Position numbers and translations under genes: made by a program. This document shows, piece by piece, positions 1 through 64,000 of a DNA stretch of 64,000 bases (position 1 is the first letter of the stretch; the number at the start of each line of letters is the position of its first letter). Origin of the DNA: Marinobacterium profundum (GTDB lineage Bacteria; Pseudomonadota; Gammaproteobacteria; Pseudomonadales; Balneatricaceae); NCBI RefSeq assembly GCF_001528745.1, contig NZ_BCNS01000175.1:1-64000 (forward strand), written 5' to 3'. The notes beneath the pieces are model-generated. The model was not told the origin of the DNA. It did not search any database and saw nothing but the letters and a program-made list of their open reading frames with translations.

Positions 1-118
1 ATACCCCAAAAGCAAGTACCCCCATTCTGACGCCTCCTCCCTAAATATTGGGAGCTACCTCAACAATGCCGTTGAAAGCGCAGCCCGCGTTCGATGTCCG
101 CCAAATAATTCATTATGC

Positions 119-285
119 CTAGGAGGCTGTCCGACAATACTCAACCTACTGCGAGCCACCTGAGTTTGGCTGTTTTTTGTGCTGTTTTGCGTTAAATAGA
201 ACCACTATTCGCCTTAAAACACCGCAAAAACCCGCTCAAATCAGTCGGCTCTCGCTACGGCCAGCATTCTCGGACAGCCTCCTAG
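119..285. repeat. Long imperfect palindrome with perfect 16-bp ends
   Basis: The ends are exact inverted repeats: CTAGGAGGCTGTCCGA at 119-134 and its reverse complement at 270-285. The two halves can be aligned without gaps nearly to the centre at roughly 70 percent complementarity, so the whole 167-bp element could fold as one long hairpin. It has no coding content. The structure suits a non-autonomous miniature inverted-repeat element or a dispersed palindromic repeat, though I saw no second copy and no clear target-site duplication in this window. Its right end runs up to the end of the leftward VanZ-like gene, so it might also act as that gene's transcription end. I see nothing else in bases 1-118. 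Confidence 0.75.
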
Positions 286-695
286 CCGCAACTTTTTTGC
301 GTGCGTGCGGACAGGTAACGGTAGAGAGCAACACCAAAAAGCGCACCAAGCAGGTCCAGCACCCAATCGGTCAGACTGCCGTAGCGCCCGGGAACCCCCA
401 ACTGGAACCACTCATCGTAAGCGCCGTACCCCGCTGTTATCAGTAATGTCGCCACTGCCCATCCCGCCGTTTTCGGCAGTGCATGACTAAAAAGCACAGC
501 CAATACCGCGAAAGCAGGGATATGCAGCAGGTTCTGCATGGTAGGCGTCAGAGTGAGGTAGACAAATTCCACAGCCCCTGGCGATTCTACCTTGCCCGGA
601 ATTGACGATACCCGATGCAGTAGCACCATATAGGCCAGTGCCGCGCCCAGGGCACCGATGGTATGTGCCAGCCGCTGACGCTGGCTGTTAGCCAT
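282..695 (-). CDS. VanZ-like membrane protein
   Basis: A protein of about 137 residues with four hydrophobic segments and the VanZ-family signature YDEWFQ followed by GRYGSLTDWVLDLLG, where a conserved acidic pair lies just before the last membrane segment. I chose the ATG at 695 (MANSQRQR), where the family homology begins; an open frame continues upstream to 878 but that extension is not hydrophobic and looks unrelated. Small VanZ-like proteins are common companions of XrtA exopolysaccharide loci, but their biochemical role there is unknown. It is transcribed away from the glycosyltransferase gene at 991. Function beyond inner-membrane location is not inferable. Confidence 0.75.
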   Translation of the reverse strand: MANSQRQRLAHTIGALGAALAYMVLLHRVSSIPGKVESPGAVEFVYLTLTPTMQNLLHIPAFAVLAVLFSHALPKTAGWAVATLLITAGYGAYDEWFQLGVPGRYGSLTDWVLDLLGALFGVALYRYLSARTQKSCG

Positions 696-990
696 CGATC
701 TTTTGACGTTGATTTCCACACAGATACTCCCTGATGTACGAGTTACCCGGACCCTGTCCAACCACGCCCAAGCATGGAGGACAATTGCATTTTTGCACAC
801 CGATAGCCCATGACCTAGACTGCCTGTGCGGCTCACTCCAAGCGTCGTCGGCGCAGGGTCTGCCAGCCTGACATTCACATAGCTCTCGAAACTAAACAGG
901 ATAATAATGTGGTACGGCCTCTTCGTAAGCTACACAAGCTGCAGCGCTATGGATTTTAGTCTCAGGCATCAGCCACAGGATTAAGCGTAC
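696..990. promoter_or_regulatory. Divergent intergenic region, promoters presumed
   Basis: This 295-base stretch separates the leftward VanZ-like gene from the rightward glycosyltransferase operon, so it should hold promoters for both. I found no well-matched sigma-70 or sigma-54 promoter. A TGGTACGG sequence near 911 resembles a sigma-54 -24 element, but its -12 partner is out of register. Confidence 0.3.
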
Positions 991-2202
991 ATGGAGCATA
1001 TTGTTTTTCTGGTCCACCGCATTCCTTATCCACCCAATAAAGGCGATAAGATCCGCTCCTATCACCTGCTAAAGGCGCTTGCCAGTCAGTACAAGGTGCA
1101 CCTTGGCTGTTTTGTCGATGACGCGCAGGACTGGCAGTACGCCGATAAACTCGTACCCTTTTGCGAATCGCTTAACTGCGTACCGCTAAAAAAGTCCTCA
1201 CGTTATCTCAAGGGGCTCAAGGCCTTGAGCAGCGGCAGGCCCATTACACTCCCCTACTATCAGACTTCACAGATGCAGCAGTGGGTCACGCAAACAATCG
1301 ATCAGCACGCCATCGAGCGCGCGCTTGTGTTCTCCTCATCGATGGCGCAGTACCTGGAAGGGGAACGTTTCTCCCACTTGAAACGAGTGATCGATTTTGT
1401 GGATGTGGATTCCGACAAATGGGCTCAGTACGCAGACAAAAAGCAGGGGCTCGCCCGTTGGGTTTACCAGCGCGAGCACCGCACACTGCGCCTTTATGAA
1501 AACCAGATTGCCGAAGTTTTTGACACCTGCGTGTTCGTCTCCAACGAAGAGGCACGCCTGTTCAGCAACCAGCTGCCAGCCTCGCTTGTATCCAAGGTGG
1601 TTCATCTGCTCAACGGCGTAGATACCCGTTACTTCAATCCAGCTGCAGGCTTTGAGGCCCCGGAAACTTGTTGCCAGACCCCCTATCTGGTGTTTACCGG
1701 GGCCATGGATTACTGGGCCAACGTCGACGCCACAGACTGGTTTTGTAAGCAGGTGTGGCCCAGATTGAAACAGCTGTACCCTGATTTGCACTTTTATATC
1801 GTCGGCGGCAACCCCACAGCAGCAACCTGTGCGCTCGAACGCTTGCCAGGCGTCCATGTCACCGGCCGCGTACTGGATGTACGGCCTTATTTGCATCACG
1901 CAGAACTGGTAGTAGCCCCGCTGCAGATCGCTCGAGGGATTCAGAACAAGGTGCTTGAAGCCATGGCTATGGGCAAACCGATCGTAGCCACCTCCATGGC
2001 CATGGAGGGAATTCATCACCACCCCGAACTCTGTCTTGAGATCGCCGATTCGCCTGACGACTTTATCAACGCCTGCAACCGCCTGTTGGAGCGCGAACAC
2101 CCCGCAAATACCACTGCCAACCGAGCTTGGGTAGTGAATCAATTCGGCTGGGATAAAACATTGGGCCCGCTATCCACCTTGCTAGAAGGCGCCACGACAT
2201 GA
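991..2202 (+). CDS. PEP-CTERM/XrtA-system glycosyltransferase, TIGR03087 type
   Basis: A GT-B fold (GT4-like) glycosyltransferase of 403 residues. The N-terminus (FLVHRIPYPPNKGDKIRSYH) is the hallmark of the TIGR03087 family, found almost only in exosortase A exopolysaccharide loci. The second domain begins near residue 225 with LVFTGAMDYWANVDA and contains the donor-binding segment around GIQNKVLEAMAMGKPIVAT. It should transfer a sugar from a nucleotide donor to a lipid-linked intermediate on the cytoplasmic face of the membrane. An AGGA sequence lies about 10 bases before the start. The stop codon overlaps the start of a relic of another glycosyltransferase (2199-2315). Confidence 0.9.
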   Translation: MEHIVFLVHRIPYPPNKGDKIRSYHLLKALASQYKVHLGCFVDDAQDWQYADKLVPFCESLNCVPLKKSSRYLKGLKALSSGRPITLPYYQTSQMQQWVTQTIDQHAIERALVFSSSMAQYLEGERFSHLKRVIDFVDVDSDKWAQYADKKQGLARWVYQREHRTLRLYENQIAEVFDTCVFVSNEEARLFSNQLPASLVSKVVHLLNGVDTRYFNPAAGFEAPETCCQTPYLVFTGAMDYWANVDATDWFCKQVWPRLKQLYPDLHFYIVGGNPTAATCALERLPGVHVTGRVLDVRPYLHHAELVVAPLQIARGIQNKVLEAMAMGKPIVATSMAMEGIHHHPELCLEIADSPDDFINACNRLLEREHPANTTANRAWVVNQFGWDKTLGPLSTLLEGATT

Positions 2203-2315
2203 GCACCCAGCGCCATATCGCCCATGTGGTATATCGCTTCGGCACCGGCGGCCTTGATGCCATGGTGGCAAGTTATCGAAACCCTTACCACGCTTCGAAC
2301 GTAGCCTCGGGATAG
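2199..2315 (+). pseudogene. Relic of a TIGR03088-type glycosyltransferase N-terminus
   Basis: A 39-codon frame starts with ATG overlapping the previous stop as ATGA. It reads RHIAHVVYRFGTGGLDAMV, which matches the start of the TIGR03088 glycosyltransferase encoded at 6715 (HICHIVFRFDIGGLENGIV). After about codon 23 the similarity breaks, with weak traces in the other frames (VIETL, then PRFERS), and a stop follows. The remaining 340 or so codons of a normal gene are missing; the amidotransferase gene begins 11 bases later and its ribosome site (AGGAAGA, 2314-2320) overlaps the relic's stop. In related loci this slot, between TIGR03087 and the amidotransferase, is as I recall where TIGR03088 normally sits, so the relic looks like a deleted ancestral copy. 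Confidence 0.7.
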
Positions 2316-2326
2316 GAAGACCCTTT

Positions 2327-4240
2327 ATGTGCGGAATCGCTGGACTGCTTAACCTAGATCTTCAACCGGTCGATGCCGGACAGCTTCAACAAATGAACGA
2401 CATCCAGACTCACCGCGGGCCGGACGCCGGCGACACCTACATTGCCGGACCTCTGGGGTTGGCCCACAGGCGTCTGTCCATCATCGACATCGCCAGCGGC
2501 CAGCAGCCGCTGGTCAACGCCGAGGACAACGCGGTCATCGTTTTCAACGGCGAGATCTACAACTTTGCATCCCTGCGAGAAGAACTCATAGGTCTCGGCG
2601 CTGGATTTCGCACCCATTCGGACACCGAGGTAATCCTGCAGGCCTGGAAGGCTTGGGGCAAGGCCTGCGTCAATAGACTGCGCGGCATGTTCGCCTTTGC
2701 CATCTGGGACAAGGACAGCGAGCAACTCTTCATCGCCCGCGACCGCCTGGGGATCAAACCGCTCTACTACAGTCTGATTAATGGCCGCCAGCTGGCCTTT
2801 GCCTCCGAGCTCAAGGCACTGCAGTGCCTTCCACAGCTCGACCACCAGCTCGACGCCCGCGCTATTGCCGACTACTTCACTTTTGGCTACATACCCGACC
2901 CCAAATCGATATTTTCCGGTGTCCATAAACTGCCACCGGGCCATACCCTGCTGCTGAAACGGGGCCAGACTCAACCCACTATCGAGCAGTACTGGGACGC
3001 CAGCTTCGCTGACCCCTTGCAGGTGCGTGACCAAAAGCAACTTGATGAGGAGCTGATCGAACGGCTGCGCGAGGCGGTGGGAATACGCCTTGTTTCCGAA
3101 GTACCGATCGGCGCCTTCCTCTCTGGCGGGGTCGACTCCAGCGCCGTGGTTGCCCTGATGGCCGGACTAATGGAGCAGCCGGTTAACACCTGCTCCATCG
3201 GTTTCGACGTGCCCAGCTTCAATGAAACTGAGTTCGCGCGCCAGGTGGCCGAGCGCTACCAGACCAATCACCAGGAGCACCAGGTGGCGGTGGACGATTT
3301 CGGTTTGCTCGACACCCTGTCAGGCCTCTATGACGAACCCTACGCCGACAGCTCTGCGATCCCGACCTACCGCGTCTGTGAACAGGCTAAAAAGCGGGTT
3401 ACCGTCTGCCTGTCCGGCGACGGCGGCGATGAGCTGTTCGCGGGCTACCGCCGTTACCGCTGGCATATGCTTGAAGAACGGATACGCGGACTGGTCCCGT
3501 CGGCGATTCGCAAGCCGGTATTTGGCCTGCTGGGCAACTACTACCCTAAACTGGATCGGGCGCCGAAGTATCTGCGTGCCAAATCGACTTTCCAGGCACT
3601 GCAGCGCGAGGCACTGGCCGCCTACCTACATACCGTATCCTTCACGCCCGAGTTGATATTCAAGCAGCTGTTCACGCCCGAATTTAACAAACGCCTGAAC
3701 GGCTACCGCCCGCTGGAAGTGTTCGAAGGTCACAAACAGCAGTTTGATGGCGACGACCCACTGTCTCTGATCCAGTATCTGGATATGAAGACCTACCTGC
3801 CCGGTGACATCCTCACTAAGGTGGATCGTGCAAGTATGGCCCACAGCCTGGAAGTTCGGGTGCCACTCCTCGACCACGAGTTTTTGGGCTGGGCCAACCG
3901 CATTCCCGCAAACCTGAAACTACAGCGCCGTGAAGGCAAGTACATTTTCAAGCGCGCGCTGGAGCCTCACCTACCTAGCAATGTGCTCTACCGACCCAAA
4001 ATGGGATTTGGCGTGCCCGTCGCCCGCTGGATGCGTGGCCCCCTGGCCGACACCCTGCGTCAACGCATCCTTCGCGGGCATCTGCAAACCCTGGGAATTT
4101 TCAATCAAAAGACGCTGAACCGCCTAGCCGACGAACACATTCGCGGGACGAGCGACCACAGCGTTACGCTTTGGGCGCTGCTGATGTTCGAGGCCAGTAT
4201 CAGGCGCTCAATGGCCGGTGATCAGGCAGCCGCTGCATGA
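2327..4240 (+). CDS. Glutamine-dependent amidotransferase 1, exosortase A-associated (asparagine-synthetase-like)
   Basis: A 637-residue class II glutamine amidotransferase fused to an asparagine-synthetase domain. Cys2 of the mature MCGIAG start is the glutaminase nucleophile, with NGEIYN near residues 74-79. The synthetase PP-loop SGGVDSS lies at 266-272, and SGDGGDELFAGYRRY follows near 390. This corresponds to TIGR03108, found in XrtA loci. By family chemistry it would adenylate a carboxylate and aminate it with ammonia from glutamine; the substrate in this locus is unknown, possibly a sugar acid or amino-acid-like decoration. It shares an ATGA overlap with the next glycosyltransferase, indicating translational coupling. 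A second asparagine-synthetase-like protein is at 35731-37479. Confidence 0.92.
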   Translation: MCGIAGLLNLDLQPVDAGQLQQMNDIQTHRGPDAGDTYIAGPLGLAHRRLSIIDIASGQQPLVNAEDNAVIVFNGEIYNFASLREELIGLGAGFRTHSDTEVILQAWKAWGKACVNRLRGMFAFAIWDKDSEQLFIARDRLGIKPLYYSLINGRQLAFASELKALQCLPQLDHQLDARAIADYFTFGYIPDPKSIFSGVHKLPPGHTLLLKRGQTQPTIEQYWDASFADPLQVRDQKQLDEELIERLREAVGIRLVSEVPIGAFLSGGVDSSAVVALMAGLMEQPVNTCSIGFDVPSFNETEFARQVAERYQTNHQEHQVAVDDFGLLDTLSGLYDEPYADSSAIPTYRVCEQAKKRVTVCLSGDGGDELFAGYRRYRWHMLEERIRGLVPSAIRKPVFGLLGNYYPKLDRAPKYLRAKSTFQALQREALAAYLHTVSFTPELIFKQLFTPEFNKRLNGYRPLEVFEGHKQQFDGDDPLSLIQYLDMKTYLPGDILTKVDRASMAHSLEVRVPLLDHEFLGWANRIPANLKLQRREGKYIFKRALEPHLPSNVLYRPKMGFGVPVARWMRGPLADTLRQRILRGHLQTLGIFNQKTLNRLADEHIRGTSDHSVTLWALLMFEASIRRSMAGDQAAAA

Positions 4241-5460
4241 AGATACTGCACATTTTTGACCATTCCATCCCCTTGCACAGCGGCTATACGTTTAGAAGTC
4301 GCGCAATCTTGGAAAACCAGCGCGCTCAGGGACTGCAAACCTGCCATCTGACCAGCCCAAAACAGGGGCGCACCGACAAGTCAAAAGAGCAGGTGGAAGG
4401 TCTGGACTTTTACCGCTGTGAAGGCGTACCCGGTTGGATACAGGCTATACCCTTTGCCAATCAATTAGCCATCATTCCGCTCTTGAGCCGCAGAATCGCA
4501 GAGGTTATCGCTCAAGAACGGCCGGATATCATCCACGCTCACTCGCCCGCCCTCAACGGGGTTGCTGCTCTGCACGCCGCGCGCAAAGCCAGCCTGCCAC
4601 TGGTGTACGAGGTACGGGCATTTTGGGAAGACGCCGCCGTCAATCTCGGCACCAGTTCCGAAGGCGGAATGCGCTACCGTCTCACCCGCGCTCTTGAAAC
4701 CCATGTACTCAAACGGGCCGACGCAGTGACCTGTATCTGCCACGGCCTGCGGCAAGATATTATTGCCAGGGGGGTACCAGCACAACGTATCACGACCATT
4801 CCCAACGCAGTCGATCTGGAGCAGTTTCCACTGCTGATCGGGAAATCTGCGGACATTCTTCAGCTGCATAGCCTGAGTGACCAGCCTGTAATCGGCTTTA
4901 TCGGCTCATTCTACGAATATGAAGGCCTGGATATATTGATTCAAGCAGTCGCAAAACTACGCGCCACCCTACCACACCTGCGGGTACTTCTGGTAGGTGG
5001 AGGCCCCCAGGAAAACGCTCTCAAACAGCTGGCCTGCGACCTCGATGTCAAGGATCAAATCATATTCACAGGACGAGTGCCCCATCAGGATGTCCCCCGC
5101 TATTACAGTGTGCTCGATGCGCTGGTCTATCCTCGTAAATCCATGCGCCTGACCGAACTGGTGACTCCACTCAAACCCATGGAGGCCATGGCACAGGGCA
5201 AGCCGGTACTGGCGTCCGACGTAGGCGGGCACAAGGAACTGATAACCCACGGGGAGAACGGCTACCTTTTCGCCGCAAACAATCCGGCTGCCTTGGCAAG
5301 CGCCCTCGAATCGATGTTTCTGCATACTACCTCCGACGAAAGTCTAGTGGCTCGAGGGCGTGAGTTTGTCGAACAGGAGCGAAACTGGGTCGCAAGTGTA
5401 GGTCGATACCACCCCATTTACGCGGCTATCGCGGGAGCTTGCACAACTGATGGCGTTTAA
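4237..5460 (+). CDS. PEP-CTERM/exosortase A-associated glycosyltransferase, TIGR04063 type
   Basis: A GT4-like glycosyltransferase of 407 residues whose N-terminus (MKILHIFDHSIPLHSGYTFR) is typical of the TIGR04063 (Daro_2409) family tied to exosortase A loci. The C-terminal Rossmann domain carries IGFIGSFYEYEGLDIL and the donor-site block LTELVTPLKPMEAMAQGKPV. Its start overlaps the amidotransferase stop by four bases and its end overlaps the next glycosyltransferase by 11 bases, so this is a tightly coupled operon. Predicted to add one residue of the exopolysaccharide repeat unit; the sugar is not inferable. Confidence 0.9.
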   Translation: MKILHIFDHSIPLHSGYTFRSRAILENQRAQGLQTCHLTSPKQGRTDKSKEQVEGLDFYRCEGVPGWIQAIPFANQLAIIPLLSRRIAEVIAQERPDIIHAHSPALNGVAALHAARKASLPLVYEVRAFWEDAAVNLGTSSEGGMRYRLTRALETHVLKRADAVTCICHGLRQDIIARGVPAQRITTIPNAVDLEQFPLLIGKSADILQLHSLSDQPVIGFIGSFYEYEGLDILIQAVAKLRATLPHLRVLLVGGGPQENALKQLACDLDVKDQIIFTGRVPHQDVPRYYSVLDALVYPRKSMRLTELVTPLKPMEAMAQGKPVLASDVGGHKELITHGENGYLFAANNPAALASALESMFLHTTSDESLVARGREFVEQERNWVASVGRYHPIYAAIAGACTTDGV

Positions 5461-6553
5461 TGCCCTGCGAATCTGTGTAATTGGCCCGGTCCCTCCGCCC
5501 GCCGGAGGAATGGCAAGCCAGACAGCAGAACTCTGCCACCTGCTTGAACAGGAGGGAGCCCAGGTCGCACTGGTCGCCGTTAACGCGCCCTACCGCCCGG
5601 CCTGGATAGGACGCTGGCGAGGACTGCGGGCGCTGTTTCGCCTACTGCCCTACCTTCGAGCGCTTTGGTGCAGGCTCGGGCGCGCCGACGTGGTACACCT
5701 AATGGCCAACTCGGGCTGGTCCTGGTATCTGTTCGCAACTCCCGCGATCTGGATCGCATATCTGAGAGGAACGCCAATCATCGTCAACTACCGTGGTGGT
5801 AATGCTGCGGCTTTCTTCAAGCGCGACTGGCGCTGGATCCGACCAACGCTGCGTCGGGCCAGCGCCTGCGTGGTGCCCTCTGGTTTTCTTGCCGAAGTAT
5901 TCGCCGGGCACCAGCTATCGACACGCATCATCCCCAATACACTGGACCCGTCCCGTTTTTTCCCAGCCAACCCGGCAAAGCCCAGGGCCTCACCCACCTC
6001 AGCCGGGCCTATTCTGCTCATTACCCGGAACCTCGAATTGATCTATGGCATCGATTTGGCCTTGCAGGCACTCCCTGCTGTGCAAGCGCGCTTTCCAGGG
6101 GTTAGGCTAGTAATCGCTGGCTCAGGCCCTGAGCGGGCTTCACTCAAGCGCCAGGCGGAGGACTTGGGGGTGGCTGATCGAGTGGAGTTCCGCGGTCGAC
6201 TGGCGCGTCAGGAGGTGGCCGAGCTGTACCGCCAAGCCGATCTTCTGCTCAACCCGAGCAGGGTAGATAACTCGCCCAACTCCATTATCGAAGCACTTGG
6301 TAGCGCTCTGCCAGTAGTATCCACCCGTGCCGGCGGTATCCCAAAGCTGGTCACTGACGGGGAAACGGCGCTATTGGTCGATCTGGAAGACAGCAGTGCG
6401 CTGGCCGCCGCCACCCTTCGTGTACTCGAAGATGATGATCTGCGAAACCGATTGAAATCCACCGGGCTGAGTTTTAGCCGACGGTTTCATTGGGATTCCG
6501 TGAAAAAGGACCTGTTGCACAGCTACCAGCAAGCCATTGAAACGAAAAAATGA
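5450..6553 (+). CDS. GT4-family glycosyltransferase
   Basis: A 367-residue retaining glycosyltransferase with the glycine-rich N-terminal loop GPVPPPAGGMASQ, a hydrophobic stretch around residues 60-110 that may touch the membrane, and the C-terminal donor site LLNPSRVDNSPNSIIEALG followed by GSALPVVSTRAGG. The ATG at 5450 lies 11 bases inside the preceding gene. It lacks the signatures of the XrtA-specific glycosyltransferase families and is therefore probably a locus-specific enzyme that sets the local repeat-unit structure. A 161-base gap follows before the next gene, in which I see no clear terminator. Confidence 0.85.
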   Translation: MAFNALRICVIGPVPPPAGGMASQTAELCHLLEQEGAQVALVAVNAPYRPAWIGRWRGLRALFRLLPYLRALWCRLGRADVVHLMANSGWSWYLFATPAIWIAYLRGTPIIVNYRGGNAAAFFKRDWRWIRPTLRRASACVVPSGFLAEVFAGHQLSTRIIPNTLDPSRFFPANPAKPRASPTSAGPILLITRNLELIYGIDLALQALPAVQARFPGVRLVIAGSGPERASLKRQAEDLGVADRVEFRGRLARQEVAELYRQADLLLNPSRVDNSPNSIIEALGSALPVVSTRAGGIPKLVTDGETALLVDLEDSSALAAATLRVLEDDDLRNRLKSTGLSFSRRFHWDSVKKDLLHSYQQAIETKK

Positions 6554-6714
6554 ACACTTTTGACAGTAACCCGACAGATTAATAGTAGCGTGTGTAGATG
6601 AGAGGCCGTCGGATGCTTAAACTTTGACCGGTTTGGCTATGAAAAGTCAGCATTCAGACTAACCTCTAGATACTGAGAATCCTTTTTAGCTTAAAGGAGC
6701 GAAGGGACCCATTG

Positions 6715-7869
6715 ATGCATATCTGCCATATCGTATTCCGGTTTGACATCGGTGGCTTGGAAAACGGCATCGTTAATGTTCTCAACTGCCTTCCCAGTCC
6801 TGGGTATCGTCACTCCATCCTCTGCCTGTCGGGTTACAATCCCGAGTTCTTCGGCAGGATTCAGGCCGATGGCGTTTCCATCCACACGCTGAACAAAGCG
6901 CCCGGTAAGGATATCGGCTACCTGAAGCGACTTTACAGCCTGCTTCGAGAGCTTCGCCCCGACATCGTCCATACCCGGAACCTGAATACCCTCGAGTGCC
7001 AGGCAATCGCCTGGCTGGCCCGCGTGCCCGTTCGGATACACGGTGAACACGGCTGGGATTCTGAGGAAGCCAAGATCCGCAGAAAGCCAGCGTTAATCCG
7101 CAAACTGTTCAGCCCTCTCATCAGCCGCTATGTCGCCCTTTCCGCTGAAACCGAACGCTATCTCACAGGCCGGGTAGGTATCTCCTCCAAGCGCATCGAA
7201 CGTATCTGCAACGGTGTCGATATCAGCCGATTTCAACCCAGGTCCCCTGCCGCACAAGTCCCATTGACTGAGTTTGTATGGGTCATCGGCTCAATTGGAC
7301 GCCTGGCGAAGGTCAAGAATCACTCGCTGCTGATTCGAGCCTTTGAACGGTTGCTCGACAAGGCAGGTAATCGCAGGGATCTGTTACGTCTCACCATCGT
7401 TGGTGATGGCCCCTGTCGCCAGCAACTCGCCGCGCTGGTCAAATCCCTCGACATTGAGGATCAGGTTTCCCTTCCCGGTGCCAGCGATAATATTCCAGAA
7501 GTCATGTCCGGCCTATCACTCTACGTACAACCCTCCTTCGCCGAAGGGATATCAAACACCATTCTAGAGTCCATGGCTGCGGGCCTTCCGGTCATCACCA
7601 CCGATGTCGGCGGCGCGAGAGAGTTGGTACAACCCGGTTTCAATGGCGAGATCACCGCAAACGATAACGTCGAAGAACTTACCGAGGCACTTTGGCTGTA
7701 TATCAAGGACCCGCAGCGACTGCGCACGCAGGGTGCTAACAGCCGCATTCGAGCCGAGCAGCATTTCAGCCTTACAACCATGGCCGAACGCTATCACCTG
7801 CTTTACCAGGGACAGTCCGCAGCGCTAAACAGGAACAGAAACCATCATCAGAACCTTAGGCGCACCTGA
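6715..7869 (+). CDS. PEP-CTERM/XrtA-system glycosyltransferase, TIGR03088 type
   Basis: A 384-residue GT4-like glycosyltransferase. The start ICHIVFRFDIGGLENGIVN and the segment VHTRNLNTLECQ are characteristic of TIGR03088. The C-terminal domain has GSIGRLAKVKNHSLLIRAF and the donor-site motif FAEGISNTILESMAAGLPV. I chose ATG 6715 over the in-frame TTG at 6712 because GAAGGGA (6701-6707) is seven bases upstream and because family members start at this point. The relic at 2199-2315 resembles the first 25 codons of this gene, so this intact gene may be a relocated or replacement copy. It heads a sub-operon with the ligase, deacetylase-like and ATP-grasp genes. Confidence 0.88.
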   Translation: MHICHIVFRFDIGGLENGIVNVLNCLPSPGYRHSILCLSGYNPEFFGRIQADGVSIHTLNKAPGKDIGYLKRLYSLLRELRPDIVHTRNLNTLECQAIAWLARVPVRIHGEHGWDSEEAKIRRKPALIRKLFSPLISRYVALSAETERYLTGRVGISSKRIERICNGVDISRFQPRSPAAQVPLTEFVWVIGSIGRLAKVKNHSLLIRAFERLLDKAGNRRDLLRLTIVGDGPCRQQLAALVKSLDIEDQVSLPGASDNIPEVMSGLSLYVQPSFAEGISNTILESMAAGLPVITTDVGGARELVQPGFNGEITANDNVEELTEALWLYIKDPQRLRTQGANSRIRAEQHFSLTTMAERYHLLYQGQSAALNRNRNHHQNLRRT

Positions 7870-7872
7870 GTC

Positions 7873-9261
7873 ATGACGCGAACCCTATACACCCGACTGG
7901 TCGCCGATTGCCTGTTCCCCCTGCATGAAAGGCTGAAGGGCCACGGAAGTGTGGGGCTAAGAAAGGCTCTGGAACAAAGCCAGTGGCTTACCCGGGATGT
8001 GCTGCAGACCCGTTGTCACACGCGGCTACAGCACTTCCTGACCGACGTGAATGCCAGTAATCCTTATTATGCCGAGCAATTCAGAGCCTGCGGACTCTCG
8101 CCTTCCAGCTTTGGCGACCCTCAGGTTCTCCTGCGTCTCCCTTGCCTGACCAAAGAGCTGATTCGTGCAAATCGAGACCGCCTGCTCTCCCATTCCAATC
8201 AGCCTGCGAGGTTTATGAAAACCTCCGGGTCCAGCGGCCACCCGCTGGAGTTTGCCGTCGGCAAGGAGCGGCTCAGCCACGATATCGCCGCCAAATGGCG
8301 AGCAACCCGCTGGTGGGGCGTGGATATCGGAGACCCCGAAGCCGTTGTCTGGGGCTCGGACATCGAGCTCGGTGCTCAGGGCCTGGCCAGGCAGACGCGA
8401 GACAGCCTGATACGATCCCGCCTCTTCCCCGCTAAAAACCTCAGGGGCGATGCGCTGCTGAGCCTATTTGACCGCCTCCAGAACTACAACCCCGCCATGA
8501 TCTACGGTTACCCTTCGATTCTATCTCTACTGGCCGAGGCCGCCCTGCAGCAGGGACGTCGCTATGACGCAGGCTCTCTCAAAGTTATATTTTGCACGGC
8601 GGAAAAACTCTACGACCATCAGCGGCAGGTGATAGAGCAGGTATTTAAAGCCCCCGTAGCGAATGGCTATGGCAGTCGCGACGCGGGCTTTATCGCCCAT
8701 GAATGCCCCGCAGGGCGGCTGCACCTCAGCGCCGAGGACATCATCGTCGAGATCCTTGACGACCAGCAGAACCCCGTTCCCGCCGGCACATCGGGTGAGA
8801 TTGTCGTCACGCATATGTCGACTCTAGCCTTCCCGATGATCCGTTACCGTACTGGCGATATCGGACGTATTTCCACTGAACCCTGCACCTGTGGACGCCA
8901 GCTGCCCATCCTGATGGACGTGATCGGTCGTGCAAATGACCTGCTCCGCGCCACGGACGGCTCTGCAATTCACGGCGCCTTTATCGGTAACATTGTCCGG
9001 GAAGACGAGGCTGTCGTTCAATTTCAATTCATCCAGCACAGCCCCAGACAGTTCGAACTCAAGCTGGTGTGTCGCGACGGCGCGCAGCCCGAACTGTCTG
9101 ACCTGCGGGCAAAACTTCTTGATGTAGTCGGTGACGATGCCGAAATCGCAATTCAGCACACTGCAACCATCCCCGTGGAACAAAATGGCAAGTTCAAGTA
9201 CATTGTAAATCGGTGCACCGCCCCCCCGTTTCTCGCCGGCGCAACCGAACAGAGTCCCTGA
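7873..9261 (+). CDS. PaaK/CapK-like adenylate-forming ligase
   Basis: A 462-residue protein of the phenylacetate-CoA ligase / CapK group. It has the P-loop-like SGSSGHP near residue 117, the adenylation motif YGSRDAGFIAHEC near 265, and the hinge region TGDIGRI near 325; a cysteine pair (CTCG) lies just after that hinge. Such enzymes activate a carboxylate as an acyl-AMP; CapK-like members occur in many capsule and exopolysaccharide loci, where the acceptor is usually unknown. It starts three bases after the TIGR03088 gene and is followed after two bases by a deacetylase-like gene. The pairing with an ATP-grasp gene suggests an acyl or amino-acid modification of the polymer, which is inference. 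Confidence 0.85.
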   Translation: MTRTLYTRLVADCLFPLHERLKGHGSVGLRKALEQSQWLTRDVLQTRCHTRLQHFLTDVNASNPYYAEQFRACGLSPSSFGDPQVLLRLPCLTKELIRANRDRLLSHSNQPARFMKTSGSSGHPLEFAVGKERLSHDIAAKWRATRWWGVDIGDPEAVVWGSDIELGAQGLARQTRDSLIRSRLFPAKNLRGDALLSLFDRLQNYNPAMIYGYPSILSLLAEAALQQGRRYDAGSLKVIFCTAEKLYDHQRQVIEQVFKAPVANGYGSRDAGFIAHECPAGRLHLSAEDIIVEILDDQQNPVPAGTSGEIVVTHMSTLAFPMIRYRTGDIGRISTEPCTCGRQLPILMDVIGRANDLLRATDGSAIHGAFIGNIVREDEAVVQFQFIQHSPRQFELKLVCRDGAQPELSDLRAKLLDVVGDDAEIAIQHTATIPVEQNGKFKYIVNRCTAPPFLAGATEQSP

Positions 9262-9263
9262 CC

Positions 9264-10256
9264 ATGCAGACACGGACACAGATCTGTATCACGGTTGATA
9301 CTGAATTCAGCATTGCAGGCCACTTTCAAGATCCAGCACGTTATGCCCCCTTGGCCGAGCCGGTCATCTATGGCGATAGCCGGAACAAACGGCAGGGTCT
9401 GTATTTTCTCCTCGACACCCTTGCCCGCTACGAGCTTACGGCCACCTTTTTTGTCGAGTGCGCCAACTACTTTTACTTCGGCGACGAACCGATGCGCAGC
9501 ATAGTGAAGCAGTTACAGCAAGCCAGCCAGGACATCCAGCTGCATATCCATCCGGTCTGGCTGAGCTTTGGCCAGAGCCGCGAGCCGTTCCCCCGCCACG
9601 ATAACTGTGACGGGCGCAGATACGAGGAGATAGTCCGCGTCATCACCGTCTGCGCCGATATCTTTGAGCGCTGGGCCGGCCATCGCCCACTGGCGCTGCG
9701 CACTGGCAGCCTGCGCACCGATTACAACGTCTACCGTGCCATGGCTGAAGTCGGTATCCCCATGGCATCCAATATAGCCCTAGGCATTTTCCAGCCTGTC
9801 GAGCCAGAGCTGCAACTGGACTCCGGTCGTCGTCGAATACAGGGTGCCATGGAACTGCCGGTGTTTACCTACCGGGACAGAAACCTCTTTGGCGCTCACA
9901 AGAAGTCTCTGCAGATCACCAGCTGCTCCTGGCCGGAGATGCGGCATTTGCTTTGGGCCGCACGCAGAGCTGGCGTTGAACAGGTGATAATGCTGACCCA
10001 TCCGTTTGAATTCATCAAGAAGTCGGACTTCAGATACACCCGGGTGACACGTAACCGTGTCAACCAGAGTCGTCTGGAAAAATTGTGCCGGTTCATCAAC
10101 CAGTACGACCAGGACTTCGTCGCCGTCAATTTTACCGACCAGCGGGAAGCCTGGCTTGAATCGGAGCTGGAGCAACCATTCGTGCAGATCCCCTCGATAT
10201 TCAGTATCGGTCGCAAACTCCACAACCGGATCAACGATTGGGTATGGGTCTACTGA
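9264..10256 (+). CDS. Polysaccharide-deacetylase-like protein (NodB-like fold)
   Basis: A 330-residue protein with a CE4/NodB-like layout: VDTEF at residues 11-15 supplies the first acidic motif, ATFFVECANYF follows near 60-70, and the metal-ligand motif HIHP is at 94-97. It has no signal peptide, so it is probably cytoplasmic, unlike most CE4 deacetylases. I chose ATG 9264, two bases after the ligase stop; an upstream in-frame start at 9213 would overlap the ligase and adds a non-homologous leader. It may deacetylate a nucleotide- or lipid-linked sugar, perhaps exposing an amine for the neighbouring ligases, but this is inference. Confidence 0.8.
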   Translation: MQTRTQICITVDTEFSIAGHFQDPARYAPLAEPVIYGDSRNKRQGLYFLLDTLARYELTATFFVECANYFYFGDEPMRSIVKQLQQASQDIQLHIHPVWLSFGQSREPFPRHDNCDGRRYEEIVRVITVCADIFERWAGHRPLALRTGSLRTDYNVYRAMAEVGIPMASNIALGIFQPVEPELQLDSGRRRIQGAMELPVFTYRDRNLFGAHKKSLQITSCSWPEMRHLLWAARRAGVEQVIMLTHPFEFIKKSDFRYTRVTRNRVNQSRLEKLCRFINQYDQDFVAVNFTDQREAWLESELEQPFVQIPSIFSIGRKLHNRINDWVWVY

Positions 10257-10285
10257 CTCACACTAAAGGTTCGATATCCCCAGCT

Positions 10286-11506
10286 ATGAAAGATACGCAA
10301 GACAAAATCATTATTCTCGGCACCGATACCCAGATCGGCCTGTCTCTGATACGGGAGTTCGGTCGACGGAACTGTCACGTGGTCGCCATCGGCCGCTCGA
10401 AAGGTTCCATCGGGCTACGGTCTCGCTATGTGCAGGAGGGCTTTCTCTGGCCAAGGGGCACGGAAGCAGAGCAGATAGAATTTCTCAACCGGATCGCCAG
10501 AATCACAGGCGCCCGCTTCCTGCTTTGCGTGTCCGAGACTGATATTCTGTTTCTCAATCGTTGTCGCGACCGACTGGATGGATTGACACCACTGATTCCC
10601 AGTAAGGACACTATCGCCAGGGTGCTCGACAAGCAAGGTACCGCCTGCGTAGCAGCCGAAGCTGGCATCCTCTCGCCCGAAAGCCACACGATCAAAGACC
10701 TGACGGAACTTCCCACTCTCGCTCGCTCGCTCATATACCCGGTGATCTTGAAGTGGAGCAACCCCCACGAGGTGATGCAGGATAGCCAACGTCTCGGCCT
10801 TGCGATCGAAAAAATTATCTACTGCCACAACGCCGAGGAGCTGGCCAAGCAACTCAGGCGTTACGTGCCGCTGGGCCAGTTCCCGATGATTCAGGCCTAC
10901 TGTCCGGGTTACGGCTTGGGCCAGTTTTTCTTTATGCACAGGGGAAAGGCTCTGTTGCGCTTCCAACATAGGCGCATCCACGAATGGCCTCCCGAAGGCG
11001 GATTCTCGTCGCTCTGTGCAGGTGTACCATTGGAGCAACACCGTGCATTGCAGGATAAATCGATTGCCTTGTTACAAAAGCTCGATTGGGAAGGCCCTGC
11101 GATGGTGGAATACCGGTACGATGAACACAACGATCGCGCCGTGCTAATGGAGATCAATGGACGATTCTGGGGGAGCCTGCCACTTGCGTACCATTCCAAT
11201 GCCCCCTTTGGTTGGTACAGCTACCAGGTACTGGGCCTTGGAAAGGTGCCCTCGACACTTGAGCCGATGCGAGATGACATTCAGTGTCGCAACACCCTGA
11301 TCGAGCTCAAGCGCTTGCTTCGAATACTCTTTCAGCCGCACAAAATCAGGGACAAAAGCCTTAGGTTCAGCCCATTCAAGGAGGTAGTTGGTTTCATAGG
11401 CGGTTACTTCAATCCCAAGATGCGCTACTACATCTTCAGCCTGTCGGATCCCAAGCCCCTGCTGGCTGACTGGGCCGCAATAGCGCGCAAATTAATGCGC
11501 CGCTAA
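10286..11506 (+). CDS. ATP-grasp ligase
   Basis: An ATP-grasp protein of about 406 residues. The N-terminal Rossmann-like part reads IIILGTDTQIGLSLIREFG. ATP-grasp features are YPVILKWSNP (ATP lysine), MIQAYCPGYGLGQFF and GPAMVEYRYDEHNDRAVLMEINGRFWGSLPLA, containing the metal-binding E-x-N. The family joins a carboxylate to an amine or thiol through an acyl-phosphate. I prefer ATG 10286 (MKDTQDK), directly before the conserved region; ATG 10244 is also possible and would overlap the preceding gene. Domain order resembles the N-terminal half of the fusion protein at 31448-33718. It ends in a convergent four-base overlap with the phosphatase gene. Confidence 0.85.
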   Translation: MKDTQDKIIILGTDTQIGLSLIREFGRRNCHVVAIGRSKGSIGLRSRYVQEGFLWPRGTEAEQIEFLNRIARITGARFLLCVSETDILFLNRCRDRLDGLTPLIPSKDTIARVLDKQGTACVAAEAGILSPESHTIKDLTELPTLARSLIYPVILKWSNPHEVMQDSQRLGLAIEKIIYCHNAEELAKQLRRYVPLGQFPMIQAYCPGYGLGQFFFMHRGKALLRFQHRRIHEWPPEGGFSSLCAGVPLEQHRALQDKSIALLQKLDWEGPAMVEYRYDEHNDRAVLMEINGRFWGSLPLAYHSNAPFGWYSYQVLGLGKVPSTLEPMRDDIQCRNTLIELKRLLRILFQPHKIRDKSLRFSPFKEVVGFIGGYFNPKMRYYIFSLSDPKPLLADWAAIARKLMRR

Positions 11507-12084
11507 CTTACCTCCACCACCCGGGCAACCGGTCGGTGAGCCAGGTACTCTTCGATCAGGTTCTCAGTGGCATTCTCGATAATGGCATAACAGCAATTGA
11601 AGTAGGCTTTGCCGTGTATATGAGGATCATGGATATGCAGCCGTCTGGGCCGAGCCCAATGTCCAAGAAGCGCAATTTGCGCATTGCTTTTGCACAGCAT
11701 ACCTTGTAATCGGCGTGCGTGGCGCAACTCCATCACCAGCAACAAGTCAGTGTCCCGAATACTGAAATCGGCACTATCCGTGGTCAGGTGGGAACGCATG
11801 TCTACCCCTCGTTCAAGCGCCGTTTCCACTCCGAGGTCGAAAGCCGGCACACCGCTGGTGGTCGACAAGCCGAAACCTGCGCTGGGAATGCCATGAGAGC
11901 GTGCCACATATTCACCAAAAGGACTTCGGCAGATATTCCCGAGACAGACAAACACCAGCCGCTCTACCCTGGCGAAATCGACCTGCCGGTATTCCTCGTC
12001 CAAGCCCACACGAGCTCCCATCTCTGTGAGCAGCAGCCTCACAAGACCCTTTAAACTGGCAAAGTTGTCATGAATGTAGTTCAT
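11503..12084 (-). CDS. Low-molecular-weight protein tyrosine phosphatase (Wzb-like)
   Basis: A 193-residue protein with the C-x5-R-S signature as CLGNICRS (Cys47, Arg53) and a DP motif (HDPHIHG) near residue 163 that supplies the general acid. Members in exopolysaccharide loci remove phosphate from the Wzc-type tyrosine kinase (a kinase of this type is at 48771-49727) or from the initiating sugar transferase. The N-terminus carries about 40 residues before the phosphatase core, longer than in Wzb. It is transcribed against the upstream operon and overlaps the ATP-grasp gene stop by four bases. Confidence 0.88.
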   Translation of the reverse strand: MNYIHDNFASLKGLVRLLLTEMGARVGLDEEYRQVDFARVERLVFVCLGNICRSPFGEYVARSHGIPSAGFGLSTTSGVPAFDLGVETALERGVDMRSHLTTDSADFSIRDTDLLLVMELRHARRLQGMLCKSNAQIALLGHWARPRRLHIHDPHIHGKAYFNCCYAIIENATENLIEEYLAHRPVARVVEVS

Positions 12085-12559
12085 TACTGTTTTGGCTCTT
12101 TCGATTCAATATACCATTGTAGGATGGCCAAAGCAGAGCGTGCCCACCAGTCGATGGCTCATTGTTGAGTTATACCCTTTCGGGTCTCCCCCCTACAGCC
12201 ATATTAAAAAGCTAGGCCTCAATCAGAACATCCAAAGGCACTTCCTTCCCCGATCTAAAGGCCGAGCGGCCAGATAGGCTCATCGGGATTCCGGTACGAT
12301 GACGACTGTGACAAAAAGAACAGCTGGGGCAACATTGCCGACTGTTGAAATTTGACTCCACAAGCTTAGTCTGACTATCTACACCACGAATTCCGGGCGA
12401 TGGACCCCGACTCTTAACTAATTGAGAAAGTCCCGGAATACCGTCTCGGAAACACCCCGCTTACGAGTCAGAATTTGCCAGAGCTATGCGGTAATTCCAG
12501 TCTAGGCAACTACACTCTGCCATGGATACACAGAAGTAAGCATCTGGAGCATAAGCGGC
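12085..12559. other. Divergent intergenic region, 475 bases
   Basis: This region separates the leftward phosphatase gene from the rightward secreted kelch/beta-helix gene and should contain promoters for both. No coding content is convincing. No well-matched sigma-70 or sigma-54 promoter, riboswitch or terminator was recognised. A GG-N10-GC pattern near 12545 ends directly at the start codon and so cannot drive that gene. Confidence 0.4.
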
Positions 12560-14770
12560 ATGAGACACACTTTGCTCGGCGGCTGTGTGGTCTTCGTTCT
12601 ACTACTCGCAATGAAAATGGTTAGCAGTGACGAATTACATGGCCACAAGGCACAGCCAGCTCAGGACAGCGAGGTCCGAACCAGCAGAAACCTGGCCGAC
12701 TGCATGAAGATATTAAAGGACGTGAGCGGAGGCTGGTGTGAGCTCCGCGCAAGCGGGGATAAGCCCGGTATTGCCAATGTCTGGCCAGTCAAACAGCCTC
12801 GCATTCAACACTCAGTAGGACCCAAGGCCGTACTCATAGCCTGGAGCAGCGCCGCCTGGGATAGCGACGAGCAGACATTTTATTTCATGGGCGGCGGCGG
12901 ACACGATTACGGCGGCAACGAGGTCTACCGTTTTTCGTTAACGGACGGGACCTGGAAAAGGCTCACCAATCCAAGCCCTCTGGATCACTGGACAGGCTCA
13001 AAGCGCTCCTTTTGGATTCCCGATGTGCGCTCCGTACCGCCGGCCTCTTACATCAACGATGGACTCCTGTTCAACCGCGCGACCGGAACCATCATTTTGC
13101 TAGCCAGCCATCCAGCGAATGGGGCCAGAGTCATAGACGGAAACAATGCTACCCAAGACACCTTTTTGGACGATGGAAACAAACCCCACCAGTATGAATT
13201 CAATCCCTCGGAATCAGAAACCCGCAATGGCCTGGCCCCATTGAACTGGAGACGTATAGGTGACTATTACTGGCCCAAGGCCAGAAGTGTTCAGCTACCG
13301 GACGGCACGCTGATATTGGGCAGCCATGAACAGCTGTTTAAGGTTGACCAGAACAAGGACGGGCAATTGCAGGAGCCACAACTCTTCCATGATGATCACA
13401 AGAGTCGCGGAGGAAACGCTGTCTATGATTCACACCGAAAATGGATATGGAGCGTCTACTTGTACACCTTGGTTGCCGTCGACTCCTCCGGCAGAACTGT
13501 GCAGGACCTAAAGCTGCCGATGACAACCGCTAAGTCCTTGGCAATTGCTAAAGATGGCAGTCTTGTCATGTGGGATGGCACTACCCGCATTTTCATGCTC
13601 GATCCTGATGATCCATCTCCGGTATGGCGCACCATCAACTGGCTTGAGAATGGGCCTTACGGAGGCTCGCGAGCACGCGTGTACGACAAGTGGGTTCACT
13701 TGGGCAACAACTATTTTTCCGGTATTTCCAGTTACAACCACGGCCTTTGGATATACAAACACCCAACCGATCCAGAACTCGGCCGCCAGCTATCAGCTAT
13801 CAATATCCAGAAAATGATAGACCGGGCAGAAAAGCATTCGACATTAAAATTACCGGCGGGTCTTTACGCTTTTGGTCTGCGAATCGATAAACCCCTGACG
13901 TTGGATTTCGAGGGGGTGGAACTGATGGGAGTCTCCGGCGGGAAGGGGTTACTGAACATTATCTCCAACAACAACGAACCAGTCACAATACGTAACTTTG
14001 TAGGCAACGCCGACGTCGGTGCGGCGCAAACCGGTAATAGAGCAGGCATCCGCATAACCGGCATCAATTTCAATGTCAGCCTGGAAAACGTCTCGATTCG
14101 AAAAACCGCCCTCGGTGTCATGACTGACAACCGCGGCGGCAGCCTTTCTATCAAGGACAGTGTTTTTGAGGATATTGGCTACTACAAACGACAAGGCTTA
14201 AGCCACATCATTTATGCGGGCGCCATAGACTCCCTGGATATCACTAACTCCAGACTGCAAAGATCCTTGCATCTGGGTCACTTGCTAAAATCGCGCGCCA
14301 AAGCTACGACGATCACCGACAGTCTGTTACTGGGTTTACAAAGCAAGCACAGTCGTGTGATTGATCTTTCTTGCGGGGGCAGCCTCAAGGTGAACAATTC
14401 GGTACTGCAAAGCAGCTCACTGACCGACAATCAGGACCTGATTTCAGTCGGTGTGGAGCCACCAAAGAATTGCCGTCACGGTTTGCTGGATGGCAATATC
14501 GACATACGGAATAGCGTGATCGTCTTTGACCGGGAAACACCCGATGCCGACAACAACCGTTTGTTCACTTGGCGCACCGGCATCGAGCACCTCTCACTGA
14601 GCAACAACACTATTGTCAGCAAAGGCGCCAATAACCTGCTGAAACAGCCAATAGGTGATACCACCATCGAGATAGAGCCTCAACACAATTCCATGTTCAA
14701 AAGCCGTCAGGCGGCCGATTTGAATCCGATGCCGGACACACCGCCGAGATCCGGTTCATTGACCAGATAA
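12560..14770 (+). CDS. Secreted kelch-like / right-handed beta-helix protein
   Basis: A 736-residue protein with an N-terminal signal peptide (MRHTLLGGCVVFVLLLAMKM, then polar). Residues of about 90-400 have kelch or beta-propeller character: FYFMGGGGHDYGGNEVYRF, DGTWKRLTN and later FNRATGTIILLAS. From about 415 to 710 short repeated beta-strand units appear, with LTLDFEGVELMGVSG, ITNSRLQRSLHLGHLL and LKVNNSVLQSS, typical of parallel beta-helices that bind or cleave polysaccharides. The beta-helix tail resembles that of the large membrane protein at 19715 (NQDLISVGVE here, NHDLLSWGVE there). GGAG lies about 10 bases before the start. Probably periplasmic or surface; lyase, epimerase or binding roles are all possible. 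Confidence 0.75.
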   Translation: MRHTLLGGCVVFVLLLAMKMVSSDELHGHKAQPAQDSEVRTSRNLADCMKILKDVSGGWCELRASGDKPGIANVWPVKQPRIQHSVGPKAVLIAWSSAAWDSDEQTFYFMGGGGHDYGGNEVYRFSLTDGTWKRLTNPSPLDHWTGSKRSFWIPDVRSVPPASYINDGLLFNRATGTIILLASHPANGARVIDGNNATQDTFLDDGNKPHQYEFNPSESETRNGLAPLNWRRIGDYYWPKARSVQLPDGTLILGSHEQLFKVDQNKDGQLQEPQLFHDDHKSRGGNAVYDSHRKWIWSVYLYTLVAVDSSGRTVQDLKLPMTTAKSLAIAKDGSLVMWDGTTRIFMLDPDDPSPVWRTINWLENGPYGGSRARVYDKWVHLGNNYFSGISSYNHGLWIYKHPTDPELGRQLSAINIQKMIDRAEKHSTLKLPAGLYAFGLRIDKPLTLDFEGVELMGVSGGKGLLNIISNNNEPVTIRNFVGNADVGAAQTGNRAGIRITGINFNVSLENVSIRKTALGVMTDNRGGSLSIKDSVFEDIGYYKRQGLSHIIYAGAIDSLDITNSRLQRSLHLGHLLKSRAKATTITDSLLLGLQSKHSRVIDLSCGGSLKVNNSVLQSSSLTDNQDLISVGVEPPKNCRHGLLDGNIDIRNSVIVFDRETPDADNNRLFTWRTGIEHLSLSNNTIVSKGANNLLKQPIGDTTIEIEPQHNSMFKSRQAADLNPMPDTPPRSGSLTR

Positions 14771-14805
14771 CGACAACTCAGAGTCCTATGAGTAGAAGGT
14801 TTCCG

Positions 14806-15861
14806 ATGAACACACGTAGCTTGTTAACTCTAGTCATCAGCAGCTTGCTCTTAGGAAGTTTAGCCTTCGATAGCGGCCTGCAGTCCGCCACCAGGGAGTC
14901 GGCACTTTCCAAACTGGCTCATGATATGCAGCCGGGAGAGTGGGCTGAACTCAAGGCCAAACGCCCTCACAGGCTTATGCAAGTGTTTGTTGGTCATCGG
15001 GATTCGGGCAAGGAATTGTGGCATCACATTGCCGGCTGGACGGATGATGGTCAGTGGGATCCCAAAACCGGTCAGTTCCTGTTTATGGGTTTTCGCAAAC
15101 AGAACAAATTTATTGCCTACTCCGAGGACAGCAATGAATGGCGCGTCCTTCCCGGCCCCTTTGGCTGGAATACCCCGGAACCGGGCGCCTTTGAAGACAC
15201 CCGCAAGACAGGGTTCGGACACGTTTACGGGCGCAATGCACTGGATCCAGAGAACGGCATTTTCTATGTATCTTTCGCGGGCTACACCTATGCCTATAAT
15301 CTGCAGGATGGCACTTGGTCCCGAATCAGAGGGGGAAGCAAAATGAGTATCGAATACTTCCCCGGACTAGGTTTGTTGGCACACAAAAACCGTCCAGACA
15401 AAAGCAAAGAAAATTTTCCTCTTAACTTGCTTAGACCCCAGAGCGGCATCTGGGAGCCGTTTACTACTCTGCCCTTTTCCGGTTATCACTCCATTGCGCG
15501 TTACAACCCTAAACTGGATGAGATGATCTTTATCGCCGGCAACGACAGTCGAGCCGTGGTGACGCTTACGCGCAATGGTCAACTTAACCGGCAGAAAGAT
15601 CTGCCATTCGATATGACAATCCGGGATGGCCAGGTAGTGGTGGACCCCAACACCGGGCTCTATCTGATATTTATCCTAGACCCGCGCTCGCTGTATGAGT
15701 TCAACAGCCAAACAGACCAATACCGGCGCGTACATGACTTTCACCCCCCTTGGGGAACGTACGAGATGCCGGTTCCTGCCGCAATCCCCGAATTGGGGAT
15801 AATTCTATTTGTGGATGATAAAACATTGCTGTACAAACACAGGCCATCTAAAGACCAATAG
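14806..15861 (+). CDS. Secreted kelch-like protein
   Basis: A 351-residue protein with a signal peptide (MNTRSLLTLVISSLLLGSLAF). It contains propeller-like units: WDPKTGQFLFMGF, AYSEDSNEWRVLPG, LDPENGIFYVSFAGY, YAYNLQDGTWSRI and later YNPKLDEMIFIAG. I chose ATG 14806 rather than 14788 because AGAAGG (14794-14799) is six bases before it and it places the signal peptide at the N-terminus. It resembles the propeller part of the preceding protein but lacks the beta-helix, so the two may be related by duplication. They lie 35 bases apart and are likely cotranscribed; a strong terminator follows at 15966. No enzymatic residues could be assigned. Confidence 0.72.
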   Translation: MNTRSLLTLVISSLLLGSLAFDSGLQSATRESALSKLAHDMQPGEWAELKAKRPHRLMQVFVGHRDSGKELWHHIAGWTDDGQWDPKTGQFLFMGFRKQNKFIAYSEDSNEWRVLPGPFGWNTPEPGAFEDTRKTGFGHVYGRNALDPENGIFYVSFAGYTYAYNLQDGTWSRIRGGSKMSIEYFPGLGLLAHKNRPDKSKENFPLNLLRPQSGIWEPFTTLPFSGYHSIARYNPKLDEMIFIAGNDSRAVVTLTRNGQLNRQKDLPFDMTIRDGQVVVDPNTGLYLIFILDPRSLYEFNSQTDQYRRVHDFHPPWGTYEMPVPAAIPELGIILFVDDKTLLYKHRPSKDQ

Positions 15862-15965
15862 GAATGAATAGTAGTCTATTCAGTACATATTAGCGTTATA
15901 AACCCACCCGGCAAGCTACAGGAATGTAGCTAGTGAATAGTGGTTTTAAAAATAGGACATAAGAT

Positions 15966-15998
15966 GCCGCCTCTTTACCGAAAAGAGGCGGCTTTTCC
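15966..15998 (+). terminator. Rho-independent terminator
   Basis: An 11-bp perfect stem, GCCGCCTCTTT (15966-15976) with AAAGAGGCGGC (15982-15992), a five-base loop, then TTTT. It ends the kelch/beta-helix transcription unit and isolates it from the GT2 gene at 16195. Confidence 0.9.
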
Positions 15999-16113
15999 GC
16001 AGTAGGCCAGTGTTAAGCCCGACAGGCTATTAGGCCTTAATTGGATTGCCAATAACACCAAGGCATCAGCCGCCGCATGTGTATCGATTTTGGTGTTCTT
16101 GGAACTTTATCTT

Positions 16114-16129
16114 CTGTACTGTTGTACAG
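16114..16129. promoter_or_regulatory. LexA-box-like inverted repeat
   Basis: The sequence CTGTACTGTTGTACAG fits the gammaproteobacterial LexA operator form CTGT-N8-ACAG and has six-base perfect arms (CTGTAC, GTACAG). It lies 66 bases upstream of the chosen start of the GT2 gene, within a 333-base non-coding stretch (15862-16194) that otherwise holds only the terminator at 15966. About one such match is expected by chance in a window of this size, so SOS control is only a possibility. Confidence 0.3.
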
Positions 16130-16194
16130 TTGATATAGAAGGCCTCCGACAACCAGTTACAATCATTACACACGATTCAGGAAGAGATGACAGG

Positions 16195-17133
16195 ATGCAG
16201 AACGACCTTCCCTTAGTTTCGATCATCATTCCCGTGTACAACGGAGAGAAGTACATCGGGGAGTGCATTCAAAGCGTTATAAACCAAAGTTACCCCAACA
16301 AAGAGATTATCGTCACCGACGATGGCAGCACCGATCACTCACGTCAGGTGGTCGAGAGCTTTGGCGATCAAGTCATCTACCACTATCAGGACAACGCCGG
16401 CTCCGCTGTCGCCCGCAACACCGGTATCGCCAATGCCCGCGGGCGCTACATCGCTTTTAATGACGGTGATGATCTTTGGGCGCCCGAGCGCCTAATGCAA
16501 CAGGTACGTTTCCTTGAGCAACACCCGGACTACGGCGTGGCTACCGGCCGTTTTCAGCATGTAAACCAGCATTTCAAACTCGCTTCAGCCGTCGCTGTTG
16601 ATGACAGCAAGCCCCCAAAGGTCGACGAAACAATGTCCGGCTGGGTCTACCACACCCTGTTCGAGTGCTCCTGGTACCATATCATCGCCGCGCTGGTGCG
16701 TGCAGAGGTGTTAGAGCATGTCCGCTTCAACCCGGATTTTCGCCGCGGTCAGGATTATGATTTTTGGCTTCAATTGGCCCACCATACTCGCATCGCCCAA
16801 CTAGAAAACAACTACGCCTATTACCGCAAGAATCAGGAAAGCATTTCCCATCGTCCGCACCCGCGTAACTATCGTGCCGAAATCATGGAACACAATCTGC
16901 GCATCCACGGAACGAGCAGTCAGGATGGGCGGAATATCTCTCAGGAGCGACTGAACCAGCTTTTCCACATGGTCTGGTTTGAATATGGTTATGAGCTGTT
17001 TTTGGCCGGCTGGTATCGTCTCGCGTTGAGCTCTTTCAATATCGCGCGCCGCTGCTCACCGCTGCGCGCCGACAGTTATAAATTCATCGTTCGCTGTCTG
17101 CTCAACCTATACAAGGATCGATCGCCGACATGA
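16195..17133 (+). CDS. GT2-family glycosyltransferase
   Basis: A 312-residue GT-A fold glycosyltransferase: VSIIIPVYNGEKYIGE at residues 8-23, TDDGSTD near 41-47, NAGSAVARNTGIANARG near 67-83 and the metal-binding NDGDD near 90. ATG 16195 was chosen because AGGAAGAG lies just upstream and the conserved region begins at once; an upstream in-frame start at 16090 gives a cysteine-rich leader unlike the family. The stop overlaps the start of the DUF2264 gene (17130) by four bases, so the two are coupled. Confidence 0.88.
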   Translation: MQNDLPLVSIIIPVYNGEKYIGECIQSVINQSYPNKEIIVTDDGSTDHSRQVVESFGDQVIYHYQDNAGSAVARNTGIANARGRYIAFNDGDDLWAPERLMQQVRFLEQHPDYGVATGRFQHVNQHFKLASAVAVDDSKPPKVDETMSGWVYHTLFECSWYHIIAALVRAEVLEHVRFNPDFRRGQDYDFWLQLAHHTRIAQLENNYAYYRKNQESISHRPHPRNYRAEIMEHNLRIHGTSSQDGRNISQERLNQLFHMVWFEYGYELFLAGWYRLALSSFNIARRCSPLRADSYKFIVRCLLNLYKDRSPT

Positions 17134-18551
17134 TTAACGGTCAGGATCTCGCCCTGATCTTTCGGATGCAAAAACAACGCTGGCACCGCCGAGTCAACCG
17201 TCGTCCGAATTTCGACCAACAGGATGAAACGCTGGTAAGCGAGTTTCAGAATCATGCCTCCGTGCCGATGGATCGTCTTGAGCAGTTGCTGCGCTACTTC
17301 TGGAATGCACACCAACATTACCTCCACGTCTCGGGCACCCTCGCCTATTACCCTGGAGAAGGCAGCATTTATGGCGCGCGCAGTGACGCTATAGAGGGGG
17401 TAACGCGACTGCTACCGCTCTGGTCCGCCTACCGTTCAAGCCCCTATGCCGACCCCCAACTGCGCCAGGCAATGGACCAGCAGGTTGTATGCGCTCTTAG
17501 CAACGGCACCGATCCTATGCACCCCGGTTACTGGGGCGAGATCAATAGCAGAAGCACTCTGATTTGCGAAGCGGGAGATATTGCTTTGGCGTTATGGATG
17601 ATCCGCGACAGTCTCTGGACAACGTTTGACCATAACCAGCAACACAAAATACTGGCCTGGCTTCGACAAGTTGTGGGCAAGCAGACCGTCGATAACAATT
17701 GGCACCTGTTTGTGGTTCTCGTCGACAAGGTTTGCGAGTCGTTGGATACAGGACACTCGTTCAGGAGCGCCGACCGCTACCGGCGGATCAAATCATTCTA
17801 TCGCGGTAATGGCTGTTTTGCAGACGGCGAGCACGGAGCCATCGACCTCTACAATGCCTGGGCCTTCCAATACAGCCTGTACTGGCTCGACCAGATCGAT
17901 CCGGACTTTGACCGGACCTTCATACATCAAGCAGGTGATGATTTCTGCGCCTGGTACCAGTACCTGTTCACCGACCAAGGAGTGGTTCTGTTTGGTCGCA
18001 GTCTCTGCTATCGCATGGCGGCACCGTCCCCGTTGTTGATTGCCAGCGAATGGCATCCGCAGCGTTACCCTGCCGCAATGGCCCAGACAGCACTCGATAG
18101 CTGCTGGCGCTTTTTTATCGAAAACGGAGGCGTGCGCCTTGGCCGTCCAACTCAAGGGGTTTTTGACGACGACCCCGTCTGGCTGGATCCTTACAGCGGC
18201 CCGGCCAGTTCGTTCTGGGCAACTCGCTCGCTGGTTATTTATTACCACCAAACAGGCATTACCGACTGGCGTAAATTGGCGCCAGCCCCCCTCCCCAGCC
18301 AACAGCAAACAACCCGCTTGAGGGTGGAAGCCGCCGGATTAGAGTTAACCACTCAGCCCGAAAATCGCCGCTGTACGGTGACTTTTTATAATCAGCCTGA
18401 AGGGTTAATCGACGCGCCCCCCCAACAACAAAGTGCGCGCGAGTGGCTACGGCAATCGCTTTACGGTGTAGCCTGCCGCCCCTCCAACAACCTACTCAAG
18501 CAGGGAGTCCGGGAGTTTGACTCCTCACTGAGCATATATCGTCGACGTTGA
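17130..18551 (+). CDS. DUF2264-like alpha/alpha-toroid protein
   Basis: A 473-residue protein without a signal peptide. The segments GYWGEINSRSTLICEAGDIA, ALWMIRDSLW, ILAWLRQVVG and NNWHLFVVL match the DUF2264 family, which is thought from its helix pattern to adopt an alpha/alpha-barrel fold like several glycoside hydrolases and lyases. The function of the family is not established. It overlaps the GT2 gene by four bases and is followed by a 167-base gap with a weak GC-rich hairpin (18629-18652) and then a polysaccharide deacetylase gene. A role in modifying or trimming a glycan is plausible from context only. Confidence 0.7.
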   Translation: MINGQDLALIFRMQKQRWHRRVNRRPNFDQQDETLVSEFQNHASVPMDRLEQLLRYFWNAHQHYLHVSGTLAYYPGEGSIYGARSDAIEGVTRLLPLWSAYRSSPYADPQLRQAMDQQVVCALSNGTDPMHPGYWGEINSRSTLICEAGDIALALWMIRDSLWTTFDHNQQHKILAWLRQVVGKQTVDNNWHLFVVLVDKVCESLDTGHSFRSADRYRRIKSFYRGNGCFADGEHGAIDLYNAWAFQYSLYWLDQIDPDFDRTFIHQAGDDFCAWYQYLFTDQGVVLFGRSLCYRMAAPSPLLIASEWHPQRYPAAMAQTALDSCWRFFIENGGVRLGRPTQGVFDDDPVWLDPYSGPASSFWATRSLVIYYHQTGITDWRKLAPAPLPSQQQTTRLRVEAAGLELTTQPENRRCTVTFYNQPEGLIDAPPQQQSAREWLRQSLYGVACRPSNNLLKQGVREFDSSLSIYRRR

Positions 18552-18718
18552 GCACTGCCTGGAAAACTCCGGACGGGTTACGGACTAAATTAGATCACCT
18601 ATACTCAAGGTGCTTGTCGAACCAGACCGCCCCGAAACAAGCTAGACGGGGCCAGTTTTGAACGTCGGAGAGCTCGTGCGTACCGTCGTAGGATAGCCAG
18701 TAGACAAGGGATACGTTA

Positions 18719-19678
18719 ATGCTTCACCGCCTGTTGACTCTGTTTTCTCACCCGCTCACTCGAAACAAGCTCAGCATTCTTAACTACCATCAAGTATTGG
18801 AAAGCCCCGATCCCATGCGCCCATGGGAGCCGGATCGGGTCAAATTCGACTGGCAGATGGCGCTGCTCAGGCGCCATTTTCAACCGCTCTCTCTGATTGA
18901 AGCACTGGACCGCCTGGAAGCCGATACGTTGCCTGATCACGCAATTTGCGTCACGCTGGACGACGGTTATCTGAACAATCTGGAGGTAGGCGTACCGATC
19001 CTTAAGCGCCACCAAATTCCAGCTACCGTCTTTGTCGCCTCCGGTTTCAGTAATGGCGAGAACATGTGGAACGACCGAATTCTCGAGCTGTTTGCCAACC
19101 TTAAAAACGAACGCATCAACCTCGAAGCTATTGGCCTGGCGAAACCAGAGCTAGGTAACATCGCTACCCGTCGATCCCTCGCAAACTACACAATCACACA
19201 GCTTAAATACCTTCCTATTGCAGAGCGAGTGCAAACCGTCAACACTCTCTACCACGCTAACGGCAACATTCCCGAGCAACGTAAAATGATGCGGCCGGAA
19301 GAGATCTCCCAGCTGGCTGCAGCCGGCGTCGAGATTGGCGGGCATACCCACCATCATCCGATACTCAAAGGAATGTCCCCGCAGGAACAGCATCAAGAGA
19401 TACAACAAAACAAAATGCTGCTGGAGCAGTGGACTGGAAAGCCGGTTGTGGGATTCGCCTACCCCAATGGCCGCTTCGGTAAAGACATGGATGGTGCGAG
19501 TCTTGCCGTCGTCCGTCAACTGGGGTTCCGTTACGCTGTATCCACCGATGCGGGCTATACGCACAAAGCGTCGAATCCGCATAATCTCAGCCGTTTTACC
19601 CCTTGGGACAACCAACCGCTGCGCTTTCACGCGCGTCTAATTTCCAACCTAGTATCCCGACTTGCGGCGCGCAATTGA
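18719..19678 (+). CDS. Polysaccharide deacetylase (CE4)
   Basis: A 319-residue protein with NodB homology: LNYHQVL near residue 21, the catalytic TLDDGY at 79-84, PATVFVASGF near 101-110, IGGHTHHHP in the second half giving the zinc-binding H-x3-H, and a terminal GFAYPNGRFG. It should remove N- or O-acetyl groups from a polysaccharide or its lipid-linked precursor. No cleavable signal peptide is obvious, though the first 20 residues are hydrophobic and basic. It is separated from the DUF2264 gene and is 36 bases upstream of the VanZ/beta-helix gene. This is one of three CE4-like genes in the window (also 9264 and 60108). Confidence 0.88.
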   Translation: MLHRLLTLFSHPLTRNKLSILNYHQVLESPDPMRPWEPDRVKFDWQMALLRRHFQPLSLIEALDRLEADTLPDHAICVTLDDGYLNNLEVGVPILKRHQIPATVFVASGFSNGENMWNDRILELFANLKNERINLEAIGLAKPELGNIATRRSLANYTITQLKYLPIAERVQTVNTLYHANGNIPEQRKMMRPEEISQLAAAGVEIGGHTHHHPILKGMSPQEQHQEIQQNKMLLEQWTGKPVVGFAYPNGRFGKDMDGASLAVVRQLGFRYAVSTDAGYTHKASNPHNLSRFTPWDNQPLRFHARLISNLVSRLAARN

Positions 19679-19714
19679 TGACGGTTGCAGCAGCCCTGAG
19701 AAGCGACGATTAAC

Positions 19715-22700
19715 ATGCGCGCATTGTTCTGGCTCACAGCCCTGCTGATCACCTACGGCTCCCTCTACCCTTTCAACTTTACGCTGACCAGCCTCCAACA
19801 GCCAGACCACACCATTATCAGCCTGCGCATACCGGGTATCGGCGATCTGCTCGGCAATCTTTTGCTATTTGCGCCGCTGGGGGCTCTCAGCTACGCTCGA
19901 GCAACGGCGCAGTCGATGACTTCCGAGCCAGCGACACTGCCACTGTCGTTCATAGTTCAAGCCGGGCTTTTTCCGTTGGTACTGCAACTGCTGCAGCTGT
20001 TGTTACCGGAAAGGGACCCAAGCTTTATGGATGTGATTCTGAACCTACTGGGCTGCACCCTTGGGTGGTACTGTGCCCGCTATCTGCGGTTTGTGCCGCA
20101 TTTCCATTCGTTGGCTTTGGCTGCGCTACCGATCGGCATTGGTGCGCTCTATTTTCTTTCCGAGTTGTCGCCCTTCGTGCCGACAATCGATCTGCAGTCG
20201 ATAAAAAACAGCCTCAAACCGCTGTTCAACGAACCCTTCGCCTTCGGTCAACTACTGGCGAAATCGGCCCTATGGGTGGTCGCTGTACGCCTGCTTTTCT
20301 GGCAACGCACCAACCTGCGCCAGCGCGGCTTGCTGATTATCTGGGCATTCATACTCGTCGCTAAATTGCTTATCTATAAAAACAGCCTGGAGCTGGGTGA
20401 TCTGTCTGCACCCTTGCTGGCCTGGCTAGTATTAAGGTTTCTGGATGTTGACAGCCCCAAGGGACTGCGGCTGCAACTTGCGCTGCTGGCTGGCACCATC
20501 GGCTTCTCTTCTCTCGGATCATTTGCGCCGGAGACCGGACCTTTCAGTCTGATCCCCTTCTCTGGCTTGCTACAGGGGCAGATGCATACCAACGTCGCCA
20601 GTCTGCTGGCCAAGCTTTATGTTTTCTCAGCGCTGATATGGATCGCCATTGAAGCGGGGCTGAAGGCGCAGCGAGCGGCTATTCTACTCTCCACCGCAGT
20701 CCTGCTGCTGGAGATCCTGCAAATTTGGATTCCGTCCAAAACCGCAGAAATTGGTGACCCTTTGCTGGTATGGATCGCTTATGCCGCAGTCCGCCACATT
20801 GGAGATTTTTTGGCCCGACAACCGCCGCATACGGAACACACTGCAGAGGTGATCACACCCTCTCCTCCATCGCTCTCCCCCCTGTGGCGTCACAATCGTT
20901 CCCTGCTACTCGCTGTAGCGATCACATTTGCCGGTTTTGTAATCGCCATCAAGGGACTGCTAGCGCTGCCGGGAATACCCTACAACCTGGCGCAGCTGTT
21001 CCGCAACGATGGTTCCTTAATAGACCTAGCCTGTTTTTATCTCACATTGGCCGGTATAGGTATAGCTCCAGTATGGATCTGGAAGCACCAGCAAAACGCC
21101 ACTGCTGTAGGCTTCTGGTACTTGATCAAAAACCATTTCCTGGCCGGCAGTACCATCTACATCCTGCTTTGGGTAGCCGTTTCCCAGGACAGCCTACAGG
21201 ACATCACTGGCACCGTTATGTCCCTGCGCTTTTTAGACCGGTTACAGTTGGAAGAAGGAGTCCTGCCGGTTATTTTTCGAGTGATAGGCGTTTCAAATAT
21301 TCGCCTGTTGATCGAATTTGTAGAGCCCGGACTGCGGTTCATGGCGTTGCTGGGGCTATTCCAGGTCCCTCTGTGCTACCTGTTGTTTCGCTTACTGCCC
21401 ACTGTCGCGAACGACAAGAACAGCCGCAAACTACGCACCGCATCCGTTTCACTGCTGCTGTACGGCACCTGCTTCTACTACAGTTTTGCCGCCGCATCCA
21501 CCGACAATTTAACCGAGCTGATCGCCAGTCCACCACTGCTGGCCGCTACCGTCTTTCTGTTTGCCCTCGCTGCGGCACTGGGGATAAAAGTGCTCAATAA
21601 CAGCGCCCGACATCGACCGTTAAAAATTGTCGTGGTGATGGCTGCCAGCACCATGGTCGGATGGGTACTTGTCCAGTTCGCCCTGGCAACTGAGATCCAG
21701 AAATACGGCGCCACCTTCTCAGCACTCGATTTTATTCTCGGTCCCGACCGCAATACCCGCCTTGGCGATTCTGAACGGATGCTGCGCTGGTCGTTTGTTT
21801 CCATTGCCTGGCAAAGCGTGGTGCTGCTCGGAGCCTGGCAGGCATTGCAGCTACGCCTCCCCGCACCCAAACATAACCGGCCGATCTTGGCACGCCCACG
21901 AATCGCAGTCTCTCTCCTTCTAGTGCTTTCATTCAGCGCTTACCTGAGTAACCGCCTTTTCGGTGAAGAACAGCATTGGCAAACGCTGGCCACGAACCTT
22001 GCAAAGCCGGACATTCAGTTTGCCATTGATGATTCGGTCGCCACGGTGCCTGCCGACGCGAAACCAGGCCAAATAATGCTAAATAGCCAACCGATGCCCA
22101 ACATCGCCACCGCCTTCAAGCGAGCCAAAGACAACAACCTTATTGAGATAAGTGCCGGTCATTACCGGCAGGCGGCAGTGTTAACTGCCCATAACGTCAC
22201 CATTCGGGCAGAAAAAGGCGCCGTGCTCTATGGCCGTGCCGTCGAAGGCAAGGCCGCGTTGGTACTCAAGGGCAACAATACAACCATTGAGGGACTGGAA
22301 TGCCATTCCATCAGCGTACGGGACGGTAACGGCAAATGCATCCGTCTGGAAGGCAAGGGCGTAACGTTACGAAATGTCTATTTCCACCACGCCCAAGGCG
22401 GCATCCTCGGCTCGCGTAAAGGCGGCGATATCGTCATCGAGGACAGCCTGTTCGAACACTTGGGCTCCGAGTCTTTCTCCCACGGAGTCTACAGCCTGTC
22501 TCCAACCCGCCTGATCATCCGCAACTCTCGCTTTCTCAACAACCGTAACGGAGCTCACGAAATAAAGTCCCGCTCCTTCTACACCGAAATTACCGGATCA
22601 GTAGTCGCGGCGGCGCAAAGCCGAGACAGTCGCTTGGTCGATGTTTCCCAGGGCGGCGTACTTATCCTGAAAAACAACATTTTCATCGAAGGTCCCTTCA

Positions 22701-22981
22701 GCGAAAATCACGACCTGCTGAGCTGGGGTGTCGAAGGCAAACTTCACCCCCAGGGCTCTATAGAAATCGTCGGTAACCTGTTTATCTCGGACAAGGCCGT
22801 ATCAAACCTGATATCAATAAGAGACGCTCCCGCACAGTTAGCCATCTTCAACAATGTAGGAGTTGGGGAAATTCGCGGACTCGAGGCAGGAGATAATCTC
22901 TTGTTCGAAAATAGAGAAGTATTATCGATTTCGCCTTCTCCAGCAATCCCTTCTATAGAAAAAATTCTAAAAAACCAATAA
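19715..22981 (+). CDS. VanZ-like multi-spanning membrane protein fused to a beta-helix domain
   Basis: An unusually large 1088-residue protein. The N-terminal part begins with a VanZ-like unit (ALLITYGSLYPFNF, GDLLGNLLLFAPLGAL, LPERDPSFMDVILNLLGC) and continues as many hydrophobic segments to about residue 745, with a second VanZ-like unit near 290-350. After that a soluble tail of about 340 residues follows: FKRAKDNNLIEISAGHYR, TIRAEKGAVLYG, IVIEDSLFEHLG and LILKNNIFIEG, a right-handed beta-helix. The tail resembles that of the protein at 12560. The design suggests a membrane-anchored periplasmic carbohydrate-binding or processing domain. It ends nine bases from the convergent TPR gene. Confidence 0.8.
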   Translation: MRALFWLTALLITYGSLYPFNFTLTSLQQPDHTIISLRIPGIGDLLGNLLLFAPLGALSYARATAQSMTSEPATLPLSFIVQAGLFPLVLQLLQLLLPERDPSFMDVILNLLGCTLGWYCARYLRFVPHFHSLALAALPIGIGALYFLSELSPFVPTIDLQSIKNSLKPLFNEPFAFGQLLAKSALWVVAVRLLFWQRTNLRQRGLLIIWAFILVAKLLIYKNSLELGDLSAPLLAWLVLRFLDVDSPKGLRLQLALLAGTIGFSSLGSFAPETGPFSLIPFSGLLQGQMHTNVASLLAKLYVFSALIWIAIEAGLKAQRAAILLSTAVLLLEILQIWIPSKTAEIGDPLLVWIAYAAVRHIGDFLARQPPHTEHTAEVITPSPPSLSPLWRHNRSLLLAVAITFAGFVIAIKGLLALPGIPYNLAQLFRNDGSLIDLACFYLTLAGIGIAPVWIWKHQQNATAVGFWYLIKNHFLAGSTIYILLWVAVSQDSLQDITGTVMSLRFLDRLQLEEGVLPVIFRVIGVSNIRLLIEFVEPGLRFMALLGLFQVPLCYLLFRLLPTVANDKNSRKLRTASVSLLLYGTCFYYSFAAASTDNLTELIASPPLLAATVFLFALAAALGIKVLNNSARHRPLKIVVVMAASTMVGWVLVQFALATEIQKYGATFSALDFILGPDRNTRLGDSERMLRWSFVSIAWQSVVLLGAWQALQLRLPAPKHNRPILARPRIAVSLLLVLSFSAYLSNRLFGEEQHWQTLATNLAKPDIQFAIDDSVATVPADAKPGQIMLNSQPMPNIATAFKRAKDNNLIEISAGHYRQAAVLTAHNVTIRAEKGAVLYGRAVEGKAALVLKGNNTTIEGLECHSISVRDGNGKCIRLEGKGVTLRNVYFHHAQGGILGSRKGGDIVIEDSLFEHLGSESFSHGVYSLSPTRLIIRNSRFLNNRNGAHEIKSRSFYTEITGSVVAAAQSRDSRLVDVSQGGVLILKNNIFIEGPFSENHDLLSWGVEGKLHPQGSIEIVGNLFISDKAVSNLISIRDAPAQLAIFNNVGVGEIRGLEAGDNLLFENREVLSISPSPAIPSIEKILKNQ

Positions 22982-22990
22982 AATAATAGT

Positions 22991-23620
22991 TCAGTCTGCT
23001 AAAATAATTTCTATTCCTTTTCTATGCAGCATATTTTTTAATCCACGGAGCGGATAGCCGTTTTTATATGCTTTACTGGCATATAACTTAGCGTTATCAA
23101 AGCTTTCAATTTTAAAATAAGACAAACCAAGATTATAATTTATTTCAGCAGTTGAGTTTATACCCTCAGCAACCAAAAATTCTTCAATGGCCCGCTGATA
23201 ATCTCCGCGCTTATAGAAATGAATGCCGTAAATATTATGAAGTTGCCAACTTTTCGGTTTAAATTGAAAGGCACGCGAGAAGTAACATTCAACACTTTGG
23301 TAAAAAGGCGCACCTGTTTGAGGCAACCCACCCTCTTTCATTGATTCGTAGTTAATTAGTGCCAATAGTGCTCGAAAATGATTAGGGAATTTATTCAAAG
23401 TGTAGTGTAAATCATCCATTATTTCCGAGGATGACTCGCCAGAAATAAGCATTTCAACTTTTTTTGTAAAATGACGTCTTTCTACTACTCTAAGGGTAGA
23501 ACTATCTGATACCGAAGTATAATCATAGGGGCCGTATTGAACATCAAAAACGCTACCGCAGTTCGCAGAGTAGGCCAGCGGAGATAGGGGAAACAACAAT
23601 AATAATAACCATTTTCTCAT
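22991..23620 (-). CDS. Exported TPR-repeat protein, function unknown
   Basis: A protein of about 209 residues with a signal peptide (MRKWLLLLLFPLSPLAYS, cleaved before ANCGS). Tetratricopeptide-like helices occur in the C-terminal half: SWQLHNIYGIHFYKRGDY, AEINYNLGLSYFKI and NAKLYASKAYKNG. I chose ATG 23620, preceded by GGGGTGG, over an in-frame GTG nine bases upstream. The gene is markedly AT-rich compared with its left neighbour, a sign of separate origin. TPR proteins of this kind often act as periplasmic scaffolds; nothing more specific can be said. Confidence 0.75.
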   Translation of the reverse strand: MRKWLLLLLFPLSPLAYSANCGSVFDVQYGPYDYTSVSDSSTLRVVERRHFTKKVEMLISGESSSEIMDDLHYTLNKFPNHFRALLALINYESMKEGGLPQTGAPFYQSVECYFSRAFQFKPKSWQLHNIYGIHFYKRGDYQRAIEEFLVAEGINSTAEINYNLGLSYFKIESFDNAKLYASKAYKNGYPLRGLKNMLHRKGIEIILAD

Positions 23621-24120
23621 TTTATCCACCCCAGACTTTTCAAAATTAAAAACCGTTAAATTGATAAAAATCCAAACAGATTATAAATAATCGACTTCTC
23701 AAAATTGGACCCATAAAAAAGTAATCTGTAGCACACGACTTAACGCAAACAATTATAGCATCGATGCTGTAGACGAGTTGAGTATTCCGATCAATCCTGA
23801 TTTCTATGGCCGCGGCTCTACCCTCATCGCCAGCCAACTGCCGACGGAATACGGGCAGGACTACATAGACTCAGCCACGCTGGGGGCCGCCATCCTAGAG
23901 CGGTTGTTGCACTGTGCCCATCGACTCATTTTGAGAGGAGGGGGCCATTACAAAAAGTCACTCCGCTTGCCACCGTCCCGATTGATGGATCGGGATCCGA
24001 TCAGCGCATAGCTCCAGCGTGAATGTAGTGTGCAAAGCGGCTACGCCCCCAGAATACGCACGAGTTCTAAAATACATTATTAATATCAATGAAACCAAAA
24101 CATATGTGCTCTTCTTCAAG
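23621..24120. other. Non-coding gap holding an insertion-sequence relic
   Basis: The first 170 bases are AT-rich, with no recognisable feature beyond the presumed promoter of the leftward TPR gene. The middle (23799-23960) is the istB relic listed separately and is distinctly richer in GC. The last 100 or so bases turn AT-rich again into the end of the glycosyltransferase gene at 24121. No insertion-sequence end or target duplication was located. Confidence 0.5.
23799..23960 (+). pseudogene. istB: C-terminal fragment of an IS21-family helper ATPase (IstB)
   Basis: About 54 codons read DFYGRGSTLIASQLPTEYG, DSATLGAAILERLLHCAHR and LILRGGGHYKKS, which follow the C-terminal part of IstB, the ATP-dependent helper of IS21 transposases (sensor region, then the D-x-L-x-x-A-I-L-x-R-L helix). 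The upstream two thirds, including Walker motifs, and the transposase istA are absent. The relic lies at the left edge of the AT-rich sugar-gene segment, so it may mark a past insertion or recombination event. Confidence 0.75.
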
Positions 24121-25335
24121 TCATTTTTGAAGAAAATATTTTAATGAATCTCTCATTCTATCGATTCGGCCCTTCATTGCATTACGCACTCTATTCAGAT
24201 CATTTTTTTCCGCCAACGCTCGGTAGTCCCACACAGTAGAATCAGACAGTCGTTTAAAATCTAGAAACGTATCCGCCAGTTTTTCAGTGTTTTTAAACCA
24301 GTTAAAATTTTCCTCAGCCACCTGTCTTGATATACGCTTAAACTCTGCCATGTAGGGGTATTTGTCAACGTAGTACTGCATTGCATCGGTCAACTCTTGT
24401 CGATCTACCTCGCACTGAGGCCAATAGTATCCATCCCAACGGCTCCACAGCTTATCTACGCGTACAGCTCTCCCATTGCTGCCATCAATTACAAACTCGC
24501 TCATGGGTGGATTATCAGGGACAATGATGGGAAGGCCGGATGACGCTGCCTCAGCGATGGTCAGGCCGATTCCATCAAGGCGAGACGGGTACACATAAAC
24601 ATCACCTTTGTAGTAGAGGCCAGGGGCGGAAACTGTCCCTTCTATAACCTCCAGCCTCCCTTGGGCTGTCAGTTCAGCCAATATACCCTTAAGTGCGGGA
24701 AAAGCTTTAGCTAGCTTAACCTGACTATGAACGATTAGCTTTGCGGGTCCTTGGACGTTTCGAAAAGCCTCAATAACCAGGTCGGTTCCCTTGCGATAGG
24801 GATTCATTCCCGCAGAGTGGAAAAAACGAACGACACCGCTCGACTCCAATATTTCTGGCAGTTTAAAGGTATTGATATCAGTCCCCCAAGGTATATATAT
24901 ACATTGAGAGTGTTCTTTAAAGACTGAGTAATGTCGTTGCGTATTACAAATAATAAAGTCATAAATCCAGAACATTGGGACTGTTTTTTCAGTATAGTAA
25001 TCTATATAGGTACCACAAATTACATCTAAATCTCGACACATCAGTACCGGTGCCCATATTAGCTGCTCATTAAAAAGGACGCAGTCTATATTATTTTTTT
25101 CTAACCATTCTTTGAAATCATCTAAATGAACATCTGTAGATGCGTAGGACTTCGGTGGTTTTCCCCATGTCACATACCCGGCATCCCAGTCCATATTCCC
25201 CTTTGCATAAGACTCGCCCCCCCTGGCATAAACAAATACATCTATGCTTTCATTGGCGTTCAGCCTGTCAAAAAATTGCCTGGAGACGTAGGCGGCACCT
25301 CGCTCAAACCAAGTAGTCACAATACCGATATTCAT
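24121..25335 (-). CDS. GT4-like glycosyltransferase
   Basis: A 404-residue glycosyltransferase of GT-B type. It starts MNIGIVTTWFERGAAYVSRQ, and its C-terminal donor domain has FHSAGMNPYRKGTDLVIEAF, YVYPSRLDGIGLTIAEAASS and GLPIIVPDNPPMSEF. AAAGGAG is placed well ahead of the ATG. It is the last gene of a long leftward operon that begins at 37479, and its base composition is AT-rich like the next two upstream genes. The donor and acceptor cannot be inferred; it probably adds a repeat-unit sugar on the cytoplasmic side. Confidence 0.85.
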   Translation of the reverse strand: MNIGIVTTWFERGAAYVSRQFFDRLNANESIDVFVYARGGESYAKGNMDWDAGYVTWGKPPKSYASTDVHLDDFKEWLEKNNIDCVLFNEQLIWAPVLMCRDLDVICGTYIDYYTEKTVPMFWIYDFIICNTQRHYSVFKEHSQCIYIPWGTDINTFKLPEILESSGVVRFFHSAGMNPYRKGTDLVIEAFRNVQGPAKLIVHSQVKLAKAFPALKGILAELTAQGRLEVIEGTVSAPGLYYKGDVYVYPSRLDGIGLTIAEAASSGLPIIVPDNPPMSEFVIDGSNGRAVRVDKLWSRWDGYYWPQCEVDRQELTDAMQYYVDKYPYMAEFKRISRQVAEENFNWFKNTEKLADTFLDFKRLSDSTVWDYRALAEKNDLNRVRNAMKGRIDRMRDSLKYFLQK

Positions 25336-25351
25336 TTATATCTCCTTTGGC

Positions 25352-26584
25352 TTACCACTTGATTCCTAACCGGCGTTTTAAATCACGCTTCACACCCTCA
25401 GGAATAAACATGGAAAATCGTGAAAGAAATCTCAAAGAAAATTTACGAATAGCGGGTATTGCATAAATATGACACCACCAAGATAAAAAAACCCATGCAT
25501 GCCTAATAATTGAACCGGAGCTTGAGTATAAATCCATATTGCCTACCAAACCATAAACAACAGCCGCCTGATCTAATTTTAACTTGAACAGCGCATCCTT
25601 TGGTAGCTCGCCTTTATGTTTCAGAAGGTCTAAAACCTGATCTTCATCACAGCCTAATGATAGAACTCTATCGCCAAAGCCGAACTGCCCTAATACCGAT
25701 CTCAATTTTTCATCGTAGGATAAGGCTACGAAAGGTATGGAATGCAACATGGCGAGTATATTCGCATGAAGACGCATCGACAGCAGCGCATCCAATTTCG
25801 CTATCGTATTCAGGCTTTTTTCGAGAGTAGACTCATCAGAAACAATGATAGCTTCGCCTAAGCGCTCTCGTAAAAAAAAATATATTTCCGTATCACCTTT
25901 TTCATACGCCATAAAAACCAACTTAAAGCCATCATCGACAAGTTTTTCACAGATGGAAAGCAACCACTCCCGATTAAATCCTTTCCATTCCCTAAAACAA
26001 ATACCGATAAGCTTATTGCTATTTAAATCACGATCTTGAGGGCCTAGGAGCGTTATTGTATCGAATTGGACCTTAAAAAAACCATAATCGAAATCGTCAT
26101 ATAGAGCACGTAGATAGGACGCTGAGTACTCGTCTCGAAGATAAATACAGCTATTCACAGACAAAAACCTCTTCCCCAGTGCCTTACCTTTCGTTGTGTG
26201 GATAGGCCCTGCACCAATACCCAGTGAAAAAACGGGCATACCAAAGCTATGTGCCAATTCACTAACCAAAGTAACGTGCTCTAATAGACTGGTACTGTGC
26301 ACATCTTGGATCAGTCCTCCGCCTGCAAAGAAGACAGCTTTGCATGACTTGACGGCTTGTACGAGCGCAAGAAAGGATGGCTGCGAGCCTGCTTTTCTCG
26401 GATAAAAAGATTGGACGTAATCAAACTGCCCCCCAATGTAATGGCGGCTGAGATCTGGATCACCTGACAAAATAATTACACGGTATCCGAACTGATCAGA
26501 CAAAAAATTTGCCAGCGTGGAAACTATAGCTTCATCGCCAACATTTACTCCCCCACAATAACCACAAACAAGCACCCTATCCAT
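25352..26584 (-). CDS. Polysaccharide pyruvyl transferase family protein
   Basis: A 410-residue protein of the pyruvyl transferase (CsaB/WcaK-like) group: GYCGGVNVGDEAIVSTL at the N-terminus, FFAGGGLIQDVHS near residue 90, FSLGIGAGPI near 130 and LLSMRLHANILAMLHSIPFV in the C-terminal half. It is predicted to transfer pyruvate from phosphoenolpyruvate to a sugar as a ketal, adding negative charge to the polymer. I chose ATG 26584, preceded by GAAGG at good spacing, rather than the GTG at 26617. AT-rich, 16 bases upstream of the glycosyltransferase at 24121 in the same operon. Confidence 0.88.
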   Translation of the reverse strand: MDRVLVCGYCGGVNVGDEAIVSTLANFLSDQFGYRVIILSGDPDLSRHYIGGQFDYVQSFYPRKAGSQPSFLALVQAVKSCKAVFFAGGGLIQDVHSTSLLEHVTLVSELAHSFGMPVFSLGIGAGPIHTTKGKALGKRFLSVNSCIYLRDEYSASYLRALYDDFDYGFFKVQFDTITLLGPQDRDLNSNKLIGICFREWKGFNREWLLSICEKLVDDGFKLVFMAYEKGDTEIYFFLRERLGEAIIVSDESTLEKSLNTIAKLDALLSMRLHANILAMLHSIPFVALSYDEKLRSVLGQFGFGDRVLSLGCDEDQVLDLLKHKGELPKDALFKLKLDQAAVVYGLVGNMDLYSSSGSIIRHAWVFLSWWCHIYAIPAIRKFSLRFLSRFSMFIPEGVKRDLKRRLGIKW

Positions 26585-26620
26585 CAAAAAACCTTCATCA
26601 TAATCGAAATTATTCACGAC

Positions 26621-28060
26621 TCAAGGCCACCTAAATGTAATTTTCATTACATGTTTCAGCAAAGGCCTCATTGGATTATCACTATAGATAATCATTAGCA
26701 ACAATACGGCGGCAGTCATCAAGGATACAAATAAAAACTCCACCAAAACCCCAACAGAATAACTTAGAAGACGATCACAAAAATAGTTAAGAACCAACAA
26801 AACAAAAACACACTTTGCTGGAAATAGCATACTGACTAACATATCTATAAATGTAGCATTCATCAGCTTAACCATTTGATTCCAAACAATCAGTGCACGG
26901 ATACAAGATACAGATATCAATGCAAAAAATATAAAAGTCAAATCAAATGATCTATAAAAAAATATGACCGATATTTGTACGACACTTAATATAGCTGTCA
27001 TCTTTAATACATAGTTAGCCATCCCCAAACCGGCTAGTGTGCCTTGGTGAAAAACAAAAATACTGCTTATTGAATAACTTAAACACATTATTTTAACCAG
27101 AGGAACAATTGCGTTCCACTGACTACCAAAAAGAATAAATACTACAGCATCCGCCTGAAAGAACAGTAGAGAACAAAATGGCCATGCAACCAGAAGGTAC
27201 AGTCCATTTAGTTTGTAAACCGTATCGATAACACTCCGTTTTTCTCTACTAACTACAGCAATATGCGACTGAAATACAACTCGCAATGAGTTCTGAAAAA
27301 TTTGGTTAAAAAGTTTAAATACTGATACAGCCTTATTAAAGAAAACGGCGACTTCAGGACCCTGAACTTTCCCAAGGATCATATCGGCGCTGCTCGTATT
27401 CAGCTGAGTAAACAGGTTAGATCCACTAATACGCCAACCAAAAGAAGCAATATCTTTAAGTCGCCCGACACTGGGTAAAACAGGTAACCACGTTGGTCTA
27501 TAGACGGTTGCAAGACAGACTGTGGCCAGGGTGCCGGCTACTGAACCATAGGCTAAACTCATAAAGCCGAAGTTAGTGAGTGCACAGGAGATAGTGACCG
27601 AAGCACTAGCGAGGGAACTTCCGACATCAATAACCATTATTTTATTGAATTTCATCTCTCTCTTTAGCAAAGAAAGAGTAATGGAACCAAAAGGAATAAT
27701 GATCAGGTTGATTGCTAAAAAATTAAAAACATCTGACATACCTTTTAATTCGTAAAAGGCAGCGATGTAAGGCCCACAAATAAACGCAACTAAAGCCAAT
27801 GGCCAACACAAGAGAAGCGACATGGAAAACGCTGACGCCGCCAACTCGCCATCCACGTTTTTCTCTTGAATAAGATAAGAGCCGATCCCGAAGTCACGAA
27901 TCAACAACGCCAGGCCAAATATGGATGCGGTAATGGAGTAGATACCAATTTCTTCAGGTGTTAGCAATCGCGACACAGCCATCACCGATGCCAATTGAAT
28001 CAGCATAGATAAATAACGTGTGCCCATGGCATAGAACGCCGCACCGATAACTTGGCTCAT
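26621..28060 (-). CDS. Wzx-type polysaccharide flippase (MOP/PST family)
   Basis: A 479-residue integral membrane protein with about 12-14 hydrophobic segments. It starts VIGAAFYAMGTRYLSMLIQL, then LLTPEEIGIYSITASIFGLA, a Wzx/RfbX-like signature; a later conserved segment is GSNLFTQLNTSSADMILG. It should flip undecaprenyl-linked repeat units to the periplasm for polymerisation. It is AT-rich, as flippases in exchangeable antigen clusters often are. It lies between the GT2 genes and the pyruvyl transferase in the leftward operon. Confidence 0.9.
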   Translation of the reverse strand: MSQVIGAAFYAMGTRYLSMLIQLASVMAVSRLLTPEEIGIYSITASIFGLALLIRDFGIGSYLIQEKNVDGELAASAFSMSLLLCWPLALVAFICGPYIAAFYELKGMSDVFNFLAINLIIIPFGSITLSLLKREMKFNKIMVIDVGSSLASASVTISCALTNFGFMSLAYGSVAGTLATVCLATVYRPTWLPVLPSVGRLKDIASFGWRISGSNLFTQLNTSSADMILGKVQGPEVAVFFNKAVSVFKLFNQIFQNSLRVVFQSHIAVVSREKRSVIDTVYKLNGLYLLVAWPFCSLLFFQADAVVFILFGSQWNAIVPLVKIMCLSYSISSIFVFHQGTLAGLGMANYVLKMTAILSVVQISVIFFYRSFDLTFIFFALISVSCIRALIVWNQMVKLMNATFIDMLVSMLFPAKCVFVLLVLNYFCDRLLSYSVGVLVEFLFVSLMTAAVLLLMIIYSDNPMRPLLKHVMKITFRWP

Positions 28061-28084
28061 AGGAAGCCCATGCTATTCAGCTGT

Positions 28085-29086
28085 TCAATCATAATAAAAC
28101 CACCTACTCTGGGCCTTCAATGGCCTCTTAAAGTTCCAATAAACAGACTTGGCCGACTCCAACCAGTAACCATCTCTAAATGCGATGGCTAGCACTTTTT
28201 TGAGTAGAGTACGTCTTGACCTTTTCCAAAGATAGCCAACAACCATGGGCCAGTATCTACTTACTTTTCTCCGATAATCCTGTTCATATTTCTGTTTATC
28301 TTTCGGGCTCATTTCACCGTATATTTTATTTGCTGCAAGCAGCGAATAGGTCATCTGCAGTTTTCCACCATAGGTTGTTGATAGACCACCAGGCAGAATA
28401 TCAAATTCTTGGGTAATCAGTGCTACGTGGACAAAGGGTCCAAACCGCGCCAAATTCAGTTGCAAGGCGTGGTCGTTGCCAGCCTTGAAGCAAGCTCCCA
28501 CATTGCTACCCAGTACTGCAAATTCACGCCTCACCGCGATGTTCATGGCAGACGCAAGGGGATAAGTTTGCTTCAGCAACACCCTGAAGGGGTCATCAAC
28601 GACAGTACACTTTCCATCTAAAGGCTCGCCAGAAAATCGCGCCAGCTTTGGTTGCGGCTTGGCGCGATTCCAACTTTCTGCAAACGCGCAGATGCATTGG
28701 GGGTGAGCAATCAAAGTATCCCGTAGGGTCTGAACTTTATGGGGTGGGCAAAAGTCGCCGGCATCAACAAATAAAATAAGATCCATCTGGGCATTTAAGG
28801 CCCCTTGGTAACGTGCTACTGCCGCCCCCTCATTAGACTGTTCAACCACCCTAACAGGGGGCCCATAAGCTCCCGCAATCGCTGCACTGTCGTCACCTGA
28901 GCCATCGTCGACGACAATAATCTCATCGGGAACTACAATTTGCCGGAGCAGCGAGTCGAGTGTCTCAGCAATATATTTAGCTGCATTAAAGCAAGGTATC
29001 ACTACTGAAACCGAGAGACGCTCAGACGACATCGGTGCCTCTCTTGGTAATTTGACTGGGTCATACATGCTATCCTTCGGCATCAT
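28085..29086 (-). CDS. GT2-family glycosyltransferase
   Basis: A 333-residue GT-A glycosyltransferase: VSVVIPCFNAAKYIAETL near residue 25, IIVVDDGSGDDS near 57, NEGAAVARYQGAL near 84 and FVDAGD in place of the usual D-x-D. The gene starts at ATG 29086, overlapping the preceding gene's TGA as TGATG, so translation is probably coupled; a TTG codon just upstream also exists. The metal site reads DAGD, which keeps two acidic residues. It is a locus-specific sugar transferase with unknown donor. Confidence 0.85.
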   Translation of the reverse strand: MMPKDSMYDPVKLPREAPMSSERLSVSVVIPCFNAAKYIAETLDSLLRQIVVPDEIIVVDDGSGDDSAAIAGAYGPPVRVVEQSNEGAAVARYQGALNAQMDLILFVDAGDFCPPHKVQTLRDTLIAHPQCICAFAESWNRAKPQPKLARFSGEPLDGKCTVVDDPFRVLLKQTYPLASAMNIAVRREFAVLGSNVGACFKAGNDHALQLNLARFGPFVHVALITQEFDILPGGLSTTYGGKLQMTYSLLAANKIYGEMSPKDKQKYEQDYRRKVSRYWPMVVGYLWKRSRRTLLKKVLAIAFRDGYWLESAKSVYWNFKRPLKAQSRWFYYD

Positions 29087-30096
29087 CAAGACCGCACCTG
29101 TTTCAGGCGTGCGTCTAATGCACGAAAAAGCGATGGAAAAAGCGCCTTCAATACCCGCGGATCATCTTTAACAGTGCTTAAAATGAGCCTCCAGCCGACC
29201 GGTTTTCGCCGCCCCAAGAGATGAATTAGCGTGGCAAAAAAGTCAGAACGTGATTGGTCAAGTTTTTTCTCGATTACCCTTTGTTGCTGTGGAGTCAGCA
29301 CTATCTCGAGCATAATCGCCTTGGACAGTCGGATGTAATTCGATACCAATATAATTGAACGATCCGCTCCCCACCGGGAATTGTCATAGATGTTAACGCC
29401 ACTGCCTTCCTCCACCAGGATTTCGGGATAAAACGCAACGCGATCAGTGTGTTGGCAAAGTGCCAGTTTGAACAGTCTGTCCTGGCCATTAAACAGGGTG
29501 GTACTGAATCGTAGTTCAGGCGCCACTGCCAAGCGGTAAACCAAGGCAGAGGTGCTGATAATATTGCTACGAACGAGCGCGTAGTCGAAAAAATTACCTA
29601 CAAAGCGGTAAAGGGCTCGGTCTGTTGGCAGCCGCTGGTGCTCATTAGCGACTAGATTAAGTCCATCCTTTGCGTGCCAATCGAACCTTGAATCCTCAAA
29701 TCCAACTCGATAACTATTGGCAAAGAACAGATCGTGCCCCTCAGACATAGCCTCCATGGCGTGTAGGAGAAAATCATCTTTCCAATAGTCGTCAGAATCA
29801 AGGAACGCCACATATCGAGTAGAGCTAGGAAGATGATCCAAGCCATTATTTCGTGCTGCCCCGGGTCCAGCGTTAGCCTGGCAGATAACTGTAACCCTTG
29901 GGTCATACCCATCTAATCCAGCCAACTCTTCCATTGCAGATAGCGGAGAACCATCGTCAACAACGATCACCTGCACGGGAAAGTTACCCCGTTGGGCCAG
30001 AACAGACTCGACACACCGCTTTAACAGCCCTGACTCTCGCTGATAGTAAGGGATGACAACGCTAATAGCTAACGCGGCTCGCTCAATCGTTTCCAT
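29086..30096 (-). CDS. GT2-family glycosyltransferase
   Basis: A 336-residue glycosyltransferase with ISVVIPYYQRESGLLKRC at residues 11-28, VIVVDDGSP near 44, NAGPGAARNNGLDHL near 75-89 and FLDSDDYWKDD near 97, the metal-binding site. The ATG lies 14 bases inside the end of the O-antigen-ligase-like gene and its stop overlaps the next GT2 gene. It is close in form to its downstream neighbour but is not a recent duplicate. Predicted to elongate the lipid-linked repeat unit. Confidence 0.87.
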   Translation of the reverse strand: METIERAALAISVVIPYYQRESGLLKRCVESVLAQRGNFPVQVIVVDDGSPLSAMEELAGLDGYDPRVTVICQANAGPGAARNNGLDHLPSSTRYVAFLDSDDYWKDDFLLHAMEAMSEGHDLFFANSYRVGFEDSRFDWHAKDGLNLVANEHQRLPTDRALYRFVGNFFDYALVRSNIISTSALVYRLAVAPELRFSTTLFNGQDRLFKLALCQHTDRVAFYPEILVEEGSGVNIYDNSRWGADRSIILVSNYIRLSKAIMLEIVLTPQQQRVIEKKLDQSRSDFFATLIHLLGRRKPVGWRLILSTVKDDPRVLKALFPSLFRALDARLKQVRS

Positions 30097-31423
30097 AGTT
30101 CACCATCAGGCGCTTACCGTCCCGCATAACGGCGCATGTTAGGCTGCTACTTGCTGTTCTGTTTGCTTCCTTCTTGCCCAGCTCCCGCTGAACGATACTG
30201 TTCACCGCAACTACCGTCACCACTAAATGATAGGGCAGATCGAAGTATGCCAACGACAAAAAACCTCCTCCGACCATGTAAGCCACGATCGACACCTGCA
30301 GATAGCGGCACATCAATCCAGCCCATTGTAGAGACTCAATATGTCTGGTCTTAGCAGTAATTCTGCTGCACATTCGCCAAGTGGTGAAGAACACCATGAG
30401 GTAGCAGATCAGAGCCAACCAGCCGTGCTTACCCAACACTTGAATATAGTTGCTGTGGAACGCAACAAAATCATTTGGATTAGGCGCATATATCTTGAAG
30501 TTACTTGGGGTTTCAGCGTTAAACCCCCGAGAAAAAGGATGAGAAAACGACATATTGATGCCCGCCTGCCAAGCATTCAGGCGACTGTTGGCCGATGCAT
30601 CTCGCTCCTCGCCCTGCTGTTCGTCAACAAATATAGTTGCCATCCTTTGGTGCCAATTTTCAGGCATAAAGTTATATATGGCGGGTAGCATTGCCAGCAT
30701 AAGTATAAAAGAGAGAGCCTTACGGTTGCTCTTGGTCCAAAGGAAAAATGCGCATGTAGTCACTGCCAAAAAGGCGCCGCGGGAATGCGATCCAAACACG
30801 GCGACCACCATCAAACCAGCACCAAGTAGCGTCAAATAGCGCAGTGATTTACGTTTTAGCGTGGTACTGAGGTAAATAAAAACAGGGATCACCATCAGGT
30901 TGGTAATCGCCATGGCGTTGTTCTCTTCAAAGAACCCGCCTTCTGGCCCCCAAACCCGGTATTCACCGCCCGTCAACAGTGTAAATACCCCACCTTTAAT
31001 ACCGTAATAGCCAATACTCAAGGCCACCACCCACAGCGCGATCTCAATTCGCTTTCGAGTGGTCAGCATAGCCAGAATGACCAACGTAAACAGCTGCACC
31101 TTCATTACCTTCATTGCCAATGAGTTAACAAACGGGGTTTTGTCATGCAGTAACCAGGATAGAATCATCATGATGTACAACAGAATCAGCCATATCACCG
31201 GTTGCTCCATCGGGATGCTTTTGGGTTCTTTGCTCAACATGTAAGCGGTAAGCGCGAAAACGGCCACCATCATCGCTACCGGAAAGTCGAACATGAATCC
31301 CCAGGTCAGCCTGTGCGGGGCCATGTAACTGATCCAACACCACATGATAACTCCCACGAACGGGCGTTTAAACATCAAGGGTATCGTACCTATGACTATT
31401 AGAAACAAAATTATATCGCGCAC
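30083..31423 (-). CDS. O-antigen-ligase-like membrane protein, exosortase A-associated (TIGR03097 type)
   Basis: A 446-residue protein with about ten membrane segments. The N-terminal region PFVGVIMWCWISYMAPHR and the segment GEYRVWGPEGGFFEENNAMA are typical of the TIGR03097 putative O-glycosylation ligase family; GSHSRGAFLAV and a periplasmic stretch near NDFVAFHSNYIQVLGKHGW carry the conserved Arg and His of Wzy/WaaL-like enzymes. It is either the polymerase of the exopolysaccharide or the enzyme linking glycan to PEP-CTERM proteins; the family name reflects the latter guess. It uses a GTG start behind AGGAG, 24 bases after the ATP-grasp/GNAT gene. Confidence 0.88.
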   Translation of the reverse strand: MRDIILFLIVIGTIPLMFKRPFVGVIMWCWISYMAPHRLTWGFMFDFPVAMMVAVFALTAYMLSKEPKSIPMEQPVIWLILLYIMMILSWLLHDKTPFVNSLAMKVMKVQLFTLVILAMLTTRKRIEIALWVVALSIGYYGIKGGVFTLLTGGEYRVWGPEGGFFEENNAMAITNLMVIPVFIYLSTTLKRKSLRYLTLLGAGLMVVAVFGSHSRGAFLAVTTCAFFLWTKSNRKALSFILMLAMLPAIYNFMPENWHQRMATIFVDEQQGEERDASANSRLNAWQAGINMSFSHPFSRGFNAETPSNFKIYAPNPNDFVAFHSNYIQVLGKHGWLALICYLMVFFTTWRMCSRITAKTRHIESLQWAGLMCRYLQVSIVAYMVGGGFLSLAYFDLPYHLVVTVVAVNSIVQRELGKKEANRTASSSLTCAVMRDGKRLMVNYGND

Positions 31424-31447
31424 AAATAGACTCCTATCACACGCGCT

Positions 31448-33718
31448 TCAATTTTCCGCAGCGCTTTTTAATCTGGCAAGAAAATTCTTCATCTTGGATA
31501 ACTCATTGATAAGTAAAACAACTATACCTGAAAGGGTGCGATGGTTAACAATTTGAACTCCATATAGACATTTACTCTGACTCATCCATTCCTTTTTAAA
31601 AGAATCCAAACCGGTAAGAAAGTCAATTTTTTCAACTTTATCTGTCTTTATTACTCTTTCGATCATTTTCATAGTAAGTACCGTACCAGGCGATACACTT
31701 TTATAAGCTTGGTCATAGGCTAATTTATAAATGTAAGCTGTATTATTAGCTACAACCCACATTTGAACCGCAACAGGCTTACCTGAAACTTCTAGAATAC
31801 CTAACCTGAGACTATCTTTTTGAGCACACATTCTGGAAAATCCATTAATAAAACCCGGATAGGGCTCATCGGCCTTCCAACTATTTTCATAAACCCTATG
31901 GTAATCTTTCATTCTCAATTCAATCGCATTGACATCAGTATAAATACTGATACCCCAATCACCCTCCGCATCCAATTTCTTAAATTTTCTTTTGATTGTA
32001 TTAATCACACGCGACGGACGACCGGATAAATAAACTTCAAAATCATCACAGCTTTCATGAAAGAAATTTTTTGTAATAAAATAGTCGAATTTTGAAGCTA
32101 GAACCCCATTAATCTTGATTAAATCATTTCTGGATTCGCCACTAATAGGGTAAATGTCGACAACATCCCACCCCGGCACTTCTTTCCAAAGGTATTTCAA
32201 AAAATGGCTGTAAGCATCTTCCCTGGTGGTTAGGTTATTGTCAATAATGACGTCAAATATGGGAGAATAGTAGTTTGACAATCCAGTTATTTTCCGTACT
32301 TTCACACCATGAAAATGTGCCTCATTACGCCACATCGGCAGTACTGCTAACGCGCTACCATCATTGCCTGTAAGGCACAAGAAGAAAACATTTCCAGCAC
32401 CGATTGCCACGGTATCGCAGAAGTTTTCAAACCAATCACGCCCCAGAAATATCGAATCCTGTTCCTTACCTTCAAGCAAATTAAGGAACGTCTCGGGCAG
32501 GGTATCAATACGCGGATAACTTGACACATCAGTTCCGGGGAGGGATTCGTTCTGGTTTTTCACCAGACGCTTGGCTAAGGAGCACGATATTCGATAAAGC
32601 GCCTTGCGTGAACATCGTAGAAAAGGCTTTGGATCTCGCCGGCTGAAAAAGCTGAAAACAGGACGCTTTATTTTACCCTTTACGGACACAATCCGAGGAA
32701 GGTATTTAACAGGACCAAACGTGTCCCTTTCGCTATCAAACCAGATTGTCGGCGTGTAAACCCCTGTAGCGATTGCTACAGTCTGTCCGGTGGAGCTGAG
32801 ATACTCGATTGCAGGCAGATCGCAACCCGCTTGGATGCAAAGACCCACCCAAAAATCAGTGCGTCCAACCGTCGGTTCTATAACCCAGTAACGTCCGGCT
32901 TCATCCCTTTTGAACTCCAGTGACACCGGGCCGCAAAGGCCTAGACCGTTGAAAAAAGCCTTTGTTAAGTCAGTTAGCTCAGGCATGTCGACAGAAACGG
33001 CAACCGTGGTCTGCCCCAGTGCCGGCGGGTACGATGCCAGCTTGTTGCCCTCAAAGCTGACTAATGGGTGGCCATTCTCTAGGTAAAGCGCACAAAAATA
33101 GAGATCCTTGTCTGTACCGCTAACCCACTCCTGGACGAGAAAAGGATAGTCGCCAGGGAATTGGTCGACTACCGCTTCGAGTTCTTCAGTGGACATGCAC
33201 TTGATTGCCTTGAAGCCAGACTGGGGGTTTGCAGGCTTGATAATCAATGGCAGTTGCAGCAATGCCAACTGAGTTTTTATATCAGCTCTGGTTTCCAGCA
33301 CCACCGAAGCCGGGTAATTGAGGCCAGTCTCCTTGCATCGGCTCTCGATATTGCTTTTCAGCAAAAATTTTTGGACCTGGTCAACGCAACCTTCCCAACT
33401 AAGGATATAAGCCCCCCTGAGCCGGTCGATATTACTGGCAATTACCCGTACATTATTATCGTTGGAGGGAAATAACACTATGTCACGCGATGATGGTATC
33501 CGTTGTCGAAAAGCATGCAGGTCATCGACCAGCGAATCGTCCTTTATGCTTTCCACATAATGGATACGGGCAGAATTAGTCAGCGCCCCCGGTATCGACG
33601 AATTGGCTTCAAAGGCGTGTACTTCAATTCCCAGGCGTTGCAATGACCGCGCAATAGCCAATCCATGACTGCAAAGCCCCACTACCAAGGCACAAGGTGC
33701 GTTCTGAGGAAGTACCAT
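31448..33718 (-). CDS. ATP-grasp / GNAT-like (FemAB-like) acyltransferase fusion
   Basis: A 756-residue two-domain protein. Residues 1-380 form an ATP-grasp unit: ALVVGLCSHGLAIARSLQRL, LPLIIKPANPQSG and GPVSLEFKRDEAGRYWVIEP. Residues 430-740 resemble the GNAT or BioF2-like acyltransferases seen with FemAB proteins: WDVVDIYPISGE, then GKPVAVQMWVVANNTAYIYK and PGTVLTMKMIERVI. The N-terminal half is GC-balanced while the C-terminal half (31448-32400) is clearly AT-rich, so the gene appears mosaic. AGGAG lies six bases before the ATG. An enzyme that activates a carboxylate and one that passes an acyl or aminoacyl group fit a polymer-decorating role, which is inference. Confidence 0.82.
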   Translation of the reverse strand: MVLPQNAPCALVVGLCSHGLAIARSLQRLGIEVHAFEANSSIPGALTNSARIHYVESIKDDSLVDDLHAFRQRIPSSRDIVLFPSNDNNVRVIASNIDRLRGAYILSWEGCVDQVQKFLLKSNIESRCKETGLNYPASVVLETRADIKTQLALLQLPLIIKPANPQSGFKAIKCMSTEELEAVVDQFPGDYPFLVQEWVSGTDKDLYFCALYLENGHPLVSFEGNKLASYPPALGQTTVAVSVDMPELTDLTKAFFNGLGLCGPVSLEFKRDEAGRYWVIEPTVGRTDFWVGLCIQAGCDLPAIEYLSSTGQTVAIATGVYTPTIWFDSERDTFGPVKYLPRIVSVKGKIKRPVFSFFSRRDPKPFLRCSRKALYRISCSLAKRLVKNQNESLPGTDVSSYPRIDTLPETFLNLLEGKEQDSIFLGRDWFENFCDTVAIGAGNVFFLCLTGNDGSALAVLPMWRNEAHFHGVKVRKITGLSNYYSPIFDVIIDNNLTTREDAYSHFLKYLWKEVPGWDVVDIYPISGESRNDLIKINGVLASKFDYFITKNFFHESCDDFEVYLSGRPSRVINTIKRKFKKLDAEGDWGISIYTDVNAIELRMKDYHRVYENSWKADEPYPGFINGFSRMCAQKDSLRLGILEVSGKPVAVQMWVVANNTAYIYKLAYDQAYKSVSPGTVLTMKMIERVIKTDKVEKIDFLTGLDSFKKEWMSQSKCLYGVQIVNHRTLSGIVVLLINELSKMKNFLARLKSAAEN

Positions 33719-33807
33719 TCCAACTCCTGCCGTGCACTTTCATTGTTCAAAGACTGCAACCATTGCCGACGCTGTCTTCCCGTTGTCTGTTTGAACCTGT
33801 CCGTGGT

Positions 33808-34659
33808 CTACTCCCTGAAGCTCGTTACAAATGTCTCAGTCTGGCGAGCCACCCAATCCTTCGCCTGCCGGGTCGAAAAAGTATGATCCGCAGTCTCCAG
33901 GTACACTTGAGACACCGATCGCTCTTTGACGAGTTGTGCCCAGGCAGTGTCTTGGGTGAGCTGAAGGGAAAACGTCTTAGCCGTCAGGTCGTTGCCGCTT
34001 AGCACGAAAAGCACCCTTCCCGGGTATTTTTTCAAGCCATCGAACATGCGCTGCTGATAGCAATTTTCATATGATTCTTTTATTTTGGTCGCGCCCCTGT
34101 TGGCGCTCAGTACCTGCCAAAGCGTACAAACAAACTCCCAGACGCTGCCCATAACGTTGCCCTTACCCCGAATCAACTTGTGCCACAAACTCGGATCCAA
34201 AAACCGACGTGTGTAATAGTGGGAGACTTGAGCCTTGGCCTTTGCTTGGCGATTCTCCAGCCAGGGGTTCAGCAGTACGAGGCCGACCAGGCGCGGATCC
34301 CGGTGAGCGTATATGAGTGCCGCTGAAGCGCCATCGCACAATCCCCAAAGCACGACTTTTTCGACCCCGGTACAATGTTGCAGGAAACAGTCGACCGCAG
34401 CTGCGATGTCGGCATCCAGATTATCGAATGCCTTCTTATCCCCGCTGCTGTCCCCCATCCCGGTGACATCAAACCGCAGCACCGGGACTCCCTGGTTTGC
34501 CAGCGCCCTCGCCAAGTGCACAAATTGGCGATGACTCCCGACCCGATACTGCGGACCGCCCACCACTATGACGACCCCGACGCTTGAGTGGTCAACCGAG
34601 TGCAGGATAGCCGCCAGCTGTTGCCCCTGGCTCGTGAAGCAGACAGCATGTTCAGGCAT
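33808..34659 (-). CDS. Alpha/beta hydrolase 1, exosortase A-associated (TIGR03100 type), cysteine nucleophile
   Basis: A 283-residue alpha/beta hydrolase. The nucleophile elbow reads GLCDGAS, placing Cys108 where most relatives have serine. GGPQYRVGSHRQFV near 34-47, FDVTGMGDSSG near 63-73 and the C-terminal ADHTFS with His259 complete the expected framework. This matches the TIGR03100 hydrolase 1 of exosortase A loci, in which the cysteine is, as I recall, usual. It may be a thioesterase or acyltransferase acting on the acyl carrier protein encoded two genes upstream. The start overlaps the hydrolase 2 gene by eight bases. Confidence 0.88.
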   Translation of the reverse strand: MPEHAVCFTSQGQQLAAILHSVDHSSVGVVIVVGGPQYRVGSHRQFVHLARALANQGVPVLRFDVTGMGDSSGDKKAFDNLDADIAAAVDCFLQHCTGVEKVVLWGLCDGASAALIYAHRDPRLVGLVLLNPWLENRQAKAKAQVSHYYTRRFLDPSLWHKLIRGKGNVMGSVWEFVCTLWQVLSANRGATKIKESYENCYQQRMFDGLKKYPGRVLFVLSGNDLTAKTFSLQLTQDTAWAQLVKERSVSQVYLETADHTFSTRQAKDWVARQTETFVTSFRE

Positions 34660-35467
34660 GGCACACTCTGTCGGCTTCCTGCAGACATTTCAACGTCAAT
34701 ACACTCAGATTCTCCGCATCGTAGGAATCCGGCACTTGCCAAAACGGCACACCGCTGCACACCTCCAAACTTAACCTGCCACCTGTCCATTGATCGTGAA
34801 GCCTGGAGACAACCAGTGGCACCTTCTCGCTAGCGGCCTCGATCCAGATAACAGTGACCGCATCCAAACAGGCCGAAGGCTGCAAAGAGAGAGCGCTGAC
34901 TTGGGAGACCAAACTTGAACTCATTAGGTACCCTGCCACTTCCACCGGCTCACCCTCCAGACAGCGCCTGTACCAGTTAATCTGATTGCCTCCTCGTCCC
35001 TGCATCATCTCGCTCATCTGCTTCAGACGAAAAAACTGGCTCATCAACTGATGACCATTGATGACGGGCTTCCAGAGCAGTAAACGGTCCACTACATCTG
35101 CATTACGATCATCGACGTAGTGGGCTGCCAATAAGGCGCCAAGTCGCAATCCCCAGAGGGTCACCGAGGAGCGTTGCTTTTGCCCGATCCACGCCAACGC
35201 GGCGGCGATATCATCGAGCCACACCGGCACTGTGGCCTCATCAATTTCCCCTTCACTGTCACCGGTACCAAAAAAATCCAGCAGCACGACAAAATAACCT
35301 GCCTCTGCCAACATTCGGGCCTGCCTGGCCACCACTGCACGGGAGAGATTCATCTCTTCCATAAAAGGAGGCAGAAAAAGCACAGCGCGCTCGGCGGAGC
35401 AGTTCCCGAAGGTCGCCAAATAAAGGCGTGCCTGGCCTCCGGTAATAAAATGCCCTTGGTACGTCAT
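34652..35467 (-). CDS. Alpha/beta hydrolase 2, exosortase A-associated (TIGR03101 type), nucleophile replaced by Arg
   Basis: A 271-residue alpha/beta hydrolase-like protein: FLPPFMEEMNLSRAV near 31-45, LDFFGTGDSEG near 63-73. The nucleophile elbow reads GLRLGA, so Arg108 sits at the position of the catalytic Cys108 of hydrolase 1, and no clear C-terminal catalytic His is seen. It is therefore probably not a hydrolase and may act as a partner or regulatory subunit of hydrolase 1. It corresponds to TIGR03101. Its ATG overlaps the ACP stop as ATGA. Confidence 0.88.
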   Translation of the reverse strand: MTYQGHFITGGQARLYLATFGNCSAERAVLFLPPFMEEMNLSRAVVARQARMLAEAGYFVVLLDFFGTGDSEGEIDEATVPVWLDDIAAALAWIGQKQRSSVTLWGLRLGALLAAHYVDDRNADVVDRLLLWKPVINGHQLMSQFFRLKQMSEMMQGRGGNQINWYRRCLEGEPVEVAGYLMSSSLVSQVSALSLQPSACLDAVTVIWIEAASEKVPLVVSRLHDQWTGGRLSLEVCSGVPFWQVPDSYDAENLSVLTLKCLQEADRVCHA

Positions 35468-35712
35468 CTGCCCAAATGCTCTGTCACAAAACTTACCAGC
35501 GCGCCAAGGGTTTCAAAGCTGTCAGCACTGACTTCATCATCGTCGATAGCGATTCCGAACTCGTCCTCCAAGCTGGTAAGAAAGGTTACTATGGCCATCG
35601 AATCCAGTTCGGCCACATGTCCAAGCAGCGGAGCATCACGACTCATGGAAGCTATGTCGCCTCTGGACGTGACAGCTATCAGCAGATCTTTTACAGTCGT
35701 CTCATAATCCAT
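35464..35712 (-). CDS. Acyl carrier protein, exosortase A locus
   Basis: An 82-residue acyl carrier protein. The phosphopantetheine site is Ser38 in ELDSMAIV, a variant of the usual DSL. I start at ATG 35712 (AGGGA upstream) rather than the in-frame TTG at 35730. It lies between the asparagine-synthetase-like gene and the hydrolase genes, and the acyl ligase encoded at 40251 is the likely loader. It would hold an acyl or aminoacyl thioester for the locus's decoration pathway in the cytoplasm. Activation needs a phosphopantetheinyl transferase, which is not in this window. Confidence 0.9.
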   Translation of the reverse strand: MDYETTVKDLLIAVTSRGDIASMSRDAPLLGHVAELDSMAIVTFLTSLEDEFGIAIDDDEVSADSFETLGALVSFVTEHLGR

Positions 35713-35730
35713 ATTTTGAATTCCCTGCAA

Positions 35731-37479
35731 TCAATAATTCCGATCAAGCCACAACGCCAACACCATCAGTACCCACACCAGCTCACCATAATACGAGGCG
35801 TGCCCGTTCTTATGACGGTGAATAGCCTCATCAATAAACGTCCTCTCAAAAAGGTCGTAGCGCTGCAGTGAGTCAATCGCCTCATAGGCCATTTTTTGCA
35901 ATTTTGGCTGATCTTTGGTCCAGAGCCCAAATGGCAGCCCAAATCCATGCTTGGTCTTGTGGATAATTTTGTCCGGAAGAAAACCGCCCATCGCGCGTTT
36001 GTACAGATGGCGCAGGTTGCCACGGGTTAACTTGATATCTGCTGGAACGCGCAATGAAAAATCCACCAGACGATCGTCCAGCATTGGATAAACCACATCC
36101 ACCCCAGCCAGCCGGCACATGCTGCTGACCTTGACCAGATCGTTATCCGCCAGGGTATGCTTCCAGTCGAGGTAAAGCAGGCGATCCAGCGGACCAGCCT
36201 TGGGTAGTGCATCGTATAGCTGCTGACACTGGCGGTCAGGCTCAAACAGGTCGACGCCCTTGACTACACTGGCCGAAAATATTGCTTTGCGATCAAGCAA
36301 ATTGAGAAAATTGTAATACTGGACGTTCTCCGGGACCGTCATCTTTAGCTGTCGGACGAAACTCTTGGCTTTGCCCAGTAACGCGGGAGAGTCCGGCAGC
36401 CCAGAGCGCAGCAAGGCAAGATCCAGCGTTCCAATCACGGGAGTGAGCCTTTGCCGCCAGCGATCCAGCTGCAACTGTGTGGCATAGCGCTGGTTTCCAG
36501 CGAAGAGTTCGTCGCCGCCGTCACCGGCGATCAACCGGTTGACCCCGTGGGATTTGGCAAGCTGTGCGCAGAAATAGGTGGGAATGACCGAACTGTTGCC
36601 GAAGGGCTGATCCATACTGCCAACCACCTGCGGTAGCGTCGCAAAGACGTCTTCCGGAGTCATACAATATTCGTGGCCGTTGAGGCCGAAGTGTTTGACC
36701 GCCGTGCGGGCATAGCCGATCTCATCGTAGCGCGCGATGGGAAAGCCGATGGAGAATGCGTCGGGGTTTCGGATCGACTGCGAAGCCAGCCCGGCAAGAC
36801 TGGAACTGTCCAGGCCGCCACTGAGAAAACAGCCGGTATTGTCCTTGGCACAGTAATCGGGCACGACCGCTTGCATCAGCGCAAACAGCTCGTCAGCCAA
36901 CTGCCGTTCACTCTGAGGCGCATGCTGATCAAATGCAGGCTTCCACCAAGTCTCGCGAGACAACGTACCCTGACGCCAAGTGACCCGCTGGGCAGGCCCG
37001 AGACAGTAAACACCTTCATAGATGGTTCTCGGACTGGGGATCATATGGTGGTACAGATAGTTAACCACCGCCTGCCGGGAGATAGCCAGGGGCTCTGTAA
37101 CAGCGCCGCGCAGTGCTTTAAGGCTGTCCGCTACAATCAGGCCGCTAAAGACTGATCGGTAGTAGAGCCGATGGGTCGCAAAGCGATCGGCAAAAAGATG
37201 GCAGGTGCCAGAATGCCTGTCATCGATGACCAGTGCGTAGTGGCCGCTCAGTGCGTGCACAAAACAGTCGCCCTGATCGCGAAATAGTTGCCCAATCAAT
37301 TCAGGAGCCGCCGCGTCCCTGCTGCCTTTTAGCAGCGGCTGGCCGTAACAGTAAACCTCACACCCATGCACTGACGCTCGTTGCCACTTGTTGCTGGCAC
37401 TGAGGTCATGTGAATCACTGATGAGGACCTGAACCGCAGCATTGGCGGTCTCTCTTACTAACTCTGTGCTATCCGGCAT
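35731..37479 (-). CDS. Asparagine-synthetase-like protein lacking the glutaminase cysteine
   Basis: A 582-residue protein with a degenerate N-terminal amidotransferase-like domain (LSGHYALVIDDRH near 78-89, HLFADRFATHRLYY near 94-107) and an intact synthetase domain: PP-loop SGGLDSSS at 220-227 and AGDGGDELFAGNQRY near 330. It begins MPDSTEL, so the catalytic Cys2 of true class II amidotransferases is missing. It cannot use glutamine in the usual way and may instead use free ammonia or another amine, or make an amide or ester by adenylation, as beta-lactam synthetases do. It is the first gene of the leftward operon, with GGAAGGA at good spacing, and sits 18 bases before the ACP gene. Confidence 0.85.
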   Translation of the reverse strand: MPDSTELVRETANAAVQVLISDSHDLSASNKWQRASVHGCEVYCYGQPLLKGSRDAAAPELIGQLFRDQGDCFVHALSGHYALVIDDRHSGTCHLFADRFATHRLYYRSVFSGLIVADSLKALRGAVTEPLAISRQAVVNYLYHHMIPSPRTIYEGVYCLGPAQRVTWRQGTLSRETWWKPAFDQHAPQSERQLADELFALMQAVVPDYCAKDNTGCFLSGGLDSSSLAGLASQSIRNPDAFSIGFPIARYDEIGYARTAVKHFGLNGHEYCMTPEDVFATLPQVVGSMDQPFGNSSVIPTYFCAQLAKSHGVNRLIAGDGGDELFAGNQRYATQLQLDRWRQRLTPVIGTLDLALLRSGLPDSPALLGKAKSFVRQLKMTVPENVQYYNFLNLLDRKAIFSASVVKGVDLFEPDRQCQQLYDALPKAGPLDRLLYLDWKHTLADNDLVKVSSMCRLAGVDVVYPMLDDRLVDFSLRVPADIKLTRGNLRHLYKRAMGGFLPDKIIHKTKHGFGLPFGLWTKDQPKLQKMAYEAIDSLQRYDLFERTFIDEAIHRHKNGHASYYGELVWVLMVLALWLDRNY

Positions 37480-37673
37480 CAGCAGCGTCCTTCCTCCTGC
37501 ACTTCACACTTGACTCAGCGCAGTGTAGTACGCATCTTTGCCTCCGACTTGCAGCAACAAAAAATTCGCGAACATCTCCGCCCTGCACTATCTTTTTCTC
37601 ACCTGTGTATCAACATCACTGCTATGTCTGATGTGATCTGTTTCCAAGGCTCGCTATTTGTGAAAGGATTTTC
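37480..37673. promoter_or_regulatory. Divergent control region between the two XrtA operons
   Basis: These 194 bases separate the leftward asparagine-synthetase/ACP operon from the rightward FemAB/xrtA operon, so they should carry both promoters. On the minus strand a GG-N10-GC arrangement (37545-37532) has sigma-54 spacing, but the flanks CGGAGG and ATGCG fit the consensus poorly. No better promoter was recognised. Confidence 0.35.
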
Positions 37674-38696
37674 ATGGTTGTGATCAAGACACTGGACGTG
37701 ACGAGACAAGATTGTTGGGATCAGTTTGTGGAAACCTGCGAAGAAGCCACCTTTTTTCATCGGGCTGGCTGGAGATCCGTGATCGAGTCGACAACCGGCC
37801 ACACGCCTTACTACCTTTATGCTGAGCAAAATGGTCAGATTTGTGGCATTTTGCCGCTGGTTGAGGTTAAAAGCATGCTGTTTGGCCATTCACTAGTGTC
37901 TACCCCATTTTGCGTCTATGGGGGCGTGGCGTCGATTAGCGATGCGGCGACTACCAAGCTTATTGATCACGCCAAGACGCTGGCGGAAACACTGGGGGTC
38001 GACTACCTCGAACTCAGACACCGCCAGGCTAAAACCGCTGGTTGGCTCACCAGGCACAAACACGCCACCTTTCGTCGTCCTCTGAGTAACGATGAAGGCA
38101 ATCTGCAGGCGATGAAACGCAAACAGCGCGCGGTTATCCGACAGGCGATCAACAATGAACATACCGCAACCATAGAGACGGATCTTGATCAGTTTTACCA
38201 TGTCTACTCCACCAGCGTCAGAAACCTCGGGACACCGGTATTTTCACGGCGTTTTTTCCAGGCACTGCAGGCTGCTTTCAAGCACGACTGCGAAGTGGTC
38301 ACCATCCATCACCAGGGTAAGCCTGTCAGCAGCCTGATGAGCTTCTACTTTCGTGATGAGGTGCTACCGTACTATGGCGGCGGGATGCCGAATTCACGCA
38401 GTCTGAAAAGTATGGATTTCATGTACTGGGACCTGATGCAACGGGTCACTGCCAAGGGGTTTGCGACCTTCGACTTCGGGCGCAGCAAAACTGACAGCGG
38501 TCCCTATCACTACAAGCGACACTGGGGCTTCGAACCCGAACCGCTCTGCTATGAGTACCACTTGGTCAGAGCGACCCAGTTACCGGATAACAGCCCCAAC
38601 AATCCTAAATACCGCTACTTTATCAAGTTGTGGCAGCACCTGCCGTTGAAGCTGTCTCAGCAACTCGGCCCTTACCTGTCGAAAAATTTGGCATGA
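37674..38696 (+). CDS. FemAB-like PEP-CTERM system protein (TIGR03019 type)
   Basis: A 340-residue protein of the GNAT-like FemAB family: FFHRAGWRSVIESTTGHTPYYL at residues 24-45, the mid-segment MKRKQRAVIRQAI, and GKPVSSLMSFYFRDEVLPYYGG, FDFGRSKTDSGPYHYKRHWG near the C-terminus. It corresponds to TIGR03019, found with exosortase A. FemAB enzymes pass amino acids from aminoacyl-tRNA to peptidoglycan precursors; here the acceptor may be a glycan intermediate. GAAAGGA lies ahead of the ATG. The stop overlaps the xrtA start as ATGA. Confidence 0.9.
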   Translation: MVVIKTLDVTRQDCWDQFVETCEEATFFHRAGWRSVIESTTGHTPYYLYAEQNGQICGILPLVEVKSMLFGHSLVSTPFCVYGGVASISDAATTKLIDHAKTLAETLGVDYLELRHRQAKTAGWLTRHKHATFRRPLSNDEGNLQAMKRKQRAVIRQAINNEHTATIETDLDQFYHVYSTSVRNLGTPVFSRRFFQALQAAFKHDCEVVTIHHQGKPVSSLMSFYFRDEVLPYYGGGMPNSRSLKSMDFMYWDLMQRVTAKGFATFDFGRSKTDSGPYHYKRHWGFEPEPLCYEYHLVRATQLPDNSPNNPKYRYFIKLWQHLPLKLSQQLGPYLSKNLA

Positions 38697-40234
38697 CCAC
38701 GTTCGAACCCGCCATCGACCGCGACACGCTGGGCCTCAGGCGTCAACAACGCAAAGCACTGTTGACGCTGACACTGCTGCTGCTCGTTTACGCCGCAGTC
38801 TTCTGGCCCAGCCTGATGTCCATGGCCGCGATCTGGTGGCGCTCTGAGACCTTTGCCCACGGGATGCTGATCCCTCTGATCAGCCTCTGGTTGATCTTGC
38901 GCAAACGTTCCCAATTGACATCGCTCGACATGGGAGCGGATTGGGTAGCGCTAATTCCATTACTGGGATTATGTTTTGCCTGGTTGCTGGGACGGGCCGC
39001 CGATGCGCTGGCGATGGAACAGTTGGCCACCACTTTAGTTCTGATTGTACTGGTAGTCCTCGCCCTGGGTAGGCCACTCGCACGGGCGTTGGCATTCCCC
39101 CTGGCTTATCTGATTTTCGCGGTCCCCTTTGGCGATCAGTTAACGCCATACCTGCAGCAGATCACCGCAGATATTACGGTTCAGGCGCTGAGGCTCAGCG
39201 GCGTGCCGGTACATTTCAACGGTCTCCTTATCGAAATTCCCAGCGGCCGATTCGAGGTTGCTGAAGCCTGCAGCGGGCTGCGCTACCTAATCGCCTCTAT
39301 TGCCCTTGGGACCCTATATGCTCACCTCACTTATCGAAGCCTGCGCAGCCGTCTGATCTTTATCGCCGCATCCATATTGGTACCTATACTGGCCAACGGC
39401 ATACGCGCCTACCTCATCGTACTGATCGCCCACATCTCGGATATGAAATATGCCACTGGGGTCGATCATCTGATTTACGGTTGGCTGTTTTTCGGCCTAG
39501 TGGTGATGCTGATGTTCTGGGTCGGTAGCTGGTGGCGAGATCCAGCGCCAAAATTCAACCCCGCACAGAAAGCTATCGCCTTAAACTGTTTGACTGTGGA
39601 GAGGCCTCGCACACTGGCCTATGCGACTCCAGCAGCCGCGCTAGTACTTTTGCTACTAACCTTTAATTGGGGTCAGTTGATGAAGCACACTCCACAGCTT
39701 TCCGCATTGCCAATCCAGCAACTTTCCTTGCTTCCATGGATTCGACAACCCGCCGAAACAATGTACTGGCGCCCCAAATTTGTCGGTGCCGACCGTATTT
39801 TTCACGCAACTTATCGACTGGATCGCGACGCCGCTGTAGCACTTTATATCGCCGATTATCAATCCGAACATCAGGGCAAGGAACTGATTAACAGCCTGAA
39901 CCGCTGGTTTACCGTGAATGCCTGGACGCCGACAGGGCGCTCCAGTCGTACTGTCGCAGTCGGCTCCAGCCAAATCAAGGTCAATGTACTCGAGCTGCGG
40001 ACGCTAGATGGCAGCATGCGGCGAATCTGGTACTGGTATTACGCCTACAAACGGCCCGTCGCTAACCCCCTGATGGTGAAGCTGCTGCAAGCCCTGAATA
40101 AGCTTAGCGGGGCACATGAAGTGGCCAGTGCATACGCGCTGGCGGTGGATTATGAGGACAGTCCCACCGCCGATGCAGCCCTGACCCGATTTATCAAGGA
40201 CAGCTGGCCCGAGCTGACGGCAACCAGCCGCTGA
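38693..40234 (+). CDS. xrtA: Exosortase A with fused EpsI domain
   Basis: A 513-residue inner-membrane protein. Residues 20-290 hold about eight membrane segments and the transpeptidase-like triad of exosortases: Cys193 in EACSGLRYL, Arg238 in NGIRAY and His259 in GVDHLIYGW. The rest, after a membrane segment near residue 325, is a periplasmic EpsI-like (DUF3485) domain with YRLDRDAAVALYIADYQ and VLELRTLDGSMRRIWYWY, as usual for XrtA. It is predicted to recognise the PEP-CTERM tail, cut it, and attach or release the protein. I chose ATG 38693, overlapping the FemAB stop, because the longer frame to 38630 lies inside that gene. The substrate tail is visible at 63028. Confidence 0.95.
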   Translation: MTTFEPAIDRDTLGLRRQQRKALLTLTLLLLVYAAVFWPSLMSMAAIWWRSETFAHGMLIPLISLWLILRKRSQLTSLDMGADWVALIPLLGLCFAWLLGRAADALAMEQLATTLVLIVLVVLALGRPLARALAFPLAYLIFAVPFGDQLTPYLQQITADITVQALRLSGVPVHFNGLLIEIPSGRFEVAEACSGLRYLIASIALGTLYAHLTYRSLRSRLIFIAASILVPILANGIRAYLIVLIAHISDMKYATGVDHLIYGWLFFGLVVMLMFWVGSWWRDPAPKFNPAQKAIALNCLTVERPRTLAYATPAAALVLLLLTFNWGQLMKHTPQLSALPIQQLSLLPWIRQPAETMYWRPKFVGADRIFHATYRLDRDAAVALYIADYQSEHQGKELINSLNRWFTVNAWTPTGRSSRTVAVGSSQIKVNVLELRTLDGSMRRIWYWYYAYKRPVANPLMVKLLQALNKLSGAHEVASAYALAVDYEDSPTADAALTRFIKDSWPELTATSR

Positions 40235-40250
40235 ATTTTTTGGACAGACG

Positions 40251-41879
40251 ATGAGTACGCGCATGCACTACCTCCTGCACCATTTGATCGAAACCAGGGC
40301 CACGCAAAACGAAACACAACCGGCGTTGTCCCACAAGCAGGAGCAGACCTGTTACGGCGAACTCGCTACCCGAGTACAACGGCTTGCCGCGGGGTTGAGA
40401 GAGCTCGGCTTGCAGCGCCATGAACGAGTCGCCATCTACCTGCCCAAACAGCACGAAACCGTCATCAGCATATTCGCCGCCACGCAGGCGGGGGGGGCCT
40501 TCGTACCCATTAACCCAGTCCTGAAAGCACCACAGGTTCAGCATATACTCAGCGACTGCAATGCCCGCATCCTGATCACCAGCCACGCACGGCTGCAACA
40601 ACTGGCCCCAAATCTGGCACACCTGACTGATCTGAAGCAGGTGGTACTGGTAGACGACAACCCATCCTCAGCGAATGCACCCTACTCCGTTTACTCCTGG
40701 CATCAGCTCCAGGACACGCCGACCAGCCGCGCGTCACCGGGCTCAGCAACCGACGCTGATATGGCAGCCATCCTCTATACCTCTGGCAGCACAGGAAAAC
40801 CCAAAGGGGTAGTACTGTCTCACCGTAATCTGATCGTCGGTGCCCAGAGTGTTGCGGGCTATCTCGACAACTCACCGCAAGATCGTATCCTTGCAGTACT
40901 GCCTTTGAGCTTCGACGCGGGCCTCAGCCAAGTCACGACGGCATTCGAATCCGGTGCCTGCTGTTATCTGATGGACTATCTGCTGCCCAGCGATGTGCGA
41001 CGCCAGGTAACCCAACATCGCATAACCGGAATCACCGCGGTACCGCCGCTGTGGAACCAGATCGCCTCACTGGAATGGAGCCAAGATGCAGCAAGCTCAG
41101 TACGCTACTTTGCCAATACGGGCGGACATATGCCGCAACCCTTGCTGGCCAAACTGCGCACACTTTTCCCCAACGCCCAGCCATTCCTAATGTACGGCTT
41201 GACCGAAGCGTTCCGCTCCACCTATTTGCCTCCGGACCAGATCGACTTCAAACCAGGGTCTATAGGCAAAGCAATCCCCAACGCCGAGGTACTGGTATTG
41301 AGGGAGGATGGCACGCCCTGCCAACCCCATGAGCCCGGGGAACTGGTTCACCGCGGCCCTCTGGTGAGTCAAGGCTACTGGAACGACCCACAGAAAACTC
41401 GCGAGCGCTTCAGGCCCTTGCCCGGTCAAGCCGAGGGACTGGTGTTTAAGGAACTGGCGGTCTGGTCGGGGGATTCGGTCACCCAAGATGAAGAGGGGTA
41501 TCTCTATTTTATCGGTCGCAGGGATGAAATGATCAAAACCTCCGGCTACCGGGTCAGCCCCGACGAGATTGAGGAAATGGCCTACCAAAGTGGTCTTGTC
41601 CGCGAAGCCGCAGCTGTCGGCGTGCCCCATGCAACTCTGGGCCAGGCAATACTACTGATAGTGACGGTGCCCGCGACAACGGATTCCACGGAGTCAGACC
41701 TCGACGCCCTGCTGCAGCAATGCCGCGAACAGCTGCCAAATTTTATGGTGCCGCATAAATGTATCCTACAAGACGAACTGCCACGCAATCCCAACGGCAA
41801 GATAGACCGTCGATTACTCGCCCAACGGTACGCTGATTTATTCAATGATCATTCGGAGCCCACCCATGCCGACGGTTAA
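40251..41879 (+). CDS. AMP-forming acyl-CoA ligase, exosortase A-associated (TIGR03098 type)
   Basis: A 542-residue adenylate-forming enzyme. The P-loop is LYTSGSTGKPKGVV near residue 178, followed by FLMYGLTEAFRSTYL near 310 and the C-terminal lysine region NPNGKIDR near 520. It corresponds to TIGR03098, an acyl-CoA ligase family confined to exosortase A loci. It probably activates an acid and loads it on the carrier protein encoded at 35464 or on CoA; the acid is unknown. It starts 17 bases after xrtA and its last 14 bases overlap the decarboxylase gene, so the three genes form a coupled set. Confidence 0.92.
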   Translation: MSTRMHYLLHHLIETRATQNETQPALSHKQEQTCYGELATRVQRLAAGLRELGLQRHERVAIYLPKQHETVISIFAATQAGGAFVPINPVLKAPQVQHILSDCNARILITSHARLQQLAPNLAHLTDLKQVVLVDDNPSSANAPYSVYSWHQLQDTPTSRASPGSATDADMAAILYTSGSTGKPKGVVLSHRNLIVGAQSVAGYLDNSPQDRILAVLPLSFDAGLSQVTTAFESGACCYLMDYLLPSDVRRQVTQHRITGITAVPPLWNQIASLEWSQDAASSVRYFANTGGHMPQPLLAKLRTLFPNAQPFLMYGLTEAFRSTYLPPDQIDFKPGSIGKAIPNAEVLVLREDGTPCQPHEPGELVHRGPLVSQGYWNDPQKTRERFRPLPGQAEGLVFKELAVWSGDSVTQDEEGYLYFIGRRDEMIKTSGYRVSPDEIEEMAYQSGLVREAAAVGVPHATLGQAILLIVTVPATTDSTESDLDALLQQCREQLPNFMVPHKCILQDELPRNPNGKIDRRLLAQRYADLFNDHSEPTHADG

Positions 41880-43107
41880 CTCCCCGTTAGATCACAAGAC
41901 CCGATGGCTGGATATTCGCCACAATGAACTCTACATAGGCGGTCTGCCGCTATCCCGGCTAGCCGCTCAAATGCCCCAAACCCCCTTTTACGCGTATGAC
42001 CGCCAGCTGATAGCGCAACGTATCGCCGAACTGCGCAGGCGACTGCCGGTTGGCATCGAGCTACATTACGCCCTCAAGGCCAACCCAATGCCGGCATTGG
42101 TAGATTTCATCGCGCCCCTGGTGGATGGTTTCGACGTTGCATCACATCAGGAAATGCTGGTGGCGATCAATGGCGGTAAAGCACCCAGCGAGATCAGCTT
42201 TGCCGGCCCCGGCAAGACTCAGCGCGAAATCGAAGCCGCGGTCGCCGCCGGCATCGTCCTTAACGCCGAATCTTTCACTCAAATTGATCAGGCGGCGCGG
42301 GCCGGTGCCGAACTGGGGATCGCACCCCGAATTGCCGTCAGGCTAAACCCGGAGTTCGAACTAAAATCCTCTGGCATGCGCATGACAGGCGGGGCCAAAC
42401 CATTCGGGATTGATACTGAACAATTCCCAGAACTGCTCGAGAGTATGCGAGAACTTGGCCTGGAGCCGGAAGGGCTGCATCTCTATACCGGCTCCCAGAA
42501 TTTGAACCCGACAGCCATTTGCGAAGCACAAGAAGCCGCGATATGCCTTGCCTGTGAGTTTATTCAGCGGTTCGCGCTCAGGTTGCGCTTTATCAATATC
42601 GGGGGAGGATTCGGTATCCCATACTTTCCGGGAGAATCCCCCCTTGACCTTACCACTATCGCCGAACAACTGGTCCGACTACAAAGACAAACGCAGCAGG
42701 TCTCCCCTAAGACCACGCTAGTTCTGGAACTAGGGCGCTACCTGGTGGGTGAAGCTGGCATCTATGTGTGTAGAGTCCTTGAGCGTAAAACATCCCGAGG
42801 CACTGTCTACCTTATCACCGACGGAGGCCTGCATCACCACCTTGCCAACTCCGGCAACTTTGGCCAGGTGCTGCGCAAAAATTATCCTGTACTGATCGGC
42901 AACCGCGCTGAGGGGGAGGAAAAAGAACAGGTCACAATTGTCGGGCCACTCTGTACCCCGCTGGATATCCTTGCCGAAAAAGTGATGTTGCCAAAAGCGC
43001 AACCGGGCGATTGGGTGGTCGTCCGCCAGTCCGGCGCCTATGGTTTGAGCGCCAGTCCGCAACAATTTTTGAGTCACCCTCAGGCAACAGAAGTGCTGAT
43101 TGGGTAG
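41866..43107 (+). CDS. PLP-dependent decarboxylase, exosortase A-associated (TIGR03099 type)
   Basis: A 413-residue alanine-racemase-fold decarboxylase like diaminopimelate decarboxylase. Lys71 in HYALKANP binds PLP, the glycine loop GGGFGIPYF lies near 248, ELGRYLVGEAG near 287 binds the substrate side, and a C-terminal GPLCTPLD holds the expected cysteine. It corresponds to TIGR03099. It should decarboxylate an amino acid, perhaps one held by the acyl ligase or ACP. I start at ATG 41866 with GGAG seven bases upstream; an in-frame upstream start at 41845 lies deeper inside the ligase gene. Confidence 0.92.
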   Translation: MPTVNSPLDHKTRWLDIRHNELYIGGLPLSRLAAQMPQTPFYAYDRQLIAQRIAELRRRLPVGIELHYALKANPMPALVDFIAPLVDGFDVASHQEMLVAINGGKAPSEISFAGPGKTQREIEAAVAAGIVLNAESFTQIDQAARAGAELGIAPRIAVRLNPEFELKSSGMRMTGGAKPFGIDTEQFPELLESMRELGLEPEGLHLYTGSQNLNPTAICEAQEAAICLACEFIQRFALRLRFINIGGGFGIPYFPGESPLDLTTIAEQLVRLQRQTQQVSPKTTLVLELGRYLVGEAGIYVCRVLERKTSRGTVYLITDGGLHHHLANSGNFGQVLRKNYPVLIGNRAEGEEKEQVTIVGPLCTPLDILAEKVMLPKAQPGDWVVVRQSGAYGLSASPQQFLSHPQATEVLIG

Positions 43108-43419
43108 CGAGACCTTGGATATCGACATTGAGGCTATCACTCTCGGGGTCTGAGAATCGGCAATGGGACCCAGGGACACTGCACACAAGCGTCTATAATA
43201 GGAGCTGCAGGTCTTGAAAGCATGGTAAAAATTTCCTGAAAAAACGTACAAATCGTAAATTTGAAGGTAAGGCATTTCGCATCTAAAATTTCGTTAGTGT
43301 GATTTTCATTCACCGAACTTACGTCTCTGTGAGTTCGCTGCAGGAATATCGGAAAAAGAAAAATCTGACAGGAAGTCATCAACCCAAACAACCGCAGATA
43401 ACGACAGGGAGCTTGAGGC
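43108..43419 (+). promoter_or_regulatory. Leader region of the export operon, with TATAAT and a leader hairpin
   Basis: This 312-base gap precedes the initiating sugar transferase gene. It contains a perfect TATAAT (43194-43199), but no good -35 box stands 16-18 bases upstream. An inverted repeat CGAACTTAC (43314-43322) and GTGAGTTCG (43329-43337), with one G-T pair and a six-base loop, lies in the presumed leader. It could be an operator or an RNA hairpin. No sigma-54 promoter was found here. Confidence 0.4.
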
Positions 43420-44811
43420 ATGTCTGCACAACTGGCAGGTAAGATATCCGTTAAACACTCCTATGCTCTCTTGGCAATTAGCGAAGCGTTCGTGATGTTG
43501 TCCTGCTTGTTCCTGAGCATGCGAAACTCCATGCACAGTTTTCTTGATCATATGCTCTGCCTGAGCTGTATAACTTTTGTGATCATAGGCTTTCTCGGCA
43601 TGGCCGCCATGGGGCTGTACCACGCCCGGCAGCGAGGCACTCCCAGTGAACAGGTAGCGCGCATCTTCCTGAGCTTCACACTGGTCTCCGTCGCCGAGGG
43701 AATCTTCTTCTATACGATTCCAATGAGCGATATTCAGCCCCAGGGGCTCATACTGGCGCTCGTCCTGTCGTTCGTATTGATTTGCGTCTTGCGTTATGGA
43801 TTTACCAAGCTCCACACCACTGGCCTCTTCAAGCACCGTGCCTTGGTGCTGGGGGCTGGAGAGCGAGCCTGCATCATCCAGGACGGATTGCGCCGCGCTT
43901 CAGACCGAAAAGGCTTTAACCTGCTTGGATATGTGAAAATTGAAGGTGATGCCTGCTGCATTCGACAACAGGACCAATTAACCGTCGATCTCGAGCATCT
44001 ATTCAAGTTTGTCCAACACCATAAGATAGAAGAGGTGATCCTGGCTGCCGATCAGCATGAAGATTGCCTGCCTATGGGAGAGCTCCTTGCAAGCCGACTG
44101 GCCGGGATCCACGTGATAGACATCGCCAGTTTTATCGAGCGCGAGAGCGGAAAAATCCCGTTGAAACTGTTGCCTCCGAGCTGGATGGCGTGCGGCAGGG
44201 GCTACAGGATCAGCCGCAATGTCGTACGAATGGGGAAACGACTCTTCGATATTTTTATCAGCCTATTTTTGCTGATACTGGTCTGGCCAATCATGCTGAT
44301 CACTGCGTTGCTCATCAGACTCGAAGGCGGCTCCGGAGCCCCCATCCTTTATCAGCAAACCCGGGTTGGCTTCAGGGGCGAGCCATTTGAGATCTTCAAG
44401 TTCCGTAGCATGAAGGTCAACGCAGAAAACGATGGGGCGGTGTGGGCCAGAAAGGGCGATCAACGTGTGACTCCCGTGGGGGCATTCATTCGAAAGTACC
44501 GTATCGATGAGCTTCCCCAGTTATTTAATATCCTTCACGGTGAGATGAGTTTTATCGGCCCGCGCCCGGAACGTCCGGAGTTCGTCGATAAGCTCTCCCG
44601 CAACCTGCCCTACTACGATGCCAGGCACCAGGTCAAACCGGGACTGACCGGCTGGGCTCAGATCTGTTACTCCTACGGCAGCAACGAAGAAGAAGCCTTG
44701 GAAAAACTCCAGTACGATCTCTACTACGTCAAGAATTTCAGCTTCCTGTTGGACACCATCATCATGGTACAAACCGTTGAAGTAATCCTGTTTGGCAAAG
44801 GAGCCCGATGA
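43420..44811 (+). CDS. Undecaprenyl-phosphate sugar-1-phosphate transferase, XrtA system (TIGR03013 type)
   Basis: A 463-residue membrane enzyme. Four hydrophobic segments occupy residues 10-125, a cytoplasmic Rossmann-like domain follows (ALVLGAGERACIIQDGL), and the catalytic part begins at RLFDIFISLFLLILVWP. It contains FKFRSMKVNAEND, RKYRIDELPQLFNILHGEMS and GPRPERPEF, the core of polyisoprenyl-phosphate hexose-1-phosphate transferases. It starts repeat-unit synthesis by placing a sugar phosphate on undecaprenyl phosphate. It corresponds to TIGR03013 (EpsB-like). It is the first gene of the export group, with GGGAGC upstream. Confidence 0.93.
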   Translation: MSAQLAGKISVKHSYALLAISEAFVMLSCLFLSMRNSMHSFLDHMLCLSCITFVIIGFLGMAAMGLYHARQRGTPSEQVARIFLSFTLVSVAEGIFFYTIPMSDIQPQGLILALVLSFVLICVLRYGFTKLHTTGLFKHRALVLGAGERACIIQDGLRRASDRKGFNLLGYVKIEGDACCIRQQDQLTVDLEHLFKFVQHHKIEEVILAADQHEDCLPMGELLASRLAGIHVIDIASFIERESGKIPLKLLPPSWMACGRGYRISRNVVRMGKRLFDIFISLFLLILVWPIMLITALLIRLEGGSGAPILYQQTRVGFRGEPFEIFKFRSMKVNAENDGAVWARKGDQRVTPVGAFIRKYRIDELPQLFNILHGEMSFIGPRPERPEFVDKLSRNLPYYDARHQVKPGLTGWAQICYSYGSNEEEALEKLQYDLYYVKNFSFLLDTIIMVQTVEVILFGKGAR

Positions 44812-45002
44812 TCAAAGTTCCACACTTTAGCTGCAGATGCACCTGCATAAGCGCGGCGAAACCAGAATGAAACATAAACACCTAGAAAAACTGGAATGCG
44901 GCAGCGTTCCCCATTCACATTGTGCCCCCAGCCCAAAAAGCAAATCATGCAAACAGCGGTGGGCACCCCAGGGAATGCAGTCCAATACAGATGCAGGATG
45001 AC

Positions 45003-46091
45003 ATGACACAATCCCCCAGAGCAGCCATGCCAACACGTCCCCCAACGAAAGCGACTCGCTATGAGCAGGTGCAAGCCGAACTTAAAGCTACCCCAAAAGT
45101 ATGGTTGGTCACCGGCGTCGCCGGCTTCATTGGCTCAAACTTATTGGAAACGCTGCTCGAACTTGACCAATACGTTGTCGGCCTGGACAACTTTTCCACC
45201 GGCCATAAGCGCAACCTCGACGAAGTCCAGACCCTGGTTTCGCAAACACAATGGTCTCGCTTTCAATTCATCAAAGGCGACATCTGCAACCTTGAAGACT
45301 GTCACTGCGCCATGGTCTTCCCCAAGACGCTACAGAAAGTAAACTATGTGCTGCATCAGGCAGCTTTGGGGTCAGTTCCCCGCTCCATTGAGGATCCGAT
45401 CACGAGTAACGCGACTAACATTACCGGTTTCCTGAACATGCTGGTGGCAGCGCGCGATGCCAGGGTCACAAGCTTTACCTATGCGGCTTCGAGCTCCACC
45501 TATGGCGATCACCCGACCCTGCCCAAAGTGGAAGAGAACATTGGCAAGCCACTGTCTCCCTACGCGGTAACAAAGTACGTCAACGAGCTATACGCCCAGG
45601 TGTTTGCCAAATCCTATGGTTTCAGCACCATCGGTTTGCGCTACTTTAACGTCTTTGGCAAGCGTCAGGACCCGAACGGCGCCTATGCTGCGGTAATTCC
45701 AAAATGGACGGCAGCAATGATTCACAACGAGGATGTGTTTATCAACGGCGATGGCGAAACCAGCCGGGATTTCTGTTTTATAGAAAACACCGTGCAGCTG
45801 AATATCCTCGCCGCTACCGCACCAGCTGAGGCAAAGAACGAGGTCTACAACGTGGCACGGGGAGACAGAACCAACCTGAATACTCTGTTCGATGCCCTGC
45901 AAACCGCCCTGCTAGGCTGCGGCGTGACTTACACCAAGGCACCTGTTTACCGGGACTTTCGCGCAGGAGACGTACTCCACTCCCAGGCAGATATCAGCAA
46001 AGCACAAACCAAACTGGGCTACACCCCCATGCATCATATTTATGAGGGTATTGACCAAGCTATGCCATGGTATGTGCGAGCTCTGAGTTAA
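45003..46091 (+). CDS. wbpP: UDP-N-acetylglucosamine 4-epimerase, WbpP/TviC-like
   Basis: A short-chain dehydrogenase-fold epimerase of about 362 residues. [17 protein letters not shown] near residue 33 is the NAD-binding loop, [14 protein letters not shown] and SPYAVTKY supply the Ser and Tyr-x3-Lys active site, and [20 protein letters not shown] follows. The sequence is very close to Pseudomonas WbpP, which converts UDP-GlcNAc to UDP-GalNAc and the matching uronic acids. The start is uncertain: ATG 45003, 44991 or 45027 are all possible, since homologues begin near ATRYEQ. It stands 191 bases after the sugar transferase gene with no clear feature in the gap. Confidence 0.9.
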
Positions 46092-46443
46092 TTTCATTCT
46101 TTCTTGGGTTGCGACCCCTCGCCTGGAGTAACGTAAAGTGAATTCCGGACACGCAACGGTGAGGCGACCACTCGCCAAGTGCCGTCATGACAATGTTGCC
46201 CGACAGTATGACGCAAAAAACCTGTATGCAGGCGATTACGCGCTAAATGCGGAGTGTGCTGTTTGAAAATGTGCCCGGAAAACGATTGGCCTATCAGGCT
46301 TTGCGATAAGACTAACAGAGCCGGTCTATTACACACATCAGGAGAGTCCACACTTGCAGCAACCCTTGGCGCAGACTATGTTTCATGGGTGATGGCTTAG
46401 AGTAGATTCCAGTTGTATACATGAGTATGGAGAGTAGAGAATT
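46092..46443 (+). other. Intergenic region upstream of the export lipoprotein, weak sigma-54-like site
   Basis: This 352-base gap separates the epimerase from the export genes and probably carries a promoter. The best candidate is TTGGCGC followed at sigma-54 spacing by ATGTTT (GG at 46368-46369, GT at 46380-46381), about 60 bases before the start codon. The -12 element has GT instead of the nearly invariant GC, so this is weak. I see no coding sequence. Confidence 0.3.
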
Positions 46444-47088
46444 ATGAAAGAAATGAGGCCCGTGAGGCTGGCTTGTACTGCGGTAATCATTTCGTTCGTC
46501 GTCCTGACCGGATGCACGACTCAACCCTACCCACCTTTAGCAACAGCTGTTGCAAAACACCCTCTTACTACAGACCCCGCCCAGTACAATTATCTGGTTG
46601 GCCCAGGGGACAGTCTGAATATTTTCGTCTGGGGCAGCCCGGAAGTATCTCAGACAGTCACAGTGCGTCCGGACGGCAAGATTACCTCGCCCCTTGTTGA
46701 AGATGTCCCGGTAAGTGGATTGACACCAACCCAGGTCGCGCGAAAACTCGAGGAGACCCTTGGCCTCTATATCAAGGAACCGATCGTTACCGTCATAGTT
46801 CAGGGTTTCATAGGTCCCTACTCCGAACAGGTCCGAATTATCGGCGAAGCAGATGAACCCCAGGCCCTGCCTTACAGGGAGGATATGACGCTATTGGATG
46901 TCATGATTGCAGTTGGCGGTCTCACTGAGTTTGCCAACGGCAACGGTGCCAGCGTGGTACGTATTGTGGACGGTAAGCAACAACAGTACAGCATCCGTAT
47001 AGACGACCTCGTTGAGGATGGTGATATCTCCGCCAACGTCCATATACTGCCCGGAGATATTATCATTATCCCGGAAGCGTGGTTCTAG
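46444..47088 (+). CDS. Wza-like polysaccharide export lipoprotein, PEP-CTERM associated
   Basis: A 214-residue outer-membrane export protein. The lipoprotein signal ends LTGC with Cys24 as the acylation site. The polysaccharide export (SLBB-containing) domain follows: YLVGPGDSLNIFVWGSPEVS, TVRPDGKITSPLVEDVPVSG and a soluble-ligand beta-grasp part around VRIIGEADEPQALPY. It matches the TIGR03027 export protein of XrtA loci. It would form the outer-membrane channel for the exopolysaccharide. GGAGAG precedes the ATG; the chain-length gene begins 18 bases downstream. Confidence 0.93.
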   Translation: MKEMRPVRLACTAVIISFVVLTGCTTQPYPPLATAVAKHPLTTDPAQYNYLVGPGDSLNIFVWGSPEVSQTVTVRPDGKITSPLVEDVPVSGLTPTQVARKLEETLGLYIKEPIVTVIVQGFIGPYSEQVRIIGEADEPQALPYREDMTLLDVMIAVGGLTEFANGNGASVVRIVDGKQQQYSIRIDDLVEDGDISANVHILPGDIIIIPEAWF

Positions 47089-47106
47089 GCGATCGGAGTA
47101 TTATCC

Positions 47107-48762
47107 ATGCAAGATATTATTGACCAGGTAGTCTCCTACCTACGCGGGATTTGGATTTACAAATGGATTGCTTTACTACTATTTTGGATTATTTGCCTGA
47201 TCGGCTGGCCGTTTGTCCTGAAAATGCCGGACCAATACATTGCCCAGGCAAAGGTGTACGTTGATACACAGTCTCTGCTGGCACCGCTACTGCGGGGCCT
47301 GACCATTCAGACCAACTCCGAACAACAGGTGCAGCTGATTGTAAAAACGTTGCTGACTCGTCCCAACCTGGAAAAAATTACACGCTTGGCTGATATCGAT
47401 ATTCAGGCAGAAAACGACACCGAATACGATGCCATCATTGCTCAGCTGGTAGCCAATCTCAAGTTGAGCCGGGCGGGCCGGGAAAACATATATGCTATAT
47501 CCTACTCCAGCCACTCCGCAGAAAAGGCCAAAAAGGTCGTTGAGGCGACCTTGACTACACTCGTTGAAAACACCCTTGGAAACACAAGGGAAGACAATAC
47601 AACCGCAGCCAACTTTCTGGACCGGCAGATAGCCGAATACGAGGCACGTCTGAATGAAGCAGACAACCTGCTTAAAGAGTTCAAGCAAAGAAACTATGAG
47701 CTGATGAGTTCCGATAGTGGATTTTATAGCCGTATCAACAGCCTAAAAGGCCAAACCAGAGCCATAGAGCTGGATCTACTGGAAGCCAAAACCCGTTTGG
47801 GTTCGCTGGAAAAACAGCTAGTCGGAGAGGAACCAAATTTTGGTATCATGGATGAAGCATTAACGCCGTTCTCCTACGATATTGTCTCCAGTTACGATGG
47901 ACGCATCACTACACTGGAAAACCAACTAGATCAGCTGCGCTTGAAATACACGGATCAGCACCCAAGCATTCGAGAGACAGCACTTATTCTGAAAGATCTC
48001 CAGGCGAAAAGGGCACAAGAACGACAAGAACGACAACAGGCGCTACAAGCCGTTCAGACTACACGAGGAGACGGAGGCTTGAACGAAAACCCGGTTTATC
48101 AACAGCTCAAACTCTCCCACGCCAATGAAGAAACCACCGTTCGGTCCCTGGAAGTGCGCCTGGCTGATTATCAACAGCAGTTGGATTCACTACATAACAA
48201 CGCCAACACCATCCCGGAGCTAGAAGCAGAGCTTCAATCGCTTCAACGAGGGTATTCTATTACCCAGCAGCAATATAATGCACTACTGTCGCGTCGCGAG
48301 TCGGCGCACCTGTCCGAACAGGCGGACGCCAGTGCAGATGGAATTAAGTTTCGTATCATCGAACCGCCACGCTTGCCTACAGCCCCCACAGGTCCTAACC
48401 GTCCCCTAATTTTGTCTGGCGTGCTGGCGGGCGCGGTCGGCATTGGCATCGCGGTTGCCTTTCTCATCTCTCAGCTCAGACCGGTCTTTTTTAACTCAAA
48501 ACAACTCTTCCAGGTCACCGGTTATCCCGTATTGGGGGTGATCACCATGATCAAGGACAAGGAGTTTCTGAACCAAAAACGCAGGGAAATCCGCCTTTTT
48601 GGCGCTATTGCAGGATCACTGCTAGCGTTTTACGGGATGTTAATTTTCTTGCAGATGCTCCCAGACGCGAATCAACAGTTGCTTGCCTATGTTCCCGATC
48701 TCCCGAATACCTGGTTCCGCCAGGTTCAGCAGTTCGCCGACAGAATTCTCAACTATTTCTAG
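47107..48762 (+). CDS. Polysaccharide chain-length determinant (TIGR03007 type)
   Basis: A 551-residue Wzz-like inner-membrane protein. A membrane segment lies near residues 18-36, followed by a long periplasmic region with coiled-coil character (around 170-400) and KYTDQHPSIRETALILKDL, a Wzz motif. Two hydrophobic segments lie near 435-455 and 495-515. It corresponds to TIGR03007. It probably acts with the tyrosine kinase encoded next, to control polymer length and export. GGAG precedes the ATG, and the kinase gene follows after eight bases. Confidence 0.93.
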   Translation: MQDIIDQVVSYLRGIWIYKWIALLLFWIICLIGWPFVLKMPDQYIAQAKVYVDTQSLLAPLLRGLTIQTNSEQQVQLIVKTLLTRPNLEKITRLADIDIQAENDTEYDAIIAQLVANLKLSRAGRENIYAISYSSHSAEKAKKVVEATLTTLVENTLGNTREDNTTAANFLDRQIAEYEARLNEADNLLKEFKQRNYELMSSDSGFYSRINSLKGQTRAIELDLLEAKTRLGSLEKQLVGEEPNFGIMDEALTPFSYDIVSSYDGRITTLENQLDQLRLKYTDQHPSIRETALILKDLQAKRAQERQERQQALQAVQTTRGDGGLNENPVYQQLKLSHANEETTVRSLEVRLADYQQQLDSLHNNANTIPELEAELQSLQRGYSITQQQYNALLSRRESAHLSEQADASADGIKFRIIEPPRLPTAPTGPNRPLILSGVLAGAVGIGIAVAFLISQLRPVFFNSKQLFQVTGYPVLGVITMIKDKEFLNQKRREIRLFGAIAGSLLAFYGMLIFLQMLPDANQQLLAYVPDLPNTWFRQVQQFADRILNYF

Positions 48763-48770
48763 GGGGACTC

Positions 48771-49727
48771 ATGAGCACAATTGAACGTGCACTTGAAAAA
48801 AGTCAGCAGATGGGCGCGAAAAAGCGGGAAACTATCAGTGTTGTCGATAGCCACCACCCTTTCGACGACACTCCGCCAGAGGCACCGGTGCCGCCGTCGG
48901 TGCAAACCGACGGACAGCCGCAACCTCCTCTTCACGCCACCCACGCCACATTGCAAGAGGATGACTCAATCGACTCCAACCCTGGCCTGACGGACAACCC
49001 TGCACAGCTCTATATTGATACAGATCGCCTTGAGCAGATGGGGCTGATCACGCCCACCGAAAACTTCACCCCAATCAAAGAAGAATATCGCTATATCAAG
49101 CGCCCATTACTAGATAACGCTTTCGGAGCCAATTCAGAACAACTTGTTAACCCCAACCTCGTTCTGGTCTCGAGCTGTCATGCGGGAGAAGGAAAGACGT
49201 TTACTGCGCTGAACTTGGCACTGAGCATGGTAACCGAGCATGACCGCTGCGTATTATTGGTAGATGCCGATGTGATCAACCCTAATCTCAGTCGCAGGCT
49301 GAATATTTCCGACAAGGCACTGGGTTTACTGGATTACCTGAAAGGCAAAGCCGAAGTCAGCGACATCATTCAGAGTACCAGTATTCCAAATTTCAAGGTT
49401 GTGTCCGCCGGTACTCGCCATCATCATGCGACTGAAATGATTGCCAGTGAAAGAATGAAATTATTTATGAAGGAGCTATCCAGCCGCTACAGCGACCGAA
49501 TAGTGATCTTCGACACCTCACCTCTACTGGGCGCCAGTGAAACCAGTGTGCTGGCAAAGATGACAGGACAGGCATTGATTGTCATAGAAGAAGCTCGTAC
49601 TTCGCAACGCCAGGTGGAACGGGCACTGAGCCTGCTCCAGCCAAAGATGGCAATAGGCCTGGTCTTGAATAAATCCAGGACCGGACAAAAGGATTATTAT
49701 GGCTATTACGGCGCTTCTCAGCGATAA
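48771..49727 (+). CDS. XrtA-associated tyrosine autokinase (TIGR03018 type)
   Basis: A 318-residue BY-kinase. Walker A is HAGEGKTFTAL near residues 137-147, the second Walker motif is VLLVDADVINPNL near 155-167, and the C-terminal tail ends in a tyrosine cluster (YYGYYG), the usual autophosphorylation site. It is a separate cytoplasmic partner of the chain-length protein, unlike the fused Wzc of Escherichia coli. A likely phosphatase is encoded at 11503-12084. GGGGGA precedes the ATG, and the last 29 bases overlap the outer-membrane protein gene. Confidence 0.93.
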   Translation: MSTIERALEKSQQMGAKKRETISVVDSHHPFDDTPPEAPVPPSVQTDGQPQPPLHATHATLQEDDSIDSNPGLTDNPAQLYIDTDRLEQMGLITPTENFTPIKEEYRYIKRPLLDNAFGANSEQLVNPNLVLVSSCHAGEGKTFTALNLALSMVTEHDRCVLLVDADVINPNLSRRLNISDKALGLLDYLKGKAEVSDIIQSTSIPNFKVVSAGTRHHHATEMIASERMKLFMKELSSRYSDRIVIFDTSPLLGASETSVLAKMTGQALIVIEEARTSQRQVERALSLLQPKMAIGLVLNKSRTGQKDYYGYYGASQR

Positions 49728-51207
49728 CAGGGTGCGCTGGCTTGCGATCCGGTTAACAACCACAGCCATGCTCACACCGATAGCGACAGCGCAGGCCAGC
49801 GACTGGGCTTTTACCCCTGGGATACAGGTCACCGAGCATTACACCAGCAACCTCAACCTTAGCCCGAGCGCAAAGGAAACGAGTCTGATTACCGAGGTGC
49901 GCCCCGGTTTTTCCCTCTCTAAAGAAGGCTCTCATCTGCAGGCGAACCTGGACTATCGGCTCCAACTTCTGGACTATTCATCTGACCAGGGTAGCGATGA
50001 CTACCATCATCAACTAGGTCTATCGGCCAACGCTGAGTTGATCGACGATCGACTGTTTCTAGATGCCAGTAGCAGCTACAGCCAGCAGTTAGTCAACAGT
50101 CGCAGTGCCAGTGCAGGCGACTCTTTGAGCGCCCCCGATAACTTTAGCGATACCTTCACCTTGCAGGTCACCCCCCGCTGGCGACAGCGGCTGGGTCGGT
50201 ACACCACTTTCGGGGCAGACTTTTCCTACGATATGGTACGGTATGACGGTATCAATGATGACAGCGACGGTTATAGTACGAATTTTTTCCTCGACAACCA
50301 GTCCAACCCCAACAAAGTTTACTGGGCTCTCAATGTCGATGCTAATCTGGCTACACCCGATACCTCCGCAACAAACCAATCAGAGAGCATGAGCATTGCG
50401 CTGGGGTATCGATTTAGCCGCCTGCTAGACGGCAAGCTTCGATATGGTTATGTCGACAACCACCTCAACAATCCAACCCAGTCCGAGGCGCAGGCAGGCA
50501 GCTTCTGGGGGGCAGACTTAAGCTGGAACCCAAGCCCCAGAACCTCCCTAAGTGCGTCTTACAATAGCCGACTGCAGTCCATCCAAGGCTATGGAATAAC
50601 TCTCAATCACCGGCAGAAACATACTAACTGGTTGCTAGCCTATAACAAGAATATCAGCAGTGTTCGTGAGGAGCTGCTGCAACTCACCCGAATCGGTACT
50701 CTGATCTGCCCGTCAACCGCTTCGTTTAGCATTGCCGACTGCCGGCTGGTTAGTGGGAACACCCCCGTTCTGCCTGGTCCTGGAGAGCAGGCAATCACCT
50801 TGGTCACGCCGTTGCCCACGCTCTCCGAAGAGCAGTTTATCCAACAAAGCCTGAACGCCAATCTGGTGATAAGTAAAGGCAAAAGCCTGTGGTCCCTGGG
50901 CCTTTTCAGAACGGAGCGAGAATTTCAGGTGCAAGCCCGTACCGAGGAAGATATGGGCGCAAGTGCCAGCTGGAGGATACAGGTGTCAGGACGAACAAGT
51001 CTGAGCACCCTTTATACCTGGTCTCGCCTGGATGGGGACTCTGGGAGCGCGGATTACCAGCGGGCGCTCTCGTTGAACATGGTACGGCAGCTAGGCGCAA
51101 ACAGTTCTCTCAACCTCGCCTTAAAGAGCACCGAACGGGACTCTGCAGATGACAACCAAGGTTTCCAGGAGTATCGCATCACACTCGGGTTCAGCCATCT
51201 TTTTTAG
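49699..51207 (+). CDS. PEP-CTERM system outer-membrane beta-barrel protein (TIGR03016 type)
   Basis: A 502-residue protein with a signal peptide (LTTTAMLTPIATAQA, cleaved before SDW) and alternating hydrophobic beta-strands to the end, finishing in GFSHLF, whose terminal Phe is typical of outer-membrane barrels. The start FTPGIQVTEHYTSNLNL agrees with TIGR03016. It may be the outer-membrane secretin-like partner or a receptor of the export system; its exact role is unknown. The start codon ATG 49699 lies inside the kinase gene with AAAGGA before it. Confidence 0.87.
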   Translation: MAITALLSDNRVRWLAIRLTTTAMLTPIATAQASDWAFTPGIQVTEHYTSNLNLSPSAKETSLITEVRPGFSLSKEGSHLQANLDYRLQLLDYSSDQGSDDYHHQLGLSANAELIDDRLFLDASSSYSQQLVNSRSASAGDSLSAPDNFSDTFTLQVTPRWRQRLGRYTTFGADFSYDMVRYDGINDDSDGYSTNFFLDNQSNPNKVYWALNVDANLATPDTSATNQSESMSIALGYRFSRLLDGKLRYGYVDNHLNNPTQSEAQAGSFWGADLSWNPSPRTSLSASYNSRLQSIQGYGITLNHRQKHTNWLLAYNKNISSVREELLQLTRIGTLICPSTASFSIADCRLVSGNTPVLPGPGEQAITLVTPLPTLSEEQFIQQSLNANLVISKGKSLWSLGLFRTEREFQVQARTEEDMGASASWRIQVSGRTSLSTLYTWSRLDGDSGSADYQRALSLNMVRQLGANSSLNLALKSTERDSADDNQGFQEYRITLGFSHLF

Positions 51208-51220
51208 CGAGCATTAACCT

Positions 51221-52255
51221 ATGTATACGTCGTATTTCGGTTTTACCGCCAAACCTTTCCAGTTGAGTCCAGCGACGGAGTTTTTCTTTACAAGCAAGAG
51301 CCACAAGCGCGCCCTATCCTATCTGCATTACGGACTGAACCAGGGCGAAGGGTTTATCGTCATTACCGGCGAGATCGGCACCGGTAAAACCACCTTGATG
51401 CGTAAGCTCTGGACCACGATTGACCGCGACAATCTCGTCACCGCCCAACTGGTGACGACCAGGCTTGACGCCGATGACCTGCTGCGCATGATCTGTAGCG
51501 CCTTCGGACTACCTGCGGAAAACAAGCCAAAGGCGGTATTACTACAGCAGTTTCAGGACTTTTTGCAATCGACTCATCAGGCCAAAAAACGAGTCCTCTT
51601 ACTGGTAGATGAAGCTCAGAACTTGCCCGCTAGCGCGATTGAAGAGTTGCGAATGCTCTCCAATTTTCAGATCAACGATACGCCCTTGATGCAGAGCTTT
51701 CTGCTCGGTCAGCCGGAGTTGCGAGCGATTATCCAGGACCCCAACATGGAGCAGTTTCGGCAACGCGTTATCGCAGCTTTCCACCTGCAACCCCTAAGCG
51801 AAGCGGAGGTCAAAGCGTACATCCTGTGGCGCCTTGGGGTAGCCGGCTGGAAAGAAAACCCCAGTTTCAGCGATAGTGCGTTCAAGGAAATTTATCTATA
51901 CACCAAGGGAATACCACGAAAGATCAACGTCTTCTGCGATCGCCTGTTACTGCTTTGCTTTCTTGAGGAGTTTACGGTGGTGGATGAAAACACAGTCACT
52001 ACCGTCGCTGACGAACTTGCAGAAGAGTTCTCCCCTCTATCATCGAACCTCCCCCTTCAACTGACCTCTAACGAAGGAAATGCAGATCAACGTCTGGCAT
52101 CTGTTACGAATGATGTATCGGAACTGCAGAGAAAAATTACGCTCATTAACAAATATCTGAGCATCATGGTTACTGATAAGCTGGAGTTGTTGCAAACCCT
52201 GGACAAAAAGCTCAAGCAGGAAGTCAACAAGACGCTGGAAGATTACGATAGATAA
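51221..52255 (+). CDS. ExeA-like ATPase, XrtA/PEP-CTERM system (TIGR03015 type)
   Basis: A 344-residue AAA protein. It starts YTSYFGFTAKPFQLSPATEF, Walker A is GEIGTGKTT near residues 50-58, and Walker B is VLLLVDEAQNL near 126-136. A C-terminal coiled-coil region (about 285-344) differs from the peptidoglycan-binding domain of ExeA. It corresponds to TIGR03015. It may provide energy or gating for export machinery; the ATP-binding residues are intact. It is the last gene of the export operon and ends 39 bases before the stop of the convergent nucleotidyltransferase gene. Confidence 0.93.
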   Translation: MYTSYFGFTAKPFQLSPATEFFFTSKSHKRALSYLHYGLNQGEGFIVITGEIGTGKTTLMRKLWTTIDRDNLVTAQLVTTRLDADDLLRMICSAFGLPAENKPKAVLLQQFQDFLQSTHQAKKRVLLLVDEAQNLPASAIEELRMLSNFQINDTPLMQSFLLGQPELRAIIQDPNMEQFRQRVIAAFHLQPLSEAEVKAYILWRLGVAGWKENPSFSDSAFKEIYLYTKGIPRKINVFCDRLLLLCFLEEFTVVDENTVTTVADELAEEFSPLSSNLPLQLTSNEGNADQRLASVTNDVSELQRKITLINKYLSIMVTDKLELLQTLDKKLKQEVNKTLEDYDR

Positions 52256-52294
52256 CTGAACGGCGCAAACCGGAAAATCTCCCTGCCAAGTGCG

Positions 52295-53371
52295 CTAATC
52301 TTTGGTGACTGCAATTGAACGCGTTAACTTTCGAAGCAGGTGCGGTACTAAGACAGAAAGTGGCATTTTTAGCACGTGACCACGCCAGTAAAGCAAAAAC
52401 TTCGCCAGCCTATACCCCGGCTTTTTAGCCAGAGCATGATGGGGTATAAGTACGCGGGTGAATAATAGGTCTGCCACATATAGCTGTAAAGCGTTCGGAG
52501 TTCCAGTATCTCTCGCAGTCCAGATATCATCCGGTACCGGGCTGGACAAGCAATGTCGACAGTACCTTAAAGCGTAGAACAATGGCCTGACCAGCCGCAG
52601 TTCCTGTGCCCTGTGCTTAAGCTTTAGCCAGTCCTCCACCTTCAACTCTCGAACGAGGAGATCCATATCCGAAAGATCTCTCAGGCCACTCTCGAACTCT
52701 CCTTCAAAGAATAGATGCGTGGCACTGTGGATAATCATATCGTACAACTGCAAAGTTCCCACACCATCAGCATCAAAGTACACCTTATCCATTAACCGCT
52801 CAATATCAATACGAAAACGAAGCACTGGGAAGATATTGTGATGAATATCCAGTACTGTCTGTCTTTTGTAGTGAATCAATGGCGGAATTTCATGAGTCCA
52901 TTCTCGATAATAGTACTGGTCATAATCATCGACTTTATCGGAATACCAACCGACTGTTTTTAGATGCCGCTCAACTTTGGACAAATCACATTTACGCACC
53001 AGTACATCAATATCAGCCAGGGTGCGGCCCTGTCCTGCGGACTTGTTCGCATAGATATAAGCGCCGCCCTTCAATAAAATGGGCCGTACCCCAATACTCA
53101 GTAGTTCCTTCGCCAGCAGTTTTACTTCCCATTGCACCTGCATGCGTTGCTTCTGTGCCTGAAGTGAGGCCGAAACCAGGTGATGATGCGCCTTTTGCGG
53201 CACCACCTTCAGTAGGTCGCTATCAGCCAATAATTGGTATAGCCGTGCCAGCAGGTTGGCCGATCGTCCCAACCGAACCGCTTGGTCCCACTGCTCATCT
53301 GAGTAGTCCTTCGCCAGAAAAGGATTACTTAACAGCGTCTCAAACACCCTGTGACCCTTCGCACAAACCAT
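52295..53371 (-). CDS. Nucleotidyltransferase-family protein (NTP_transf_5 type)
   Basis: A protein of about 358 residues with the core LKGGAYIYANKSAGQGRTLA followed by DIDVLV, the paired aspartates of the nucleotidyltransferase fold, and a helical C-terminus. It resembles the NTP_transf_5 (PF14907) family often encoded beside HprK-related kinase A and PqqD-like proteins. The start is uncertain: I use ATG 53371, which overlaps the kinase gene by 32 bases; a GTG at 53347 has a better ribosome site, and a longer frame to 53470 is unlikely. It may transfer a nucleotide or activate a sugar; the substrate is unknown. Confidence 0.75.
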   Translation of the reverse strand: MVCAKGHRVFETLLSNPFLAKDYSDEQWDQAVRLGRSANLLARLYQLLADSDLLKVVPQKAHHHLVSASLQAQKQRMQVQWEVKLLAKELLSIGVRPILLKGGAYIYANKSAGQGRTLADIDVLVRKCDLSKVERHLKTVGWYSDKVDDYDQYYYREWTHEIPPLIHYKRQTVLDIHHNIFPVLRFRIDIERLMDKVYFDADGVGTLQLYDMIIHSATHLFFEGEFESGLRDLSDMDLLVRELKVEDWLKLKHRAQELRLVRPLFYALRYCRHCLSSPVPDDIWTARDTGTPNALQLYVADLLFTRVLIPHHALAKKPGYRLAKFLLYWRGHVLKMPLSVLVPHLLRKLTRSIAVTKD

Positions 53372-54269
53372 CAAAAAACTCAAAAACCTCTTCAAAGCGA
53401 CTGTACTCCAGCGTGAAACAATCACACTGATCCACCAACCGGCAAGCCGTATCAAAACCCGATTTCCCAAGAATATGATAGTTGAAGCTATTGCCGATTA
53501 ACGCCATTAATGCAGCCGGCTTCCGACAGGCACGAACATTCAAAGTTCGACCGGGTACGTAACGGGGAGTAATAATATGAGTCGGCATCGCTGTCTCAGA
53601 TACACGGGAAGCCGTAGCTGCCGTTGGCTTCATAAGTGCGACCACACCCTTGGCTGTATCGTAAAATTTTTCCGTCAACTCTGCCTGGGGAAATGTTTTC
53701 TGCAGAAGATCGATTGACTCATTTTTCAGATTGACCGGACGCCCAATAGGTATTGCACGGGCCGTTGTGGGCTCCACCATCAGGATTTCATCGGAGAACA
53801 GACGCCAGCCATGCTGCATCAAAGCCGCTGACAGCGTGCTCTTGCCAGACCCTGGTGGCGCAGGAAGAATCACCATGATGCCATTTTTTTCGACACCGGC
53901 CGCATGGAAATGCAGATACCGGTGATACTGATTGGCGATACACCAATTCAAGCCCCATTCGAATAATGGAACCGCCTGTTGAGCCGGCAGAGGCTTGAAT
54001 GGAGCGAAGCCATCAAGATAAAAATTCACCTGTGGGCGAACCCAGCGCCGCAATGACTCTGGCCGTTCAATCTGGATTCGAAAGTCAACAAATGCAGGCC
54101 GAGGCTCTGCTTTGTGAAACTGCTGATACAGGAAGGGAGTCCACTTTTTAACGTTATCAACACTGGAGGTTAGTGCGACCGTGAAGGAACCAAATTCGAA
54201 CTGCCATGTATTATCCCCGTTGGCATCCAAAAGATACTGATTACTCAAAGTGCTCGCACCAGTTGGCAC
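53340..54269 (-). CDS. HprK-related kinase A (TIGR04352 type)
   Basis: A protein of about 309 residues. Walker A is PAPPGSGKST near residue 137, preceded by LHFHAAGVEKNG, and followed by FSDEILMVEP near 160 and GRPVNLKNESI near 176, as in HPr kinase relatives. It corresponds to the HprK-related kinase A of the HPr-rel-A system, which is linked to exosortase A loci. GTG 54269 is used here; TTG 54248, overlapping the PqqD-like stop as TTGA, would be shorter and fits homologues about as well. It probably phosphorylates a protein or peptide, perhaps the PqqD-like protein. Confidence 0.88.
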   Translation of the reverse strand: MPTGASTLSNQYLLDANGDNTWQFEFGSFTVALTSSVDNVKKWTPFLYQQFHKAEPRPAFVDFRIQIERPESLRRWVRPQVNFYLDGFAPFKPLPAQQAVPLFEWGLNWCIANQYHRYLHFHAAGVEKNGIMVILPAPPGSGKSTLSAALMQHGWRLFSDEILMVEPTTARAIPIGRPVNLKNESIDLLQKTFPQAELTEKFYDTAKGVVALMKPTAATASRVSETAMPTHIITPRYVPGRTLNVRACRKPAALMALIGNSFNYHILGKSGFDTACRLVDQCDCFTLEYSRFEEVFEFFDGLCEGSQGV

Positions 54270-54523
54270 TCCTGCAGGGACTGCAAAGTTTCAACCACTA
54301 TCCGCGGCAGTGTTTCAGCCTCGACCCCACACCCTGCGGCTTGCCCGATCAGCGACTCGGTTGTTTGCGGGGGATGGCCATCCAGACAACACAATAGGTG
54401 GTCTGCAAGCTCATTAAGCTCAAAAGTATCACCGGAAAAAGGATGAAACACCACTACACCATCTTCCCAGTGCTTGGAAGCCTCCGCGTAACTGAAATCA
54501 AGGCACCATTTCACCTTATCCAT
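54245..54523 (-). CDS. HPr-rel-A system PqqD-like protein (TIGR04353 type)
   Basis: A 92-residue PqqD-fold protein: GVVVFHPFSGDTFELNELAD and LLCCLDGHPP are the typical peptide-chaperone parts. PqqD-like proteins hold a precursor peptide for a modifying enzyme. It is placed between a HprK-related kinase and an exported protein, a layout known as the HPr-rel-A system; the true client is unknown. The ATG begins 33 bases after the exported-protein gene, and its end overlaps the kinase gene by 25 bases (or two, if the later kinase start is used). Confidence 0.85.
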   Translation of the reverse strand: MDKVKWCLDFSYAEASKHWEDGVVVFHPFSGDTFELNELADHLLCCLDGHPPQTTESLIGQAAGCGVEAETLPRIVVETLQSLQECQLVRAL

Positions 54524-54556
54524 TCCGTATTGACCTATATCGCCATCCTAGCACTT

Positions 54557-55252
54557 TCAGCACTGCTGCCTCAGCCCCGTCTGTTCAACATTATTTGCGT
54601 TGAAGGTAGACAAAATTCCCTCCAACTGGGTTTCCTTCATAAAAACACCATTAACAGTGACCAACGCCTCGGCGATATCGCGGGGCGAATATGGATAAGC
54701 GACACCTGAGTGCAAGGCATTCAGTAATGCGGCGCAAACTTGTCTCGCGTAAGGGTCACTACCAAACAAATACGCCATTAACGGGGAACCAAAATCATTC
54801 TGCCACATGAGAGTGGAGCCGGACGTGCCCAGCACCTGTGTAATCAAGCTATTGAGAGTAGTGCCACCAACATAGGTGTAATTGATATTCGATGGTACAC
54901 GGCCCTGCATGTCGCACTCATCACAGGGCTTATTGACCTTCTGTGGCCCCCCGTTCCCGGTAAGCCTTGGCTTATACATGACTCCAAAATCGAGCCCCGA
55001 AACAGCAGGCCAGTTGACGGGATGAGTCATCCAGTAATCCGGCGTCTTGCCATCTCCCAAGGGGGGGCAGTCATGCATGTGGTTGGAAAGATTGCCGCTA
55101 AGCATGCCCGAGATAGTGGTGCACTCATGCCCCTGCCCCCACGCTGACCGGCTGGGTAAAGATGCCATAATCGGTGTACCGGCAAGCCCGATGAGCAATC
55201 GGCGACGGATTGGGTCTGACTTTTTGGATTGTTTCTTATCGGCATCCATCAT
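54557..55252 (-). CDS. Exported protein with Tat-like signal, function unknown
   Basis: A protein of about 231 residues. The N-terminus has RRRLLIGLAGTPIMASL followed by a small-residue cleavage region (SAWG), resembling a twin-arginine or standard export signal. The mature part has Cys-rich patches (CDECDM) and conserved-looking blocks PDYWMTHPVNWP and LMAYLFGSDPYARQVCAALL. I do not recognise a family. It has no PEP-CTERM tail. A strong sigma-54 promoter precedes it (55338-55356), and it heads the HPr-rel-A group, suggesting that it is the group's target or effector. ATG 55252 or 55249 may be the start. Confidence 0.75.
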   Translation of the reverse strand: MMDADKKQSKKSDPIRRRLLIGLAGTPIMASLPSRSAWGQGHECTTISGMLSGNLSNHMHDCPPLGDGKTPDYWMTHPVNWPAVSGLDFGVMYKPRLTGNGGPQKVNKPCDECDMQGRVPSNINYTYVGGTTLNSLITQVLGTSGSTLMWQNDFGSPLMAYLFGSDPYARQVCAALLNALHSGVAYPYSPRDIAEALVTVNGVFMKETQLEGILSTFNANNVEQTGLRQQC

Positions 55253-55337
55253 CGGTATCCATAATAGAAAATCCACGTCACCTGCAGAGGCTCTTCTGAC
55301 GCTTAATTTTCAGTATTAGATCTTTACTGTTTATTAT

Positions 55338-55356
55338 TTTGCAATATTTAAGCCAT
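55338..55356 (-). promoter_or_regulatory. Sigma-54 (RpoN) promoter
   Basis: On the minus strand the sequence reads ATGGCTTAAATATTGCAAA. The GG of the -24 element (55354-55353) and GC of the -12 element (55342-55341) are separated by exactly ten bases, and TGGC and TTGCA match the consensus. Transcription would start near 55329, giving a leader of about 77 bases before ATG 55252. The adjacent prsR gene encodes a sigma-54 activator. A GCCCATGGGC palindrome at 55432-55441 lies about 90 bases upstream and might be part of an enhancer site. Confidence 0.8.
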
Positions 55357-55460
55357 ATAAATTTCACTTTAAAAACAACACCTTAATAAAGTAGCGCTCT
55401 GCCACTGTAATAAAAGCTGACACCTTAGCAAGCCCATGGGCCTTCAGACCACAAAGCCGG

Positions 55461-56840
55461 TCACCTGTCACACTGGATTGCATGCTTTTCTAGCAGCGCA
55501 TATAAAGTGGGTCGGGTTATACCGAGCAGCTCTGAGGCCCGGGAAATATTATTGTCTGTAAACCCCAGCGCCCTCACGATCGCTCGCTTCTCCTGAGTAT
55601 CGCGAACCTGCTTCAGATTCAGGGGCCAGACATTCTGTGCTTCCCCCAGTGATAACCCTAGATCACTGGCCGTGACTTGGCCACCATCGGCCATGATCAC
55701 CGCGCGTTTAACTCTGTTCTCCAACTGCCGCACATTTCCAGGCCAGCCGTATTCCTCCACCGCCTGACAAGCTTCCTCGCTAAAGCCTTTCAACGGCCGC
55801 CCCAGCTCGTCGCAGTAGCGGTTGAAGAAGGTGCGAGCAATGAGTATAGCATCGCCAGGACGTGCCCGTAGTGGGGGAATGGTGATCACAAACTCACTGA
55901 GCCTGTAGTAAAGATCCTCCCGAAAACGACCGTCGCGGGTCATCTCTTCCAGGTTCTGGTGCGTCGCGCTGATAATCCGCACGTCCACCTCAATTTCCTG
56001 GCGCCCACCGAGTCGTTCGAAGCGTCTTTCCTGCAGAAAGCGCAGCAGCTTGGACTGAAGCGGCATTGGCATATCACCAATTTCGTCCAGAAACAGCGTG
56101 CCACGGTGCGCGCTTTCAACCTTTCCCGGAGTCTGTTTGACGGCCCCCGTAAAGGCACCTTTCTCGTAACCGAAAAGCTCGCTTTCCAACAAATTTTCCG
56201 GAATGGAAGCGCAGTTGATCGCAACAAAGCGCTGGCTGGCTCGATCGCTCAGGGCATGAATCGCTGTGGCCAGAACCTCCTTGCCGGTACCGCTTTCGCC
56301 CAGCAGGAGAGCGCTGATATTGGCTGGCGCGATGCGTTCAACAAGCTTGCAGACCTCAAGCATCTCCGTCGAGGATGCGATCACACCCTGTAATGGCGAC
56401 TTTTGCAATCGAATAGCCGTAAGCTTGCGATTCTCCTTTTCCAGCTCGTGGAGCAGGAAAGCCCGCTCCAGTATTAAACCCAACGTATCCAGATCCATGG
56501 GCTTCTGGCAGTAGTCATAAGCACCCAACCCAATCGAATTCACCGCATTGACCTTATCGTCATTGCCGGTGAGGACGATGACCTTAGACTCAGGCTGAAG
56601 CTGTAAAATGTCCTGCAGTACCTGGATTCCCACCGAGGCATTGGCAGGATCGGGCGGCAAACCCAGATCCAGAGTGATCACATCCGGTTCGTATCGCCTT
56701 AATTGCGCTATGGCGGATTCCCGGTCGGCCGCGAACACCAGTTCGTACTGCTCCAAACCCCATTTGAGCTGTTTCTGCAGCCCCATGTCATCCTCGACAA
56801 CCAATAGGAGTTTCTTGTCCCTTTCCCGGCCATTGCTCAT
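55461..56840 (-). CDS. prsR: PEP-CTERM-box sigma-54-dependent response regulator PrsR
   Basis: A 459-residue NtrC-like regulator. The receiver has the phospho-acceptor Asp58 (VITLDLG). The AAA domain has Walker A GESGTGKE at 181-188 and the sigma-54 contact GAFTGA at 228-233, and the C-terminal Fis-type helix-turn-helix reads NISRASELLGITRPTLYALL. It corresponds to TIGR02915. After phosphorylation by PrsK it should activate RpoN promoters, of which one is visible 105 bases past the end of this gene. The ATG overlaps the prsK stop by four bases. Confidence 0.95.
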   Translation of the reverse strand: MSNGRERDKKLLLVVEDDMGLQKQLKWGLEQYELVFAADRESAIAQLRRYEPDVITLDLGLPPDPANASVGIQVLQDILQLQPESKVIVLTGNDDKVNAVNSIGLGAYDYCQKPMDLDTLGLILERAFLLHELEKENRKLTAIRLQKSPLQGVIASSTEMLEVCKLVERIAPANISALLLGESGTGKEVLATAIHALSDRASQRFVAINCASIPENLLESELFGYEKGAFTGAVKQTPGKVESAHRGTLFLDEIGDMPMPLQSKLLRFLQERRFERLGGRQEIEVDVRIISATHQNLEEMTRDGRFREDLYYRLSEFVITIPPLRARPGDAILIARTFFNRYCDELGRPLKGFSEEACQAVEEYGWPGNVRQLENRVKRAVIMADGGQVTASDLGLSLGEAQNVWPLNLKQVRDTQEKRAIVRALGFTDNNISRASELLGITRPTLYALLEKHAIQCDR

Positions 56841-58978
56841 ACCGCTTTACCTATCTCTGATTCCAGCCCCCCATGTACCTTATACGCTGGCAGTGCTACA
56901 CGAAATTCACTACCCTGCCCAAGCGCACTACTTACCTTAAGGGATCCCTGGTTCTGAACAACGAACTGACGGGTTTCGTAAACGCCGATCCCCATCCCCG
57001 CGCGCCCCTTAGTGGTATCAAAGGGCTTGAAAAGCCGCTCGCGTTGGAACTGCTCGCTCATCCCGCAGCCATTGTCCATCACACTAAAGATAGCCATACC
57101 ATCCTGGTTGTCTACCAGCAAACGGACAAAACCCTCCGCGGGGGTCGCCTCCTGAGCATTCTGAACAAGATGACCAAGTACAGAGACGAGCTTGTCACGC
57201 TCGACCTTGAGCTTTAACGCCGTATCCAGCCCCTGAGGAATCACTAACTCCACCCTTGGCTGCTGGCTCTTCTGGTTTTGCTCGACAGCCCTGGCTATAT
57301 CGAGCGCATTGACGACTTCGGCGTGTGCCGCAAGCGCACCTTGCTGCTTGAGTTGGCTCAACATCCTGTTCATTCGCTGTACTGCGTTGTCCAAAGTATC
57401 CAGAGCATCGTCCACAAATTCAGGATTGTGTTTGTGCCGCTCGGCATTCTTGACGACCATTGAAAGTTGAGCCACCACGTTCTTAATATCATGCACAACA
57501 AACGCCGAAAAACGATAATAGGCTTCGAACTGATGGTTGGCCGCAAGCTGATCGGTCGTTTCTCTTAGAGTGATCAGAGCAGCCAATTGGGAGCCGAGCG
57601 CCTTCAGCAGATCGTGATCTTCCCAGTTGAGAGTGCGTTCTGCCCGCGGATGGGCCAAGCCGACCAGCCCATGCAGCACACCCTGATGCAGCAAGGGTAC
57701 CAACAGCCAAAGCTCCTCCCACTCCAGCAGGCGGTCCGCGATCTGAAGATCACCGTACTGAGCCGGCGCAACGCGGTACTCGGGCACCTCGATAACCCAG
57801 CCACTCTCCTGACAGAAATCCAGCAAGACCCCATCTTCACGCTTCGAAAGGTTGGAAAGCGGCTTGACACTACTACTCCCTTTGACAACAAACTCCCCAC
57901 CTTCGCGCACCCATAGTATTCCTCCCAAGCTATCCAGAGGGTCAGCCATTCCCTGAATCAACTGCTCGTAATAATTGCTATCCAGCGGCAGCGCAGAAAA
58001 GTGCTCATTGGCCTTCATCCATTCCGCACGATAATCGTATTTGTAGGATAAAAAGTGTTTGCTGACCCAAACAGCGACGATCGCGCGAAAACGGCCCGAA
58101 CCTATCAGCAGGCACAAAAGGGAAAGCGCCACGACAACAAACACCACACGAATCGCACTGCCCAGACTGGATTCAAACCAGCGCAGGTAGTAGCCGACCA
58201 TCGACATGACCAGAAGATAGATCCCTGCCAAAAACAAACCAGTGGAAAAAAACACCGCCCGATGCGACAGGCGTAGCTGACGCTCCCCCTCTTTACTGCG
58301 GGCGATGGAAACCGCCATTAGCGGCGCCACTACCGCGCATACGAGACCGCGCACCTGCCACAGGGTCGCGTCCACCCGATTAAACAACAGTGCCTCTGAG
58401 TAGAGCAGGAAGTCGTAGCCGAACACCACAGCCGTGCCAACACAGAAAAACTTGACCGACCAGCGCTGCTCCCCGGGTATATTGCGGTACCACTGTTCCA
58501 GTAGAATAAGCGCCAGAATCACCAGCATAAAGGGACTAATCAGGGTGAGAGAGGCTGGTAGAACCTTGCCCCGCTCACCCAGTGAAAATTGCAATATATT
58601 CCCCAGCAATAGAACGATCAGTAGCGGGAAAAATCCCCATAACCACCGGTTGGACCAAAAATTTGGTGAGCCAATTCCCTGATTACTCGCATGCAGTCGC
58701 CACAACAGCAGGACCCAAGCGGCGTCCCGCACTATCTCCAGAAAAAACTGATTAGGGTCTGGTCCCTCAGAACTCGGGATACCAAGAAGCTTCCCGCCGC
58801 TGTTTAGACCCAAATAGCCGGACCACACAACCATCAACCCAAGCGCCAACAGCAACCATCCGCCCTGCAACCGCCCCCGCCACAGAAACAGGGTCAGTAG
58901 CAGTACAGAAGCATACGCCAGGGTCGCGGCCAGATAGCTAACTCCTGCAACCATCATTGGCAGTTCAACTCCCTTCAC
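56837..58978 (-). CDS. prsK: XrtA/PEP-CTERM system histidine kinase PrsK
   Basis: A 713-residue sensor kinase. Eight or so hydrophobic segments fill residues 8-310, a GAF-like domain follows (about 330-480), and then the dimerisation His496 in VVHDIKN. The ATPase part has NAQEA near 607 and DNGCGM near 635 plus GMGIGVYETRQFV. It corresponds to TIGR02916. The signal is unknown; the multi-spanning input suggests a membrane cue. GTG 58978 has GGAGG five bases before it; ATG 58957 is an alternative. It is cotranscribed with prsR. Confidence 0.94.
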   Translation of the reverse strand: MKGVELPMMVAGVSYLAATLAYASVLLLTLFLWRGRLQGGWLLLALGLMVVWSGYLGLNSGGKLLGIPSSEGPDPNQFFLEIVRDAAWVLLLWRLHASNQGIGSPNFWSNRWLWGFFPLLIVLLLGNILQFSLGERGKVLPASLTLISPFMLVILALILLEQWYRNIPGEQRWSVKFFCVGTAVVFGYDFLLYSEALLFNRVDATLWQVRGLVCAVVAPLMAVSIARSKEGERQLRLSHRAVFFSTGLFLAGIYLLVMSMVGYYLRWFESSLGSAIRVVFVVVALSLLCLLIGSGRFRAIVAVWVSKHFLSYKYDYRAEWMKANEHFSALPLDSNYYEQLIQGMADPLDSLGGILWVREGGEFVVKGSSSVKPLSNLSKREDGVLLDFCQESGWVIEVPEYRVAPAQYGDLQIADRLLEWEELWLLVPLLHQGVLHGLVGLAHPRAERTLNWEDHDLLKALGSQLAALITLRETTDQLAANHQFEAYYRFSAFVVHDIKNVVAQLSMVVKNAERHKHNPEFVDDALDTLDNAVQRMNRMLSQLKQQGALAAHAEVVNALDIARAVEQNQKSQQPRVELVIPQGLDTALKLKVERDKLVSVLGHLVQNAQEATPAEGFVRLLVDNQDGMAIFSVMDNGCGMSEQFQRERLFKPFDTTKGRAGMGIGVYETRQFVVQNQGSLKVSSALGQGSEFRVALPAYKVHGGLESEIGKAV

Positions 58979-59011
58979 CCGCGCCTCCCTCAGATAATTC
59001 GCTGTCAGATT

Positions 59012-59812
59012 TCAGCCGCCCGTTAGGCTGGACAGCAATTCACGCAGATAGCGCACAGGAATTGCATAACTGATGCCACTAGGGTCACTCAGGACATCCT
59101 CTTTGGTCGATTTGACATAGACCCCGTTGATAATTCCGACCACGCTTCTGTCATCCGGATCATAGAGTGGGCTTCCACTGTTGCCGGGATACGCGGTGGC
59201 ATCCAACTGGTACACCATTAATGGTTGTCGCAGCTGGCGGATCTTTTGTGCCGATAACTGTCCAGATGAACGTGCAGGTATCACCATAGGCGTGATGCTT
59301 GAAATCATGCCGCGGTGCGTCACGGGGTAAAGGCCCAGAACGGCGCCCAGGGGAAATCCAGTAAAAACGTAGTTCTCGCCCTCGCGAACAGTTTTGCGGT
59401 TCGAGAGTCTCATTGCGGGCAGACTGTCGGAGACCTTAAGCAGTGCCAGATCGTGCTGACCTTCAGAGGCGACGATCGTCGCCGGAATCACTCGAGGATT
59501 ATTCCCGGTACCAACAAAGACCACCAGCTGCTCTTTCTTGCGGTCGTCCAATTCAATATCAACGACGTGGGCGTTGGTCGCTATATAGTGGCCATCCCCC
59601 ACGACAAAGCCGGTGCCTGACAAGCGTGAGGGCGGACGGCGACTTGGCGAATAAGTACCAATGCCAACGATAGATGGCTTAACTGCCGATACAGTATCCG
59701 CCAATTCAGACGCCTCAGCATAGCCGCTGCCAAAGCCCGCCATCAGGATCAATCCGAGCCAGGCCCAGGAGCTACGATGCACTACACGCCCATCTATCAT
59801 ACCGTTCTTCAT
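59012..59812 (-). CDS. Trypsin-like serine protease, exported
   Basis: A protein of 266 residues with an N-terminal signal segment (WAWLGLILMAGFGSGYA). The catalytic triad is complete: His82 in TNAHVV, Asp121 in HDLALL and Ser212 in GNSGSP. It resembles DegP-like and other S1/HtrA family proteins without a PDZ domain. Similar small proteases accompany XrtA loci. It may cut or release exported proteins in the periplasm. I start at ATG 59812; a TTG at 59821 is also possible. It ends 34 bases before prsK. Confidence 0.87.
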   Translation of the reverse strand: MKNGMIDGRVVHRSSWAWLGLILMAGFGSGYAEASELADTVSAVKPSIVGIGTYSPSRRPPSRLSGTGFVVGDGHYIATNAHVVDIELDDRKKEQLVVFVGTGNNPRVIPATIVASEGQHDLALLKVSDSLPAMRLSNRKTVREGENYVFTGFPLGAVLGLYPVTHRGMISSITPMVIPARSSGQLSAQKIRQLRQPLMVYQLDATAYPGNSGSPLYDPDDRSVVGIINGVYVKSTKEDVLSDPSGISYAIPVRYLRELLSSLTGG

Positions 59813-60107
59813 CCCGATCAATACCGCCAGGCAAGCAGCAATTGAAGAGCAGTATAGTCACGAAGCACGACCTCTGTGGATCATACAACCTAGGTTCTTG
59901 CGGCACCCAGGAAGGCCTTATGGCAATGGCGATATATCCTGCAGAGCTTTTCAATCATGCGGTTTAACTCAATACAGGCCGACTCTGCCCCACCGTCGAC
60001 TACACTTATCGAGCGCTGCTTACCGAACACGTTCAGAACAAAACGTCAGCCAAACTTTTTTGCCAGGGCGACTACCCTCTCAAGAGAATGACAAGGAATT
60101 CAGAGCT

Positions 60108-60992
60108 ATGCTCCCTGCCCCATCCCCCGTGATATCGACAGACTATGCGATCACTATCGATGTTGAGGACTATTTTCACGTGGCGGCGTTCGAAACGGTT
60201 ATTTCTCCCGAGCGCTGGGAACAGTATCCCTGTGGCATTGAAGTCAACGTCCGGCGTATTATTGCCTCGCTGGACGCGGCTGCTGGAAAGGCGGGAAAAG
60301 CGACCAAAGCCACTTTTTTTGTTCTCGGCTGGGTCGCAGAGCGTTACCCCGACCTGATTCGGGAAATCGCCGCGCTTGGACATGAAATAGCCAGTCACGG
60401 CTATCATCACCAGCGGCTGAACCATCTTTCTCAAGACGAATTCAGGCAGGACATAACCGCGTCCAAAGCGCTATTGGAAGACTTGATCGGGGCTCCAGTG
60501 GCGGGCTACAGAGCCCCCAGCTTTTCGTTTGACGAAAACAGGCCCTGGATTCAGGATGAGCTTCGCGAAGCGGGGTACCGCTACAGCTCCAGCATCAATC
60601 CCGTTCCACATGATCTATACGGCTACCGGCACGCCCCGCGCACGCCTTTTCTATGGGACAACGGTCTGCTGGAAGTTCCGGTAGCTACTGCTCAGGTGCT
60701 CAACCGACGCATTCCCTGTGCCGGTGGCGGCTACTTTAGGCTCTACCCCTATCCCCTGTCCAAACGACTACTGCAAAAGGCCGCCCGGCAGCTGGGCGGG
60801 CCTGTTGTTTTTTATATTCACCCCTGGGAAATCGCGCCTAACCAACCGAGAATTCAATCGGCATCGGCAAAATCGAGGTTTCGACACTATTTGAACCTGC
60901 ACCGAACCCTGCCAAGACTGGAGCGGCTGCTAAGCGATTTCCATTGGGGAAAAATGTCTGATCTGCCGGTTGTGATTCACCATTCAAAGTAA
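60108..60992 (+). CDS. XrtA-system polysaccharide deacetylase (TIGR03006 type, DUF3473)
   Basis: A 294-residue CE4 enzyme. It has DVEDYFHV at residues 18-25, ATFFVLGWVAERYPDL near 68-83, the metal-binding SHGYHH at 96-101, and the C-terminal FYIHPWEI (DUF3473). It matches TIGR03006, an XrtA-specific family that usually lies just after the ExeA-like ATPase; here it is separated from it by the HPr-rel-A and prsK/prsR genes. It should deacetylate the exopolysaccharide or its lipid-linked unit. I chose ATG 60108, where homology begins, over a frame running from 59898 that adds an unrelated leader. Confidence 0.92.
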   Translation: MLPAPSPVISTDYAITIDVEDYFHVAAFETVISPERWEQYPCGIEVNVRRIIASLDAAAGKAGKATKATFFVLGWVAERYPDLIREIAALGHEIASHGYHHQRLNHLSQDEFRQDITASKALLEDLIGAPVAGYRAPSFSFDENRPWIQDELREAGYRYSSSINPVPHDLYGYRHAPRTPFLWDNGLLEVPVATAQVLNRRIPCAGGGYFRLYPYPLSKRLLQKAARQLGGPVVFYIHPWEIAPNQPRIQSASAKSRFRHYLNLHRTLPRLERLLSDFHWGKMSDLPVVIHHSK

Positions 60993-61043
60993 ACACATAA
61001 ATATTGCTGTGTAGCTTGCCTACAAAGGCTTTACTGTCAACGG

Positions 61044-61067
61044 AAAGCCCACAGGGACGGCTTTTTT
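61044..61067 (+). terminator. Probable rho-independent terminator
   Basis: AAAGCC (61044-61049) pairs with GGCTTT (61059-61064), and the T-run extends through 61067. The stem is short, but it lies about 50 bases after the deacetylase stop. Confidence 0.55.
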
Positions 61068-61133
61068 GTAGCCCTGATCGCTCCTCAGGTTCGAGGAACC
61101 TGTACCTGATAGGTATAAATAGAAAAAAACAAG

Positions 61134-61170
61134 AAAAGCCTCCTCAAGCTAGACTTGAGGAGGCTTTTTT
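61134..61170. terminator. Strong bidirectional terminator
   Basis: A 15-bp perfect stem runs from AAAAGCCTCCTCAAG (61134-61148) to CTTGAGGAGGCTTTT (61154-61168) around a five-base loop, with T-runs on both strands. It lies between the rightward deacetylase and the leftward secreted-protein gene and can end both transcripts. Confidence 0.93.
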
Positions 61171-61205
61171 CGACCTGGCATGTTTCTAACTGGCAATTAA
61201 CCCGA

Positions 61206-62894
61206 TTACTTCAGGTCAAAGCCTGTCAGGGGGTGAATCTGGAAGTTGCCGCCGTTGAGGTAGCCATACACTTCGTAGATCATATTGTCCTTATCGATAT
61301 TGGTGACCTCGCCGTCCGCGTTGAACGCGGGCACAACGCCCTGGTAGATCCTGATATGGTAGAAATCAGCGCAGTCGCAGTCGGCAACATTGCTGACAAC
61401 CGGGGGATTAGCAAACGGATCGTTGCCAGAACCCTTGGGTGGGCATACGGCACCGTCTTTCTCCTTGTTACCGGGTTCGCCCAGATCCTCGATATGAACC
61501 TGGAACCAGTGGTAGGTTGCCCCGGGCTGATTGGGCTTGTTACCCGAGGGCCCTGTCTGGATATTGGCAAACTCAGGACTCACTACACCCACACTCGAGA
61601 CGGTAAGGTTACCTTGCCAATCGATATTCTTGAAGGTGCCGATACCGACGAAATCGATCTGCTTGTTGGGCGCGGGCCGCGCCTGCCTGCACCAGCCCTC
61701 ATCCGTACAAATTATTTCATCGATTTCGGTGCCGGCCGGGGCGCTTGAAGTGCCGGCATGGAAGGTAAACTTCAGCTTGTCGGGGCTATCATGGTTAGTG
61801 TGGGTCCACTCGCCCTTAGGCTGGGGCTGCAGGGCCGTATTAGCGCCGGCCTGGCCACCCATGGTATACCGATACGGATCCAGCGCAACAATACTGGACT
61901 TCTTGCTATTGCCCTTGGTGACAGTGGGAGTAATCAGACCCTCTGCGAAAGTGCCATCATGACCCGCTGCGCCGCTCTCGGGAATCCCCGAGGTGTTATT
62001 GCCACCGCCTGTAACCCGGCAAGCCATTTCCGGAGGGAGATACTGGAAGGCATTATTAGGGTCACTTTGAAGCAGAAGGTCAAGCCCCGACACGCCATTA
62101 ACCAAGCCCGGGCTGGACTGAACAGGCCCATTAGGTGTTTCAAACATTCTGGATGGATTGGTTTCCTGGTAAGCGATGACCTGGCTGTTATTAAAGGGAA
62201 TTATCGTGCCCTTGTCGACACCGCTGATAAAGAAAGCCTTGTTCACGGACTGCACCAACACGGCAAGACTTTGTGAGCCCTCACCGCACACGGTTTTCAC
62301 GCCTGCCCAGTCGTTGGTCAAGAATTGATCCAGGTTCTCAAGGCCTGAGCCATCTGGATTGGTGCAGCTAGAAACGGTAAAATTACCCGACAATTGCGTC
62401 AGTTGTCCGGACAGGATCAATTCGCCATCCTGAAAACCCATTCCGGACAGCGGGTTGGCCCGAACCCCGTTAGTAAAATCGTCGTAGTATATCTCGAAGT
62501 AACTGTCCTCGGCGTCAACGTCGACGTCTAGGCTGAGCAGTACGTTGGCAGCATCTTGGCTTGTGATTTTGAGACCATAGCCCACGTTTACCGTAATTTC
62601 GTAGCCTATGTTGAGACCGGACAGCCCTCGGGGGTCACCGTTGAGGTCGGCCACACCAGCTAACATCGTATGACCGAGGCCTGTGGCCTTAGTGACGGGT
62701 TGCAGCGGTATTGCACCTACAACCAATATGCTCCCCGGTGCCCAGTCAAAAGAACCGACTTCTACCGCGTCGTTGCCCTGGCCGTCCGGGTTGAACTGAA
62801 TCGGCGTCGCTGCCTGGGCGAAAGACAGTGACAGCCCCAAGCCGATGGCCAATGTCATTGATAATAATTTGGATGTAAATTGTTTGATATTCAT
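61206..62894 (-). CDS. Large secreted protein, paralogue of the neighbouring PEP-CTERM protein but without the sorting tail
   Basis: A 562-residue protein with a signal peptide (LSMTLAIGLGLSLSFAQA). Residues of about 28-340 align with the PEP-CTERM protein at 63028-64000: FEIYYDDFTN against FEVYYDDLTD, LILSGQLTQLSGNFT against LILSGSLFDVSGNFT, and GLDLLLQSDPNNAF against GPDILLQTDSNNSF. The rest, from CRVTGGG on, is a separate extension with GEWTHTNHD, FTFHAGT and DGAVCPPKGSGNDPF, ending GFDLK, not PEP-CTERM. It is therefore probably secreted without exosortase. The start is ATG 62894, with AAGGAG ahead. Function unknown. Confidence 0.83.
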   Translation of the reverse strand: MNIKQFTSKLLSMTLAIGLGLSLSFAQAATPIQFNPDGQGNDAVEVGSFDWAPGSILVVGAIPLQPVTKATGLGHTMLAGVADLNGDPRGLSGLNIGYEITVNVGYGLKITSQDAANVLLSLDVDVDAEDSYFEIYYDDFTNGVRANPLSGMGFQDGELILSGQLTQLSGNFTVSSCTNPDGSGLENLDQFLTNDWAGVKTVCGEGSQSLAVLVQSVNKAFFISGVDKGTIIPFNNSQVIAYQETNPSRMFETPNGPVQSSPGLVNGVSGLDLLLQSDPNNAFQYLPPEMACRVTGGGNNTSGIPESGAAGHDGTFAEGLITPTVTKGNSKKSSIVALDPYRYTMGGQAGANTALQPQPKGEWTHTNHDSPDKLKFTFHAGTSSAPAGTEIDEIICTDEGWCRQARPAPNKQIDFVGIGTFKNIDWQGNLTVSSVGVVSPEFANIQTGPSGNKPNQPGATYHWFQVHIEDLGEPGNKEKDGAVCPPKGSGNDPFANPPVVSNVADCDCADFYHIRIYQGVVPAFNADGEVTNIDKDNMIYEVYGYLNGGNFQIHPLTGFDLK

Positions 62895-62956
62895 GTTGAG
62901 CTCCTTGTAACCGACCTTGTAAAAACCATGTCTATTAAGAGCCATCCATAGCCAAG

Positions 62957-62992
62957 GAAAAAAAGGACTGTGACATCACTGGCACAATCCTT
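62957..62992 (-). terminator. Rho-independent terminator after the PEP-CTERM gene
   Basis: On the minus strand AAGGATTGTG (62992-62983) pairs with CACAGTCCTT (62972-62963), with one G-T pair and a ten-base loop. A seven-T run follows. It ends the upstream PEP-CTERM transcript, so the next gene at 62894 must have its own promoter between about 62895 and 62956, where none is obvious. Confidence 0.88.
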
Positions 62993-63027
62993 GTCGCGAC
63001 TTGCTATTTTCGCTTACCAGCCAGCGG

Positions 63028-64000
63028 TTAATTCTTTCTGGCGTAATGGTTTCGGCTTCCAAATCCCAAGAACAACAGACCCAAGGCAAACAGCAGTACT
63101 GTGCTAGGCTCAGGAACCTCTGTCACCGTTGTAAAGGAGTTATTGGAGTCCGTCTGCAACAGGATATCGGGGCCGCTCAAACCGTTGAACTGACCTATAT
63201 CAACAGAGCCATCGCCGGTGTTGAATGTGCCACCCGCGCCGTTATCATAGGAATTGGACGGATTGGATTCATCGAACGGGATTACGTTAGAGGTGTTAAA
63301 GAACATTTCCTGCAGAAATGTCGCGAGTCCGGTTATAAAGAAATTTGTGTCCTGAAAGGTCACAGTCGCCTGTAACGAGGTCGCTCCCTCACCACTGATG
63401 GTTTGCTGACCACCCCAGTTGTCAACAATAAACTGATCAAGCAGTGAAGTAATCAGAGTATCACCAGCACTGAAAGTGCCGCTGTTGTCAAGGTCATTGA
63501 AGCTGACAGTAGCGGTGAAGTTACCGCTGACATCGAACAAGGAGCCGCTCAGAATCAACTGACCGTCTCCGTAACCCAGGCCAGTCAGCGCGTTGGATTG
63601 AAGCCCGGACAGGTCAGTCAAATCATCGTAGTAAACTTCAAAGAAATTAACGGTTTGCACGGGAGCTTCTTCAAGCGTAATGGTCTGTTTAAACTGACAA
63701 ACACCCGCATTACAGGTTGTTGGATCTATAACCGTATTGGTAATAAGGTTTGTAAAGCCGGTGATAAAGGTAACTTCAAAGAGCGTATTCAGCCCGGTGG
63801 GTGTAATGGACGTGCCATTTGTATCTATTGTAGCGGCCAGGGCCGCGTGGGAATACGACTCGAATGTGGTTACTCCTCCGGGCAGTACAGCGTCGACGTT
63901 GAGAGTAGAGCCTACTGACCAATCCAGAGCGCCAATATCGAGAATTTCGACACCGTCGCCATTAGCATCGAACTTGATAGCATCGGCGGCAAACACCTGC
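63028..64000 (-). CDS. PEP-CTERM sorted surface protein, partial at its N-terminus
   Basis: The frame is open through the window edge, so the signal peptide and start lie outside; the visible part begins near QVFAADAIKFDANGDG. It is rich in Asn, Asp, Thr and Gly, as are many PEP-CTERM proteins. The C-terminus has VPEPSTVLLFALGLLFLG, then FGSRNHYARKN: the PEP motif, a membrane helix and a basic tail recognised by exosortase. It is the likely client of the XrtA encoded at 38693. The body is paralogous to the protein at 61206-62894. A strong terminator follows it. Confidence 0.93.
   Translation of the reverse strand, partial: QVFAADAIKFDANGDGVEILDIGALDWSVGSTLNVDAVLPGGVTTFESYSHAALAATIDTNGTSITPTGLNTLFEVTFITGFTNLITNTVIDPTTCNAGVCQFKQTITLEEAPVQTVNFFEVYYDDLTDLSGLQSNALTGLGYGDGQLILSGSLFDVSGNFTATVSFNDLDNSGTFSAGDTLITSLLDQFIVDNWGGQQTISGEGATSLQATVTFQDTNFFITGLATFLQEMFFNTSNVIPFDESNPSNSYDNGAGGTFNTGDGSVDIGQFNGLSGPDILLQTDSNNSFTTVTEVPEPSTVLLFALGLLFLGFGSRNHYARKN

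Follow-up and report, generated by a model that had tools for sequence, protein, structure and literature searches.

Decarboxylation of an amino acid while it is bound to a carrier protein is known from a few antibiotic pathways. In the butirosin pathway, the loading enzyme BtrJ is an ATP-grasp ligase, and BtrK is an L-glutamyl-[BtrI ACP] decarboxylase whose substrate is glutamate bound to the acyl carrier protein (ACP). AlmEFG (glycine-lipid A of Vibrio) and DltABCD also adenylate an amino acid and load it onto a carrier, from which it is passed to a glycan or lipid of the envelope; neither of these systems is known to include a decarboxylase. As described in the available portion of PMC11284099, 3-methylaspartate (3-MeAsp) of the vicenistatin pathway must sit on VinL before decarboxylation by VinO, and the PLP decarboxylase IdnL3 of the incednine pathway acts on a free amino acid, beta-glutamate, before loading. 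In Porphyromonas, the acceptor of the sorted protein is an aminoacylated uronamide (PMC7468200, available portion).

The window (the whole 64-kb stretch of DNA that was analyzed) carries an XrtA/PEP-CTERM system, with exosortase A (XrtA) above its cutoff, PrsK, a PEP-CTERM-box response regulator, and exopolysaccharide (EPS) export genes. The genes considered here are the following:

2327 to 4240, plus strand: canonical XrtA amidotransferase, WbpS-like (TIGR03108, 971.8 bits); starts MCGIAG, glutaminase Cys present
31448 to 33718, minus strand: accessory gene of the ACP operon, an ATP-grasp protein fused to a PF13480 GNAT domain and a candidate aminoacyl transferase (PF13480, 87.4 bits at 570-709)
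33808 to 34659, minus strand: hydrolase 1, alpha/beta-hydrolase fold, predicted thioesterase/acyltransferase (TIGR03100, 317.7 bits)
34652 to 35467, minus strand: hydrolase 2, alpha/beta-hydrolase homologue (TIGR03101, 206.3 bits; cutoff, 202.75)
35464 to 35730, minus strand: stand-alone ACP (PF00550, 28.5 bits; cutoff, 20.8)
35731 to 37479, minus strand: AsnB-like amide synthetase, accessory (TIGR03108, 249.7 bits, far below the cutoff of 816.9)
37674 to 38696, plus strand: FemAB-family protein, VimA-like (TIGR03019, 453 bits)
38630 to 40234, plus strand: XrtA with an EpsI domain (TIGR03109, 351.6 bits; TIGR02914, 82.8 bits)
40251 to 41879, plus strand: AMP-forming ligase, predicted amino-dicarboxylic-acid:ACP ligase (TIGR03098, 766.9 bits; cutoff, 592.35)
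41845 to 43107, plus strand: fold-III PLP decarboxylase, BtrK-like (TIGR03099, 579.1 bits)
44922 to 46091, plus strand: UDP-N-acetylglucosaminuronate C4-epimerase-like protein (TviC) (NF011728, 484.6 bits, below the cutoff of 760)
59898 to 60992, plus strand: XrtA polysaccharide deacetylase (TIGR03006, 374.7 bits; cutoff, 276.2), for which we propose a VimE-like role

Profile searches of the window's proteins recovered every gene that a sequence-only reading of this DNA had named, each where that reading had placed it. Its proposed pathway range, 35464-43107, does hold the ACP through the decarboxylase; both hydrolases lie just outside, at 33808-35467 on the minus strand. The additional carboxylate-activating enzymes, ATP-grasp genes at 10238 and 31448 and a PaaK-like gene at 7873, are present, the ATP-grasp matches being weak. 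The ligase, the decarboxylase, and hydrolases 1 and 2 have NCBIfam families of their own (TIGR03098 to TIGR03101), labeled hypothetical equivalogs; these entries describe the families as XrtA associated and state neither a substrate nor a joint function. The carrier core is smaller than the set first proposed, consisting of the ligase, the PLP decarboxylase, and the stand-alone ACP (here called the trio).

Across a sample of 397 Pseudomonadota genomes searched at curated cutoffs, the ligase and decarboxylase were both above cutoff in 31, with one genome having the decarboxylase only and none the ligase only, a grouping that is far from chance. Looser thresholds gave 14 genomes with a ligase match and without a decarboxylase match. 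Hydrolase 1 was present in all 29 genomes having both decarboxylase and XrtA and in none of those having the decarboxylase only (0/3) or XrtA only (0/13). Within one bacterial family, it was found in 76 of 78 genomes with XrtA and in 1 of 41 without, and 26 genomes had the decarboxylase without XrtA; among the 20 stretches fetched from these 26, ligase and decarboxylase were kept in 20 and the ACP in 17. The trio outlives the loss of XrtA, and hydrolase 1 goes with XrtA. These distributions divide what has been described as an XrtA-associated block in two: the trio, which can stand alone, and an adaptor that depends on XrtA, hydrolase 1. No acceptor was apparent among the recurrent neighbors of the trio in XrtA-less genomes. 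Of the proteins in these loci, two were checked for family membership; one is a thioredoxin reductase and the other an FAD oxidoreductase.

By sequence, the ligase looks much as VinN (3-methylaspartate) does, keeping an amino-group Asp and a pocket-loop Arg. The equivalent of Asp235 (GrsA numbering) and an Arg at GrsA-330 occur in 49/49 aligned ligase relatives; GrsA-301 is Ser or Thr in 48/49, and GrsA-236 is Tyr or Phe in 40/49, the window ligase having Ala there and Ser at the place of VinN Arg331. Both motifs, Asp and Arg, also occur in all five ligases left out of the alignment (L058, L063, L070, L074, and L077); neither residue is found in any of seven other AMP-forming ligases of the genome that were examined (0/7). 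The VinN residues used for comparison, taken from the available text of a review (PMC11253843), are Asp230, Phe231, Ser299, Lys330, and Arg331 at the corresponding places. The ligase family thus shows both VinN-type pocket features, the amino-group Asp and, in the loop between beta13 and beta14, a basic residue. When the family profile was compared with solved chains, VinN was the best-ranked single-domain chain (339 bits); with the window ligase as the sole query, two multidomain peptide synthetases, LgrA (293.8 bits) and 8xjz (228.8 bits), outranked VinN (201.3 bits).

The decarboxylase is predicted to act on an ACP-bound amino acid, and in both sequence and fold it stands nearer to BtrK than to LysA. 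BtrK is its best PDB match (266 bits, compared to 166.6 bits for the best LysA) and takes Foldseek ranks 1 and 2 for the predicted model, in which a low-confidence stretch (330-344) includes the HHH motif. Its score of 245.2 bits lies below the curated lysA (diaminopimelate decarboxylase) cutoff of 297.9. As in BtrK, Thr is present in 54/54 aligned relatives where two solved LysA proteins have Glu (CE[ST] motif), and two decarboxylases left out of that alignment (L050 and L051) also carry GPLCTP. In a tree, LysA stands alone on one side of a 100/100 branch and BtrK on the other, on a long branch and with a weak position of its own. The 20 LysA rows of this tree were chosen by the motif GP.CE[ST] among 21 candidates (L127 was dropped), so that the motif in them is no evidence; rows L089 and L090, wrongly cut from long fused frames, were kept, and their placement carries no meaning. 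The resemblance to BtrK and VinN and the pocket residues support two proposals as predicted activities: loading of the ACP by the ligase with an amino acid instead of a fatty acyl group, and decarboxylation of that amino acid on the carrier.

The attachment serine of the ACP is Ser38 counted from the ATG at 35712, the probable start, or Ser44 from the TTG. The Asp-Ser of this site is invariant in 21 aligned ACP sequences, including that of the window, and the closest solved chain is 2lki (58.8 bits). The ACP was found in 38 of 40 loci with a search model partly built from these loci, in 17 of 20 in the fetched XrtA-less set above, which is independent of model building, and, with the same model, in none of 10 XrtA control loci. 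Its pairing with the ligase is predicted and putative, gene neighborhood being no proof of it.

Hydrolase 1 has Cys108 in the nucleophile place, together with Asp224 and His259; the Cys is found in 29/29 sequences and the Asp and His in at least 90%. Its structure model, based on three near-identical sequences, is poor (mean pLDDT, 56.4). In hydrolase 2, Arg108 replaces the nucleophile, and Arg stands there in 18/18 sequences, which makes an ordinary hydrolase unlikely. It is probably a noncatalytic partner of hydrolase 1, which it adjoins in 21 of the 29 loci that have hydrolase 1; counted by locus, it is absent from 8 and occurs once without hydrolase 1. Hydrolase 1 is predicted to couple the ACP to the XrtA pathway as a thioesterase/acyltransferase, or it could instead clear misloaded ACP (editing) and not transfer the group. 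Its link to XrtA may be less than strict, because Bcam1334 of a Burkholderia EPS cluster carries a TIGR03100 prediction, which the available text of PMC3584217 gives without a score.

The remaining genes fall outside the core. The FemAB-family protein had been placed in the carrier unit, and its distribution rules this out: TIGR03019 follows XrtA and not the trio, occurring in 77 of 78 genomes of one family with XrtA compared to 2 of 41 without. Likewise, the AsnB-like protein was rejected as a core step and is an occasional extra, present in 8 of 29 genomes with decarboxylase and XrtA and in 1 of 13 with XrtA only, as found with a search model built from 6 proteins that include those of 5 of these 9 genomes. 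It falls outside TIGR03108 and has no N-terminal glutaminase Cys, and its synthetase half is intact. The N-terminal MCG is absent from its subfamily (9/9, including the window's) and present in 3/3 more distant relatives checked; its solved relatives are weak matches, namely, a hydroxyamidotransferase (51.9 bits), AsnB (33.7 bits), and beta-lactam synthetase (31.5 bits). The FeeM/LuxI-like acyltransferase family TIGR03694 was considered as the general transferase of the module and rejected, its distribution following XrtA (8/13 XrtA-only genomes, 9/29 with both, 0/3 without XrtA, and 1/14 looser-threshold genomes). The ATP-grasp and GNAT fusion shows weak ATP-grasp matches at its N terminus, and single-domain relatives occur in 12 of the fetched loci.

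Taken together, we consider it probable that the trio is a self-contained carrier pathway, with hydrolase 1 handing the aminoacyl group on in XrtA genomes. It is well supported by the sequence features above that an amino-dicarboxylic acid would be loaded by its far carboxyl, that its decarboxylation would take place on the ACP, and that the product would be a beta- or gamma-aminoacyl thioester. From gene content, family membership, residue conservation, and co-occurrence, we infer the chemical steps, substrate, and acceptor as follows. The ligase would adenylate an amino-dicarboxylic acid, most likely L-aspartate and next L-glutamate, at the carboxylate distal to the amino group and transfer it to the phosphopantetheine of the ACP. 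The PLP decarboxylase would then strip the free alpha-carboxylate on the carrier, and the resulting thioester, beta-alanyl-ACP or gamma-aminobutyryl-ACP, would have its primary amine free. In XrtA genomes, the group may move from the ACP thioester to the Cys nucleophile of hydrolase 1, which would act with the probably dead hydrolase 2; hydrolase 1, alone or with a GNAT or FemAB protein, may then hand it to an acceptor that the XrtA pathway uses, probably a sugar, which may be lipid linked.

Alternatively, the decarboxylase may use a free amino acid (e.g., ornithine, diaminopropionate, or aspartate), with its amine product either loaded later or joined by the AsnB-like protein to the carboxylate of a sugar, and with the ligase and ACP serving a separate step. 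Several relatives with the decarboxylase fold use carrier-free substrates (available text of PMC7857480), IdnL3 decarboxylates free beta-glutamate (PMC11284099, available portion), and an intact synthetase half without a glutaminase Cys is what would be expected of an enzyme using another amine. We nevertheless find this unlikely, as ligase and decarboxylase coincide almost perfectly across the 397 genomes and, together with the ACP, persist after the rest is lost, while most genomes lack the AsnB-like protein (present in 8/29). The pocket Arg of the ligase, which suits a second carboxylate on its substrate, also counts against this reading, as does the loss of the LysA Glu, shared with BtrK.

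The persistence of the trio without XrtA would also fit a role in supplying lipid A or the lipopolysaccharide core with an aminoacyl group, in the manner of AlmEFG, its place in the XrtA locus reflecting shared envelope assembly. Pseudoalteromonas aurantia (L046) has the ACP, an LpxL-like acyltransferase, an MsbA-like exporter, the ligase, and the decarboxylase in one tight row, and in Endozoicomonas (L045) the ACP lies next to heptosyltransferases I and II. However, hydrolase 1 tracks XrtA, which is unexpected for a lipid A role, and the LpxL family was matched by 0/47 scanned proteins, a weak point from a search of the window only; we regard this role as quite unlikely. Least probable, and to our minds very unlikely, is that the ligase is an acyl-CoA or acyl-ACP ligase with a fatty or hydroxy acid as its substrate and that the ACP bears an acyl decoration. 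The NCBIfam name of the ligase family, acyl-CoA ligase, points that way, as do the TIGR03694 acyltransferases that some loci have close to the ligase or decarboxylase; yet a PLP decarboxylase requires an amino acid, Asp235 and Arg330 are invariant in the family and absent from the seven other AMP ligases examined, and TIGR03694, which occurs in 8 of the 13 genomes that have XrtA but lack the decarboxylase, therefore tracks XrtA.

Returning to the carrier pathway, we suggest tentatively, by analogy and with considerable doubt, that it supplies exosortase A with its nucleophile. Hydrolases 1 and 2, with a FemAB or GNAT protein, would place an omega-aminoacyl group (beta-alanyl or GABA) on an amidated uronic-acid sugar, and XrtA would join the PEP-CTERM C terminus to the primary amine of this group, much as a seryl-uronamide receives PorU-sorted proteins in Porphyromonas. 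If true, the exosortase A acceptor would be identified in module-carrying genomes. The adaptor is found almost only where XrtA and the trio co-occur, which hints at what the sorter may attach proteins to, and the split between trio and adaptor thus gives a short candidate list for this acceptor. Likewise, if the carrier pathway is correct, many Pseudomonadota would use carrier-bound decarboxylation as a step in building the envelope (ligase and decarboxylase in 31/397 sampled genomes).

In the open-licence literature searched, exosortase and butirosin never appeared together, and exosortase, PEP-CTERM, ACP, and decarboxylase were mentioned together only in unrelated contexts. AlmEFG and DltABCD share the logic of an amino acid on a carrier, and the P. 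aurantia row has an LpxL-like gene; none of the 47 window proteins covered by at least one library scan matched an AlmG/LpxL-like, DltB, or DltD transferase. With the Wbp/Vim linking-sugar pathway of Porphyromonas, the window shares the VimA-like TIGR03019, the WbpS-like TIGR03108, and the deacetylase TIGR03006, all above cutoff; for the WbpABED sugar pathway, the TviC-like epimerase was noted, and the available text of PMC7468200 makes no mention of a carrier protein, a decarboxylase, or the aminoacyl donor of VimA. The vicenistatin and fluvirucin systems (VinN/FlvN, VinL, and VinO) resemble the trio in pairing an ACP and a PLP decarboxylase with an AMP-forming ligase, whose substrate there is 3-MeAsp or Asp, loaded as a beta-amino acid; they differ from the window in that no polyketide synthase is present among its scanned proteins and in pocket positions 236 and 331. 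The butirosin system, whose loader BtrJ is of the ATP-grasp type where the window's is AMP forming, shares with the window a stand-alone ACP (BtrI) and a fold-III PLP decarboxylase (BtrK) with the same altered motifs, HHH and GPLCTP, and its amino acid is decarboxylated on the carrier, as we propose for the trio.

The window carries an XrtA/PEP-CTERM exopolysaccharide locus within 64 kb of a Marinobacterium-like genome; the closest named loci, by decarboxylase identity, are those of M. sedimentorum (89%) and M. rhizophilum (86%). The sequence-only reading had observed a set of carrier-protein genes around xrtA, and we confirm this. Its gene list was also correct, except that both hydrolases fall outside the interval it assigned to the set. 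The genes run in the following order on each strand:

35731-37479, minus strand, AsnB-like protein
35464-35730, minus strand, acyl carrier protein (ACP)
34652-35467, minus strand, hydrolase 2 (TIGR03101)
33808-34659, minus strand, hydrolase 1 (TIGR03100)
31448-33718, minus strand, fusion of an ATP-grasp-like and a PF13480 GNAT domain, part of the ACP operon
minus strand, PEP-associated O-glycosylation ligase
37674-38696, plus strand, FemAB (TIGR03019)
38630-40234, plus strand, XrtA (exosortase A)
40251-41879, plus strand, ligase (TIGR03098)
41845-43107, plus strand, pyridoxal phosphate (PLP) decarboxylase (TIGR03099)
plus strand, sugar-phosphate transferase

At a median length of 350 aa, the relatives of the ATP-grasp and GNAT fusion found in 12 fetched loci cannot accommodate both domains. 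A CsaB-like pyruvyl transferase (148.5 bits against a cut-off of 213.1), a flippase, and an XrtA-type O-glycosylation ligase (25352-26617, 26621-28060, and 30083-31423, all minus strand) suggest that the glycan may be pyruvylated. Also inside the XrtA locus are an HprK-related kinase A (TIGR04352, 343.4 bits) and a 391-aa neighbor without a family match (52295-54269, minus strand). The same genome encodes a FeeM/LuxI-like acyltransferase (TIGR03694, C175:75893-76597) 12 kb past the right end of the window.

The core of the set is three genes: ligase, decarboxylase, and ACP. Among 397 Pseudomonadota genomes, the decarboxylase was over its cut-off in 32 and the ligase in 31, with both present in 31; at looser thresholds, the ligase occurred in 45 of 48 decarboxylase genomes and in 14 genomes without the decarboxylase. 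XrtA was over its cut-off in 42 of the 397 genomes, 29 with the decarboxylase and 13 without, and three decarboxylase genomes had no XrtA. Where both were present, the decarboxylase was over 20 kb away from xrtA or on a different contig in 9 of 29 genomes. The ACP was found in the retrieved stretch of 38 of 40 loci (the window and L039-L077, missing in L041 and L067) with a model built largely from these same loci, and in none of 10 XrtA control loci (L097-L106). The window ACP as a single query against selected reading frames recovered it in 31 of 38 loci, and a weaker match was seen in 8 of 16 looser loci (L078-L093). A set independent of the ACP model came from one family, sampled at 119 genomes, in which the decarboxylase occurs without XrtA in 26 genomes from 22 genera. 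In 20-kb stretches fetched from 20 of these, we found the ligase in 20, the decarboxylase in 20, the ACP in 17, and FemAB and GNAT in one each; neither hydrolase was found in any of the 20. The three genes thus outlive the rest of the set. The solved chain closest to the window ACP by sequence is 2lki (58.8 bits), titled "putative uncharacterized protein."

The window decarboxylase is predicted to be of the BtrK kind. Among PDB sequences it matched BtrK best, through two entries that scored 266 and 265.7 bits and of which one bears the name L-glutamyl-[BtrI ACP] decarboxylase; the top diaminopimelate decarboxylase (LysA) reached 166.6 bits. An AlphaFold model built with nine sequences (mean pLDDT 80.6, below 50 at residues 330-344, the HHH motif) retrieved BtrK at ranks 1 and 2 in a PDB fold search (E values of 8.7e-34 and 1.2e-32; next, 5.9e-30). 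A tree was built from 54 relatives, 22 LysA sequences, and BtrK; in it, a 100/100 branch splits off LysA, with BtrK on the family's side, its exact placement being weak. At the CE[ST] motif of LysA, the Glu of two solved LysA enzymes is Thr in all 54 relatives and in BtrK. The adjacent site reads DAGMND in the two solved LysA enzymes, GGMHHH in BtrK, and mostly GGxHH[H/Q] in the relatives (first His in 42/54, second in 46/54, third His in 29 or Gln in 21). In LysA, this Glu and the residues next to it bind diaminopimelate at its far end. A separate LysA scored above its own cut-off in 20/20 genomes searched for it, so the BtrK-like enzyme is no substitute for LysA there.

The ligase, judged by its pocket, looks like a loader of amino-dicarboxylic acids. 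VinN was the top single-domain solved chain for the family profile (339 bits), behind LgrA, whose two domains score 244 and 290 (539 bits overall), and 8xjz, a 1,634-residue chain with 435 bits; with the window ligase alone as the query, these scored 201.3, 293.8, and 228.8 bits, respectively. Two residues, the Asp by which amino-acid adenylating enzymes bind the amino group and an Arg where GrsA has Ile330, are kept in 49/49 aligned relatives, in 20/20 further relatives, and in all 5 rows left out of the alignment. Asp or Arg in that column occurred in none of seven other AMP ligases encoded in this genome (7 of 14 further match rows). Position 301 is Ser/Thr in 48/49 aligned relatives, and position 236 is Tyr/Phe in 40 and Ala in 9, the window's ligase included. 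According to PMC11253843, VinN binds 3-methylaspartate as a beta-amino acid and has Asp230, Phe231, Ser299, Lys330, and Arg331 at these places. In three looser loci (L086, L089, and L090), the decarboxylase accompanies several extra ligase-like frames, perhaps as small peptide-synthetase clusters.

Hydrolase 1, in turn, follows XrtA. Hydrolase 1 was present in 29/29 genomes with decarboxylase and XrtA (28 over the cut-off; G124 at 166 versus 168.45 bits), in 0/3 with the decarboxylase but no XrtA, and in 0/13 with XrtA only; among the 14 of 16 looser decarboxylase genomes searched, one had it (G028, 79.6 bits). In the family sample, it occurred in 76/78 XrtA genomes versus 1/41 without XrtA, and, among decarboxylase genomes, in 75/77 versus 1/26, these counts being of genomes and not of independent events. 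The exceptions are G437, G462, and G456; G437 and G462 have XrtA and no hydrolase 1 match. In hydrolase 1, the nucleophile place is Cys in 29/29, Asp224 and His259 being kept in 90% or more, and such a Cys enzyme would suit thioester chemistry. Hydrolase 2, beside hydrolase 1 in 21/29 loci, has Arg at this place in 18/18 and is therefore likely a noncatalytic partner. The two could act as an adaptor between the three-gene core and the XrtA pathway in XrtA genomes.

FemAB had been proposed as a member of the carrier pathway; its distribution (77/78 XrtA genomes versus 2/41 without, family sample) instead places it with the XrtA pathway. The AsnB-like protein forms a distinct subfamily, scoring 600 to 962 bits in 9/59 genomes (next, 369 bits or less) with a model to which 5 of those 9 contributed rows. 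It occurs in 8/29 genomes with decarboxylase and XrtA and in 1/13 with XrtA only. An N-terminal MCG was found in 0/9 members, the window's included, versus 3/3 more distant proteins checked. Its synthetase half is intact, so it may use an amine other than glutamine ammonia to form an amide, perhaps that of the aminoacyl group. The normal XrtA amidotransferase is also encoded in the window (2327-4240, plus strand).

As to where the group may go, in Pseudoalteromonas aurantia (L046:5504-11191) ACP, LpxL-like acyltransferase, MsbA-like exporter, ligase, and decarboxylase genes are consecutive with gaps of <10 bases, which points to lipid A as the acceptor there. In one Endozoicomonas (L045), LPS heptosyltransferase genes adjoin the ACP gene. 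The window encodes FemAB, amidotransferase, and deacetylase proteins that match the Wbp/Vim linking-sugar pathway of Porphyromonas (PMC7468200), the deacetylase in a putative VimE-like role. With the decarboxylase missing from 13 of the 42 XrtA genomes, the core cannot be the sole source of the acceptor. Of the pathway proposed from sequence, the loading and decarboxylation half is well supported and made more precise, and the transfer half is narrowed.

Decarboxylation after loading requires a free alpha-carboxylate, so the far carboxylate must sit on the ACP. According to PMC11284099, VinO of vicenistatin synthesis decarboxylates 3-methylaspartate only once it is on the ACP VinL, the thioester preceding decarboxylation as proposed for the window, and FlvN loads Asp, fluvirucin B2 having a beta-alanine starter. 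The same paper offers a counter-case in incednine synthesis, where IdnL3 decarboxylates the free amino acid, unlike the order proposed here. The P. aurantia row resembles an AlmEFG-like set, but with a decarboxylase. Carrier-bound amino-acid decarboxylation is already known, and its predicted occurrence here is unexpected; new here are a likely origin for amine-bearing acyl groups and a candidate adaptor found almost only where XrtA is.
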